Translations under genes and position numbers: made by a program | The notes under the pieces: model-generated | Database searches by the model: none | What the model saw: only the letters and a program-made list of their open reading frames with translations | What the model was told of the DNA's origin: nothing | Assembly: GCA_950295325.1 (NCBI GenBank) | Contig: OX485804.1 | Coordinates: forward strand, 45,198,001 to 45,262,000 | DNA: 64,000 bases | DNA from: Polytrichum commune | Taxonomy: Eukaryota > Streptophyta > Polytrichopsida > Polytrichales > Polytrichaceae | Direction: 5' to 3' | Shown here: positions 1-64,000 of the stretch, one piece after another | Layout of the letters: the number at the start of each line of letters is the position of its first letter | Numbering within the stretch: position 1 is the stretch's first letter

Positions 1-263
1 TTGATATTAAGTGGGTGCTTCCACTCTTCAGAAGTGATGGTTTCAGTTTTATTCACTAGACACTAATTGAAATTAATTTCCATTCTTAGCCTTTCATTTA
101 AGGATCAATCATCTGTGACTTTTGAGCACCAAGTGGTCAATTGCATTGCTTTCAACAAGTGAGGTCACCCTACCAGATCTCACATTTTTTTGACAATGTT
201 GAGTTTGTTGAGGTGGCCTTCACCAACTCAGATTCTCATTAATGTTGTAACTGTGTGTCTCAG

Positions 264-1266
264 GGAGGAGTACAAAGAGTTCCAAAAGAGTATCAAGGAG
301 AATCTAATGGAAGCAGAAGTTCAGCAAGAAGAAGATGAGGTGTGTGATGGGAACCTTACCATTGGTTTAATGTCTTAGTTTCAGTCAGGTTGTATAATGG
401 AAAATCATTTCTCTGCCTCCTGCAAGGGTCTGCTCAAAGGTACCACTAATTATTACAATCTTCATATGCAGGAAGAAGCAGCAGATGTACGAGAGGGTTT
501 TGAGGAGATTGAGCAACGGTACTTATTGTTCCCTTATGTGCAGTAGTAATACAAAGAATGGGTTACCTATATGACACATCTGGACCTATATCATACCTTC
601 AGCATGAGTATGTAGATTCAAAGAGTTTTTTACTTGCACATGAACGCTCACAAATATAATATTGGTATTGATATTGTAGAATCATCTCCATGTCCATGTG
701 CAAGTGGATTCATTTACATGACTGTATATCTGGTGTCAAATTAGACGTTAAAGCCTAATGACATATGTTTCTGTCTCAACAATATGAGCTTTTGTGCCTG
801 TACAATGTGTTGAGTTAGCACCATTTAGAATAAGGACTTGTTTAGGTTATGCCTTATCAGTTGAAAATTTCAGATTTTCAATTACCTGGTATCATCTATG
901 CGAGTGGTACGAGTAATAGGGTAAAGAGACTGATGCCCATTAGAAGCCTCGGGAAGAAGAAAACGAGATTAAGTTGGAGCATAAATCTCATTTTTTGGTA
1001 TGGATATGGCAGGGACATGTTCCTGTCTTACTTTTAGTGGTTCTTATTTGTTTGTCTTCACTTACAATGTGTATGCTTGTATTTCCAGAACTTTTACGGA
1101 GAGAGTTGAGATGCTGCGGAAGGTGAAGGAAGAGAGAGTGGCGAAGTCCAAAGCAGAAAACGCAGCAGCTTTTCCTGCTGTAATGGGAATTGAAACTGAT
1201 GATGATTCGGATGACTCAGATGATGACGATGCCACCTACTTTGACTGGCGAGCAAAGGAAATTTGA
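264..1266 (+). CDS. ZNF830/CCDC16-like protein, last three exons (5' end outside window)
   Basis: Three exons, 264-339, 472-518 and 1089-1266, join in phase and end at TGA 1264-1266. The peptide runs EEYKEFQKSIKENL..., then EEAADVREGFEEIEQR, then TFTERVEMLRKVKEERVAK..., followed by an acidic stretch DDDSDDSDDDD and the terminal motif YFDWRAKEI. Known of the family: ZNF830 (CCDC16) is a nuclear C2H2 zinc-finger protein tied to pre-mRNA splicing and genome stability. Its C-terminus is a charged coiled coil followed by an acidic patch and a conserved DWR(A/V)K end, which is what is seen here. The zinc finger and N-terminal half would lie left of the window; I saw no further exon in 1-263. All junctions use GT-AG. 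The family call rests on the terminal motif and the EFQK-type coiled coil; any other DWRAK-ending coiled-coil protein is the alternative. Confidence 0.72.
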
Positions 1267-4200
1267 GCATTTACAAAGAGATGGAAAATTTTCTTGGAAA
1301 ATCTTGCTCATCTCTTTAAAGCATGTAGGTGTTTTTGAGCAGTGATGTACATCCAAAGTGCTGATAGCAAAGTAGCCTGCATTGATTGAGCCTGGGAACA
1401 TAGTGATATGATTTGTGGAGGCTTATGTTAAAGGGTGGGTTTCCTTTGAGAAATGTAAGGAGCCAGTTACTGTTTATGCAAAATTGTTCAAGAGCTGAGA
1501 CAGTGCCTATTGGGCAAGGTAGCATGAGGCACCGTAGTAATCAAGTTTAAATTCTGGCAAGATAAAGTTCCCATTGGATTCCTCCTTTTTCAGTGTTGAG
1601 GGAATGATAAGAAGTTGGAAATCCTCTCGAATGACACATGTACAGTGCTTTTTAGTGCTAATTAGGGGCACTTTACACTAGAGCTTCAGGGCTAAGGGAC
1701 CAAGGAAGTTTGAATGAATGGAAAAATCTTATATTACTGTGAATTTTTGAAGCCAAGAGTTGATCTGAACATAATATCAATGTCCAGTGTTTGCCATAAC
1801 TGCTCATTCCTTCTCATTTTAGCACTCAAAACCTAGACATGTGTCATGACATTATTGGTTGCGACTTGATGAAATTCAATCCCAGCATGTTCAAAATTCT
1901 AGAACCCTATAGATTGTCGATGGGATCTTGATCGGGAATAGGCGCCTCTACTATACACGGAGTTCTACATAACATGGATAATATTTCACGGTTTGTTGGA
2001 TTTTGGGTCAAACCCATATTAAATCCCACTTATAGGCGGGTTTACATTAAGGTCCTGGTCCAAGAAACTTGGGGTCTAAAACACACCCTGATAGACCTTA
2101 TTTTTGGATTGAAAATTGAACCAAGCTTGAGAATTGGTTTCTCAAACTAGGAGCATTATTTTTCTTGAGTAGGGAGTCGGGATCGTCAAGAACAACGGAA
2201 AACTGGTGCCACATCAACACTACACCATTTATGGTATTAAGACAAGGTAGACATGTATTGTTGAGTGTTTTATTAATAGGGGGGGTGGGATGCCAAAAAA
2301 CAATGAGCACAAAAAGACACGTCAACATTACCATATCATGAAATATTTTATTCATGGCAACAAATTATAGAGAAAGGCTTAAAAAACCTCTTTGATAGTG
2401 TAATCCCATACACCCCCTACAAGATTACCTTGGATGTAGTTGCAATGCTACTAGCGGATTGGGAATCTATAGTAGAGGACGGTAGGGACAATTGCAAGCT
2501 ATAGCACTGAGTGGTGTCTGCACCAAAGCCAGTGGCTTGCGAGGTCGATTGACAGTGTCGACACCGTAGATGCGCAAAGGGTCTGGCTGCACTTGTAGTA
2601 GCACCAGGAGTTCCTTTGACCACCCCCTCAACTAGATCTTCATGCAAATCGACAGTGTCGACACCGCAGATGCGCAAAGGGTCTGGCTGCACTTGTAGTA
2701 GCACCAGGAGTTCCTTTGACCACCCCCTCAACTAGATCTTCATGCAACCATTTCTCTTGAAGCTCCCTCGCATCAAATTTAAACCGAAAGCGGCATCATC
2801 ATGGAGAACCCGATTAATCTCCTAATCCTCATTTCCATGTTGAAGTGCTATTTCTTGGGACTTAAAATACCTCATATTGGAGACCCTAACACAATATCAA
2901 AGATGACATTGGAGATGTCCTCCATCTATTGAAGCCGCCCTCCTAACATCCATACCCGCGGACCTCAACAGAATAACCCATGTTGGATTGGGGTAGAATT
3001 GCCCACTCTTGCACATGTGAAAGAGTGTCATGGCAAGAGTAGCACCCAAATACTTCTTCATTCAAAAACATGCCCATTGATGAGCCCTTTGCAAAATATT
3101 GCTATAAGAAAGACTCACACGATTGTTCAACTTGGCCCTCCCAAATTTGGCATACTCCATTTTCCCTTCGTTCATGTCATCAACAGAAACATTGTTGGTG
3201 CACAAATTCAAAATGCTCCTCCTTGTTATCTTTCATACAATACCCAACCATACCCAAGAAGGTATGCAAACTTTCATCCATCCACTTCTTGCAAGAATTT
3301 GGAAATGATTGTGCATCAACGTTCCACTGCACTCCACAAAGCAAAAGCCTACCATGCATTCCTCAATGAATTTCCTCAACTTCACAAGAAGAGCAATGTC
3401 AATGTCCATACCATCCATTGCTATTGTGATGGACGCTTCGAAATACTTTAGAGAAAAGTGGGTGTGTTTTTGAGCTTGAGAGCAAGCCAATGCTCTCATT
3501 CTGGGAGCCATTGCGAGAGCAACCACAATTTGAAGTATAATAAAATTTAGAACAAGGCAATGCCTACAACAAAGGCTACGCATGGTGTAGCTCATGGACA
3601 CGATCACAGTTGCAGAAAAAAACCATGAAGGAAATGCGGTGACCTTCCAAAATGCATATAGAAAGTGTTGTTGCCACCATCCCCTATCTATTTGGTGGGC
3701 CACCATATGGCTTGTACCAGCATGGGCAGGTCCCACAACACTGGAAGCCACATATATTTCCTCATAAATTAACTTCCCCCACTTGCCAGCCAATTGTAAT
3801 GTTGAATTACAATTACAAATACAAAAAACGGTGTAGTTCAATGTTTTTATACCCTGGACACATAACTTAGTTTGAGCTCCTTGGGCCCAAAAGTTTACTC
3901 TCAGCCAATAGGAAGCTTAGTTTTGGAGCTTCTTTGGTCTTGAACTTTAGTGTAAACCTACCAGTTGACTATGTAACAAGAACTAATAGTATGACGAAAA
4001 TATATGAGTATCACTTATGGAGATGGTTCTTGATTTGGGATATAATTGTAGGTGAACTTGGACTATGAGTGAGAGGTTGATTTGGTAAAATGTATCCTGG
4101 CTTGTAAAATACATCCATTTAATTTGGTTGCAATAAACAAGAAGCCAGTTTCTCAAGTGTCTATCCATTGATGATGAAGTAGTGGCTTACCATTCACTGT

Positions 4201-4702
4201 CATGGGGGTTGAATAGTCCAACACATTTCCAAAAGGGCACAGAAAGGACTAGACACACATTGCTGAGTCTACAAATTTGCAATTATTGAAGGAGCTGTGA
4301 GTATTGATAACATTAGTCAGGAACGGAACATACAAAGGAACCTAACAAGAGCATCTGATACGCTCTGCTGGGATATTCAGAAATTCCATGCTGACCAAAT
4401 ACAATCCAGAAGTCGGTGCCCACAGTAAAATTGGCATTGCTTGCAATAATCATATATTTCTTAACAATATTAAATATCAGGTACCAACTCTAAATGGTGT
4501 TGCAGCCTCAACTTGCAACCAGAGCACATGAGGTCTTGATGTTATCATGAAGACACTACAGTGTGACAAGAGGGAGTCGTTGAATCAGAACAATAATAGT
4601 AATAAAAATAATTGTCCTACGTTTGAAACTCGTTGAAGACAATGAGCCCATAAGAAAAGTCATGAAAATGAAGTATGTATAAATAGTATCAAGCGACCCA
4701 TG
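1267..4702. other. Intergenic stretch, no supported gene
   Basis: No intact gene was recognised. The first few hundred bases are probably the 3' UTR of the upstream gene. Minus-strand reading of about 2417-2800 and 3233-3841 gives short coding-like stretches (for example FDARELQEKWLHEDL), which may be remnants of a mobile element. They are broken by stops and lack a domain I can name. Confidence 0.5.
2548..2747. repeat. Tandem duplication, two 100-bp units
   Basis: Units 2548-2647 and 2648-2747 are nearly identical. Both contain GACAGTGTCGACACCG, the phrase GGTCTGGCTGCACTTGTAG, and end ACTAGATCTTCATGCAA. I noticed only a T/C difference and one further change near the start. The 100-bp period is not a multiple of three, so the duplication shifts any frame running through it. 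High identity points to a recent event. Confidence 0.9.
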
Positions 4703-7700
4703 TCAACCAGACTGCTTGTCTCCACCAAATGCCGAAGAAAGAAAACCGACACCCTGCAAATGGCTCACATCGCCCCAAGAGCACAAAGTCCAGTCATTTT
4801 CATCTGAGATGTGGAAAACATTAATGGAGGCATTCGTAATCTTGCCTTGGGGTAGCACACCCTTTGCAATGATGTGAAGGCATCGTAACACTCCACCATG
4901 GGTCACTACCACAACTCTTTCACCTGCATCCACATTTCCCAATTATATCAAAATGATCTACAAGATCAACTGCTTGATAATAAAATCGCACAATGCAGAA
5001 GCATTCAATCTGAGGGCCAATTTACCATATGATCAAAGGCCGTGACCATGAACTTGTGAGGACCCCTGAAACTCATCTGAAGGCCATACCATGGAACAAT
5101 TGAAATTGAAATTGAAATTGAAATTGAATTTTGTGTGGTCACAGGCCTTAACAATATATGGGACCAGGCTCTCAACTGAAAGCTATTTTACTACCGTCCT
5201 ATTCATGTGGGTAGTGAGATTTGAAGTATCATGGCCTCCCGGTTGTGTGTTAGACCCAACTCTTTTGAGGTGGGCTTGAATGCAAAATCAGGTAGACCAT
5301 GAAGCATTAACCAAAGCATACCATGTAGGACACCATATAGGTTTGTTCATCCATTCAAAATTCCTTGATTTCTTGGGGCCTCAATCTCAACTGTGAAGTG
5401 GGAGAGTCTCATGGGCATGGGCCCACAAGCTCTACTGTAAAGTGCCCATGAGACCCATTGGTTTTCCTCTCCTACTAGAATGACAATTTTGAATCCAACA
5501 AGATAGCTGTGAAATCATAATCAAGGACAAGAAAGTATCAAGAATAGCCATACAAATATCTATCTACACAATTTAGATCTTTGCTCTAAAATCTGGGAAG
5601 ACACATACTTCACAGAATTTGAGTCGCTTCTGCTTTTGAGTCATGAGCCAAGCAAGCCACAAAAAAAAGAAACAAAAAAAAGGTTTAATTTGTACCAAAA
5701 GCAGCCTACAATTAATGTCACCAAGGTGAGCTTACAGGGCAACACCTTAATCTGGAAATTATCAGCAAAAGAGATGGTCACATATGTAGAGTGCAATGGG
5801 AATTAACCATGGTGTTGGGCTGCGATTTCTTCCATGGCAGTTTGAGCACGATTATACAGCTGCTCTGAACTCTCCCCCCCACCCTACATCACAACATGTA
5901 ATTGGGGTACATAGACATCATTAGATGTAAACTACAGTAACCTGAACTTCATTCATCCTCCAAGTTGAGGTGTCATGAACACCACAAATGCCACCCACCA
6001 TAAAATTATTGAGGCTTCAAATGCAAGAGCATGTACAGTAATTGAAGGAACAGTGAATCCTACAGGAATTGGAAGATTCTCATCGGATGAAGTAAAGGCC
6101 TTAAAAGCTTGTGGGACTGCAGTTCGCGCTTCGGTGCGCGTAAACCCCTGAAGATCTCCCAGGTTCCTTTCGCGGAGGTTTGCCTTCAGCACCACCTGTG
6201 TCAAGCCACCAGTCAGTTTTACACAGACAACACATAGTTTATCTATACCACATATCTCCAAACCCATGGCTTGTTCAACAACAACAAAAACCAAAACAAA
6301 GCAAGTGATGATAATTGTATGTTGTTACTCCACTGGCTGCCAAAGGAGGTAAATGAGGTTGGCCTATGGTGCACCCAAATTCTTAAGTTGATTCTACTGT
6401 ATCCCCAGAAGTATGGGCTTCCATCCAGTTATGCCAACTCGTGAAGTCTTTGAGCCAAAAAACAAATTGAGTGGATTAGGTGAATAGCATTCAGGCTGAT
6501 ATTGAATTTCATAGTGGGAAGAACTTATACCTTAGGACATTGGCATCGATCAGCAATGGCTTGTGCTGTGTCCTTCGCTCGTTGAAGGTCAGATGAATAT
6601 ATTGCAGAAAACTGTAAATTCATGTTTGCCAACTTCTCAGCCACCTGGACAACAGTGCCATTACACCAAGTCAACACCATATAAGATAGGGTATGTTCGA
6701 AGCACCAAGCAACCAAAAACCTTCATGGAAACATTGTACATTTCATTGTAAAATATACACTTTATCTCCAAAACATGCAAGAAATTGTCATTGTTGAATC
6801 TCTTCCACACACAAATCAATGAAAACTTGAGAGCCTCAATCCTATGTAGGCAGGCAGTGAAGGCAGCCTCGATAAAATCAACCACTGAGAAAGTTAGACA
6901 TCATGTGCTGCTAAACCCAGTGATTGGATGGTGATCAAAAATATAACAACTGCGCACCTCTGTAAAAACAGTTTCAAAAGCTTTGCAACAAACTTAACTG
7001 CCTGCGCTTGTTGCTTGCCCACATCATTGAGGTCCGAGTCTGCATGCCCCTGAACATGGAACAAACCGATCAGTCTTCCACATGATCATTAAATTCATCA
7101 GAGTCTTGCCCCTATTCTTCAAAATGAAAAGAGTAGCATGTCTGTTTAATATCACAGGAGGATTCAACATTGATTATTAACCTTCTTGGATTCAGTCAAC
7201 AAATGTTTCTGAGACCTTAGAGTTATCCTCTAACTAAACGTGACTTTTTGTCAGGAGTTGGTTGTTTTTGCATAGAACACCTTCCATGTTTGGTAAGCTT
7301 ATGGGGCATGCTTGGAGATAGTGTAGAGGTTTGAACGAAGGTCGTTTATATCAATTTATTGAGGGTCAACCTCATGTTTGGCATGCCTACAGGTGCTAAA
7401 ATGAGTTTGGTCCTCACGGACCAAATTGAAATAGGTTGCTCTTCATTTAAATTCAAACACTACCTCTGAGCACGCACCATCACAAGAGCAAATAAATTAC
7501 TGATACTGTATGCAAAACAACCATGTACTTGTTGACGTTTTACAAAAGTATAGAGAACGACCCCCCGACAAAAAGCCTCATTGAGTTTAAGGAAAACTCT
7601 TTGTATGTTTATCAAGGAGTAAGAAAGTACCTGAAGCCGACCCCCGGCATTCCATGTGGTCTCGCCATGGCGGACCACCAGAAGCTCTGCAACATTGCTG

Positions 7701-7834
7701 GGCACAGCCTTTTCCCCCATTTTCTTCTTCGTTGGACCTTTGCATCCAGATTCAGACAGAACACATAACTCCACTTGTGTGAATTTTATGGGTCCACAAC
7801 TCCCACAATTACAGTGCAAGTTCAAGGTGGCCAT
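4703..7834 (-). CDS. Phosphoglycerate-mutase-like histidine phosphatase (PGM4 type)
   Basis: Six exons on the minus strand, complement(join(4703..4923, 5808..5883, 6064..6195, 6531..6644, 6999..7049, 7631..7834)), give 265 residues with every phase matching. The RHG catalytic motif is in exon 1 (LVVRHGETTWN), with the phosphohistidine at about residue 55. It is followed by GHADSDLNDVG, SAIYSSDLQRAKDTAQAI, LRERNLGDLQG (the catalytic acid region), GGGES, and the second histidine in VVVVTHGGVLRC. The C-terminus WGDVSHLQGVGFLSSAFGG closely resembles Arabidopsis phosphoglycerate-mutase-like protein 4. Known: this branch is cofactor-dependent and includes small-molecule phosphatases; true PGM activity is often untested. 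About 50 residues precede the catalytic core and contain several cysteines. A shorter start at the second Met (MGEKAVPSN) would give a typical cytosolic length. No neighbours suggest a pathway. Confidence 0.9.
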
Positions 7835-9547
7835 AAGAAAGATCCAAATGAAACTTACAAAACAGAGTCATTCAAACTTAAGCAAGAATTCCTTGAAAGA
7901 CTGACAACAACAAAGTTTTGGCGCCCTTGCAATAAGAAGAAGAAGAGGGCGCCCACATCGAAAGTTTTGGCGCCCTCAAATATACAAAAGTGCAAGCTTA
8001 GAAATCCCCTGATGAATTCTTCTCAGAACAGACCATCAGGTGATGTTCACTACAACATTAAACTACTGCAAATAAGGTGGGTCCTTAGTTTTCATAAAAG
8101 GCCATGTGAACATGACGAGGAGGTACATGTAACCGGCCCATACAAAAGGTGAAGTTCAACCCACTCCTTAAATATTCCTTAATCTCCATCGCTGAAGTTC
8201 CAGGTTGATCGAAGAACAACAACAACCCCAAAAAAATCAGCCTCAATCCAAGCAGGAAATTCCAACAGCCATACCTTGTTATGAGATCAGACCCATAACA
8301 AGGATCAAAAGGACATGCTCCGAAGCACAACCCGTGTTCTTTGACATAACTTGTAGCCAGGATCCCAGAAAGAAAATCACTGAAAAGGAAAGAATCAAGA
8401 CTCTCAAAAAATCCATCTTCCTTCGACATCGACCACCAAGTTTAACCAATCGCAACACGGAAGGTTGCATTTCTTACCTTTCACAGGACGAATTAGGCAG
8501 CACCACATTTTTTTTATAAAAAGGAAAAATGCAAAAATGGCAGTGAGATGATTAGGAGAGAGCGACTTACCGAAGAGTTGCCGGAGCAAATGGAGCGATG
8601 GCGAGGAGCGAATGTGGATTCTTGGAGGTCGGAAAGAAAGTGAGATCGACTCCAAGTTTTCTACTCCTCGTGAGTAGAGTTTTGAGTTGGTAGATAGTAG
8701 CTTGGGTTAGCAATCTAGCCAACAACATAGATTTAAGGTAACTACACTAAATAACCCTATTAGTGTGAGTGGAAAATTTAATGTGGGCCACACTAATTTT
8801 CTAGTCATGGTGAAAATAATGTGGGTCCAAGACCTTGGGTCTTCCCTAGAGTCTTCTTGGAGACTTCCGACCAACACCTTGACATTTATAAAAGCAATAT
8901 GAAATAAAATAAACAACCACATCATAGCCTAAAAAAAACAATTATTGCAGTCCACACCAATTTTTAACTAGAGATTTGGCATGGATTGGAAATTGATGTG
9001 GGTTTTGATAAATGTTGATTATGGCCCACACTGGTAGGTTTGTTTAGTGCATTACACTAAACATTGGATTTATTGTCGGTCACACTATTTCTCATTAATG
9101 ACCCACATTATATGCCTTGCACTCAATGAGTGGATACTAGAGAAGGTGTTACTTGACACTTGGTGTTGCATGACAAGTCATAGAGGCCACTCTATTTGAC
9201 ATTTGAGCTCCAATTTTTATGCCACACTTAATATGGTCCAAGTGTGACATTCAAATTGATGTTCCATGTTAGTACCATGGTCATGAGAGAAGAGAAGAAA
9301 CGCTAACCTTAGTGGGATCAGCGTGATTGAAATGCCCGTTCGACCCACCCTTGGTATTATGTCCATTGGACATAATATCAGTGGTGCAGGACTACTAAGC
9401 CCTCTTAGGGTGGGCACTATAGTAACCAGGGTGACCAAAGTGACCATGGGAACTGAGTGACTGGATGATCTTTGTAGTGGTGGGGTTAGTGTGGTTGTGG
9501 TGTTGTAGGGGTATATGATCATTTTTCTTCATGAGATGGCCGTTGAG
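7835..9547. other. 5' flank of the histidine phosphatase gene, no other gene seen
   Basis: Between the start codon and the first repeats there are only short, unrecognised open frames. The first several hundred bases presumably hold the promoter and 5' UTR of the minus-strand gene. I could not place a TATA element with confidence. From 8.73 kb the sequence is repeat-derived. Confidence 0.4.
8735..9245. repeat. MITE-like dispersed repeat
   Basis: The segment carries CTACACTAAATAACCCTATT near 8735 and TTACACTAAACATTGGATTT near 9051, both related to the terminal repeat of the copy at 38121-38295. A stretch near 9100-9240 (GAGTGG..ACTAGAGA, TTGGTG.TGCATGACAAGTCATA) matches the interior of that copy at roughly three bases in four. 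No coding capacity. Confidence 0.55.
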
Positions 9548-9790
9548 TCATAAGACTTCTCAGTGGTTCATTGTAGCATCACATGTTTAGTGTTCCGGGT
9601 TCGATCCATGATGGCCTTGTACGAGCACTTTATTGTGATGTGAGTGACTTGGCATTTGTTGTGTGTGAGTTACTTGGCACGAAGTCGTATCTTATAGCCA
9701 CCAGCCCCTACCGTAAGTTGTGACAATTCCTTAGCCAATGTTGGCATTTATTCTTTTGTAATCTTAATTATTTATTGGTTGGTGGCAGAG
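9548..9790 (+). repeat. Possible tRNA-derived SINE
   Basis: A box-A-like string (TCTCAGTGGTTC, about 9560) is followed about 38 bp later by a box-B-like GGGTTCGATCC (about 9599). The sequence does not fold into a tRNA: there is no matching acceptor stem. A tRNA-related SINE head is the best reading, but I saw no poly-A or second copy to confirm it. Confidence 0.25.
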
Positions 9791-9799
9791 CCCAACATT

Positions 9800-10230
9800 G
9801 GGTGCCCATGCCCATGCCCATGCCCACCCATGCCCATGGGTTTTGGGTGGGCATGGGTGCGATATTATGTTCATGGGCGGGCATGGGTGGGCGTGGGTGC
9901 AATATTATTGTTCATGGGTGGGCATGGGCTATAGCAAAGCATATTGGATGAGCTCTCATTCAAATGCTTTCGACGGTTGCGTGGAGGACCGGACTGTGTT
10001 ACATGTTGGATTACTCTACTAACCCCTTATGACTTTCTCTTCTCAAAGTAGTGAAGTTGAAAGCTCCAAAATACAAAAGCCACTGGGCAAGGTTGACTAC
10101 ATTGGCACAATTTTTGAATACATGGGTGCAATTTTTGAATACATGGGCGCAATTTGAATAGCATGGGTGGGCATGGGTGGGTATGAGTGGACACATGTCA
10201 TGCTATGGGTGGGCATGGGTGGGCATAGGT
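9800..10230. repeat. GC-rich minisatellite (GGGCATGGGTG units)
   Basis: Repeated 10-12 bp units GGGCATGGGTG / GCCCATGCCC occur at 9803-9925 and again near 10160-10230, with unrelated unique sequence between. Open frames here are repeats of these units, not genes. Confidence 0.7.
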
Positions 10231-10311
10231 CGCTGCTGATGGTCATGGTCTAGGTATGGGTACAAATTCGAAGGGAAATGTTGGGCTCTGGTTGGTGGAT
10301 ATTTGGGGTTG

Positions 10312-12690
10312 CTATGGTAGTTGTGTGTCTATTGGTAGTGGTTCGTTATTTCCTATCCTCCTTTTGTGTAGAATTATGGACATAGCATATTGTATGGCAA
10401 TGACGTTGATTGCCTCAAATGTGTATTTGATGCTTAGCTTAGGGATTTTGAATGTTGTTTCAATACTTTCCATAAAAGGAATGTGTGTGGTTGCCCTAGC
10501 ACTTGTTGTGATGACTATTAGTGGATCTACCTTCCAGCCTCTGTTGATAACATTGTCTATTAGTGGTTTATATTTTTCTATTGTTTTGGATATAGTTTCA
10601 TATGGTATTCTATCGTTACGGTATGTAAATTCAATGAATTGTATTGTTAGGTTATCATTAGGTATTGTTGGTGGTGGAGATTGATATGGTAGTCCTTTCA
10701 CACATAGAAGGTCTAGTTTGAATTTGACATTGCAGTGGCATCTTTGTTGGCTACACGTGCAAGGTAATAGCCATGAAGGGATAGTATTTTATGGGGGGTC
10801 ATTATTGACTATGCCGACATTCATGAGAACATAGCATCTTGATTTATTTTTATGTCACTATAAGTTTTCTTAATTCCCATAGTGCTTAATTGTGTCTTTT
10901 GGTTCGGAAGGCATGTATGTGGTGCTGTTTGCACTTTAGAAGTACATGTAGCCATGTATCAGGGTATGGGGAGCTACATATGGGGCATGTGATTGATGGA
11001 AAGGCTTCCCTACCAAAGAATAGTTGTTTCATGTCATTCCCCATGTATTCACCGTGTCTCAATTTTAGAAGACATGCTTTTTGAGAGTCAATTATGTTTT
11101 TGTTTGTCCAAATTTTATTTAATAGCTCATTATCTATTTTCTCATTGGCTATCCATTTTATTTATGTTGAGATATAGTATAGGGATCAGTTCTAGATTTA
11201 TATTCTTATCGTATTTTGTGAGATGTTTTTTCTAGAATCTTGATAGGTCCTTTGTCAGGTGTTGTTCCCATTGATGGTCATTCGTCTCTTTGGTAATAGT
11301 ATACTGTTGAGTGGGCAAATTCATGTGGTTGTGAGGCATTGGAGTGTTCTTTGATGTACCTTCTTTAGCAAGTGTGTCAACTTCCTCGTTGCCTCTGATG
11401 TTTGCATGTGCTCTTAGTTTGTATTGTGTTGTGAGTTGAGTTCTTTGTATAAGGAAGTTAACTATTTCTTCTAGGATGGTTTTATCTGGGTGGTTGTTGT
11501 GTAGTGTGGGGTGTTTTATTTGGTTTTTGATCACATATAAACCATTAAGGCAATCTGTGAAGATATGTGTGAGTTCATTTGGGAAGTCTTTATTTATTAT
11601 TGTGAGGGTGTGGTGAATGGCCATTAATTCCGCTCTAAATATGTTTTGTAGGCTTGGTAGCCGTATTGCAAGTTTAATATTTTTTTCGTGATTGTATATA
11701 CCATATCCAACTTCATCCCGTAGCCAGATGTCTCCTATTTTTTTTGGAGGGTGAAAGGATCCATTTGTGTAAAAACAATATTGGGGGGAGGGGGGGGGGG
11801 GGGGGGGGGATTTAAGGGGTGTTTCATTCTCGTGGTTGGGAATCGGTGGGATTGTGTTATGTGGGTGTGTATTTCTTATTGGGTAGGTGAGGGCATTCCA
11901 TGTTTTACTTTTGTTGACTTCTATATTTTGCGAGGTAGGAGGGACAATTTGTGTGATTGTGCGGGTTATGTTAAGGTTGTTGCATATATGTATTTTATTG
12001 TATCTAATTTTTTTGTAGTACCGATACTATTATTTTGGTGATGTATGAGAAGGATTCTTATAGTGAGTGGTTCTATACGTGGCTCGCTGAATTCGTGGTT
12101 TTGTTGGTTCCTCGTATTTAGTGATATTTGTTGGTATGTGAGTAATTACATGTGTGTCTGGGAAGGGGCCTAAACGTGGGGTGAAATTTTGATACCAATT
12201 TATATATGGGATGATGAGTATTGTGGTGATATGTGGGTTGTGTTTAGCTGTTGGTCTAGACCAGTGGATGGTTGTTTGGGCTTCAATTTCATTACGAGGG
12301 TGAACATAACCTATTCATTGTCACTTGTGTGAGAATGCGCTACCAAGAGACCCAAAGATTTTATCTCTAGGAAATGGCGAGAATAACTTTGTTGGATGAG
12401 TTGAGCATGTGACTAGAGAGGAGAAGTAGGAGTGTGTAATTTTAAAGAACGTTGTGATGTAGTCTAGTAGTGCTTTGGGTAAGGCATGGTGTGAGTTTTT
12501 GAGTGGGTCATTTTTTGGGATTTTGTGTTTATATCTTTGATATAGCCAGGTTATTTCAGTTTCAAATGATTGGGTGGGGGGTATTAAGCCATGTGGTTGG
12601 TGTAACATTGGATTGTATTGGTTCCACAACCATACAAGTATGTTGTATACATGGTGATAAGGTGTTTGCATGTTTCGTCATATATGTGGG
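10312..12690 (-). mobile_element. 5'-truncated, decayed LINE (non-LTR retrotransposon)
   Basis: Read on the minus strand, the segment holds in order: a reverse-transcriptase C-terminal piece (about 12671-12321), an RNase H domain (about 11780-11232), a zinc-binding module with CPICSSPYPDTWLHVLLKC (about 11090-10900), and a C-terminal block containing FIEFTYRNDRIPYETI and LIVITTSARATTHIPF (10701-10312). This order is that of plant and algal LINE pol proteins with RNase H. Several frame changes and stops separate the blocks, a long G run interrupts it at about 11780-11810, and the catalytic RT core is missing, so it is dead. Confidence 0.85.
11232..11780 (-). pseudogene. LINE RNase H domain with altered first catalytic residue
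   Basis: The frame reads YTNGSF, then IFRAELMAIHHTL, IFTDCLNGLYVI and KLRAHANIRGNEEVDTLAKEG. Known: RNase H of this type uses four acidic residues (YTDGS, the Glu of AEL, TDSL, and the Asp of the DALA block). Here the first Asp is Asn (AAT), while the Glu and the other two Asp are present. The domain would be expected to be inactive. Confidence 0.8.
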
Positions 12691-13007
12691 CGGTGTCATT
12701 TTGTACTTGGATTTTGTTTGTATTAGTATCGATATCTTTTTCATGGTTGCATTCATGTGTTGAGATTTTTATGAGGGGGATGTTTAGGGGTGGAGATATG
12801 TGTCTTGGATCTTTGTTTTGGGTAAAAATATCATTTTGTTTTATGTTGTTTTCGTATATTGCATATTGTTTTTTGGTATAGTATGCGAGTATTATACTTG
12901 TGTTGTGTTGTATAACTTTTGGGAGATTATAAGGAAATAATTCTCATTGTGGAAGTTTTATGTTGTAAATTATGCCATTGGGTAGTATCCATTGGCATAG
13001 GTTTTTT

Positions 13008-14330
13008 TAATTAAATTAATTTAAACTTTAAACTTTAATTTTTAATTTTTAATTTTTAATTTTATTTTCTAATAATTTTGTATTTATCTTTGGTTGGTTT
13101 AATGTAGTGGTCTATTATTGAGTGTATAGGGTATCTTGTTGGGGTGTTTTTAATGTGTGCAGGTGTGGTCAAATGTATTAGATGTGGTGGGGCAAGTGGG
13201 CGTGTGTTGCGCACCTCTCCATAAGGAGTGCCCGAAACATCATGGGCACAAGGGGGACCCCGGAGTGACACCCGGGACTTGTGACACCATTGGTGAGAGG
13301 GCCCAAGTGATCCTAATGTGGGTGAGGGCCCCGGGCGTTGGGAACGCCTCCCACCCACATAGACTAAGAGGCACAAGGGTGATGCCATAAGCTATGCATA
13401 GCTTATGGCGTGGTGATTCTAGAATGCTCAAGAACACCTCAATCGGAGGTGTGAGCTAGGAGATATGACAATTTGAATGGGGCGCCGTCCTGGGACAACG
13501 TTCTCGGACAACAGTGGTATGGGAGTGGCTCCCGAGACTACTGAGGTTAGAAAGGGCATAACTTCCTTAATACTTGTTTGAATGGGCAAGTGAGGGGTCA
13601 TTTGGCATCTACGTGAAGAGTAGATGATGATGAAGTGGTTGCCTCCTTGGCAGTCCCGGGAGAAAGGGCATAACTTCCTCAATACTTGGCCAAATGGGGC
13701 AATTGAGGAGTCCATCGGCATCTACGTGATGAAGATAGAGTGGTTGTTTGTTAGCATCAAACATCATACCAGGAAGTTATGGTGTTCTGAAGTTGTTGGG
13801 GGCTTCTAGGCCTAGCGGCTAAGGGAAAATGTCTACTTGGCCCCAACTCTTGGTAGAGAGACAAAAGATTTCTTGACGGTGGGGTAGGGGCCCTGCCAAA
13901 AGTCCTAGAGGCTCATATGGGTGAGGTGGTGTGGCCTCACCTACCCGAGGCCGAATGGCACGGCCTTCATGGGCATTGGCCTGATGTGAGGGCATAGTTG
14001 CCTAGTATGCTTCGGGTTGTTGTAGTGTTGCTCTGGCATTGCAATGATCAACATAAGATTAGACTTCTTTAGATGGAAGTCCACATCTTAAAATTGATTA
14101 CCGATTAAGGGGTGAGTCCCGAAAGAGCAAAGTAGGAGGGTTGGTTCCATTCCTATGAACTATAAGGTCCGGGGTAGGAGAAGCTAACCATTAGCATAGC
14201 GAAATGTGAAGGGTTAGCACTCATGACTTTTGCTAGAAATGAAATTGGTTAAGATGGTTAAGGGGAGCTAGCAAGGGTTGTGACAACATGTGAGAATTTC
14301 TCTATTTAGTGGTTCTATGTTATGTTCCAT
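13008..14330. repeat. AT-rich tract and unclassified repeat-derived sequence
   Basis: 13008-13075 is an almost pure A/T run built on TTTAATTTTTAA. After it comes GC-richer sequence with no gene. An imperfect direct repeat of about 95 bp, period 112, starts at 13549 and 13661; both copies open with AGAAAGGGCATAACTTCCT and contain GGCATCTACGTGA. The sequence looks like a piece of an LTR retrotransposon, but no LTR pair or protein domain was found. Confidence 0.5.
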
Positions 14331-14649
14331 TATAATGCATTTTTTATGTACGTGGTGGGTGATGGTCTTGGCATGTTTCTTGACAATTTTCAGTACAACC
14401 TGGGTGGCAAAATAGTTGCTCTGTTGTTTTTAATGCTTGTTTTATTAAGTGTTTTAAAGCTGTAGGTTTTTTCCATGGTCTTCACTTCTCATGTAGGATT
14501 GATTGTCACATGACAATTTTTCTAGTTGTCACCAAGTGATTTGCACAATAATTAACACGGGTTGTTGATGAAACATGTGCACCACAATATTTTAGAAATC
14601 TAATGTACACCTATAATCATCCTACTGAGCATTTCAACACATTTATATT

Positions 14650-14663
14650 CACTACAAGAAAAT
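14650..14663 (+). repeat. CACTA left terminal inverted repeat
   Basis: CACTACAAGAAAAT, preceded by target-site bases ATT. It is followed at once by motifs of the type AACGACT and AGTCGTT. Confidence 0.88.
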
Positions 14664-14877
14664 CGACAAAAAACGACTTTGTTTATGATTATTTTTTTAG
14701 TCGTTGAGGACAGAAATGACTATTATTTTTTGTGTTATTACGGACGAGTTGTAACGGACAGTCAGTCGTTTTGGACGTGACGTCGGAACGCGGATGATAT
14801 AGTCATTGAGGCTAGTCGTAAACATGGATGAATGACGTGGCTGACTGTCTATGATGTATGCATTGCGTGGCGTTACG

Positions 14878-15110
14878 TGGCAACACGTGGCGTTACGTTG
14901 TATCCACGTCGACATCCTAGTTGGCACGGGTGCCATGTCACCGAACACGTGGTGTTACGTGGAATCCACGTCGACATCCTAGTTGGCACGGGTGCCATGT
15001 CATCGAACACGTGGCGTTACGTGGCGTTACGTGGACACCACGTCGACGTCCTAATTGGCACGGGTGCCATGTCACCGAACACGCGGCGTCCAGGTCAATT
15101 GGCCACGTCA
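14878..15110. repeat. Subterminal tandem repeats, about 65-75 bp, three units
   Basis: Units begin near 14903, 14967 and 15038. Each contains CCACGTCGAC.TCCTA.TTGG, then GCACGGGTGCCATGTCA, then CGAACACG.GG. Units are spaced by CGTGGCGTTACGTGG. Being GC-rich and next to the TIR, they fit the subterminal repeats that bind TnpA in CACTA elements. Confidence 0.85.
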
Positions 15111-15187
15111 TCCAGCCACGTGGCATGAATGGTATATGTCGGTGTGCGGGTTCACATGTGGGCAAGTGATATATCGCCACGTGTCCA

Positions 15188-15380
15188 TTATGTAGTCGTT
15201 TTGTAGTTTTTATGTAGTCGTTTTGAAGTTCTTATTTTGTTATTTTGTAGTTATTATGTGGTCATTATTTAATCGTTTTATAGTTCCTATTTAATCGTTT
15301 TATAGTTCTTCTTTAATCATTTTCTAGTTCTTATGTAGTCGTTTTCTAGTTCTTAGTTAGTACTTGTGTAGTCATTTTAT
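15188..15380. repeat. Subterminal motif cluster (TAGTCGTTTT)
   Basis: About eight copies of (T)AGTCGTTTT and variants such as TAATCGTTTTATAGTTC lie in both perfect and eroded form between 15190 and 15380. The same AGTCGTT core appears at the other end of the element and in the transposase intron. Confidence 0.7.
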
Positions 15381-16249
15381 GGTTGTTGAACAGTACATAC
15401 CGCAGACGTGAAGTTGAATGGCGTGGCCTTCTGTGTTCTAAATGACTAAGAAGTCACTATTGAACAACTACATTCTAGTTATTAGAGCTCGGGTTAATGC
15501 CATCTTTGAACACATTCAACCATTGTTTACTCTTTTCTTAGTTGTGCATATCATTGCGTAAGCCGAGGTGAGAGGGGTAGCATTGTGAATGCATGCAACC
15601 ACCATTCAAACATTGCCATGCAGCCTCAATATGAAAGCATGAATCATACATGAAACACAACACATCTTTGAATTTGATTGTGGGGTTCCCAACAAAATAT
15701 GTAAGAGTGTTCATATGTGGGTTCTCAGTGTTTAGTGTAGGGAAGACCTTTATCTACTCCATGGTAAGTACGTCTAAGGAAATTCACGCTGCTCTCAAAC
15801 TCCTCTCATTCCAAAGTGTGCTGCCTCCCACTACGTCTTTAATTACCCACTGGTCTCCATCCTCGTGTGGGTAGGCAAGCTTCACATCACCTATATGAGC
15901 AGTTGTCACATCAACTTTATAGCAAAATTGCGGAATCACCTTGATGTGGAACTTGTCCACACCCCCTACGCCACTGATTTTACCGGTTGCCACCTTGCGT
16001 CTCTTGTTTTTCGGACTCATGAGGTGCACACATTGCCCAACATTAAATTGTACCTACACACCATCCTCACAACAATCAAATGCACACCCAATGAACTGTA
16101 GTGATCATTACAACAATGTTTCAGCAATGGATGCCACTACTAGAACATGTATTGCCCAACATTGAACTGCACCCATACACCATCCACAACACAATCAATG
16201 GCATACCTCATACAATGTAAGTACCTCATACAATGCTGAATGACTGCTT

Positions 16250-16312
16250 AAGGACGGCTTAAGGACTACTGAATGACTGCCGAATGACTGCCGAATGACT
16301 GCTCAATGACTT
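16250..16312. repeat. GAATGACT motif cluster
   Basis: Five or six copies of (T/C)GAATGACT.. within about 60 bp, next to the 3' end of the TnpA-like gene. Same motif as the clusters at 19375, 26043, 28000, 28868 and 32318. Confidence 0.75.
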
Positions 16313-16321
16313 CCAAAAAGT

Positions 16322-19300
16322 TCAGGGATGGATTGGACAAACCGGACGTGCAGACAATGTTGCATTGCCTGATGTGTTATCCCCTGTTTTCGCACCCCTT
16401 CCCCGCAATTCCATCCTGTTTGAACCACCAATGTCACCTATCTTACTTGGTGACACGATCTTGGGGTTTTTGCTCTCAGATTCCGGAGATTCTCCCTCCC
16501 CCACTGTCGCAACAAGGGGGGCATCCTCAGCCAACACAACAACTTCTCCGCCCTCTACATGCTCACTCTCCACAATTTGCTCCAGCCCTTTCCCTCCTCC
16601 CAAACTCTCACCTCCACCACTGATGCATTCCCCACTCCCACCTACCTTCTGTGCTTCTCCCCCAGTTGCGTTTTCCACATTCTCTCCCTTCCCCCCCCCT
16701 CTCCACATTCTTCCACCCCACTCCCACCCATTGCAATGTTGGGAGGGCGGGTGCCATGTTCTACAACCCCACCTACAAGAGCTCCAACTTCCTGCCTCCC
16801 CTCATCCGGAGTTATTGGCTGCCCAGTGGCCTCCGCTGCTGCAGCTCGCCTCTTCACACCTCTCTTTGTTGTCGTCCCTTTCTTTGGTGCATTCTCATTT
16901 GCTCGGCCCTTGCTTCCCACCTGGCTGTCCTCTTGAGACATGGTAACCCCTTTCAACTTGGCATCTTTGCTTCTAGTGAACCTAGTATATACCAAGGGCT
17001 CGTGCTCATCTTCGCTACGAGCGTCTGTGTCATCCACCACATCTATTGGCAACGTAATGGAGGTTCCTATGCCAGCCGGGCGGGATTGGGCTTGATTCTC
17101 GCACGTAGACTTAAGAGCGCTTCCATGAATGCCCTCGTTGTTGACTGCCGTGTTGGGGTCGCTCACAATGGTCTGACCCCGTAGTGTAGTAATTAGGCTC
17201 GTCACCATAGTAGCCAAGCTATTCAACGTCAGCGTGTTTGCTTTCAGAGTTTGCTCATTGCTCAACATCACCTCAGACATTTGATGCCTAAACTCGGCCT
17301 GGGTTAGCTCCATGGCAACAATGCATGCTGACATCCTTCTTGACAGGGCTTGCTGTGCACGCCACAAACAAAGACTTCCAACCTTAGAGTGGGATCCAGT
17401 TGGGGTCTGCTTTAGCATTCATTTCAATACAATTTCACCACTACACAATGACACGTGGACTACTGACTGCAGCTACACAATGACTCATTAAGCACTAGGT
17501 GCAACTACCCAATGACTTAAATACAACTGTCAATACATTGCAACAACAACACATACAGCAGGATCTACCATTACATAATGACACATAAAATACATGATAC
17601 GACTAAACAATGACACATAAGACATTGAATTACGACTGCACAATGACTAGTATTGGCTACTGGAAACGACTACACAATGACACATATTGTGTAGGATACA
17701 ACTACAGAATGAAACAAGTATCACTCCATACATACAACTGAACAACAACAAGTAAAATGCACATGCAAACATTTTTTGGATCTTACAGAGGTGCATGCCC
17801 CAGTCTGCTCTGATTCCTGCAGTTCCTCCGCTATTTCCGTAATCCCGGGACTCCTCTGTCTCTTCTTCCTCTGTGATCATGAACACACGCTCAATTGGTG
17901 GCCCACATTTCAAAGGCACCAAGCCCAGTCCAACATAATGGCGAAGGGACACTAGAAAGTCATTACTAATCATTGCATACACAACACTTACCAACTGCGC
18001 TTCTTTCCCAGCTTTGCCACCCCGCCCAACATTGGACTGGTTCTTCACTGACTTCCTTGCATTTGCCATTCTCATTGCCTTTTGCTCCGTTTCTGGTTTG
18101 GACCAGTACTCACAAAGACGTGCCCACTGATCGGGCTCAATGTAAACCGGACATTGTTTTTTTCCACTCAAAAACCATGCCTTCATTTTAGACCTCTCAG
18201 TCTTCATCTGCCTCTTTACTGCATTCTTGAATCCCCTCTCTGATAGTTTGTTCCCCACATATTCAAACTCATTGTCCAGAGCATTCCTTAGTTTCTCAAT
18301 GCTGCAAGGGGATTGGTCCTTCCACTCCACACAACTCACGTCCAATATCCTAGGGATGAGGCTCCTAAGTGCTTCGTCAAATTCATTTTTACCTTCGCAA
18401 CCTCCATCTATGCCTCCACCCGCCTTGACACTCACCTTCTGCGGTTTCTGTCCCACAGCTTTCCTTGCATCCACTGACTCCTCTATTTCCTTCTTATGCG
18501 CTCTCCTCGCTGCCCTTGCCTCACTCTCTGGCTTCAATGTGGGACCCTCGTTATTAGGGGCCGCGGGAGCTTGTTGTGGCTGCATCCAAGGTCCAGGAAA
18601 TTGTTGAGACATCATCCATGGGTTGGGCTGACCCATCATCCACGGGGCCTGTTGCCCCATCATCCACTGTTGTTGTTGTGTGGATGGCGGCGCCATCCAT
18701 GGTTGTTGCATCCAGGAGGAATTGGCCGGGGGTGCGGCTTCAATTTGAGGAGGAGCTGTTGTTTTTGGTTGGGAGACGTGCGCCTTCTACATTGAACCAA
18801 CATTCTCATGAGCTACTTAATGACTGTTTAATGACTCAGAGACTAACCGGCAATAAAGCATGGAAATTACCTTTTTGGCTGGGCTCTTCAATATTTGCCT
18901 TGTGCGCCTCCTTGTTGCACTTGACCCTGGCAGATCCGAGGTGCCTCTTCGTAGTGAGTGAACATCTTCATCTTCTTCCTCATCTGCAAGTGGCTCACCA
19001 ACCACACAATCAGGTGCGTACGCACAGTTGCGGTGGCAATGACGATCATGCAGGGTAGGGAAAAGTCACCGTCCAGAAATGTACCGAAATTGGAGCCACT
19101 AGAATCTGCCGTGCCTGTTCAATCAGAAATTGCAACGTGGTTTAGAGGGGTCGCTTCAAAGGGATCAGCTCTAGTGCTCAGCCAATAAAAGATGTTAGTT
19201 GAAGGCTACAAACCCTTGTATATTGTTCCACCTTTGTGAATGTTGCAATGTCCCGGCTCCATGAATGTTGGAGCTCATGGAAAATGTCAGTTGGTCAACA

Positions 19301-19968
19301 GTCCCTACGCAATATATGATGTAGGGATCATATAGGTGCGGTTGGTCCTAGGATTTAGGGAATGTCTGGGTTTTGAATGACTATGAAATACTACTTAATG
19401 ACTAGTTTGCAACTAGTGGATGACTGTTGAATGACTGCTCACTGAGTGGTGAATGACTGCTGACTAATGCTGAACGACTAGTGAATGACTAGCAAATGAC
19501 TAGCAAATGACTAGTTGGATATGCAGGCAATGACTAGTTAAAGACCCTAAAACCACATGCATAGTCTCAATCCAAAACTTAATATGAAAAATACACACTA
19601 TGATAGTGCTAGTGTAACAACATTGAAAAGCTATAAATCCATGCCAAAAATTGTATCAATGTTGCAATATTGTGGACTTACAAAGCTGTATCTCCATTCC
19701 AAAAATTGTAGACCCCTTCTCCACTCACTTACCCATGTTCACATTTCATATCAACCATCGTCATGGTTGAGGACACTCACCTGGACTGTACTCGTCCTCA
19801 GTCTTTGTGTCTAGTGATTCCTCCGAAAGATGCACCATGTCTTGAAGATCTTCCCGAGCCTCCAAGGTTGCAGTTTTCCGCAGTACTCTGTGGCTGCGGC
19901 GCACTCGTACCCCCGGTGCCGCCTGCCTAGCGATCGAAGCTGACTTCACTGCGCCGAAGCTGTCACGC
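16322..19968 (-). pseudogene. TnpA-like (Transposase_24/Ptta) gene of the CACTA element, one apparent frameshift
   Basis: Minus-strand exons are visible at 19968-19781, 19114-19070, 18983-18871 and from 18786 down past 17992, with matching phases. A long frame then continues to about 17787, and a further exon runs from about 17409 to 16322. The protein has an acidic/Arg-rich start, a Trp/Met/Gln-rich stretch (repeats like PWMMGQ), and then the diagnostic block VYIEPDQWARLCEYWSKP, which matches the Transposase_24 family. A Gly/Glu-rich tail follows. The frame changes at a run of eight C on the plus strand (16692-16699), so the tail is continuous only if one base is lost or gained there. The joins after 17787 do not match in phase and are tentative. 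Expected role: DNA binding to the element's own subterminal repeats. It is transcribed opposite to the transposase. Confidence 0.7.
19375..19512. repeat. GAATGACTAGT motif cluster
   Basis: About ten copies of an 11-14 bp unit, GAATGACTAGT and variants (GCAAATGACTAG, TGAATGACTGC), upstream of the second TnpA exon. This falls in an intron of that gene. Confidence 0.8.
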
Positions 19969-20586
19969 CTGCATTGAGCACAATGGATAGCATGCAACAA
20001 TCTCTCAATAATTGAACGATACAAAATGAACAATACATAATGAACAATACAAAATGACATGTACATCATGACCGATACAAACCTTCATCACACCGCATTC
20101 TCAGCATATCAAAATCACCCCCTAAATCAGCTAAGCATCGCTTGCTTATGAGCAAATAATTGTGTCTTCACTAAGAAAAAAATTAAGACTAAGTTGAATG
20201 TGGGATATTTTTGTAGAATATCCACTTTTCCCTGTCAAAGCATGCCAGTTGCCACATGGGTCAGAAAAGAAATTTAGAGGACTGCAAATTTATGGGGCTT
20301 TAGGACAACAAATTTAGAGGACTGCAAATTTAAATGGCTTGCTCCCTAAGCATAAATACACACCAATCATGCTAGATATTCCATATAACATACAATCTAA
20401 GGTGCTTATAGGTTAATCAACAAATGAATTAACCACTTCGTTTCAATACGAACCTAAACAGAAAAAGACCAGCAAACACTTTGTACACTCAGGAAATGTC
20501 CATCTACAAGAACTGTAAAGCACTACATAGTAATCCCAGAATATACAGAATTGCAAATCTGGAGTATTCAAAAAGCACAAAGAGCT

Positions 20587-20699
20587 TGCCTTCAGTCTAA
20601 ATGCCCATAAGAAGTGACTCTGTTCCAGTCGAGGGATATTTCAATGTTCGAGCCTCCAACTCAGCCATGCTAAATGACTTGACAGCTCTTGCTTCCCAG
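20587..20699 (-). pseudogene. CLPT: ClpT/Clp N-domain exon fragment inside the CACTA element
   Basis: After an acceptor (CATTGCAG) the minus strand reads WEARAVKSFSMAELEARTLK, then YPSTGTESLLMGI, a TAG, and TEGK. This matches the start of the Clp N-domain of the plastid Clp-protease accessory protein ClpT (also found in ClpC). The stop replaces the residue normally between MGI and the EG that follows. No other ClpT exon was found nearby, so this is a single displaced, decaying exon. ClpC is the alternative source. Confidence 0.75.
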
Positions 20700-20989
20700 C
20701 TGCAATGAATAAGAAAGTAGTGAGGCTAATAATGGTTGTGCCCAACTAAGCTAGGTGATCGAGCAGTCTACCAATCCTCAACCAATTGTTTTTAATTATG
20801 AATATATTATAAAGTGTACCAACATAAGTTCTTTGGGAGCTGTAGAACAGATCCATACGTGCATTTACATGCTACTATGATAATGAGAATATCGCATGAG
20901 TCTGGCTTAGACTATTTCTCTGCATTTATCCAATTTTTTTAATTGGAGTAACAACAATCTATAAGATGTCCCATTCTTGTAACGACAGA

Positions 20990-22378
20990 GGGAAAAATAA
21001 TGTACTTACGGATACTATTGAAGGGCAATTGTATCCGAGTTTCTGCACAGCACACCACCAACAAAAAGTCACAATTTGACCAAAATAATGCATTTAGAAT
21101 CTACAGCCTAAACCATTTGTTGACCCTTGATCTACACTCCAATAGGAAGAAGGTGTAATACAGCTTCCACGTTCATGGCTCATTCTTTGTGTGCCCAAAC
21201 CAATTCTGCATAGTATAATTTGAGGGTAATTTAGTTTCAAGAAGTTATACTCCAAGTAATGTAAAGGAAGTACAAAACTTGTATACAGGAGACAGGGTAG
21301 ACAAAGGTAAGTTGGATTGCACATCGGTGGATAAATATGAGTACCCAGGGAAGAAATACATTTTGTTGCCTTGATTTGAATGAGCTATTTTCCCATTTCC
21401 TGTGCATCGTCACAATCACAACGACTGTTAAGTACAGAATCGTAGTAAAATGATGGGAAATCACTCTGCTGGTAGAACACTAACAAAAAACATTTGCTGA
21501 CTCACACTACACCTGCATCACCTACTAGTGTGGGTTACCATTTGGAGTTACTCATTGCTATAACTTTTTAAAAGTTATATCATGTTCCTGGATGTGCAGA
21601 GTCCAGATTAACTATTTAAGTTATATGTGTAAAAACTTATATACTTGTTATGAAGTTATAACATTGTGTAAATCCAGATGATAACCCACACTAATAGGCG
21701 ATACCAGTGTACTTGTGTATATTTAAATCACAACTACAGTGACACACTTCCAAAATTCCAAGAGTATGATCAAGAACATAATTGCAGAGTCTTGATTGTT
21801 GATTTACATAATTAAAAGATTTTTTGGCCCGCTTTTGCTGTGCTAATGAAGAGTAGAAGTGTAAATCTAAAAAGCAGGAACAGGAAAAGGAAAAGGACAC
21901 GCACCAAGATCAACATCTCGAAATGGGCTACCACTTGCAAAGATGATATCATGTCCGGCGTACTGAAAAGCTTCTTTCGCTGTGCATTCAGCTGCAAGTC
22001 ACTCCAAAGGTATCAAGATCAAATTCCATAATGCAACTCCTTGCACTAAATCAAACCAACAAACATACTTCAGATGCTATAATCCAGATATAATCAAATA
22101 AGGAGATGCCAAGGTATAGAAGGAACACCGTTTGTAGTAGGGTGGCAGCCCAAGACCAGCTAGGACATTGCCCCTAGAACCTGTATACATTCATAAAGTA
22201 ACAGGTTCCTTAAATAGATTTTGTAAGTTTGAACTGGTAGATATCTGAAACTTACGCCAATAATGCCAGCAGAAGCCCACAGTGCAACCAAATAAGGACA
22301 AAGGGAAAAATAATGTATTTACGGATACTATTGAAGGGCAATTGTATCTGAGTTTCTGCACAGCACACCACCTTTGTA
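20990..22378 (-). repeat. Direct repeat, about 67 bp, at 20990-21056 and 22312-22378
   Basis: Both copies read GTACTTACGGATACTATTGA-like sequence followed by AGGGCAATTGTATC.GAGTTT and CTGCACAGCACACCACC. In reverse each copy looks like a 33-nt exon (peptide KLGYNCPSIVS in the first copy) between TGTGCTGTGCAG and GTAAGTAC. Only about two base differences separate them. The source gene is unknown. Confidence 0.7.
21905..21991 (-). pseudogene. NADP-malic enzyme exon fragment inside the CACTA element
   Basis: An 87-nt open exon, bounded by TTGCAG and GTGCGTG, encodes ECTAKEAFQYAGHDIIFASG followed by SPFRDVDL. Known: plant and animal malic enzymes carry (A/S)ECTAEEAF..........FASGSPF..V.. in the NADP-binding half of the protein. 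The exon is open and its sites are intact, but no neighbouring malic enzyme exon could be placed with confidence. It is therefore a displaced fragment, not a gene. Confidence 0.85.
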
Positions 22379-22648
22379 GACAATCAAAAGGACAACTTTC
22401 TAATGCAAATTGCTTCCGAAAATGAAGAGAGCACTCACAAGAAGTGTCTAACAAGTGGGACCTCTTTAGAACAGGCTCATTTTCAAAGAGGTTATTTAAG
22501 AAATTCAATGCATGCTTAATGTATTTATACATTAATCTAAATACCTACAGAAACAAGTGTATTCAATTTTACTATCTGCATACCAATTCACTCAGTACAA
22601 TTCTGTTACTCAATTACATTAGATAATCTGAAATACAGACAATGGTAC

Positions 22649-22795
22649 CTGCGAGATAAGCGGCTCCGCTTCAGTTCGTTTCACGAAATGAATGGAATTG
22701 CGTAATAAGGAAGTTGATTGATCACCCAAGAGCACCTCCCCAATATCATCCAGCACTCTCACTTGAATATATGGATCTTTTGGTGGTGAAGCATC
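22649..22795 (-). pseudogene. PSF1: GINS subunit PSF1 exon fragment inside the CACTA element
   Basis: A 147-nt open exon between ATATTCAG and GTACC encodes 49 residues: DASPPKDPYIQVRVLDDIGE, then VLLGDQSTSLLRNSIHF, then VKRTEAEPLISQ. This is the C-terminal B-domain of PSF1 (GINS1), with the PP..PYI.VRVL and HF..R...EPLI pattern. PSF1 is part of the GINS complex of the replicative CMG helicase. The exon has no stop or frameshift. The helical A-domain exons and the short last exon were not found in the element. The fragment is well preserved, so capture is either recent or the copy is under constraint. Confidence 0.88.
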
Positions 22796-23169
22796 CTGAA
22801 TATAAATATTTATCAGAACAAATGAAGAATATATCCTATGATTAGTTCCACTCATTGTGAACTTACCGCCCACTTAAGGCCACTTTACACTATGGCCAAA
22901 GGCTGTGAGGGCCCTTGAAACTCATCCAAAGGCTGTATGATGGTAAAATGTTGGAACCTAAATTTCCTTCTCCACTCTGAGAGCATGAAATGTACAGTTC
23001 TGAATGCCAAATCAATTCAAGTCCGTAACATTCAGAAAAATGTAAAGCAATTCTAAGGGCTTACTTAAGAACCCAAATATGACCAAGGTGTAAGTGGAGT
23101 TTCAGTATTTGTATATCTTATAAGTGGAGTATTTTCCATTCAAATATGTAGATGTTTTGAAGATCCCTT

Positions 23170-23580
23170 GAAGATCCCTTGAAAGATTCTAAACAACACA
23201 CAGCATAAAGATGTTGTGTGATGATCAAAGAACAAACACCATAAAGACCACACGATGTTTGAAAGAGATTGGAGTACTACGTCCTCAAATTCTATCATCT
23301 ACTCCACACTCGATAGGGAACATCGCAATTGGGAGGACCTAGTTGTTCAGTTACGAAATCACCAAACATGCACTTCCATTAAACACAGGTGAGTACATCC
23401 TAGCAGAACCGACTTTCGAGACAATTTTTGCTGACACTTCATCCTAGATTTTGAAAAGCAACACAAGTTTTGTTGTGTAGATCTAATCTGTAGAAGTTGA
23501 AGAACATGAAAAACAAACTGAATAACACCCGCACACCTGTAGATCCCTTGAAGATCCAAAAAGCCCATTCTGGGCCTCAA
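23170..23580 (-). repeat. Dispersed repeat family R1, longest copy
   Basis: The reverse strand contains AGGTGTGCGGGTGTTATTCA, TTTTTCATGTTCTTCAACTT, GAAGTGCATGTTTGGTGATT and TCCAATCTCTTTCAAACATC. Copies lie at 24330-24598 (same strand), 36695-36800 and 47010-47345 (opposite strand). No protein domain was found; structure is unknown (possibly an LTR or a large MITE). Confidence 0.75.
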
Positions 23581-24179
23581 GGTGTCTTACGGGGTTTAGA
23601 GCCTACTTGATATATTTAGCTAAATGTGCCAAAGTGACCCTATCTAAAATTATTTAATTCATCATTTGCATTAGTACAATGCAGCATGCATATATGTAAA
23701 TTAAATTACAGAGAGATATGAACTCTTATTAGTGACCTAGACTCAAATACATATCACATGTGTTTAGCTAATCACCATTGTCACATATGGCTTTTATTTT
23801 CACTTCCTCATTTTATCAGGTTGTACTAAAATGTGGATTCAATATGCTAGACTAAATAAAATATCATCTCAATGCTTGGTTGGGGACTGGGGTTTGTACA
23901 AATTGTCACTCGGATAAACACAACCCCCTGGTCCTTGGTTAATGCAAAGCTGCTAAAGTATTAGATTCATCTTACTTCGCTTGGTTAAATCTGTATCAGA
24001 TACTTGAACTTTGACCCAAGGTCTTTCAGTTGCCCAATTCAATATGGGTTTGATGGCAATCAAATTGCTCAAACATTGTCCAAGGATGCAGTTAAACATT
24101 CTATAAACTAAGCACAATCTTCTGGCAATTGTTAAACATTTTGATTGCCTCCAAACCCATTGCTCTTGATGAATGCTCC

Positions 24180-24308
24180 ATCAACAAGCAGAATGATGAG
24201 TTTTTTTGAGGAAGATCATACAGATGTGTGCTTCTTAGTAGACAACAAGCAGTTCAGATGTCATCGATTTTTATTGGGTGCTCGATCTGAATACTTGAAG
24301 GCTAGAAC
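24180..24308 (+). pseudogene. BTB/POZ domain exon fragment inside the CACTA element
   Basis: Plus-strand reading gives FFEEDHTDVCFLVDNKQFRC and then HRFLLGARSEYLKAR, the first strand-helix unit of a BTB domain (D(V/I).F.V....F..H...L..RS.YF.A). It most resembles the second BTB of ABTB1-type proteins. A possible acceptor (CAAGCAG) lies upstream, but with it a run of seven T breaks the frame. The coding match stops at about 24308, and R1 repeat sequence takes over. The strand is opposite to the other captured exons, so it came in separately. Confidence 0.7.
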
Positions 24309-24329
24309 AATAGGGAACAATATTGGGTG

Positions 24330-24598
24330 CTCGATAGGGAACATCACAATTGGGAGGACCTAGTTGTTCAGTTACAAAATCACCAAACATGCGCTTCCAT
24401 TAAACACAGCTGAGTACATCCTAGCAGAACCGACTTTCGAGACAATTTTTGCTGACACTTCATCCTAGATTTTGAAAAGCAACACAAGTTTTGTTGTGTA
24501 GATATAATCTGTAAAAGTTGAAGAACATGAAAAACGAACTGAATAACACCCGCACACCTTATACATTGATCTCGCGCAGCAACACCGCTCAGAAACAA
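24330..24598 (-). repeat. Dispersed repeat family R1, second copy
   Basis: Nearly identical over about 185 bp to 23359-23540, offset by about 1,020 bp (AGCAGAACCGACTTTCGAGA, TGCTGACACTTCATCCTAGA). It abuts the BTB exon fragment. Confidence 0.8.
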
Positions 24599-25351
24599 TC
24601 ATCACAAGATGGAGTGTCAACACTCACCGCATCATGAGTACTGGAGCCAGCCAGCGCCGAACTCTGCCGGCAGCGAGCTTGAAGGCTACAAAGTTAAGGA
24701 GAAAGATGAAGCCCAACACAGGCTGCCCTATCTCCTAGAAGGCTCCAAGGCATGCTAGTATAGATCCAGGTAATGCCAAAATGTATTGAATCTCGATCCC
24801 ACATACCATTGCCGATCGTGTAAGTCCCTGTTTCTGCCGAACTTCAACAATTCAAATCTGCAGCCAGAATTAGGTAAAGACTTCAACTTACGAGCTTCAT
24901 TCAAGCACACCATATCCATGTTTAACTCCACTAGTTGATTTAATCGAGAAGCTCAGTTGACATAGAAAGACAGGAATGGAGTCTAACAGGATACCATAGA
25001 AGTAACCGGAAAACCCACCTTGTGGCAGGAAGGGAGCGATTGACTGGCCCGTAACATGGAAACCCTACAAATTGAGATTCCAGCCATCTTGCAACTTCTC
25101 AAAGAGACACGAATGGCAAGAAACTAAGCCACAGGGAGGTGATTTGAGGAGCTCATCAGAAACCCCACAATCACACCCTACAACTGATAATTTACAACCC
25201 CTTTGCATCACAAACCCTTACAACCACACCCTTAGCTACACAATCTAGAAACCTTGAACCTCAGCATGGGAGATGGGTACCTTACCAGGAGCGGAGAGCA
25301 CAATGAGAGAGGAGCGCAGATCGAAACGGAGAGAATGAAGGGGGGACTTCG

Positions 25352-25968
25352 TCAACAGTCTGTGACCCCTGCAGACCCACAGCGAAGTGGACTGCATCCA
25401 CACCTTTCACATGAACGGCTCCGATGTCGCCACGTGGCGCGTAAAGAACCCTCCCAACCTGCATCCAACGCCCAAAACCCCAACGTGTGCTTCTCCCGAA
25501 TTTTCGGAGCTGTGGGGCCGCGGAGCATCTGATGCAGGTTTGTGTTGAGCAGTGCCGGATTTGGTGGCGCCAATGTAGCTGACATCGGACATTTGGAGGC
25601 TATTCATCCCCATTAGTGATTTGGACACAACATTACAACACTTAACAGGTAAGAAACACTTACAGACTCACTGCAGCTTGTTGCATGGGCTTCATAATCT
25701 CCTTGATTTTCGCGACGTGTTTGTCGCGTTCCATCTCATAGGAGCACCTGTCGAGGTCCCCATCGTCATCTTCAATGGGACCGCTAACAAGAGGTTGGCC
25801 ACGCTTCTCCTTGGTCTTCGGAGGTCTGAGAAGTTCGGTCACGGAGTCCATATCCTCAGCCTTATACTTCAAAGATTCGCACAAACTACCTCTATACTCT
25901 CTACAGATAAGACAACAATTTGAGTCTCTTGCCTTGAGCCCAGACGTGCAATACGCCATGGACTGCAA
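25352..25968 (-). other. Two unassigned coding-like exons in the CACTA element
   Basis: The minus strand from about 25968 (after ATTGCAG) reads RDSNCCLICREYRGSLCESL, KYKAEDMDSVTELLRPP and CSYEMERDKHVAKIKEIMKP, ending near a GTGAGT at about 25660. A second open piece, 25628-25407, reads MSDVSYIGATKSGTAQHKPA and SSENSGEAHVGVLGVG. Codon-like character and splice sites suggest real exons. I do not recognise the family. They could belong to an element-encoded accessory protein or to another captured gene. Confidence 0.45.
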
Positions 25969-26042
25969 TGTATTTAGGGGCGGGGACCTAACGGATACAA
26001 TCCGACGCGCCAGGGCTTCACTATGTAGACTGTTCCAATTTG

Positions 26043-26112
26043 AATAATGACTAGTGAATGACTCGTGAATGACTAGTGAATGACTTTTGGATGACTACTT
26101 AATGACTAGTGA
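26043..26112. repeat. GAATGACTAGT motif cluster flanking the satellite array (left)
   Basis: Five copies of GAATGACTAGT and close variants, preceded by GTTCCAATTTGAATAATGAC. A similar phrase, GTTCCAATTTGAAGAACGAT, precedes the cluster on the right side of the array (about 27990), so the array is bounded by related sequence. Confidence 0.8.
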
Positions 26113-26119
26113 ATGAAAA

Positions 26120-27760
26120 TAGGCATACGAAACAAGAATGGATTTCATCACACTTACGTATAAGTGCGGTATATGAATCGGGTGGAATCGATTATGATAT
26201 ATTAAAGGGTCCACTAAAATTAGGCAAACAGGGTGAAAAATGTTGTTTATTTCAGGAACATGGTAAAAAGGGGTTGGAATTGGAATTTACTTAGGGCCTG
26301 ATTGAAATTACTTTTACAAAACACGAACAGGTTTGGACACACTTACGTATAAGTGCGGTGGATGGGTGGGGTGGAATCGATTATGATGATCTATTTAAGG
26401 GTCCACTAAAATTAGGCAAACAAGGTGAAAATGTTGTCTATTTCAGGAACAGGGTAAAAAGGGGTTGGATTTGAAATTTACTTAGGGCCTGATTGAAATT
26501 ACTTTTACAAAACACGAACGGGTTTGGACACACTTACGTATAAGTGCGGTGGATTGGTGGGGTGGAATCGTGTGAGAAATGTTGTCTATTTCAGGGTCGG
26601 AAAACAGGGTAAAAAGGGGTCGTAATTTGCATATACTTAGGGCCCGATTGAAAGTGGGTATAGGAAACAAGAGTGTGTTTGGACACACTTATGTATAAGT
26701 GCAGTGGATGGGTGGGGTGGAATCGCTTAGGGTCTATTGAGGGCATGGATAAAAATAGGTGAAGGGTGTGAAAAACATTATCTATTTCGGTCTATTTCAG
26801 GATTAGGGTAGAAAGGGGTCCGAATTTGGATTTACTTAGGGCCCGATTGAAATTACTTTTACAAAACAAGAATGGGGTTGGACACAATTACGTATAAGTG
26901 CAGTGGATGGGTGGGGTGGAATCGATTATGATGTATTTAGGGAATGGATAAAAATAGGCAAACAGGGTGAAAAGTGATGTCTATTTCAGGGTTGAGGGTA
27001 AAAAGTGGGTTGGAATTTGGATTTATTTAGGGCCCAATTGAAAGTAGGGATACGAAAAAAGAATGGGGTTAATGACACTTAGGTAGAAGTGAGGTGAACG
27101 GGTGGGGTGGATTTGATCTGGATGTATTTAGGGGTGGAATCAAATTAGGTAAATAGTGTGATCTATTTCAGGGTTGAGGGTAAAAAGGGGTCAGTTTACA
27201 GGGTAAAAAGGGGTCGTAATTTGCATTTACTCAGGGGCCGAATGAAAGTAGGTATAGGAAAGAAGAACGGGTTTGGACACACTTAGGTATAAGAGCATCC
27301 TCACTCGATCTAGGTAAAGCTCACTGCAAACCAAAACCTATCTTTTGACTGACCTAAAATTAGAAACTTAAATTACCATCATTAGAAGCACACCTAAATA
27401 AACGTGAGATATTTCTCAAGAAAAAAGAATTGTAAAAATTTGACGTAGGTGAAATCCCTCATTGAAAACACCACATTTTCAAATTTTAGAGGGAGTGTAC
27501 CAAATCTTGCTTTAAAATGGAAAGATCCTCCCACACTCCCTCCAAATTTTTGACATTTAGAGGGAGTGTGGGAGGATCTGTCCATTTTTAAGCAAGATTT
27601 GGTGCACTCCCTCTAAATTTTGAGCAATTTTAAGCAAGATAGGTCTTGGTTTGCAGTGAGCTTTACCTAGATCGACTGAGGATGCTCTAAGTGCAGTGGA
27701 TGGGTGGGGTTGGATGGATTATGATGTATGTAGGGACCGACAAAAAATAGTGAAAAAGGG
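26120..27760. repeat. Satellite-like tandem array, about seven units of 155-204 bp
   Basis: The phrase CACTTACGTATAAGTGCGGT, or a close variant, recurs at 26151, 26340, 26531, 26686, 26884, 27076 and 27280. Units also share GGTGGGGTGGAATCGATTAT, CTATTTCAGG and TTACTTAGGGCC.GATTGAAA. The last unit is split by the MITE at 27293-27687. No coding capacity. The array is inside the CACTA element. Confidence 0.9.
27293..27687. mobile_element. Tourist/Harbinger-type MITE, 395 bp
   Basis: Ends are GAGCATCCTCACTCGATCTA and its near-perfect inverse (…TAGATCGACTGAGGATGCTC). The inverted repeat extends over roughly 50 bp, through AAAGCTCACTGCAAACCAA. A second inverted pair (CCTCCCACACTCCCTC) lies near the centre. 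The target duplication TAA flanks both sides (27290-27292, 27688-27690), and removing the element rejoins a satellite unit. The TIR start GAGCATC and TAA duplication fit PIF/Harbinger (Tourist). Confidence 0.92.
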
Positions 27761-27999
27761 TGATCTATTTAAGGGTTGGATGAATGCGGGAGGTAGGAAA
27801 TAGTGAATTGGATGTTGGGGAGATTTAGGTATGAAGGAGAAAGGTTGCTATTGTGGCGGATTGGGTTTGGTTTCATTCGTGTAGGAGCAAACTTTGAATG
27901 GAATGGAACGGAACGTAACGTAACAGATTGGGGTGTGAATGGGTTACCCCGGTTAAGCTAGGGTTTCCATACGCAGAGCGTTCCAATTTGAAGAACGAT

Positions 28000-29082
28000 T
28001 AAGTAACGACTAGTGAGTTACTCTTGAGCGACTGGGAAGTCAATGTTGATTGACTAGGGAATGACTACTGAATGACAAGCTTATGACCAATTTATGAAAA
28101 CTGAAAGACTAGTGGTAATCGAACCCCTGATCAGACGCCACAACCCTATAAGCCCGTGAAATATGTTCATTCTGTTGCGTCAAACCTCTGGCCCAAGACA
28201 TGTGCATAGCCATCTTTATTATTTGGAGGATAATTTCGCCAGGTTAGAGCTAGGAGTGGAACTTATCAGCATGGTCGCAATATATCGTCCTATGTGCTGA
28301 AAATATACCAACTATGTACCCAACAACATATTCGTCCCCACAAACGTCTACCACGTATTGAATGGAGGGACCAACCCTCGGCGCATTCTTAATAGTCCAA
28401 TCAGCTACATGTTGCCATGCTCCAAGTTTCCTTTATTCAAATGGGGTCTACTCTATAATATTCCTTAGCATGATTGGCAAATATCATGCAGTATAGAACT
28501 TCAGCTTGTGATTTCTCAAACTCAACCGGGTCATATGTAACCAACTATCGGTCCCCCCCCCCAACAATTAGTGAAGAATGCTCACTATTGAGGAGTGTGG
28601 ACTCACCTGATGTCCATTTTGTGCATAACCAGTAGAGATCCTAGTGCACAACTACTTGAGATCGTGGTGTTTCCAAGCCCACATGGTTACGTGTAGATGT
28701 CCTTGCACTTTTTTCTTTAATGGTTTGAGATATATTTCAGGAGATTTATGTAGTATGAGCATAGAACCTACAACTTAATTCAAGGGATGCAATCGTCTCA
28801 CAGTAATTTGTGATTGGCAAACCACAAGAAGGGGGCATATACCCTCTGACCAACTAGTCAAGGTTGCTGACTAGTGAATGACTAATAAATGACACGGGGA
28901 TGACTAGTGCATGATTGCCCACATGTTTAGATATGTCTGGTTACATGTGAACGACTAGTGTGTGAGTACTCTACGACCAGTTTATGACAGGTTGTCAACC
29001 AAGAAATGGGTGGATACAACCATGTTTAGGGGCCTAATATTAAAGTACCTAATATGTGCATAGTGGCAAGCCTGCAGGTTAC
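28000..29082. promoter_or_regulatory. Presumed transposase 5' region with two GAATGACTAGT clusters
   Basis: Clusters of the element's motif lie at 28000-28085 and 28868-28985, just upstream of the transposase start. Between them is a gene-free stretch with a run of ten C at 28552-28561. Motif placement suggests binding by the TnpA-like protein; this is inference. Confidence 0.45.
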
Positions 29083-32000
29083 ATGGACCATCGAAGACTC
29101 CCTCTTAGTGACAGGAGACGGCAACAACTTCGAGACGACCATCTGTGGAGGAGGGAGCAAGAGAGGGCCAGATTGTATGGCTTGAGACGAATTCATTGCC
29201 CATGCTCCAAATGCAAGGGACGGGTTCAATGCTCTATTGCAAAAGTGAAGGACCATCTAATCCGAAATGGGAGGGAACCCAGCTTCAGAGTGTGGAGGGG
29301 GCCTGGAGAGAGGGACGGATCCGATGAGGAGTGGGAACATGAGCTTAGTAGACCCCCAGGAGCACATGACGGACACATTGACGAAGGGTTGGATATGCAC
29401 GCGATGGTTGAGGACGCATTCACAAAAATTGATGAGGCACCAGCCCCCCCCCCACTACATTGGAAGATCAGTTGGAGGACATAGTAATAGGTGCCTTCAC
29501 AGTCGTCGATGAGCAGGCCCATGATGACCACGAATTTTCTGACGATGAGCTAGAGGACGAGGTTTTGGGGGAAATTGGAGGTGGCATTGCAGAGGAAGAC
29601 AATTATGGTGATCCGCACGAGTTGGAAACAACAATTGAGGAGTTGTACCATGGAGCCAAGTCTTCGGTGTTGGCCGCCACGATATTGATAATGACATTGT
29701 GTACGGTCCATGGTGTGAGCAACAAGTTTGCGGACCAGCTATTCACCCTCTTCCGCGAACACCTACTACCCAGTGAGAATATGCTACCCAAAAACCTCCA
29801 TGCTGCAAAAGGCTTGATTCGGAAATTAGGATTGAATTACAATACAATTCATGCATGCCAAGCAGGTTGTGTAATATTTAGAGGGCAATATGAAGGTGCA
29901 ACTCATTGTCCAAAGTGTAAGAAACCACGTTACAAAGACGAGGCCAATAAACGGAGGCCTTGGAAAGTACTTAGACACTTTCCCCTAATTCCAAGACTAA
30001 GGCGTATGTTCCGTACACCCACAATATCTGAACTCATGGTGTGGCATGCAAAGAACACAAGCAGTGATGGATTGGTAAGACATCCTTGTGATTCAAAGGC
30101 ATGGAATCACGTACATGAAAATGTAGATTATAGTTTTGGCCAGGAAGACCGCAACATTCACTTAGGAATGGCGGCCGATGGAGTAAACCCTTTCAAGTTG
30201 CAACGTACGAGTTGGAGTACATGGCCGGTAATGTTGTTAAATTACAACATACCCCCATGGTTGACTACGAAGAAATTTTTCATAATGTTGGCGTTGCTAA
30301 TCCCGGGAAAACAGTCTGTGACATCTCAATTCTTCGATGTGTACTTGGAACCATTGGTAGAGGAGTTCATCCAACTATGGAAGGGTGTGGATGCTTATGA
30401 TGTGCTCAAAGAGGTGGGGTCAAGGGCCTTCAAACTTAGAGCAATTTTGTTGTGGACCATACACGATTTTCCTGGTTATGGGACAGTTGCAGGTGTTGCA
30501 CATCAGGGCTATGCGGCATGTCCTGTGTGTGGGCCTCATTTTAAAGGTGAACATTCTATCGAACTTGGAAAGCAAACCTATACAGACACAAGGAGGTGGC
30601 TTGCCCATGACGATCCGTGGAGATCACCGGAAATGAAAGACCACTTCAATGGACGTATAGAAGTTCGCGGTAAGCCCAATGTGGTTAATGCAAATGAGCA
30701 AATGCAGCGAGCCACCGAGTATCAAACCTGGTTGGATGCAGGCAACAAAGAGGGTGCCGTTGGAGACCCCTCCAAAACACACGGCGTGAAAAGGAGGAGC
30801 ATCTTACACAACCTGCCTTATTGGAAGGTATATGTTCCAGCTGCTTTGACTCAATTGTTGTATGCATCCTCACAGGGAACGACATGTCCAACTTAAAAAA
30901 TACTAAAAAACGACTGAATGTGCTCATAGATGGCATAGACAAGTGCACGTGTCAGAAGCATTTAGTTGTTGAGTAGTAGCAGAATAGTCGTTTACCATAC
31001 ACATGGGCACATGTCCATTAACATAGTCGTTTGAAAGTCGTTTACAATACATATGTTCAACCAAGGAAAATGACTACGAGAAACTACACGTCTGGAAACG
31101 TGGCAACACAGACGAGAGTATATGCTCCCACGACCCATCCATTAGTACAGTCGGTGCGTTACAATACGTCCACAATGACACAAAATTAGTAGTCGTTGTA
31201 GACACAACGACGTAAACGCCAGTCGTAATCGTAGTCGTTATCGGACGAGTTTCCGCAGGGTCCTTTCACTAACTAGTATATGACTATATTGCCAGGATCT
31301 GCTCATACGATACACCCTGGATGTTATGCATTGTGAGGCAAACTTTTCGAAGAACATATTGAAGACCGTCACAGGACACAAGGACACAGTAAAGGTCCGC
31401 CGCGACCTGCAACGCAGAGGCATCAGGCCGCATTTGTGGCTCATTCCCCACCCAAGGAAAAATGGGAAAATGTTGAAACCGGCGGCCCCGTATGTGTTGA
31501 CAAGCGAAGAGTTCGAAGTATTTAGCAGTGTTATCGAGAACCTGAAGACACCATCAGGACATGTTTCCAACATGGCTCAGTACGTACGGAAGAGGACGTT
31601 CGGGGGTTTAAAGTCGCATGACTACCATGTGCTTATGCAGCAAATCATGCCACTAGCACTACGAGGTCTTTTACAACCTGGTCCACGAATGGCGGTGATG
31701 AGGATTTCGAAAGTGTTCCGAAGGATATGTGGGAGTGTTTGGAACCCATTGGAGTTTGAAGCTCTTCAGGCGGACGTCGCACGGAGCATGGCACTTCTGG
31801 AGATTCATTTCCCTCCCTCATTTTTTGACATTATGACGCATTTATTGTATCACCTTGTCGATGAATTGGACATGTGTGGTCCCGTCTCCACAAGGTGGAT
31901 GTATCCTATTGAAAGATACATGAAAACCCTAAAGCATTATGTTCGGAACATGGCAACACCGGAGGCATGCATGGCGGAGGGTTACGCGAGGGATGAATGC

Positions 32001-33216
32001 CTAGGTTTCATCACGGAATATCTACACAAGTTTGAAGTGGTTGACCGTCGAGTATGGGATGCGGATGAGGAGTACGGAGATGCAGAGGAGGTGCTAGAAG
32101 GGGCAGGAACAAAGTACTTGATGACACCAACATTGAGAGATGTAGCCCACCAATATGCTTTGACGAATTTATCCCTCATGGCACCTTTGCAAAGGTGAGT
32201 GTGACCGTGTTTTTTTTTATTGCACATTATTGTGTCAATGTGCCCTGTTATTTTGCAAAAATATGAACGCCTCTGTAAACCCCTACTGCCTGAGCGGGCG
32301 GATGAGTCCGTCATGAATAATGAATGACTAGTGAATGACTAATGAGCGACTAGTGAGCGACTCGTGAATGACTATTGAATGACTTATGAGCGACTAGTTA
32401 GCGAGTGGTGAAGGACTAGTGAATGACTTATGAGGGACTATTGAGCGACTGGTGTATGACTATTGAATGACTGGTTGGATGTACAGGCAATGGAAAGTGG
32501 AACAGGAGGCGAATCCCAACATATCGGCTTTTGGAAACTGGATTAAAGACGTAGTACGCAATCACCCTGTTGACCCGAACGATGAGGATGACATGGATAG
32601 GGTTCTGATGTGCAGCAGACCGTCACAGTTAGCCACACGATATACGAGGATGAAGGCATATGGAAACCACTTTCGGGTGGAGGACCAACAGTCCAGGACA
32701 TTAAAAACCTACGATAGCGGAGTTGCCTCTGTGTTCCACATGCCCTGCGAGGGTTTGGAGGAGGTGACATTGAATTATGTGGGAGTACTAAAGGATATAC
32801 TAAAATTGAACTATGGGCCAATTCGTACACCTGTCATACTTCTTAGGTGCGAGTGGATGAAGCAATTTGACAATCGGGGCAACCCAACGTATGTAAGAGA
32901 TGAGGCTGGATTCATGGTCGTGAATTTCCGCCACAGGGTTCCTCAGATGTTGGATCCGTTCATATTTCCCAGCCAAGCGACTCAAGTATTTTGGTCAGAC
33001 GAAGTGCGGAAACCGGGGTGGAAAGTAGTTTTGGCAAAGGAGGCACGCTCCCAAAGACATGAACAAAGCACACAAGATGTCTTCATGACCACCACCAAAG
33101 AAACGGATGGCATACAGTTGGCAAACCATGTGCCTCCCCCGCCCACCACAGCGTCATTGGTGGGAGCCATAGAACTATCAGATTCCGATAACTCATTAGC
33201 ACTAGCTAAATTTTAG
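29083..33216 (+). CDS. CACTA transposase (tnp2, DUF4218, DUF4216), one homopolymer frame break
   Basis: Exons 29083-30827, 31296-32194 and 32487-33216 join in phase (LPYWK|DLLIRYTLDVMH; PLQ R|QWKVEQ) and give about 1,120 residues, the usual size. Domains in order: an N-terminal transposase-associated zinc region (RRIHCPCSKCKGR), an acidic linker, tnp2 core, DUF4218 (GLKSHDYHVLMQQIMPLALR, PIERYMKTLKHYVRN) and DUF4216. Candidate catalytic and metal-site motifs are MAADGVNPF, LLWTIHDFPGYG, ACPVC and LDVMHCEAN. The frame breaks once, in a run of ten C at 29444-29453; one more C would restore it. I chose the ATG at 29083 (MDHRRLPLSD) because a splice-like CTGCAG precedes it; an upstream ATG at 29056 is possible. 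Everything else is open, so the copy may be active or very young. Confidence 0.88.
30828..31295. repeat. Transposase intron dense in AGTCGTT motifs
   Basis: This 468-bp intron has GT-AG ends. It carries about ten copies of (T)AGTCGTT or its inverse AACGACT, for instance AGTCGTTTACCATAC, AGTCGTTTGAAAGTCGTTTA and CAGTCGTAATCGTAGTCGTT. The same core lies beside both element ends. Confidence 0.75.
32318..32475. repeat. GAATGACTAGT motif cluster in the last transposase intron
   Basis: At least ten units of GAATGACTAGT, GAGCGACTAGT and GAATGACTATT fill most of the intron between DUF4218 and DUF4216, ending a few bases before the acceptor GTACAG. Confidence 0.85.
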
Positions 33217-33299
33217 GTGTTTGTTTTTACTGAAGCCTAGCTGGGGTCACAAATGTCCTTAGTGGTTGTATTTAACAATATTGTGACTGAACTACAACT

Positions 33300-34122
33300 C
33301 CACTATGACTAAGACGTCCACGTCATCGAGTACGTGGCATGATAAATGAAAAAGATTGTTCTTGCCCAGTGCCCTCCATTGAACACATGATTTCAGACCT
33401 GCATCATATGTGCACATTGGCAATGTATATCTTCCATATATGTACTTGCAATCTGTTGGAGAGTCATGGTTAAGTATGGGTTAGTGAAGGGCAACACAGA
33501 AATGACTGCACAGTTGCTATGTGAGAGTTGTTTTGGCACGTCACACCGGCATGGATGAGTTGGACGATGAATAACTAACCTTTCACCAAAAGTTGCACAT
33601 GTCATCCACGAGTCATTTCAGTAACTGAACAATGACTAAACGCTTGTACACGTCATCCCAATCTTGGCGGGCGTGTGAGTCAGTCATCGAGCTCGAAATT
33701 CGTAGTCATTCTTTTGACAGGTCACTATTATCGAGAATAATTTTCACTCAATTAATCCCTAATTTCCACGTCATTAGAGGGATGTAAGTGCCACATCACA
33801 TATTTGTGTTATTTTTAAATAATAGTAAACACGTAGTCGTTAAATCACGACCAGATAATGACTAACAGTCAGCCACGTCAAGATATTCTATCCACGTCAT
33901 ACACGAATGGATGTAGTGGATGAAATTTGTTAGACATAAAATGAGTATGTTGTGCGGTCGTCAACAGAGTTCATCTTTAGTCATTTAAATGACTAAACAA
34001 TGACTCACATGTTAGCCACGTCACACAAGGTGACTTCATCAGGCATCACAGTCGTTTAATGAGTTGTTTAGGACACTGAGTCATTGATACCCTGGTTGGA
34101 ATGGACAAGGTTTGTTGTAGTG
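33300..34122. repeat. CACTA right subterminal region and terminal repeat
   Basis: Motifs of the types AATGACTAA, AGTCGTTAAA and CCACGTCA recur on both strands up to the right end, which reads GGTTTGTTGTAGTG and is followed by the target bases ATT. The motif content mirrors the left end. Confidence 0.8.
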
Positions 34123-37030
34123 ATTTCCTTATATTTCCTACTCATATCTGAAGAGGAATTTAACACATCTTAACATATAGTTATTAAACGTTACAGGAAA
34201 AAGTTGTGATTTTCATAATGTTGATCATAGGTGTGTTCAAAATTGGTCATAGGCTTTCATGTTCAAGTCATGTTCACTTTAGGTTAGAATCTATACAGAG
34301 GTTGATTATGGGCAAGGGTCACCATTAAGGAAGGGGGGCATGGGCAAGGTCCACAGTAGGATGGAGAAGGAAATAGAGGGGATGAGCGATGAAACCCTAT
34401 TGAAGGGACTCATAGTTCAGTAAGGTTAGGATGTTACTATATGAACATATACCCTGCTTAGGTCGGTCTATGTGTAAATTGGTTGTTTTGTCTTTTGTTG
34501 AACACTACCCTCCAATACCATCATAAATGTCCATTAATACTCTCACATCAAAACCTATCATACTACCATCAATGCTCATCAATATGCTCATCTCACACTC
34601 TTTCGAAAGCTCTGCAAGATTCCTCATGAGTCCCTCACTTCTATAGATATAACCCACTTATCCATCTAAAAATCCTCACAATCATCTCACCAAAACCCTC
34701 ACTTAAGCTTTGCCAACGCCACCACCATGAACTCCCCCCCAAAAAGAAAAAACGACCCATAATCCTCCACCAAAACTCGTAACCCGAAGACACCACTAAT
34801 ACTCTCTCACCTCATATCCGACTCAAATTACACAATGGTTCACCAATATGACAACCTCAAACCCCTTTCAAGAGAATCTCATAATCATCTCACCAAACCC
34901 TCACTTAAGCTTCGCTGCCACCACCACCACCACCACCACCACAATGCACACACACATCAATATATACAAATCTAATTATATATTTAAGGCATACAAATCC
35001 ATGTCTTGCATACAAATCTTAAAAGACCATAAAAACAACAAGATCTTTGATCTAATAAATATGGATTTTTAAAAACCTCTTTCAAACTTGTTGTGTAAGG
35101 ATCCTCCCACATTGTTTGCAACATTGGTTCACAAATCCCTCCACAATGTTTAAGCCTTGAGTCTTCAATCCAAGCCCCTAATATCAAGTGTATTTGGAGG
35201 GCTCATCATCAAAGCACAACACCCCATGAAACACTTTGCAAACCTTATAGATAGGATGTTCTAGAGAAAATTGGGGTTTGGTATTCCAAATTCGACACCG
35301 CCTTTGTCGTTGGAGATTTTTGGATACGGCTTTTGGATAATGGATAATCAAAACCCACTGATTTTCAACAAAAACAATTTATTTATGCATTTTTTTTTGG
35401 TCATGAGTTATAATGGCCGAGTCGCAACGGATAGTTGTTATGGGCAAGTTTCTCTTGTAACAATGTTTTGGGGGAGAAGTAACGTGTAGGATAAGACCTC
35501 CTTATGCATCAAGGACCGGTGGCCCAAAATAATGTGAGGGGTCAAAACTTATCGAGTGAATAAAAAAACACAATCATGGCCCTGGACATGTGTGGAGAGA
35601 GTCAAACCTCTTAACCACAAGGAAAGCCAAAACTCAAAACAAGGGAATATTCCCCATCCTAAGCCCAATTTGGAGTAAATGGGTATTTGGGTGGGTGTAG
35701 TTTTACTTCAATTAAAGATTGACTTTACAATTTAAAGCAAAGAAAATGGATAAAAAAGAAACGGAAATTTACCGGTATGGATGGCATAATACAAGTTTGT
35801 GGGTGGTCATTCATTACGGAACTTTACTCAACCGATCGTTTTTGTTATTCATATAATCTTCACTTGGGTGCGCTCTCTCCATCACTACTTATAGAAGAGA
35901 ATTGCACATCCTTGAAAGGTGCTCCCTCATTCTAGCGACCATCCCTTCTTCAGTTGGCAGTCTCTTATGATTCATTATGTGTTGCCAAAATTTGTGACGT
36001 GTGAAAAAAGAATTACAACTCCATTACTAGCCACAACATTTGCTTACATCCTAAATTAGGCAAGTTGGTGAGAGGTTCATTATTTTATTGTAATGTGATT
36101 CTCGGCTATTTGGTTGAAGTGGTTGAGGTCCCGATTCATGGTGAGCTGGTAATCTATTTTGTCATGTGGGCTAATGGGTGGGTGAAGTAGCCCATATAAC
36201 TTCAATTATCATGTTCTTAACCATCAAACCTTTGCCTTCCCACTATATATAATTGCATAATCAATATGGGTGATGTATACAAGTTTCATATGACATCAAA
36301 GATTTTGAACAATTGCATCAATATGTGAACTCAACACTCTAACATCTACGAGATTGGGAGATACAAAATGACGATCTTACGTGCAAGTCAGTGGTGAGGG
36401 GAATCACTTTGTGCAATACTTGGAACCATATGACAATTTACGTAGGACATGTAGTTGCATCATCACATGTGTTACTTGGAGGCTTTTCCCTCTGCACCTA
36501 CTTCTTGTAGGATGTGAATCACACAATTAGTGCGAGATGACTAGCAAACCCAAATAGCACCCATAACCATTTGCCTCAAAATTCTCATACTTTGCGAGTT
36601 CTTGTGAACAATTATTCATTCTAAAAGTGAAGATACTCATACTTATTAAGCAGTCATATAGATTCCAACAATCATGTTGATATTCGAACCTAGAATGGTT
36701 AGCACATATTTTGAGCATGTAGTCCAATCTCTTAAAAACACATGTCTGTTTGGTGTCTGTTCTTAGATCCATACCTAACCACATACCAATCAAATATAGG
36801 TGTCCAGATTGTTGCTATGTTGGTTTCAGGCACGTCTACCATAATTCAGTTTCTAGGCAAACTGAACCAAGAAGAGACAGCTTTCACTTTCATCATGACC
36901 TAAGTTGTGTGTAACATCAGGTGCAACCTCAATAACAACTTACACACTCAGCTTTTGGTGATAAACAGAAATTTGTTGAATTCTATGTGTGCAGGATAAG
37001 CTTACAAGCTGGACAAAATATTCCAAATTG
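34123..37030. other. Intergenic stretch, no gene seen
   Basis: Low-complexity sequence with an (ACC)n microsatellite at about 34917-34941 and short A or C runs. No exon structure was recognised. 36695-36800 is an R1 repeat piece. The last 200 bp probably hold the 3' UTR of the minus-strand FtsZ gene. Confidence 0.5.
36695..36800 (+). repeat. Dispersed repeat family R1, fragment
   Basis: TAGTCCAATCTCTT.AAA followed by ACATGTCTGTTTGGTGTCTG and CCTAACCACATACC matches 47265-47345 and the reverse of the copy at 23170. Confidence 0.65.
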
Positions 37031-40000
37031 CTACCTACCGTTGCTGGTGCGTTTATTATCTTTCCTACGCAAAATTTCAGGCACATTAGCTAAATTGGGT
37101 CTATTTGTATTCTGTTTCCAGTAGAATATATCATCATCTACAGTTCGAACATTACCAACATCTTGTTGATCTTCATCTCCCGGCTCCCTGAACCCAGTCG
37201 CAATGACAGTCATCCGAAGCATCCCTTTGTAGTTGTCATCAATTACAGCTCCAAATATCACATTCGCATTCGGGTCGGTCATACTGTAGACAATTTCCGC
37301 TGCAACATTGACCTCATGGAGGGTTAGGTCACTTCCACCAGTCACATTGTACACAACGCCCATCGGTCGAGATACAGAACGGAGGAGGGGAGACATTATG
37401 GCAGACCGAGCAACCTCTTCAGCACGGTTCTTCCCAGACCCGGCACCTATTCCCAACATGGCACTCCCTGCATTTGACATGATGGCCTTCACATCTGCAA
37501 AGTCGACGTTGACGAGCCCTGGAATAGTTATGATGTCTGAAATTCCTTGCACTCCCTGTTGATTTTCACATTGTCACAAAAGAAAAAGTAAAGCTCAACT
37601 GTGAGATCTCACATACAAATAATCCAATTCTGGATCACACTAGACACCCCAAGGTCTCTGTAGAGCGTGTTCACAGAGAAAAACCACATGCTGTCTATCT
37701 TGGCTTGAATACATGACCTGATGCAGTAGGAAGAAAGAAAGAAAGATGACTCCGATGTTATCACTGCCGTGAATTATGGTGTTGCTTCATTTTCAAGTTG
37801 GTCTAAGTTTGTTTGGAATCCCAAAACGGGCACTGCAAGAATTAGAGGGCCCTTGAAGACTGCTGCCTCCTTCCGAAGGTGAACACCTTGAATGGGCATG
37901 GACAAGCCAACCGGCACCCATCTCCCCCAAGAGTAAGACCCTAGGTTCCCACATAGTTGAAAATATCTGGTTCACTTGAATAACCCCACCATGATTGCTT
38001 GCACCGGATAGCAAGAGCTAGGAAGCTCACCCATCCAAGTACTATTCTAGCCTTAGGCAGCTTAACCTCATAGTTCCAAAGGGAATCTAGATTATGGCCT
38101 TGGGTTGTGCAGTAGAACATTACACCAAACATCTGATTTAGTGTGGCCTGCACTATTCATCAACAACCCACACTGATCATTCTTGCAATTATTGAGTGGC
38201 AACTAGAGAGTGAGTCGTATGACCTTTGGTGCTACATGACAAGTCATAAAGATCACTATAATTAGCATACCACACTAAATCAGGTGTTTAGTGTACCAGT
38301 ACAGGAGAATAATTTGCCACAACTGTGCCAGGGGCTATGCTTGAAATATAAAACTTGTAAGGGAGATGTTTCTACTTATGTTTAGTGCTTCTAGACTGCT
38401 TTTGTTGGGCATGGGGACAGCATGTTCTTTCACTGCCAATGTACTCAAACAGAAACAGTTTTGGCTTAGAGTACTTAGACTCACTGATAACACCACCATC
38501 AAGGTGGTTCAATGAAAATTCTCAACACTTATTTTATATTAAATGCTAAGCAGAACAGCATTTGAGGAAGTATGAACATTGTCACAATCACAGAAGATGA
38601 TGCCATAACAAATTCATTGAAGGGATTGTTTTGTAACTAATTTGTACCTGGCGTAAAACATCATCTGCAAGATGAAAGGCTTCCAGCATAGAAGTATCAG
38701 GTGCCACTGTTTGAAGCAGGCGATCATTCGGGACGACAACCACTGTGTCAGCTGCATGGCGCATGGCTTCTATAGCTTTCCTGGCTTCACGAGCTCGGTG
38801 ATGACCTTCAAATCTAAAAGGCTCTGTCACTATTCCAATTGTCAATGCCCCCATAGCTTTTGCTAACCGGGCAACAACTGGAGCTGGTGATCACACACAC
38901 AGTAGATATAAGTCTTCTCCATTAATACAATAAACATTTAGATTTAGAAAAGAGGGGCTTCACTCTATAGAATATCATTGACATTTCTTTGTCAAATTAA
39001 GGCTACAGAAGAGGAGAAACCTACCTGCTCCAGAGCCAGTACCACCACCCATACCGGCAGCTATAAAAACCAAGTCTGCACCTTCCAGAGCCATTGAAAG
39101 CTCTGCTAGTGATTCAGTTGCCGATTCCTCACCAATTGCACTTCTCCCACCTGTAAATTTTCAGATCCTCACACAGTTCATTGAGGTTGTCGGAAACAAC
39201 TAGTTCAAAGTTGTGCAAAGTTGTGCAAAGTTTTGAGCTCGTGGGAAACAACTAACTAGTGCAAAGTGGTGCCAATATATATGCTTCCAACATGCAGTCA
39301 GTATACTAACCTTGCCTGCATTCAGATCACTACAAATGTCTTGAGCTTGTGGGAAACAATTAACTAATGCAAAGTGATGCCAAAGTATATGCTTCAAACA
39401 TAGAGTCATTATCGTAACCTTGCCTGTATTCTGATCACTGCACATGTCTAGAGCTTGTGGAATGTATATATATATGCATATTCTTCCAAAATGCAGTCTG
39501 TATCATTTCCTTGTACTGAGTGAACACTCAACATCAGACCTCAAGACATGATAATTTCTCAGAATCAGTGAAATCCCATTTAAAAACAAAACTGAACCTC
39601 TTTCTGAACCTGCAAGATGAAGAAAATATTTGTGACCAATGTGAAGAACAAAAGAAGAAAAAATGCCTGACCTGCACCCCTGCCAACTGTGGTGTCACGC
39701 CCAATCTGGATCTTATTGGGAGCAAGGCACCCAGCCAAGGCTTGTTTATCCGTATTGATAGCCCAGAATTCCACATTTAGAAGCTCGGATCGAACCATCT
39801 CATTGACCGCATTGCACCCTCCGCCCCCAACCCCAAACACCTTAATCAAGGCGCACCCTGAGAGGCTCGATTTCCTGGTTTTCCCTTCTACTGAATCCTG
39901 CGCATCCCTGTAGTAGTCATCATCCTTCATGTTGTTATTGTTGTTGGCGCCGAAGGAATTTGTTGCAATGGAGAGAGGGAATGGGTCCGCCTGACTATTA

Positions 40001-40371
40001 TCATCATCATCATCTTCCTGCCTTGATGATGGTGATGATGACCCATGGAACCGTGATGAACCATTTTCGTGTCCACTGCTACCTCCTCTCTTAAAAGCTG
40101 GAATGCTGGAGCTCCGACCAATTCCCTCTCCACATGGCCATGTCCATGTCAAGCTCAAATGGCTCGAACTTGATGGTGATTTTCTAGGCAAACTTCGAAA
40201 TTTTGTCCGTGGCAGATTGGCTGGAAAAAAAGTGGCTCCTAAATGGGCAGGGGCAACCGAAGGCCTACAAGTGATCATGGTCAAGGTTACAGATGACTGA
40301 TCAATGACATGCAATTCCTCCGGGCTTGTGATGAAAATAACATAGTCAACTTCGAATGATTGAATGGCCAC
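37031..40371 (-). CDS. FTSZ: Plastid division protein FtsZ
   Basis: Exons complement(join(37031..37555, 38648..38883, 39025..39150, 39672..40371)) give 528 residues; starting at the internal Met at 40278 gives 497. The latter is favoured because it opens a Ser/Arg-rich, acid-poor transit-like stretch ([14 protein letters not shown]...). Motifs: [27 protein letters not shown], the tubulin signature [30 protein letters not shown], and the T7-loop region [17 protein letters not shown]. FtsZ is a GTPase that forms the stromal Z ring. The core reads most like plant FtsZ1, yet the tail [15 protein letters not shown] resembles the FtsZ2 C-terminal peptide that binds ARC6. GCNAVN is unusual, since S or N is common at the Cys. 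FtsZ3 of non-seed plants is a possible assignment. All junctions are in phase. Confidence 0.93.
38121..38295. mobile_element. MITE, 175 bp, in FtsZ intron
   Basis: The terminal inverted repeat is 26 bp: TACACCAAACATCTGATTTA.. at the left, and the inverse of TACACTAAACACCTGATTTA.. at the right, with two mismatches. The innermost 14 bp (CTGATTTAGTGTGG) are perfect. It lies in the largest FtsZ intron. Relatives are at 8735-9245 and, more distantly, 50494-50817. Confidence 0.8.
39228..39465. repeat. Tandem repeat, about 108 bp, two and a bit units, in FtsZ intron
   Basis: Units start near 39235 and 39343 with GAGCT.GTGGGAAACAA.TA and share GCAAAGTG.TGCCAA and TAACCTTGCCTG.ATTC. A third partial unit starts near 39451. 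Confidence 0.8.
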
Positions 40372-43300
40372 AAAAACTTCCCATTTCGTATGCCAAGCTG
40401 ATGAAAGGGACTAATGCTTGTAGACAGTATATGCTTCACTTATCCTTCAACATTAGGTTTTTCCAATAGTATGCTTTCGAAGTCATGTAACATCTTCACG
40501 AACAATTGCAGCTACGAGTGACCATCTTCGGACTCGAATTCACCGCGGAGTGCATGGAAAAATGTGAAACCTAATCCCATCAGCTGAACATACAACAGGA
40601 CCTTCTTGTTGATTCCACCAGCTAGAGAGTCGATTCGAGAAGCCACTTTCCCCCGCAAAATTCAATGCAGCTTGAAACCCTAAGTGAATTCAAAAGACAA
40701 ACATCATCAAAAAACCAATCCAGTGCTATACTTGCTTCGCGTTGGCCATAGCCAGAATTCCACAGCAATCTGGACATCAAGAATCTCTAGTAGGTGGGTA
40801 TCTCTCAAAACAATGAACCCTGGCAACAGTAAAACAAAGAAAAAAAATGCAGAGAGTAAAACAGAGTATGCAGAGAGGAAGACACACTGTTATTGCTTCC
40901 AGTTGTCCTTGAGACTTCAAAAGAATTATGGGATGTGATTTTTGGATAGTTGATCAGCATAGGAATGTAATGTTGGCTCCGAAACACGGAAAGATTGGAT
41001 CGGTAGGCGCCACAACTGATGACTCGGTTCTCCGGGCTTGCCACAAGCACATACAGGGAGGGACCCGTTGTTCCTCCGGGTCGCCACCCCCTCAAAGGGA
41101 GAGCAAGGTGTGACCCGGCCTTTCTCAGGGTGACATGGCAAAGGAAGAGAACCAGGCGACCCGACAAAATCGAGGGTCTATCCATCCTTCCCCTTTGACG
41201 TTGGTGTCTCTTCCTCCTCCAGTTGGATGGGTAAAACTCAACAACCCAAGTTTCGGAATCTCTCAACGAGCAAACCTCGAAGCATGTCCGAATTTCGATA
41301 AATCTCCAGAGCAGTGTCCAATAAAACTAGGATGTTTTGTTCTTTGTAAACTTTGAAACTCCAAAAATTCCGATCAGTCTTTCAGAATGACTACCTGAGT
41401 TAATTGAATTGTCTGAATTCCGGAATTGAATTACAGTTTTTCGACACACAAGGGTTGAAACTGACCTAGGGGTATGGCATTGTCAAGTCGGTCAGTCCAG
41501 GCCATCTACAACTAAGTCTTCTATTTCTAATTCTTTTCTGTAACAAGTTAACTAAAATTAAGGATTCGAACAACATAGCATAACTTAATTTGCATGCTTT
41601 GATTGAAGATATGATGCACTACAAGTATAACATAGTATGAAGATTAAATCAGTATCACTCATAATCGAGATTCAACACCGTGTCCGTATTGAACATTGGA
41701 AACATGTCGATTGACTCGTATCCAATTGAAAAGGGAAGGTTTCATTCCTAATGCAACTATTTACGTGAGCATATTGGGTGCGTGTGGAAATGCACACTGT
41801 TTTGATGTGGGCATGGATTAAGTAGCCCAGTAAAGTGTTGCAGAAAATGAGAGCAGGCGATTTGAAGCCTGATGGGAACTCGTTTGTGGAGGATGTTAAT
41901 AAGGTTTAAGGTTTCTCCTCCCCCAGTCAATCTGATGGAGGCCTCTTGTCGGTAGCAATCCTCTGATGAACATGAAATCCTCAGTACCATATGCACAAAG
42001 ATAAGATACTTCTGGTCCAGGAATACTTGGTCCGCTTGCACAACATTAAGTTTCATCATCGGCAACCCGAGCAAGCGCCTGAAAACACACATAAAAAGCC
42101 TATTCTCATCATCAATCGTCTTCAAGCATATATCGAGCATGAAATTATTTCCACCATGTCAAATGTCTTGCCAATATACTCGGGATTTCTCAGGGGTTGT
42201 GTGGTTTTGAATTATCCCACAATTATTCTTGTATTGATCTTGAAATATCATTGTATGCATGGATACATCAGTGGTGGCCATAGCATTTCCAGTCAACACC
42301 CAACACATAAGCGGCATCCCATTGGTGTCGGTGGTGTTATTCCGACCTTGGGTGTTATGACTGAGGAGGGTGTGTGGATCTTCTGCACTAGGAGGTTGTT
42401 AAATGAATGAGGAAGAACCAAAAATTTGTATTGCTTATTGAAGGGCAGCCAAAAATTTCATTTGGACATCACATAAAGTATTTGGGCAACTTCCTTTGCA
42501 ACATGGTTACAGGAGTGTGTAAGTGGCCTGTAAAATAGTCTTGATAAAATGTGGGCATGTCTGAAAGTGTTGGTAATAGGGGCATGCTCATGCTCATGAT
42601 CTAGCTTCTCTCAAAAATTACTCTTTCTTTGGAAGCAGTAGACACATATACAACTTATTCTCAAAACTTGGAGTTTCTAGCCTAAGTTGTCGAGTGAGTG
42701 GACAAAACAATTATCAATCTAGACAGAAGAGCGAGTGAAAGTGAGGGTGGAGGATTTGGAGGAAGATGTGGTGGTGGAGGAGCTACTACAATAGGACGTT
42801 GCTTATTAATGGGTGGGGAACCACCCAAATTATCATTGCACTACTTAGTGGGAAGCATGTCACCACAAGTCATTAATACATTATCATGTACATTGGTAAC
42901 AAATATTGTAACATACTTATTTGCAATAAACACATGTTCATTGGGAGCACTTTAACATGTACAAAAGAATCTCAAATTTCTTAGGGTTTGTAGCTTGAAT
43001 TTCACCCTTCTGGACAAGTGAAAAAATATGTGAGTGCACATGAGGGGTCTTGTTGGGATAGTGATAAGTACATAATACACTTAGCATGTACTTGTTGTAA
43101 AGGGAAAAGATATAGATACACGGGAGGGCTTAAATCGCCTTCCTAGGAATATAACAATATGGGAGGGCTTTAAGATAATTTTATCCAAGACTAGGGAATG
43201 GATGACAAATGGATTGAAAAACTTGACATATTAGGATTCAATGGAAATTTTGAATGGAAAATTGTTGATAAGTGTTGGTGGGTGTTTAGTGTTGGAGGTG

Positions 43301-44291
43301 GATATGGACCAAGTACCTTGAGGGTAGGGGAGATCCTTCTAGACATTTGATGGTATCAAAAGGGTGTTGACAACAAATGGACTTATGATTTAAGTGATCA
43401 CTTTATGGTTACTGGACTTAGACACTATCATTACATTGAATTATATGACATATAGCTTGGATACATGTCTAACTATGTACTTCATCCAAATGACAAAAAA
43501 AGTCTCTTTACAACTTCAGAAGTGGAAATTAGAATTCATACAAAATTATACGCATGAGAGGGTTTGTTTTTCCCTCTTGCACAATTACCATAAAATTTAT
43601 CCTATGGCCTTGATTTCATAGACTTCGTTCTCATGTGTACACATCTTGGGCTTATGATTTCTCCCACACTAACTTGCACGTATATTTGTCTTTCCCACTA
43701 CAAATGTATTGAATTAAGGGGGGAGGGGGGGGCAGTAGAGGAAGCATGTTTGTCAAATTTAATGCCTTGTAAGGACAAGAAGGAAAGAAAATACGTCCAC
43801 TGAGCATCACAACTTTTAGGGTTGGAAAAATAGTGCAACTTATAAGTTTAATTTTCTGTAGTGTCTTCGAACTTCAACAACTGAAGTTCTCCTAAAAACT
43901 TTGTGTATAATGACATTTGACAGATTGTCCCTTGACAAATGACATTTGAGGATCAATCTCAAACCTTGACATGAACACATGCTACATTGTGCGTTTCAGA
44001 GTCTGCTCTGGAGAAATGGAGAAGATTTTTGGAATCTCAACTTCCATCTGGTCATTCTTTTCGTTTTCATATTTCTTACAGTTGACAGGGAAGATGCAAT
44101 TTTACTCAATGGATACGCTTTAAGGACCACAGGTTGATATTGCAAGTCCTTTGCTCCTGCAGTTCACGTGATCCAGCCTTGCAGGATTGGAGCTCTGGAG
44201 ATGATGCCTCTTTACTTCACAGTCTTATAAAGCTGAAGAACGCAATGCCAACTTTGGAGATAGAATTGCTCAATTGAATTGAAGTTTCTCA
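40372..44291. other. Gene-free stretch upstream of FtsZ
   Basis: Promoter and 5' UTR of FtsZ should lie just above 40371. Elsewhere I saw only short unrecognised frames and a G-rich run at 43719-43732. A weak coding-like piece near 43394-43621 (+) resembles nothing I can name. Confidence 0.45.
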
Positions 44292-46902
44292 TCATGTCTT
44301 CATCTTTTCCCGGAACTTGCGCCGTTCAAACACTAGTGTAAGATCTCCGTCTGCAACGAAGCTTGCATTTAGTGCTCTCATAGTCAGATGCCATGGCCTC
44401 CCATCAGCTACATACAGATCCATGACGCGTTTTGGTCGACGAATTCCAAAGAAGTCCACAACTACACCTGCCTGCACAACAGCTAACACAGATTAATAAG
44501 GAAAGTGAGAATGATGCTCAGCATCGTATAAACAATCCACACTATTAGATAGTAACCCTGGGTCTATAAAACAAGGATTCACTATCTCCAAAATCCAATT
44601 CACCAGAATTTAGTGTTGAGTTAGTGCTGATACATTTCCTTCAGGGTTTAATACATTTTCGGTACTAACTCAACATTTAGCTAAAGATTCATTCAGCACT
44701 GATTCAACTCATAAGTCAACCTAATAGGTCTTGCAACTGACAAAGCATAGAAACACAATATTAAAATTGCAGCCTAGTTTTGATGTGATTGAATGAATGT
44801 GACATCAGTGTTGATGATAATTGAATTTAGAGGTTTGTGATGATCACATGCCAACATTTGTATTTGCAGGTTGTGTAACTTCTGGAAAAAAGTATGTGGT
44901 TTCACATTATATCTCCATGGAGAGGAGGGGGGTTGGAGCTTTACAGTAGTGGTTGCTCGAAGAATGTCTCCAGGCATCACACTTCCATTGAGTACAGGCA
45001 TGTTCAAGTTGACATTACTCTTCGGTGCACCTACAAAGAGCTGGGAGACACGGGCGGCTCGCTCTGCATTTCCACCTACAATAAGCTCTCCTACCAGAAC
45101 TCCGTGCTTTCCATTGGCATCTTTCCATGGGCTTTCCATAAACACGATTCCCAAGGGTTTTGGTAAAGTCACCTGCATCGGTTGATGAGTAATAACGTGA
45201 GTGACATGACTTTCACTAAGCTAGATCCTTACTTAACATTCTTGAGCAAGTGTTGAGGTTGACCTCCAGGATCTACTTCTGGGAGGTTTCGATAATGCGT
45301 ATATCCCATGTGAATCATTTTTGCACTTCTTCTCATGTGTAATCTTCAATTGGATGTGTGTTGGCTTCACATCCTAAGATGGGTAATGAGGTGGGGACAA
45401 AGAGGAGCTTGCCATAGACTAGACAGTTATTCCTAAGCACTACGCTTGCAGATCTTCAATAATGATTCCTTGAGCGAAAACAGAAAAAAGGATGCACCCT
45501 CACAAGGCTCAAGAATGTTATGTATGTGCAGATAAGAATATTAAAGAGCAGTGACCTGAATTATTGCCTGTTAACTTCCTTTGCAATTCATGCGATAGCA
45601 GCAACAAGAAACATTACATTTACCACTCGGCATCCTGAAGCTCTGCGTTGGGTTGAAATTATATCAGGTTTCCAAGAGGAATGTGATAAGGTGCAGCTAG
45701 CTTACAACAATCAGGCTGCTGGAAGGCCCAAAAATCTTTTGAAATGAGTAGACACGGTCGCTCAGGCGGCCGACTTGGCCCACCTTTATCTTCACTTTCA
45801 CCTGGAAACACAAGCAGCACAAATGGTGTCATGAATGCAGATTGTTGTGCTGAAGTGAATGTCGTCGAAATCTACGGTGTCGAATGACATCCCCTCACGC
45901 AGTATGTTGATTCCGGACAAATCGATGTTGAACGAGTGTCAAAATTGCTAAGAATTAGTCTCATCCGGCAGCTGTTTTCAGGTATAAATAGGTTTCCATA
46001 CAACTCACATCACCTCAAACCATTGAGATGCTTGAGAGCGACAAAGAGACCAGCCAAAAGAATCATAAAATTGGAAACTGTACTCAACTGCAAATCTACT
46101 TCTCCTGTCTAATTTCGAAGGCCATTTGACGAATTGGATCTTCCATCAACAATTGAGGCCGAGATTTGTCGCACAGCCGGATAGCTATCTCTCAGATTCC
46201 TCAGAGATTACACCATACATCTGATTATATATCTAATTTAGTTTGGCATAAAAATTGATGTGCCATGTTGATTCGATTGTTCTCCATGACTTATCTTGTA
46301 GCAACGAGTGTCCCATGCAGGTGAATTAAGATTTCAAACTTCGCTTATTGAATTCCACGTGGAAAACCTCCCAGGAACCAGAAATGTGACCAAGAAACAC
46401 ATCGCTGAAACAACCTGCTCGGGTGGCGAATCTTGCGTTGCAAATCTCCAAGACACACAAAAACTCACAACGCGGAATTTTCACCATCCATTTGCCTCAC
46501 TTACACAACTTCCTCTCAGCATAATTCTCCACCACAACATCCTCAACTATCCACAACCTCTTTGAGAGAATCTCGCAACCCACTCACCTCCTCCACAGCA
46601 GCAGCTGCCGCCTCCTCACACTGTGCCCCACCGCTAGCCCGCGTCTGCGTCCTATACTTCCCGCGCGCACAAACCCTCTCCCCTCCACAACTACGATCAC
46701 CGTAGCCCCAGACCTCGTAATTAACCTTCCTCGGAAACCGCTGTGTCGATCCCAGACTAGCTCGATGCGTTGGGAAATTTTGCACGGAGGAGCAGAAAAC
46801 TTTTGAGGGTTGTGGAATTCGTGCTGTGAAGGGAGGTTGAGTTGAGACTGCCGCGCGGGGTTTGGAGATGGGGAGCGATGATGCGTGCGAGGCGGTCGCC
46901 AT
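44292..46902 (-). CDS. PDZ-like plastid protein
   Basis: Exons complement(join(44292..44471, 44945..45172, 45784..45801, 46588..46902)) give 246 residues in perfect phase. Exon 1 encodes a transit-like N-terminus, MATASHASSLPISKPRAAVS, rich in Ser, Ala and Arg. The core VKVKIK|VTLPKPLGIVFME, then GVLVGELIVGGNAERAARV and GSVMPGDILRATTT, has the carboxylate-loop and GD.L layout of PDZ-like domains seen in thylakoid-associated plant proteins. The tail ends DGDLTLVFERRKFREKMKT. Exon 2 is only 18 nt; using it gives the canonical strand before PLG, and a longer exon would not. Function is unknown; a protein-protein adaptor in plastids is the likely role. The first exon overlaps a plus-strand ORF in head-to-head arrangement. 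Confidence 0.8.
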
Positions 46903-46948
46903 AGCCAGTTTGAAGAAGCAGATTCAGAAGAAGAAATCATCGGAGCTG
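46862..46948 (+). other. Possible first exon of a divergent gene (no later exon found)
   Basis: Plus-strand ATG at 46862 or 46868 opens MGSDDACEAVAIASLKKQIQ followed by KKKSSEL, ending at a good donor (GAGCTG|GTATGTG). This Lys-rich coiled-coil-like start could be a real first exon. It overlaps the first 35-41 nt of the minus-strand PDZ gene. R1 repeat sequence follows from 47010, and no second exon was recognised. It may be a gene broken by the insertion, or antisense chance. Confidence 0.3.
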
Positions 46949-47009
46949 GTATGTGATTCTTTGGCTCCTTTGCACATGGCCATGGATATGGAGGGTTGCA
47001 TTAACTTAC

Positions 47010-47345
47010 TAAGGTATGTGGGTGTTATTTGGTATGTTTTTCATGTTCTCCAACTTCTACCAATTAAATTTACACAAGAAAACTCATGTTTGCATTAGCA
47101 AATCTATGATGAAATATCCGTAAAAACCGGATTAAAAATCAGACGACCCTGATTTAGTTATGGTTATCGAAAGTGCATGTTTGCTGGTTTCTTAATTGGA
47201 TACATATATAAGTCCTCCCAATGGTGTTCACTATTGCGTGTAGAGTAGTTAATAGTATTTGAAGACGTAGTCCAATCTCTTTTGAACATGTGTCTTTATG
47301 ATGTTTGCTCTTTGATCCTCACCAAACCACATACCCATGAAATCT
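47010..47345 (+). repeat. Dispersed repeat family R1, plus-strand copy
   Basis: GTATGTGGGTGTTATTTGGT, TTTTTCATGTTCTCCAACTT, AGTGCATGTTTGCTGGTTTC and GACGTAGTCCAATCTCTTTT match the reverse of 23170-23580 over about 300 bp. Confidence 0.75.
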
Positions 47346-48183
47346 AGGGGTTTGATTAAGAAAAGCGAGTCACTTAAGACTCATCTACCTTAGAGACAAA
47401 TGTGTGTGAATGTACCTCCTTTAGCAACCGCTAAGGTAAGGTAGTGATGGATCGTAAATGATGGCTTTTTTCAACTACATTGTCTATGATATTTAATGTC
47501 ACATGCATTATGGTGTCACTTACCCTATTTTGAGGCGTATGCTAGGTAACACTAATGACCAACGACTTCACCATTAGTGTCACCTCAAGACATTTGGTGT
47601 TCAAGTGCAACTTAGTTAGTATATTGGCATGAGTATGTTTAATAATGTTTTGAGGTGTATGCATGTGTATGCATGTGTTACACAATGGTCTAAGACCAAG
47701 GCTTCTTTTGCATCCATCACAAGCCAAAAAAGTAAGTCTGAAATTAATTTTCCTTGTCAAAAGAAGAACAAAAATGAAAAAATGCCCATCACATGGAAAG
47801 GCAAGAAAAAAAATTAACCTGTCAAAAGAAAGGTCCCGTCAACCATTGCATGTCAACCATATCCCATAACTATGGGCAAACAATGTTGAATCCCGTAATA
47901 TATAAGCAACACTTCGATTTCATAGTGACTTAGAAGATACGAGTCAACTTCCACACTTGTAAGTGACACCTAAGCAAACCCAATTTGAGTTGGTGTTGAG
48001 TTTTTAATGTGATTGTGATCATTGAAGAGTCTGAAAGTGTGAGTGAGCCAATTGAAAATTGCAACGAATCCCATAAACTAAGATCCACTCATGTTTCCAT
48101 AAGCAATAACAAATCTCAATGATAGTACAACTTACGTTATATAAACATGGAGAAAATAATGTTATAGATCAATAACTTGTGAG

Positions 48184-48545
48184 GACAATTATAGTTTGGT
48201 GTAAGTTTGAGTATTTGAAAGCAATTGGCAAGGGAGCACCTAAAGAGGTTGGCTAAAAAAGTCAGTGACTTTTGCACTTGCACCCTACAATCGAATTAGA
48301 TGTGGATTACCACTAAGTGCCATCAACATAAACCATAATGATGAGAGATAACGTGTATATAGAAATGTAATCTACATGATCCTTAAAGTAGCAACTATGA
48401 AACACATCCAAGTCACAATTATAGTTTGGTGTGAGATGGGTGTGTAAAGAGCAACTAGCAGGGGCGAAGCCTAGTGAGGTCAACTAAAAGGTCAATAAGC
48501 ATTGCAACCTGCACCCTACAAATAAATTTGATGTGGACTACCATC
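48184..48545. repeat. Diverged direct duplication, period about 230 bp
   Basis: 48184-48315 and 48414-48545 share ACAATTATAGTTTGGTGT, AGCAA.T.GCA.GGG and TGCACCCTACAA.CGAATT-like text followed by GATGTGGA.TACCA. The rest of 47346-49100 holds no gene that I can see. Confidence 0.7.
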
Positions 48546-49099
48546 ATGCCGCTAAACCATTTTCAATCATCTAAAATGTCATCTTCTTTACAATTATGCT
48601 TCAAACTTGACCTTGGAGGAACTCTTATCAAAGAATGATTCAAGTGAACAATGAGAGGTGCACAAAGGTGGTGAACCATGAAGTGCCCTTTTATCATTTC
48701 TTACAAAAATTCAAGATTATTCGATTGTGCTAGCAGAATGTGATGATGTGTGCAAGAGAGCCGTGATGTGATGTAATGTGATGAGAATGTGATTTGGCAT
48801 AGTATAGCGACTTATTGATTTGTTAATCCTCATTTATGAAAGTAAAGAGGTCATATTGAGACCTTAGAGCTTGATGATTCCTCTCAATGTTCACTCTTGA
48901 GAAGAACAAGTGCTTGATCTTGTTTTGTCTTAATTGTTTGTTTTCATCAAACTAGATTATCAAATCAGATTCAAGATGGCCTAGGGAAGTAATTAAAGGT
49001 TGGGCAATCCAAGGAGGGATCCTCATCAACTCTTCATAACATCTTTATTTGGTATACATCATCCTATGCATCAAGAATGAATTTTTGATCGGGAGGACA

Positions 49100-49678
49100 C
49101 ACTAGAAGACTGCAAGATGATGAAAGCGATATATGTGCAAGTAGTTGTGAATAGCTTGAACAAAAGGTTTCCTAATTTACATGTTTTTCAACCATCAAAA
49201 TTTTACGGTCCAAAGCATTATCCAAGTGATGAAGAGGTTTGTATAACTTGTCAGAGCTATGGTTGGAGAGATTTATCATAAAATTTGGATTGACAACGGT
49301 TGAAAGCAATGCAAATAGAGCCAAGTTGCTCGAGTTTGTAGAAACTTTGAGGAGTGCATGTGAAAACAAATTATTGTATGAGGCATGGCAATTTTGCAGG
49401 CGCATCAATGAGTGGTATACCAATTGGCCATATCTCATGAAACTTTGGTAAAAAATACTTGTCATTCCCTCAAGTGTTGCAATTTGTGAAAGAGAATTTA
49501 CAAAACAAAATGCTATCACGAGTCACTTGCGAACTTCATTGAACTTAGACACTTTGGATGCTTTGATGCGAGTATCATTATGTGGGATAGAGGTGGAGAA
49601 TATAGATTGGAGGGCAATACTTGAGTTATGGTGCAACATGAGGAATCAGAGAGTTCATAGTTTGGACAAAATATTCTA
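49100..49678 (+). pseudogene. hAT transposase C-terminal remnant
   Basis: Reading with one frameshift near 49240 gives VVVNSLNKRFPNLHVFQPSK, then LWLERFIIKFGLTTVESNAN, then after a TAA (49449-49451) KILVIPSSVAICEREFTKQN, AITSHLRTSLNLDTLDALMR and VENIDWRAILELW. This is the hAT dimerisation domain (P.S.A.CER.FS, NI...R..L....L..LM.I). The in-frame stop, the frameshift and the missing N-terminal part mark it as dead. Confidence 0.85.
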
Positions 49679-50493
49679 AGAAATTCAAAATTCTCCACAT
49701 TTATTTTTGAAGGAATATGATTTGATCTTTAATTTTGTGTGAAAGATTAAGATTTTCTCAACCCGTCATTTGAAAGGTAGTTTTTGATGTTGTCCATTGA
49801 ATTGAAAAGAAAAAAAGAAAAAGAAAAAAAAGTAACTCATCCAATGAAATGAAGGTGGACCCGTCAAAAAGGAGCATGGATGGTCTACAAGTTGACCCAA
49901 GTTTACACAAATGACACTTGGCGTTTGTATGCTCAAAAAAATCTTCCTTTTTATTACTAGAATGTAAACACAAGACACTTGCTGTCAATATGCTCAATAA
50001 TATCTTCCCCTTGCATACTAAAATGTGAAACTATCATCTCAAATATCCCAAGTGCTATGCTACATGCCATGATGTAATTTGTTCACTTGAAGTAGTTACG
50101 TATGTTGACGATAGTATTGTCTTGGCAATTAGTGGACATGATACTAAATGTTAACCCAACATTATTTGCATTTCCTTGAATTTTTTGAGGGGGTTTATAG
50201 ATTTACAGTTTTGCAATTATTGTCACTTACCAAATGATTTTTCGTTCAAATTTCAATTACCCATGACAATTTTTCATCACAAGTTGCTGACAAGAGAAGG
50301 TAGGGTATTGACCAATGGATGAACTCATTCATCATCCATGACAATATTTGTTCACTTATTCATAAGAAGTGCCATCCGAAAAGTTATCATAGTGACATAA
50401 AATACCATATGACATAAAATATTATATTTAGTGTAGCTACTCCTATCTTATCAAATCCGGGCCCACCTATTAACCTCTTCCTTCTCCTAAAAC

Positions 50494-50817
50494 TACATTA
50501 AATAAGATATATAGTGTTTGATTAATTTTAGTGTTGTTAACACCCTACCCTGCTCAACACTAATTTTGAATTCCTTGATTAGTGTTAGAAATAAACGTGT
50601 TGCAACCTTCCCTACTACCACTTCCCTTATTATATCATTTTTTTCCATATCCTTACTAACACTAAATTCAAATATGTAACTTCCACATATTACCATAGTT
50701 GATATTTAGTGTTTGAGTTTACATTTAATGTTACTTACTTTTATAGGGTTATTGATATTTAGTGTATGCGTTCGTATTTAATGTATCAAACACTAAATAT
50801 CCTATTTAGTATAGTCT
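50494..50817. mobile_element. MITE-like element, about 324 bp
   Basis: Ends CTACATTAAATAAGATATAT.. and the inverse of CTATACTAAATAGGATATTT.. form an imperfect inverted repeat of about 29 bp. The interior carries several TAGTGTT / AACACTAA motifs and no ORF. Related in style to the copies at 8735 and 38121. Confidence 0.6.
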
Positions 50818-52869
50818 TCAATCCTTTGGTGACTGGCACTTGTAGATTTAAGCACTATAAGAAACCCATGTTTTTTGTGATGTTTTCAAAAAACGGCAAT
50901 GTCACGGTAGACATCTACATTTAAACAAACAACGTCTAGAAGAACATCAGAACGAACGGGACATTGTAAAAAACATGGAGATGTTAGTTGGCAAACGTGG
51001 GCATGTTGCCGGGCAAACATGTGGATGTTAGCCACCAAACGTGGGGATGTGTGTCACCAAACACTGGGATGTTAGCAGGGAGATGCGTAAGTGTATGGGG
51101 AAACGTGAGCGTCCAGGGAGACATTACGCATGACATCAAGAAAGGGGTTCAAGTGCCACGTCGGCAAGGGGTTCCGGTTTTGACTATGGGCAAGACTTTG
51201 AAATTTACTGCCACCTCAGCTACAACGCTGCCCGGCAACAAGAAAATTAGGTGGTTGGGCAGGTTTTCAAAATACCAAAAAGGGGTTTTTTTTCGATTTT
51301 TTTTTCATTTTTAAAAATTCCATTTTTGGATTGCTTTCAATTTCAATACTTTCAGATTGTAAAATTTTCATATTTTCATGTTCTCATGTTTTAATTTTAA
51401 AAAATTATCCGGAATCTTATGGAATATTTCAACATTGGCAATTTCCATGAATTTTGTTGTATTTAATGAAGGGGGGTATTTCTGGCTGACTTGGAATCCG
51501 GATTACGTGTAAATGTCACCAATTTTTTTTTATTTCCAGGTCCTTTCCTGCGTGGCAAACGATATTCCATGTCAACAACGCTGGCAACTCGCACGATGTC
51601 AGGGTCAACGTCACATGCAACATTGGCCGTGGCAACGACTGCATACCAATTACATGTTCTAGTGAACGTTGTGCCCAATGTCCATCTGGACGTGTATGCC
51701 GACGATGAATATTTGTGCACATGCTGGAAGTCGCCAAACATGATGTCTTAAAAAACACCCAAACCAACATTCGCATGGGAGATGGTCGGGGTTTCCTGTA
51801 ACGTTTAACATCTCATTGTAGGTGACATAGACGACATTCGTGATGTCCATGAAAGAACTTGTAGGATGTGGTTTTTGGTGTTCAATAGAGCGTCCGCAGT
51901 AACAATGTTACGTTTTCTGGCAACGCATGCCAATGTTGCCCATGGAGACATTGGGAGCGCTATTGGTGATGTGCCGGCCGGCGTGCATGTCTCTGCATAG
52001 AACGCCCTAATGTCATTCCTCTTGCTGAGTCTCCGGTGTTGTTGTGTTTGTTGCCGTTGTAACGTAGCTGCCGCCAGTGGCGGCAGGTCTTTTGAGCGGT
52101 TCCGTTTCTTGTATTGTTGGTTGTAGTCCTCAGAAGTCGTCGTCGTTCCCCACAGCAATGACGGTGGCGGCGGGCTGTGGAGGATGTACTGGCAGACGTC
52201 TACCCCTAACGTATGTGCGGAGCACAACCTTCCATCCGCGTTTTGTCGGATCATCAGATAGGAATACTTGTTGGCAATGCAAGGGAAATGCAAATGAATC
52301 GGAATGCACTTTACTGTCCATGTGGTTGAAGTTTGCCACAGTGAAGCCGTACATGTCGCGCTCAATGTTGGGGAACCGCATGTCACGTGTTGGCTTAACC
52401 CACTCACACAACAATACCGTGGTGCAGTGATTCCGGTAATCAAGCTCCAGTATCTCTTCAATGAAGCCGACATGCTCTGCGGTTCTCTCAATGGGCTTAC
52501 ACTACAACAGAACACGTCTTTTACAACTGGGTTTTTCAACTTCTACAAGTGAAAAAACCCAGACTGTATTGACGTGGAAAACGACCAGTCGCTTCAGACA
52601 AGAAGTATAGTGTGGTCATAGTCATGTCGGACAGGACGTTCCCAATGGACACGTTCCCAATGGCAGTGAAGTTTGGGGTGCTCCAGTGCTTTACTTCTTA
52701 AAGTCGTGTCCTACTTCACTACACCTCGTCAATATAAGTAAGATAAGACACACGTTCATATAACTAGGCCTAGTGGACTCATGGCACTGGCACCAGTCAT
52801 GTATGGTGTTTGCACTTCACTACACAGAGTCATAACATATAAAATGCATATATATACATTCCAAATTAT

Positions 52870-54400
52870 TAGTCAATGTTAACAACGTGGTTGAAACAAA
52901 TAAGTTTCATCGTGACGATGATTAGTTGAATTAATTTTCACACATTACTGTTTCCCGTAATCGCGGACAACAAAGCGGGAAGTCAATAACGTTGCGTAGT
53001 AAGCGTCTCTAACTGCTAATAGTAAATAAATACAACAAATGCATTTTTTTTTACTACATGTCGTGATATCTACTTCACTGAGTGGAGTAATGTTTACATC
53101 AACCAGTGATTTCTGGCCTACGTTGTGAGGTCATGTGGTTGTCGTATGTCTTTGTTATGTATTACTAGTAGTGAAGTGTATATGACTTTGCCAAGTCATA
53201 TGTTTTTAATGCAAATGATTGCGTTTACTGTATCAAGTGACATGGGGTTCACTTGACATAGTGATATGTTCTTGGCATACACATTATATTGCCACTGGTC
53301 ATACTAGACAATAACTTTGCGTAGTAAGCGTCTGTGACTAGTAGGAGTGAATAAATATGGAAATGACATATATGTCTTACTTGACGAAGTGATATCTACT
53401 TTACTATGCAAAGTAATGTTGACAACAAACTTTGGTGTTTTCCCTACGTTGTGAGGTCATATGATCTTCATATATATTTAGGATTTATTACTAGTAGTTA
53501 ACTTCATGTTCACTTTGCTAAGTGCCATGTTTATAATGCAAATGATTACGTTTACTGCAACTAGTAACATGAGGATGACTCAACAAGGTCATATGTTTAT
53601 GGCATGCACCGTATATTTCTACTTATCATACAAAATACAATCACCTACGAAATGCAGTTACACAAACATGGTAATGATGTTAAAAAACCAAATCATATTT
53701 ATACAATAGTATGTCATGAATGTTTCACAAATCACTACTAACAATGGTAAGCACTAAATTCCAAAGGGGTCAATATCTAAAAATCAAAATAGGTCTACAA
53801 ATCCACTCCACACTCATGTATCCGCACACAACCTTACCCAGTCACTTGTCCAAAGAATGAAATGGTCATTTGTTTGGCCAATTGTAATCTCCCCTTCGTG
53901 GCAAGGGGAGGTTTATCACCCCGACGCTTATCCATCAATTTTTTGTCTCATTCTTTCTCCATTTTCTTCGAGCCCTTTTTTGATGGGCTAGACCTCAATT
54001 TCTCTACAATGTTTATTCAACCATTTTAGCCTTACATTGATTAATGCATTGTAAACTAATGTAGAGAATGACATTAATGTTAGTTCTACCGAACATGACC
54101 AAAAGTTTTAGAATTTCCTACAGCTGGTTCTTAGTATGTACCACTTCCTACATAAATATATATTTCTTGAAATCCATCTCTAATGTCTAAACACTTCATG
54201 GCTTTATGGCTATCACATTACTGCTTCTAGTAATATAGGACAACTATGTTACATGCCAATAACTATACGTAGTAAGCGTCAGTGACTACGGGTAGTAAAA
54301 AAATACAACAATGGCCATTATTGCATACTGGCTACAGTGATACTTCACCATGTGGAATTTTGTTTACATAAAAATATAACTTAGTATAAACACTCAGAAT
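52870..54400. repeat. Diverged tandem units of about 320 bp in the nested element
   Basis: GCGTAGTAAGCGTCT recurs at about 52995 and 53313, and a variant at about 54266 (ACGTAGTAAGCGTCAGTGAC). Each is followed by AGTAAATAAATA-type sequence, then CTACGTTGTGAGGTCAT and ATTACTAGTAGT in the first two. Confidence 0.7.
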
Positions 54401-54514
54401 AATGCAACCCCCCTTCGTGAGAACGTAACATGTTTGCAACATTGCACCGGCCTCCAAAGTTAATTTCTCGTCTTCACTCAGACGTATACGCTTTGATTTA
54501 GGTCCCCTCTTTCA

Positions 54515-54900
54515 CACACACACATTTTCATTCATACAAATATACACATACCTTTGTGAATGCATTTGGTGAAGGCATTAGGTTATACATTCCAAACCCT
54601 AACATTTGGATTATTTCTCATATCCATACTAACAATCTTATCATTACACTCACATATATATTCACACACACACACACACATTTTCATTCATACAAATATA
54701 CACATACCTTTGTCAATGCATTTGGTGAAGGTATTAGGTTATACATTCCAAACCCTAACCTTTGGATTATTTCTCATATCCACACTAACAATCTTATCAT
54801 TACACTTACATATATATTTACACACACATACACACATTTCTATTCACACAAATATATAAACATACCTTTGTCATTGAATTTGGTGAAGATATGGGGTTGC
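54515..54900. repeat. Tandem repeat, about 155 bp, in the nested element
   Basis: CTTTGT.AATGCATTTGGTGA recurs at about 54552, 54709 and (diverged) 54866, with TACATTCCAAACCCTAAC, ATTTCTCATATCCA and CACACACA runs between. Related CA/TCA-rich simple sequence lies at 57170-57380. Confidence 0.85.
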
Positions 54901-55209
54901 ATACTCTAAGTTCCTCGCTTTTGATTTATCTCTTATATCCACACTAGCACTCTCATACTTATACACACATTCTCATTTATTTCCTCACACATTTATGGTA
55001 AACCCTAATATTGTAAATATTGGGTTCCACACTCTAAGTTCTTCACTTTTGGCTTGTCTCTCATATCCACACTTACACTTGTTGAGTAACAACATTATAA
55101 GAGAGAAAAAATGCACAATGGAGAAGCCAACGACAACATACATTACCAAGAAGAGAAAGGGATCACCACCGAAACGAAGAATGAGCACTAAAGACAAGAG
55201 GAACTCGTA

Positions 55210-57150
55210 GAGCCCTCGGCCACAGTTTTAGGCCCCCTTTCCACGGATATACAAGGAAGTCGCGCGGTTATAGGACCCTTTACCCACGGCAATGGATCCC
55301 CAGCGGCCTAATGAAGGAAACTTAGAACTTAGAGATAAAAGATCACTATGTAAGTATGAAAGGTCTTATATGAAGAATATATAGGAGTATATAGGGATAT
55401 TAGAAAGTATATAGGACTAGGATTACATTCCATTAGTATGAGTATACGAGATTTTGTTCAAGGACAATTATGAAAGAAGAATATTTAAGCAATTATGAGG
55501 AGTATATAAGTATTAAGGAGTATATAGGAATATGGTACATTCTACTAGTATGATTATTGGAATTTAAATCAATCAATATGAAGATTTGATGGATTCTAAA
55601 AAAAAAATTGGAATGTAACCACGACAAAGATATAGTAGAATCTTAGAAAGACGAACATTAGAGTGGTAAAACGGTTATAACCGTTTATAATAGATATCAT
55701 CTACCTATGTCGGAGATAGATAGTTATCTAGGAAAGTGGAGTTAACAACCATTTTAAATATAGATTTTGGGTAAGAAAGAAAAGACTATATAAAGGGAAC
55801 AATTTTAGGAGACTACACCTCATTTTCAATACGACGAAGCTATCTTAAATTTGAGTGTCAAAAACACTTGAGTTCCTTTTGTATCTCTCCTCTCGGAGTA
55901 CTTTTGCAATATACTATCTTTTCCACAAATATGTGTGATCTATCTCTCTCTCTCAATTGGACTTACAAGTTGTTAAGCAGTACTTGGAACTTAAGTGATT
56001 AAGCAACCGAGAGAAGATCGAGTAGACTTTTTTGAGCAAGAACTCAAAAGATTAGTGTATGAGGGTGAGAACAAAGCGCTCAAGGATATTCGGAGAATTA
56101 ATGGAACTTTGAGAGATGTTGTTATGATGAAGCAAACGTCAATTCATACAACGTGAATGAAGGAAACAAGATTGTCTCTTAAAAGTGGAAGTTATCATTG
56201 AACTCCTCAAAAGGGAATTATCCAAATATAAAGTGATAGAGTGATTAAGATTGAGTTGATAAGACTTGCATGCATATTTCAATTAAATTGAGAGTAAGAC
56301 TTTTTAAATATTACTAAGAAAGAAATACAATTAATTGAGAGAAACTTCTCAATATAAACTACCTATATATATTATGTGACTTATGGATGATAGTTGAACT
56401 TACTCATATTCAATTCTTTAAGTAAATTGTAAGGATAGTAACAAATATTTTATTGATACTAACAAAGATTGATTGATTAACTACTCACAACAATTGTTAT
56501 TGAAACTTCTTACCTTTAAGATTCTTGTGAGTTGTTGGATGTCATTACAAGTGAAAGATTAACTATCAAAGAGAAGAGTTCTCTCTCTCGAGCAAAACTC
56601 AAGAGAGTTATAATTACTCTCGTCATCAAAAACACTTTAAAGTAAAAACGTGACATTGCAAAACAATCAATGGTGTTTTGGATATAAGGTTATAACCACT
56701 ATATGTTACACATATCAAAGTTACAATACTATAAGTAGTAACACTTGAACTTAAAAAGGAAGATTCAAGAACACAATATCTTTCTTATTATTATAAGTTA
56801 TGGAGTAATATTATAAAGTATGTGATTGACATTTATGAACTACGAACTTAACTCCTTGAAGACTTATATAACCTATTGAAAATTATATTGTTATCAACGA
56901 TATTGTTATACCTCTTGAAACCTTCTCTAATCTAATTGTTCTTATTATCAATGATGCCTTACATTGAGAGTGAGAATATATGATAATAAGAATGTGTTCA
57001 CTCCAATAATTATATTCATATCACAAGGAGAAGAGAGAGATTACTAATTCGAGACCGAGCATATTAATGAGACACGGTAGTTCTCAAGCGAATATAAATT
57101 TACATGATGTCTCATCGTGAGTCTTCTTGGCTAATTACAAAGGAACGACC
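55210..57150. other. A/T-rich filler of the nested element, nothing identified
   Basis: The stretch begins and ends near short GC-rich strings (CACGGCAATGGATCC, CGACCCACGGCG) and is otherwise A/T-rich without open frames. It could be a further insertion such as an LTR retrotransposon fragment, but no boundaries were found. Confidence 0.35.
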
Positions 57151-58282
57151 CACGGCGTCCATCAACACTTCCATTCTCACACTCACAACTACATTTTCAC
57201 TCCTACCCACATACACATTCTTACTCACATTCTTACACTAACACATACATTGTCACATATTCTCATTTACATTCTCACACTCTCATACTCACACACATAC
57301 ATTGTCATTCACACTCTCAAACACATTCTCATTCATACTTTCACATACTCCCTCACACTCACACACTCATACACACTAACGGGTCATTTTTTGTGAGTAT
57401 TCTGTCTAAAACCCTGAAACACATGACAATTGGACTTAACATTCTCTCCATATGGACCACTTCACTACCCATAGTCATGCACGTTCTACTGGACGTTCCC
57501 AAACACGTTTACAAGAGCGTTCCCAACTGAATTGTTGTCCCACTTCACTACTATGACTCCGCAAAGTTAATTCAGACATCAAATGAGCCCATGTGGATTT
57601 CTATAATTCCTCCAATCACTGTTATAGTAGTAAAAGACATGTAGTGAAGTAGGTGTTGGAATAAAAGACGTGTTTTGTAGTAGTGTTACCGTTGTGAATC
57701 CCCCAACGAAGCTCCTACGTGAAGGTTTCCACCACACATGAGTCCCTAGTAACGAGTTCGCCTTCAAAACTTCGAACACGCAAGTGCATTCCAAAAGAGT
57801 ATATTTGACGGTGTGATGTTGCGTACCACTCGGGTGGACATGCGTCGAAGACTTCGTCCAAATGCTCTCCTGCACGTTGGGCGTGTTGCACACGCTTCTT
57901 CAGCCAATCTGCAAAGGGAGGGATGTCGCTTAGTTCGGGGGGGGGGTATGTCACAGGTCTTCCTGGGCGATGACGTCTTGAATGTCGCTAAAATGCCTCC
58001 CGCTCTTCCCACCTTCGACCCTTTGCAACAATGTATTCCCTGCGTAGGGGTCCCCGTATTTAGTGTTAGAGATGTGCTCCTGGATCTCGTCACAAAAAAT
58101 ACTGACAACGTTACTGTGGATTCTGTACGTCGACCTTGTGTTTCAACATTGTATTTTCTGTTATCGCAGACGTCTGGAGTGACATATGCAGTGGCATGCA
58201 CTACTTATTTAAACATGTTCAAGCATTGCACTAGATGTCGAAGTAAACGTCCACGATGATAGTAGTTTGGAGGTACTGGAGC

Positions 58283-58840
58283 TCACTCTCGCCAGGGTTC
58301 CAGGCACGGCGCATTGTCGATGACAAATGCATGGGCGTGGGAACGCACCTCGTCAGACATTATGCGCATTGTGTGTTCATTTCGCCGCAATACCTCGTCG
58401 TTCATGGTTGCATCTTCATTGGGATCCCATACACGGTGGGTTGTTGCCCTATGTCGTTTCATGTATTCTGTGCAGAAGCCAAGCATGTCTGATTGCCGAT
58501 ACCCTTCCGCTATGCTCCCCTCAGGGTGTGCGTAAGCCCTGACGTAGTCTTTAAGCGTCTTCATGTATCTCTCAATTGGATACATCCACATGCAGTGGAC
58601 ATGTCCGCAAATGAACAACCGCTCCACAAGATGCACTGGAAGGTGTGCCATAATATTCAAGAACGTGGGCGGAAACTCCTTCTCCATCACACATGTTGCC
58701 ATTATCACGTCACGCATGAGACCCTCCTCGGCGTGTGCTCGGACCTCTTTTTCACAAATTCGCTGAAACACCCGGCACATTTTGATGATTGCCAGGCGTA
58801 CTTCTTCGTCCAGGAGATTTCGTACGGCCACCGGGAGTAT
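58283..58840 (-). pseudogene. DUF4218 exon of the older CACTA transposase
   Basis: After the acceptor TTTTGCAG the frame reads ILPVAVRNLLDEEVRLAIIK, FPPTFLNIMAHLPVHLVERL, MWMYPIERYMKTLKDYVRAY and SIAEGYRQSDMLGFCTEYM. This is the DUF4218 signature (PIERYM..LK.YVRN, EGY...E...F). It is open along its length. The catalytic tnp2 region that should precede it is missing. Confidence 0.88.
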
Positions 58841-59165
58841 CTGCAAAAGCCAGTGGGAATGCAAAATAAGTCATGTGTTGTCGCCAGGGTGTGCCTGCCA
58901 GGGACACAACAATTGTGTATGGAATAGCTTTGGGACTGTGGGATCCACATCTTAGAACGTTACCCGCCGATCAGACATGTTTTACCAAATTTGGTAGCGT
59001 TATGGCCAAAATGCATGGTCACATGTGTACCATGCTACCGAGCAGATATAGAAATAGTGATAGATGTCATGAGGGATGTCTGTGAGGCATAAACCTTATG
59101 CTGCATCACGACATACCGTGATCAACACAAGGCCAACGGGCTCACATTCATGCCGGTATTTTAAT

Positions 59166-60413
59166 ACGGGCGTATTTTTTAATTTATTTATAATTTGATT
59201 TGGCCACATGAATTGTTTGGCACAGGGTGCAACCTTTTCACATCAGAGCTGCAGAGGGAAATTGTTGGTCAATCTAATAGGATGTTCTATAATAGACAAT
59301 TGCATAGCTTGAGTTGTGATCCAACAACTTTGGCTTAATTCGCACCAGAAGTCGTGTTAGTCTTTCAGCTTTGTGTGCGCATTAATCCTCTGCACTGCAA
59401 TTTGCAACTGGTCTAAATAGAAGTACCACATTCTGTATGCTTCTCTCATGCTTGGTAAATTCCTGATTCACATTGTGGTGTAGATGTGCTTTGCACAAGT
59501 CTAAAAGAATAAAAAGAGAAAGAAAATCTTAAAGACTGTGAATTTCAAACTTGCTTTTGCTCCTTCCACGTGCAATTACATTTACAGTCTCCATTCACAG
59601 AATAACAGGCTACTGACAATGCAATGCTCCACAAACCAGGTCCTTTCGGCAAGTTTATCAGTGTCCTCATTTGTGGACCGCCAGGGCCAGGCCGGGCCAA
59701 GCCTAGGCGCGGGTGACCTGGGGATCCCAGCCCTTTCCCTTCCCTTCCCTTCCTGGCCCAGCCCTGTCTTCAGCCCTGCCTGCCATTCCCTCCTTCCTGT
59801 GTCAATCGCTTGCCTATAGGCAAGTTCGCGCGATTCATTTCCATCTTCGCCATTCATGCGCTTTTGTCTCCTCCATGCTGCTGGATTGCCGCCCAGGCTC
59901 GTCAACCTCCAATTGTTGTTGCGAACAAGCCTCTGGCTTGAGCTGTGACTGCCTGGGAAGGGAAGGGAAGGGAAGGGAAGGAAAGGAAGGGGAGCAAACA
60001 AACGGTAGAAGTGCTGTATGACATCGCAAAATATAGGCGTAGAAGTCAAGTACAAGGCACCATGCCCGCAGGGGCAGTGAATCATCGGAGGATGAAGGTG
60101 TCTCAACCATGGCTTGACAGGTTGTTGTGCACCGTGCGAGTTTGAAGAGGGAGGGGATGTGACGATGGCCTCGTTTTTGATTGTCTGGCAATGGAGAATT
60201 GTTCGCAAGTGAGGTGCCGCGACAGGTGTAAGAGGTCGAGAGTCTGTCGGGCTCTTGTTTGTGCAACTGTTTTGGTCGTGGTGAGATACGGATGCGTGTC
60301 CATGTCGGTTCATCATTGGTTGGATATCTTAGGATGAGACGTTACAGCACGCATTTTTGTGGCTTGCGTTGAAGAGTGTATTCCCTTCAGCAGTGCTTAC
60401 GAAGCTGCAACAC
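59166..60413. promoter_or_regulatory. 5' flank of the ARM-repeat gene, with mirror purine/pyrimidine tracts
   Basis: No gene was recognised; open frames on both strands here lack domains. A C/T tract (CCCTTTCCCTTCCCTTCCCT, 59731-59754) and a complementary G/A tract (GGGAAGGGAAGGGAAGGGAA, 59955-59993) lie about 200 bp apart and could pair or form triplex DNA. Promoter role is inferred from position only. Confidence 0.4.
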
Positions 60414-63400
60414 ATGGAGACCAGATCTTTAGTAGGGAACGACCGCATGGACACGAAATCGCACTCTGGTAGTGAAAGGAAGGGCCACAAACGGAAGCTC
60501 GCAGACACGTCGCTAGGGTTATCAGCTGTAGATGGGCCGAATAATCACCTTATAGCGGAGGTGCGAGGGCAGGTGGATGTTCTGAGGACGTGCCTATCTT
60601 GGAGAGACAGCGATCGCACGTCAGCACGGCGTGCTGCGCATGCTCTAGCGGAGCTCGCTAAACATGGTGAGAATCAGTCGAATACTCTGCAGTTTTTTTT
60701 GCATTTGTGCTTTATGTCGAAATCTTAGAGTGGTTTCGTTGAACAAATTAACCTATTCGTACATGTGTATGACTTCAATTGAGTTTGTAAGACCTTTCTC
60801 CCAGACTGACTATCAGCCAAATTGGCAAATGATTCAGAAGAACATGTGGATACTATCGTGAAGGAAGGAGCAGTGGAGGCACTTGTACCTCACCTATGCT
60901 CTCCTACTGTAGAGGAAGGAGAGGGTCCCATCGCTTGTAAACACGAAGTTGAGAAAGACGCAGCATTTGCATTAGGGCTTCTTGCAGTCAAGGTCAGTCA
61001 GGCAGACTCCAAGAACCATCGCAAGTTGAGCGTCGATTGCTACATTATGTTTCATCCGTTGGAGATTCTCATTTCCGTTTTCACCTAGGGAACACGCTTT
61101 GGGACCTGTCGCTGACTTGTTGCTAGCCCTGACATCTTTACAACTTCTATGGTACATGGATTTTTGAATCGTGAGTCATGGTAGTTTTTCGGATAGGGTT
61201 TGGTGAACTTTGAACTTTGGATATAACTTCGGCCTTTTGGGATTACAGCCAGAACATCAAAGGCTGATTGCAGACGCTGGAGCACTTCCTTCATTGGTTG
61301 CTTTATTAAGGCGACGAGGAGGCACTGTGAATGTTCGGGTTGTAAACGGTGTAGTTCGACGTGCTGCCGATGCTATTACAAACCTTGCACACGAAAATGC
61401 ACACATCAAAACACGTGTGAGGTAAGGTGTTGGACGTGCCGAATGTCACATCCTTACAGCGATATTGGATAGAACACTGTTTGTTTGCTGGTAGACGCAT
61501 CCTTTTTGAGGTCTTGATGCTTGTACGGTTTTGACAGGACGGAAGGAGGAATTCCTCCACTAGTGGAGCTGTTAGAGTCAACCGATAGCAAGGTTCAACG
61601 TGCAGCAGCTGGTGCATTGAGGACTTTAGCTTTCAAGAATGAAGCAAATAAGAATCAGGTAAGACCCTTAGATTTATGTTGGATAATGCAATCATCTGGC
61701 AAGCAGCTGGAGTGTGGATGGGTGACCTGTGGCAATGTTATGGACAATTATATTCTCCGATTGTTAGGATGGTCGATATTCTGCATTAAGTAAAGAGCAC
61801 AGATGACTTCCTTAGGTCACAGAGATTTGGGAGCAGACCCGAGTTTTCGGATTTCAGAGACTTTGTAGTTTGTTCCAGATTAGGGAGAGACAACCTTGAT
61901 GTGCCCTAAAAAGCAATGTGTTTTGTGGCGTGTGCAGATTGTGGAGGGCAATGCACTTCCTACTTTAATCTTTATGTTGCGGTCAGAGGATGTTGGTATC
62001 CACTACGAGGCGGTATATACAGAGACTGTCTGAACTTGGGTCCAATCTATGCTAGAGGGGCAATATTTGAACTAGCATTGACACTGATGACATATTTAGT
62101 TGTTATAATAGTTGTGTTTGGAGGTTATTTCGCAGAAATGTGTTAGAACTTGATAAGTTCAACTCATCTGCATGTCAACAGGTTGGTGTGATTGGGAACC
62201 TGGTCCACTCTTCAGTGAATATTAAGAAAGAGGTCCTTGCAGCTGGAGCTCTTCAACCTGTTATTGGCCTTTTGAGGTATTAAACGTGTTTAAGGTCTTG
62301 CTAGTGGATCATTTGTCCGTCCTCTTTGGTAAATTTGATGTTGGATTGGCGCCTTTTTAACCAACCCTACAACTTTGTTTCCAGTATTCTATTTTGTAAT
62401 TGTCTTTCTTGAATGGTTTAAAATATAGTATATGGCTTGAATATGCAGATGACAGAAGGATTAGGCATTTTGTGAGTAGTCTCTTGGGCTTGTGGTTTAC
62501 TTTATTTGTGTATTTTCTGTATGATTAGTTCAAGGTGTCAGGAAAGCCAAAGGGAGGCAGCCCTTTTGTTAGGTCAATTTGCAACAACGGACGCTGAATG
62601 CAAGGTACTATGCTATTGCGTTGGCACTCTTTAGGGTGAACTTCATATGGACCATTCTGGTAGTAACCAAGTGCAGATGAGCCACATTCATGCTGTTTGT
62701 ATGCATTGCCTTACATGCACCATGTGATTGTCTGAAAGCCCTCATCTATATCTGTTGATGTAGATGACTTATTACATTGTACTTTTTACTGTATTTGGGT
62801 GTTTTTTGATCACAAGTTCTCTGGTTTCTGATGTGATGAATGGATACCTTCAATTTACCAGCATATTGATATTCCTTTGTGGTGCATGATTAGGTACATA
62901 TTGTACAAAGGGGTGCGGTGCGGCCTCTAATAAGGATGCTGGAAGCTACGGATCCTCAGCTTCGAGAAATGGCAGCCTTTGCTTTGGGTCGCTTAGCTCA
63001 GGTTCTGATAGCTTCAGCTGACTTTGGTGGATGGCTGGGTGTTGTTTATGATATATGCAGTTCACATGGCTGCTGCAGTTTCATTTTTATGATTTTTGCT
63101 AGGTTTTTGCCTGTATGCAGTGATTACTTAATTTTTGCAGATTATGATGTGCTGTGGATTGTTTGGACTTCTTATATTAACACTTTTTATATAGTCTTCG
63201 CAGAACACACACAACCAAGCCGGAATTGTTCATGATGGTGGGCTGAGGCCTTTGCTTGAGCTTCTGGATTCAAAAAATGGATCGTTGCAACATAATGCTG
63301 CATTTGCTCTGTATGGCCTCGCGGACAATGAGGTGAGGTGGAAAGCTTGGTTGCATTTACAGTTTTTCTTTGCATCTAATGACATAAAGTTTAGAGATGC

Positions 63401-64000
63401 GGTTGTTTCATGTATTTCCCCTGAGGATGGAGTTAGCTGAAATTTTGATGTATGGTGTTGTCAGGACAATGTTTCGGATATTGTAAAAGAAGGTGGCGTA
63501 CAAAGACTGTTCGATGGCGATCTCATCGTGCAGGTGTGGGAAACATTTGGTTTTGGGGATCTGCAAACCTTGTGGAATGCCTATTCAAGTATTTGTGCTG
63601 CTTTATTGAATTTGCGTTGAATCATGTTTATAGTAAGCACTTGGTCTTGCACCTTGGTAGAATTATCACAATGGGGTCATGTGTGCCAGTTTAAAAGGTG
63701 TGTCTGAATAGGGTATTTGGATAAGTTTTCCATGGGCTTAGTGCCTTGCCATGCCATGCAGTTTTGTTGGTATTTGCAGCAGCTTCAGAAAGTTCTCTGA
63801 ATGACTTTTTGTATGACACAGGCATCTAAAGATTGCGTCCAAAAAACACTAAAGCGGCTGGAAGAGAAGATCCAGGGACGGGTATGATCCAGGGACTTGG
63901 CATGCCTTGTTGTAGCATATGATTGTGGTTGGATCAGTAGAGTTGGTTCAATACATGCTGGCCAAGTGACTTGTCCTGTTCTTTGTTGAACCAGGTTTTG
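60414..64000 (+). CDS. Armadillo-repeat protein, ARIA/ABAP1-like, 5' part
   Basis: Exons join(60414..60666, 60838..60992, 61249..61421, 61538..61658, 61938..62012, 62182..62276, 62529..62604, 62894..63001, 63204..63332, 63465..63533, 63822..63881, 63995..>64000) all fit in phase. The protein starts METRSLVGNDRMDTK with a Lys-rich stretch (ERKGHKRKLADTSLG). ARM repeats follow: EHVDTIVKEGAVEALVPHL, RRAADAITNLAHENAHIKTR, EGGIPPLVELLESTDSKVQR, AAAGALRTLAFKNEANKNQ, IGNLVHSSVNIKKEVL and LQHNAAFALYGLADNE. Known: ARIA binds the ABA factor ABF2, and ABAP1 acts in DNA replication licensing. Both carry a C-terminal BTB domain, which would lie beyond the window. Gene spacing and exon layout are as in that family. 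The first in-frame ATG of the exon was chosen; no stop-free upstream Met was seen. Confidence 0.93.

Follow-up and report, generated by a model that had tools for sequence, protein, structure and literature searches.

The element at 14650-34122 of the analysed window, the whole stretch of 64,000 nucleotides from Polytrichum commune, whose genes mark it as plant nuclear DNA, is, with the gene pieces captured in it, real, and elements of this kind have been described before in other plants. We consider it likely that the carrier is a CACTA transposon of about 19.5 kb with these borders and, as part of the same explanation, we judge it probable that its internal block, lying between the element's own motif arrays, gathered fragments from four host genes or more, of which at least two are proposed to have been added separately. 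The capture of host exons is supported by the homology of the pieces, by the borders of the element, and by a second copy of the junction of one piece, that encoding a BTB domain, in another contig. The sequence may also bear a trace of how two of them, those of malic enzyme and BTB, came to be inserted. The element and its coding regions are as follows.

14650-34122, no strand assigned: CACTA (En/Spm, DTC) element, 19,473 bp, with ATT/ATT flanks, terminal inverted repeats and target-site duplication
29053-33216, plus strand: transposase gene, from Pfam domains and inferred introns
29436-30896, plus strand: TNP2 domain (Transposase_21), Pfam 9.5e-61
31284-32198, plus strand: DUF4218, Pfam 3.8e-32
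32467-33216, plus strand: DUF4216, Pfam 2e-11
16642-18786, minus strand: second CACTA reading frames, a TnpA/ORF2-like region of at least two broken frames with stops between

The ends at 14650 and 34122 read CACTACAAGAAA and CACTACAACAAA, the element having CACTACAAGAAAATCG at its left end and, in reverse complement, CACTACAACAAACC at its right. The CACTA...TAGTG terminal inverted repeats match at 11 of 12 positions, which is a short match, and the target-site duplication is 3 bp long (ATT/ATT). Among the candidate end pairs with CACT(A/G) starts and ends, a start below 20000 and an end above 33000, this pair came second, with the same score as the third, and it was eighth among all terminal inverted repeat pairs listed. 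The first-ranked pair, 19596-50394, scored one point higher; this pair would enclose an FtsZ gene, and the closest internal motif hit lies 6 kb from its left end, with none near its right end. We prefer 14650/34122 because of the end sequences, the ATT/ATT flanks, the enclosed transposase, and the distribution of an 11-mer subterminal-type motif, for which 18 of the 19 hits in the window fall inside these borders and 1 outside. The same motif, which was chosen from the element itself, gave 0-1 hits in 20 mononucleotide shuffles. All hits inside the element are at least 1.6 kb from the two ends, and a related array with an 11-bp period, too diverged to yield motif hits, was observed close to the left end at 15186-15372.

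The TNP2-type transposase by which the CACTA family is recognized was found in the element (PF02992, together with DUF4218 and DUF4216), encoded by a gene with two inferred introns. The claim of an earlier note that the element keeps its transposase is thus borne out for the domains but not for the reading frame, which shifts within a C10 run at 29444-29453. This frame change could be genuine or a sequencing error, and it makes the autonomy of the element doubtful. In the second coding region, Transposase_24 (Ptta/En/Spm) was weakly matched at 17647-18786 on the minus strand (E=0.0025, 18.4 bits against a cutoff of 28.7). Internal motif arrays were observed at 16.2, 19.4, 26.0, 28.0, 28.9 and 32.3 kb; an array of the 11-bp subterminal-type motif (32313-32475) sits in the second inferred intron of the transposase gene, and the segment 30878-31010, in the first inferred intron, resembles part of the left subterminal region (15423-15555; 68% match). 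The element also contains a tandem array of about 190-bp units at 26110-27300 and a nested hairpin repeat at 27292-27688 with 53-nt arms (96%).

Several other features were observed in the window outside the element. Pieces of an FtsZ gene (37031-40410, minus strand; FtsZ_C 8e-30, GTPase domain 9.4e-9) lie about 3 kb from the right end of the element. A second CACTA element of 5.2 kb at 52500-57685, with a terminal inverted repeat match of 22/24 and the target-site duplication TTA, is flanked by pieces of DUF4216 (52130-52501, minus strand) and DUF4218 (58283-58870, minus strand), and it appears to split the transposase gene of another CACTA. In addition, an RNase H domain at 11232-12026 (minus strand, 4.2e-11) probably derives from a non-LTR retrotransposon.

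The four unrelated gene fragments that the earlier note had described within the CACTA element were all recovered there by Pfam and PDB homology, and the BTB fragment was indeed on the opposite strand to the other three.

22649-22795, minus strand: PSF1 (GINS1) C-terminal-domain exon, 147 nt, AG/GT, open
21905-21991, minus strand: malic enzyme NAD-binding-domain exon, 87 nt, AG/GT, open
20590-20699, minus strand: ClpT (Clp protease accessory) exon fragment with AG acceptor and an inferred 3' edge
24162-24306, plus strand: BTB/POZ exon fragment, Pfam 3.8e-7, breaking mid-exon at 24306
24307-24329, plus strand: filler at the BTB junction, 23 nt, read directly

The PSF1 piece matched the Pfam family PSF1_C (E=1.9e-24, 85 bits) and solved PSF1 chains in the PDB (E=2.8e-6). 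A total of 20 relatives were found in the protein database; all are short frames (53-83 residues), and identity reaches 86% in the best. In three of these relatives (P0001-P0003), similarity to the piece stops no more than 2 residues from the splice edges in the window, and their extra Q and V fit the residues encoded by the AG and GT themselves; a fourth (P0004), judged by eye, shows the same edge pattern. A fifth (P0005) continues past the piece as SQ-GLMEEFIE, which is taken to be the next PSF1 exon, and its GLMEEF motif was not found in the CACTA element. The malic enzyme piece matched Malic_M in Pfam at E=4.1e-5 with 23.5 bits, exactly the curated cutoff, and the PDB weakly (E=0.011). As had been proposed, both pieces are open and keep AG/GT. 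For the third piece, whose 33 residues gave no reported Pfam family, the best phmmer matches in the PDB were 4y0b, "Double Clp-N motif protein" (E=3e-11), and 4y0c, "Clp protease-related protein At4g12060" (E=4.3e-11), with 33/33 residues aligned in each; both are double Clp-N proteins, and the piece is taken as ClpT. Its acceptor AG is at 20701-20700, the single stop noted earlier is an in-frame TAG at 20599-20597, and a GC at 20589 after this TAG is a possible non-canonical donor.

In the BTB piece (30.7 bits in Pfam; best PDB match 9.8e-5), the reading frame shifts at a run of T near 24200. Three relatives of this piece were found in public contigs (P0023, P0024 and P0025). Two of them, P0024 and P0025, read on uninterrupted beyond position 24306 (KAR-FSRTTGFREG), and therefore the break of the BTB piece is mid-exon. 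The idea that each piece is an exon with splice sites or a domain edge thus held for PSF1, for malic enzyme and for the acceptor of ClpT; for BTB, whose right end has no splice edge, a whole or domain-edge exon was rejected. After KAR, both the window and P0023 switch to TIGNNIGCSIGNITIGRT, a translation of the filler and of the beginning of a 230-bp repeat, and across this junction (24199-24360) 53 of 54 residues agree. The P0023 contig (1327 bp, source "lgn") keeps one open frame across the T run at which the frame shifts in the window, and it contains extra upstream exon sequence absent from the window. That a contig differing in both respects has the same junction argues against an assembly artefact. 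P0023 could be a further copy of the element, or it could stem from a relative that has this insertion too.

The earlier note held that no other exon of these genes is present. For BTB, the flanking parts of P0023-P0025 had no credible match in the window (best E 0.72), and for PSF1 and malic enzyme a few known motifs, a weak test that included no ClpT motif, had no match inside the element. In the 19500-26000 region, 68 frames have a length of 45 residues or more, two of them containing the PSF1 and BTB pieces; in a Pfam scan of 12 frames other than the four pieces, none reached a cutoff, the best being JmjC_2 (14.4 bits against 22). The comparison of GC between the captured pieces and the block was uninformative. 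One further candidate in this region was considered.

19782-19968, minus strand: open stretch of 62 residues with AG/GT flanks, 87% identical to the protein-database frame P0021

This stretch was not accepted as an exon, as its resemblance to P0021 does not stop at either of the putative splice sites. A longer conserved open stretch at 19764-20084 is 84% identical to P0021 over 98 residues.

Two pairs of non-tandem direct repeats were observed in the 19.5-26 kb block.

20980-21059, plus strand: 80-bp direct repeat, left copy, 76/80 identical to the right copy
22293-22372, plus strand: 80-bp direct repeat, right copy, 76/80 identical to the left copy
23309-23538, plus strand: 230-bp direct repeat, left copy, 223/230 identical to the right copy
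24330-24559, plus strand: 230-bp direct repeat, right copy, 223/230 identical to the left copy

The 80-bp pair brackets 1,233 bp including the malic enzyme exon, and the 230-bp pair brackets 791 bp including the BTB piece. At thresholds of at least 88% identity, a gap of more than 100 bp and a distance of less than 4 kb, these are the only pairs of at least 50 bp in the window outside the array at 26.2-27.7 kb, and the same search found no bracketing repeat for PSF1 or ClpT. When the four pieces were placed at random, 11.7% of trials put exactly one piece into each of the two bracketed intervals; placement alone thus gives the bracketing no statistical significance. The 230-bp unit belongs to a dispersed repeat with copies at 23218-23538 inside the element and at 36710-36803 and 47012-47351 outside; in the last of these, the 74% match over 326 bp is at 47012-47322 on the minus strand, and one of the copies lies near a minus-strand open frame at 46543-46923. 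The right 230-bp copy appears to be a local duplication, because it lacks the 91 bases with which the dispersed repeat opens at 23218-23538 and resembles the left copy much more than the distant one. The two copies differ by 5% in the 80-bp pair and by 3% in the 230-bp pair. At the edge of the BTB piece, the words ATAGGGAACA and ATTGGGTGCTCGAT recur in the 23-nt filler or across its edge, and nearby, as template switching would give.

To describe these observations, we propose that the malic enzyme and BTB pieces, at least, were added separately, since each is enclosed by direct repeats, copies of one sequence that it would have split, and since words are repeated at the BTB junction. Each piece would have been copied as filler DNA when a staggered double-strand break within the element was repaired, for example after an aborted excision, and the collage would then have been copied by later transposition or descent. 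As read from the sequence, the 80- and 230-bp repeats and the junction words suggest such stepwise filling of staggered breaks. In rice, the excision sites of DNA transposons contained foreign filler in 58 of 94 cases, with fillers of 1-123 bp (PMC4423477), and duplications from the repair of adjacent nicks are common but rare above about 125 bp (PMC7971508). The inserts of 0.8-1.2 kb described here exceed the documented rice fillers, and the 230-bp repeat exceeds the range of about 125 bp. Two further observations stand against our explanation as a whole, namely the short match of the terminal inverted repeats and the upstream exon sequence of P0023 that is absent from the window.

A broader form of this proposal is put forward only tentatively and is, in our judgement, doubtful: CACTA elements might gain host exons singly by filler-copying repair, each exon being left with a datable repeat scar and the pieces later serving as cassette exons. 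At an assumed substitution rate of 1.3e-8 per site per year, and with the same low confidence, the 80- and 230-bp scars might date two distinct events, at very roughly 2 and 1.2 million years. Among the open-licence papers listed for CACTA elements in combination with filler, breaks, direct repeats or captured exons, no title or abstract beginning describes per-exon repeat scars inside a CACTA.

The main competitor for the stepwise filling of breaks is hybrid-element formation, or transduplication, in which two neighbouring CACTA copies are mobilized together with the host DNA between them, so that the block would arise in one or a few steps. Studies have described this model for the Pack-CACTA of Arabidopsis and have examined it in rice and maize (PMC13317346, PMC8903248), and the six internal motif arrays between 16.2 and 32.3 kb could be remnants of joined element ends. 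However, it predicts neither the junction words nor direct repeats of 80 and 230 bp that flank one piece each, and simple scans found no pair of terminal inverted repeats with a target-site duplication around the block; we therefore regard it as improbable.

The block might otherwise be a separate gene-carrying transposon nested in the CACTA, as maize Helitrons and rice Pack-MULEs often bear gene fragments (PMC4290129). In simple scans of the block, neither type was supported: the five candidate terminal inverted repeat pairs were only 10-11 nt long and none had a target-site duplication of 2, 3 or 8-11 bp, and no CTRR-plus-hairpin end of a Helitron was found at 19.0-27.0 kb, although such scans can miss degenerate ends. 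A nested origin thus seems very improbable. It is still harder to believe that the pieces are relics of ordinary host genes hit by transposon insertions, with no exon captured at all. Two pieces do have intact exon edges, but four unrelated genes are represented at single-exon scale within 3.7 kb, the BTB piece is on the opposite strand and is broken mid-exon against a repeat, its junction recurs in another contig, and all of the pieces lie inside CACTA ends flanked by a target-site duplication.

Capture of host exons by a CACTA element, the reading that we favour, is consistent with reports of gene-fragment capture by CACTA in soybean (PMC1947982), wheat (PMC4290129), Chenopodium (PMC8978399), and maize and rice (PMC8903248), and the subject was reviewed in 2026 (PMC13317346). 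The soybean element Tgm-Express1 similarly contains exon and intron fragments from five genes unrelated to one another, including malate dehydrogenase and CDC2, whereas it is 5.7 kb long and composed of gene fragments, the absence of a transposase being inferred (Zabala and Vodkin 2007, PMC1947982). On wheat chromosome 3B, 140 capture events, mostly of fragments, were reported, with 17 captured genes possibly reflecting exon shuffling; however, the genes there are flanked by two elements of the same family, whereas the pieces in the present study are inside one element with a transposase (PMC4290129). CACTA-like elements of Chenopodium have captured AP2 or Neprosin pieces of exon size upstream of a transposase-associated coding region and contain satellite arrays inside one element, but they carry fragments of one gene family per element instead of the four genes observed here (PMC8978399). 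Tgmt* of soybean belongs to the same size class (20.5 kb) and has imperfect 13-bp ends, a 3-bp target-site duplication and a transposase gene, although the excerpt of its description mentions no captured host genes (PMC2613891). The label "Pack-CACTA-like" given earlier is apt for the captured host coding DNA, the CACTACAA ends, the target-site duplication and the combination of several loci in one element, which in maize is commonest among Pack-CACTA; by the published definition, however, Pack-TYPE elements are non-autonomous and those matching a transposase are set apart (PMC8903248), and the present element, which has a transposase, is not a Pack-CACTA in that sense.

The exons of Tgm-Express1 have been demonstrated to be spliced into chimeric RNAs in soybean (PMC1947982). 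By analogy with this precedent, splicing might include the PSF1, malic enzyme and ClpT pieces as cassette exons, because both splice sites are retained in the first two and the acceptor in ClpT, and all three are on one strand, which is that of the possible second CACTA gene (minus), upstream of which they lie in sense orientation. From sequence alone, the pieces are predicted to be passengers.

The acquisition of gene pieces by DNA transposons is only partly understood. If the per-exon repeat scars are true, the steps of capture could be ordered and dated, and the filling of breaks during repair could be told from hybrid-element formation; otherwise, the element would be one more example of exon shuffling by plant CACTA transposons.
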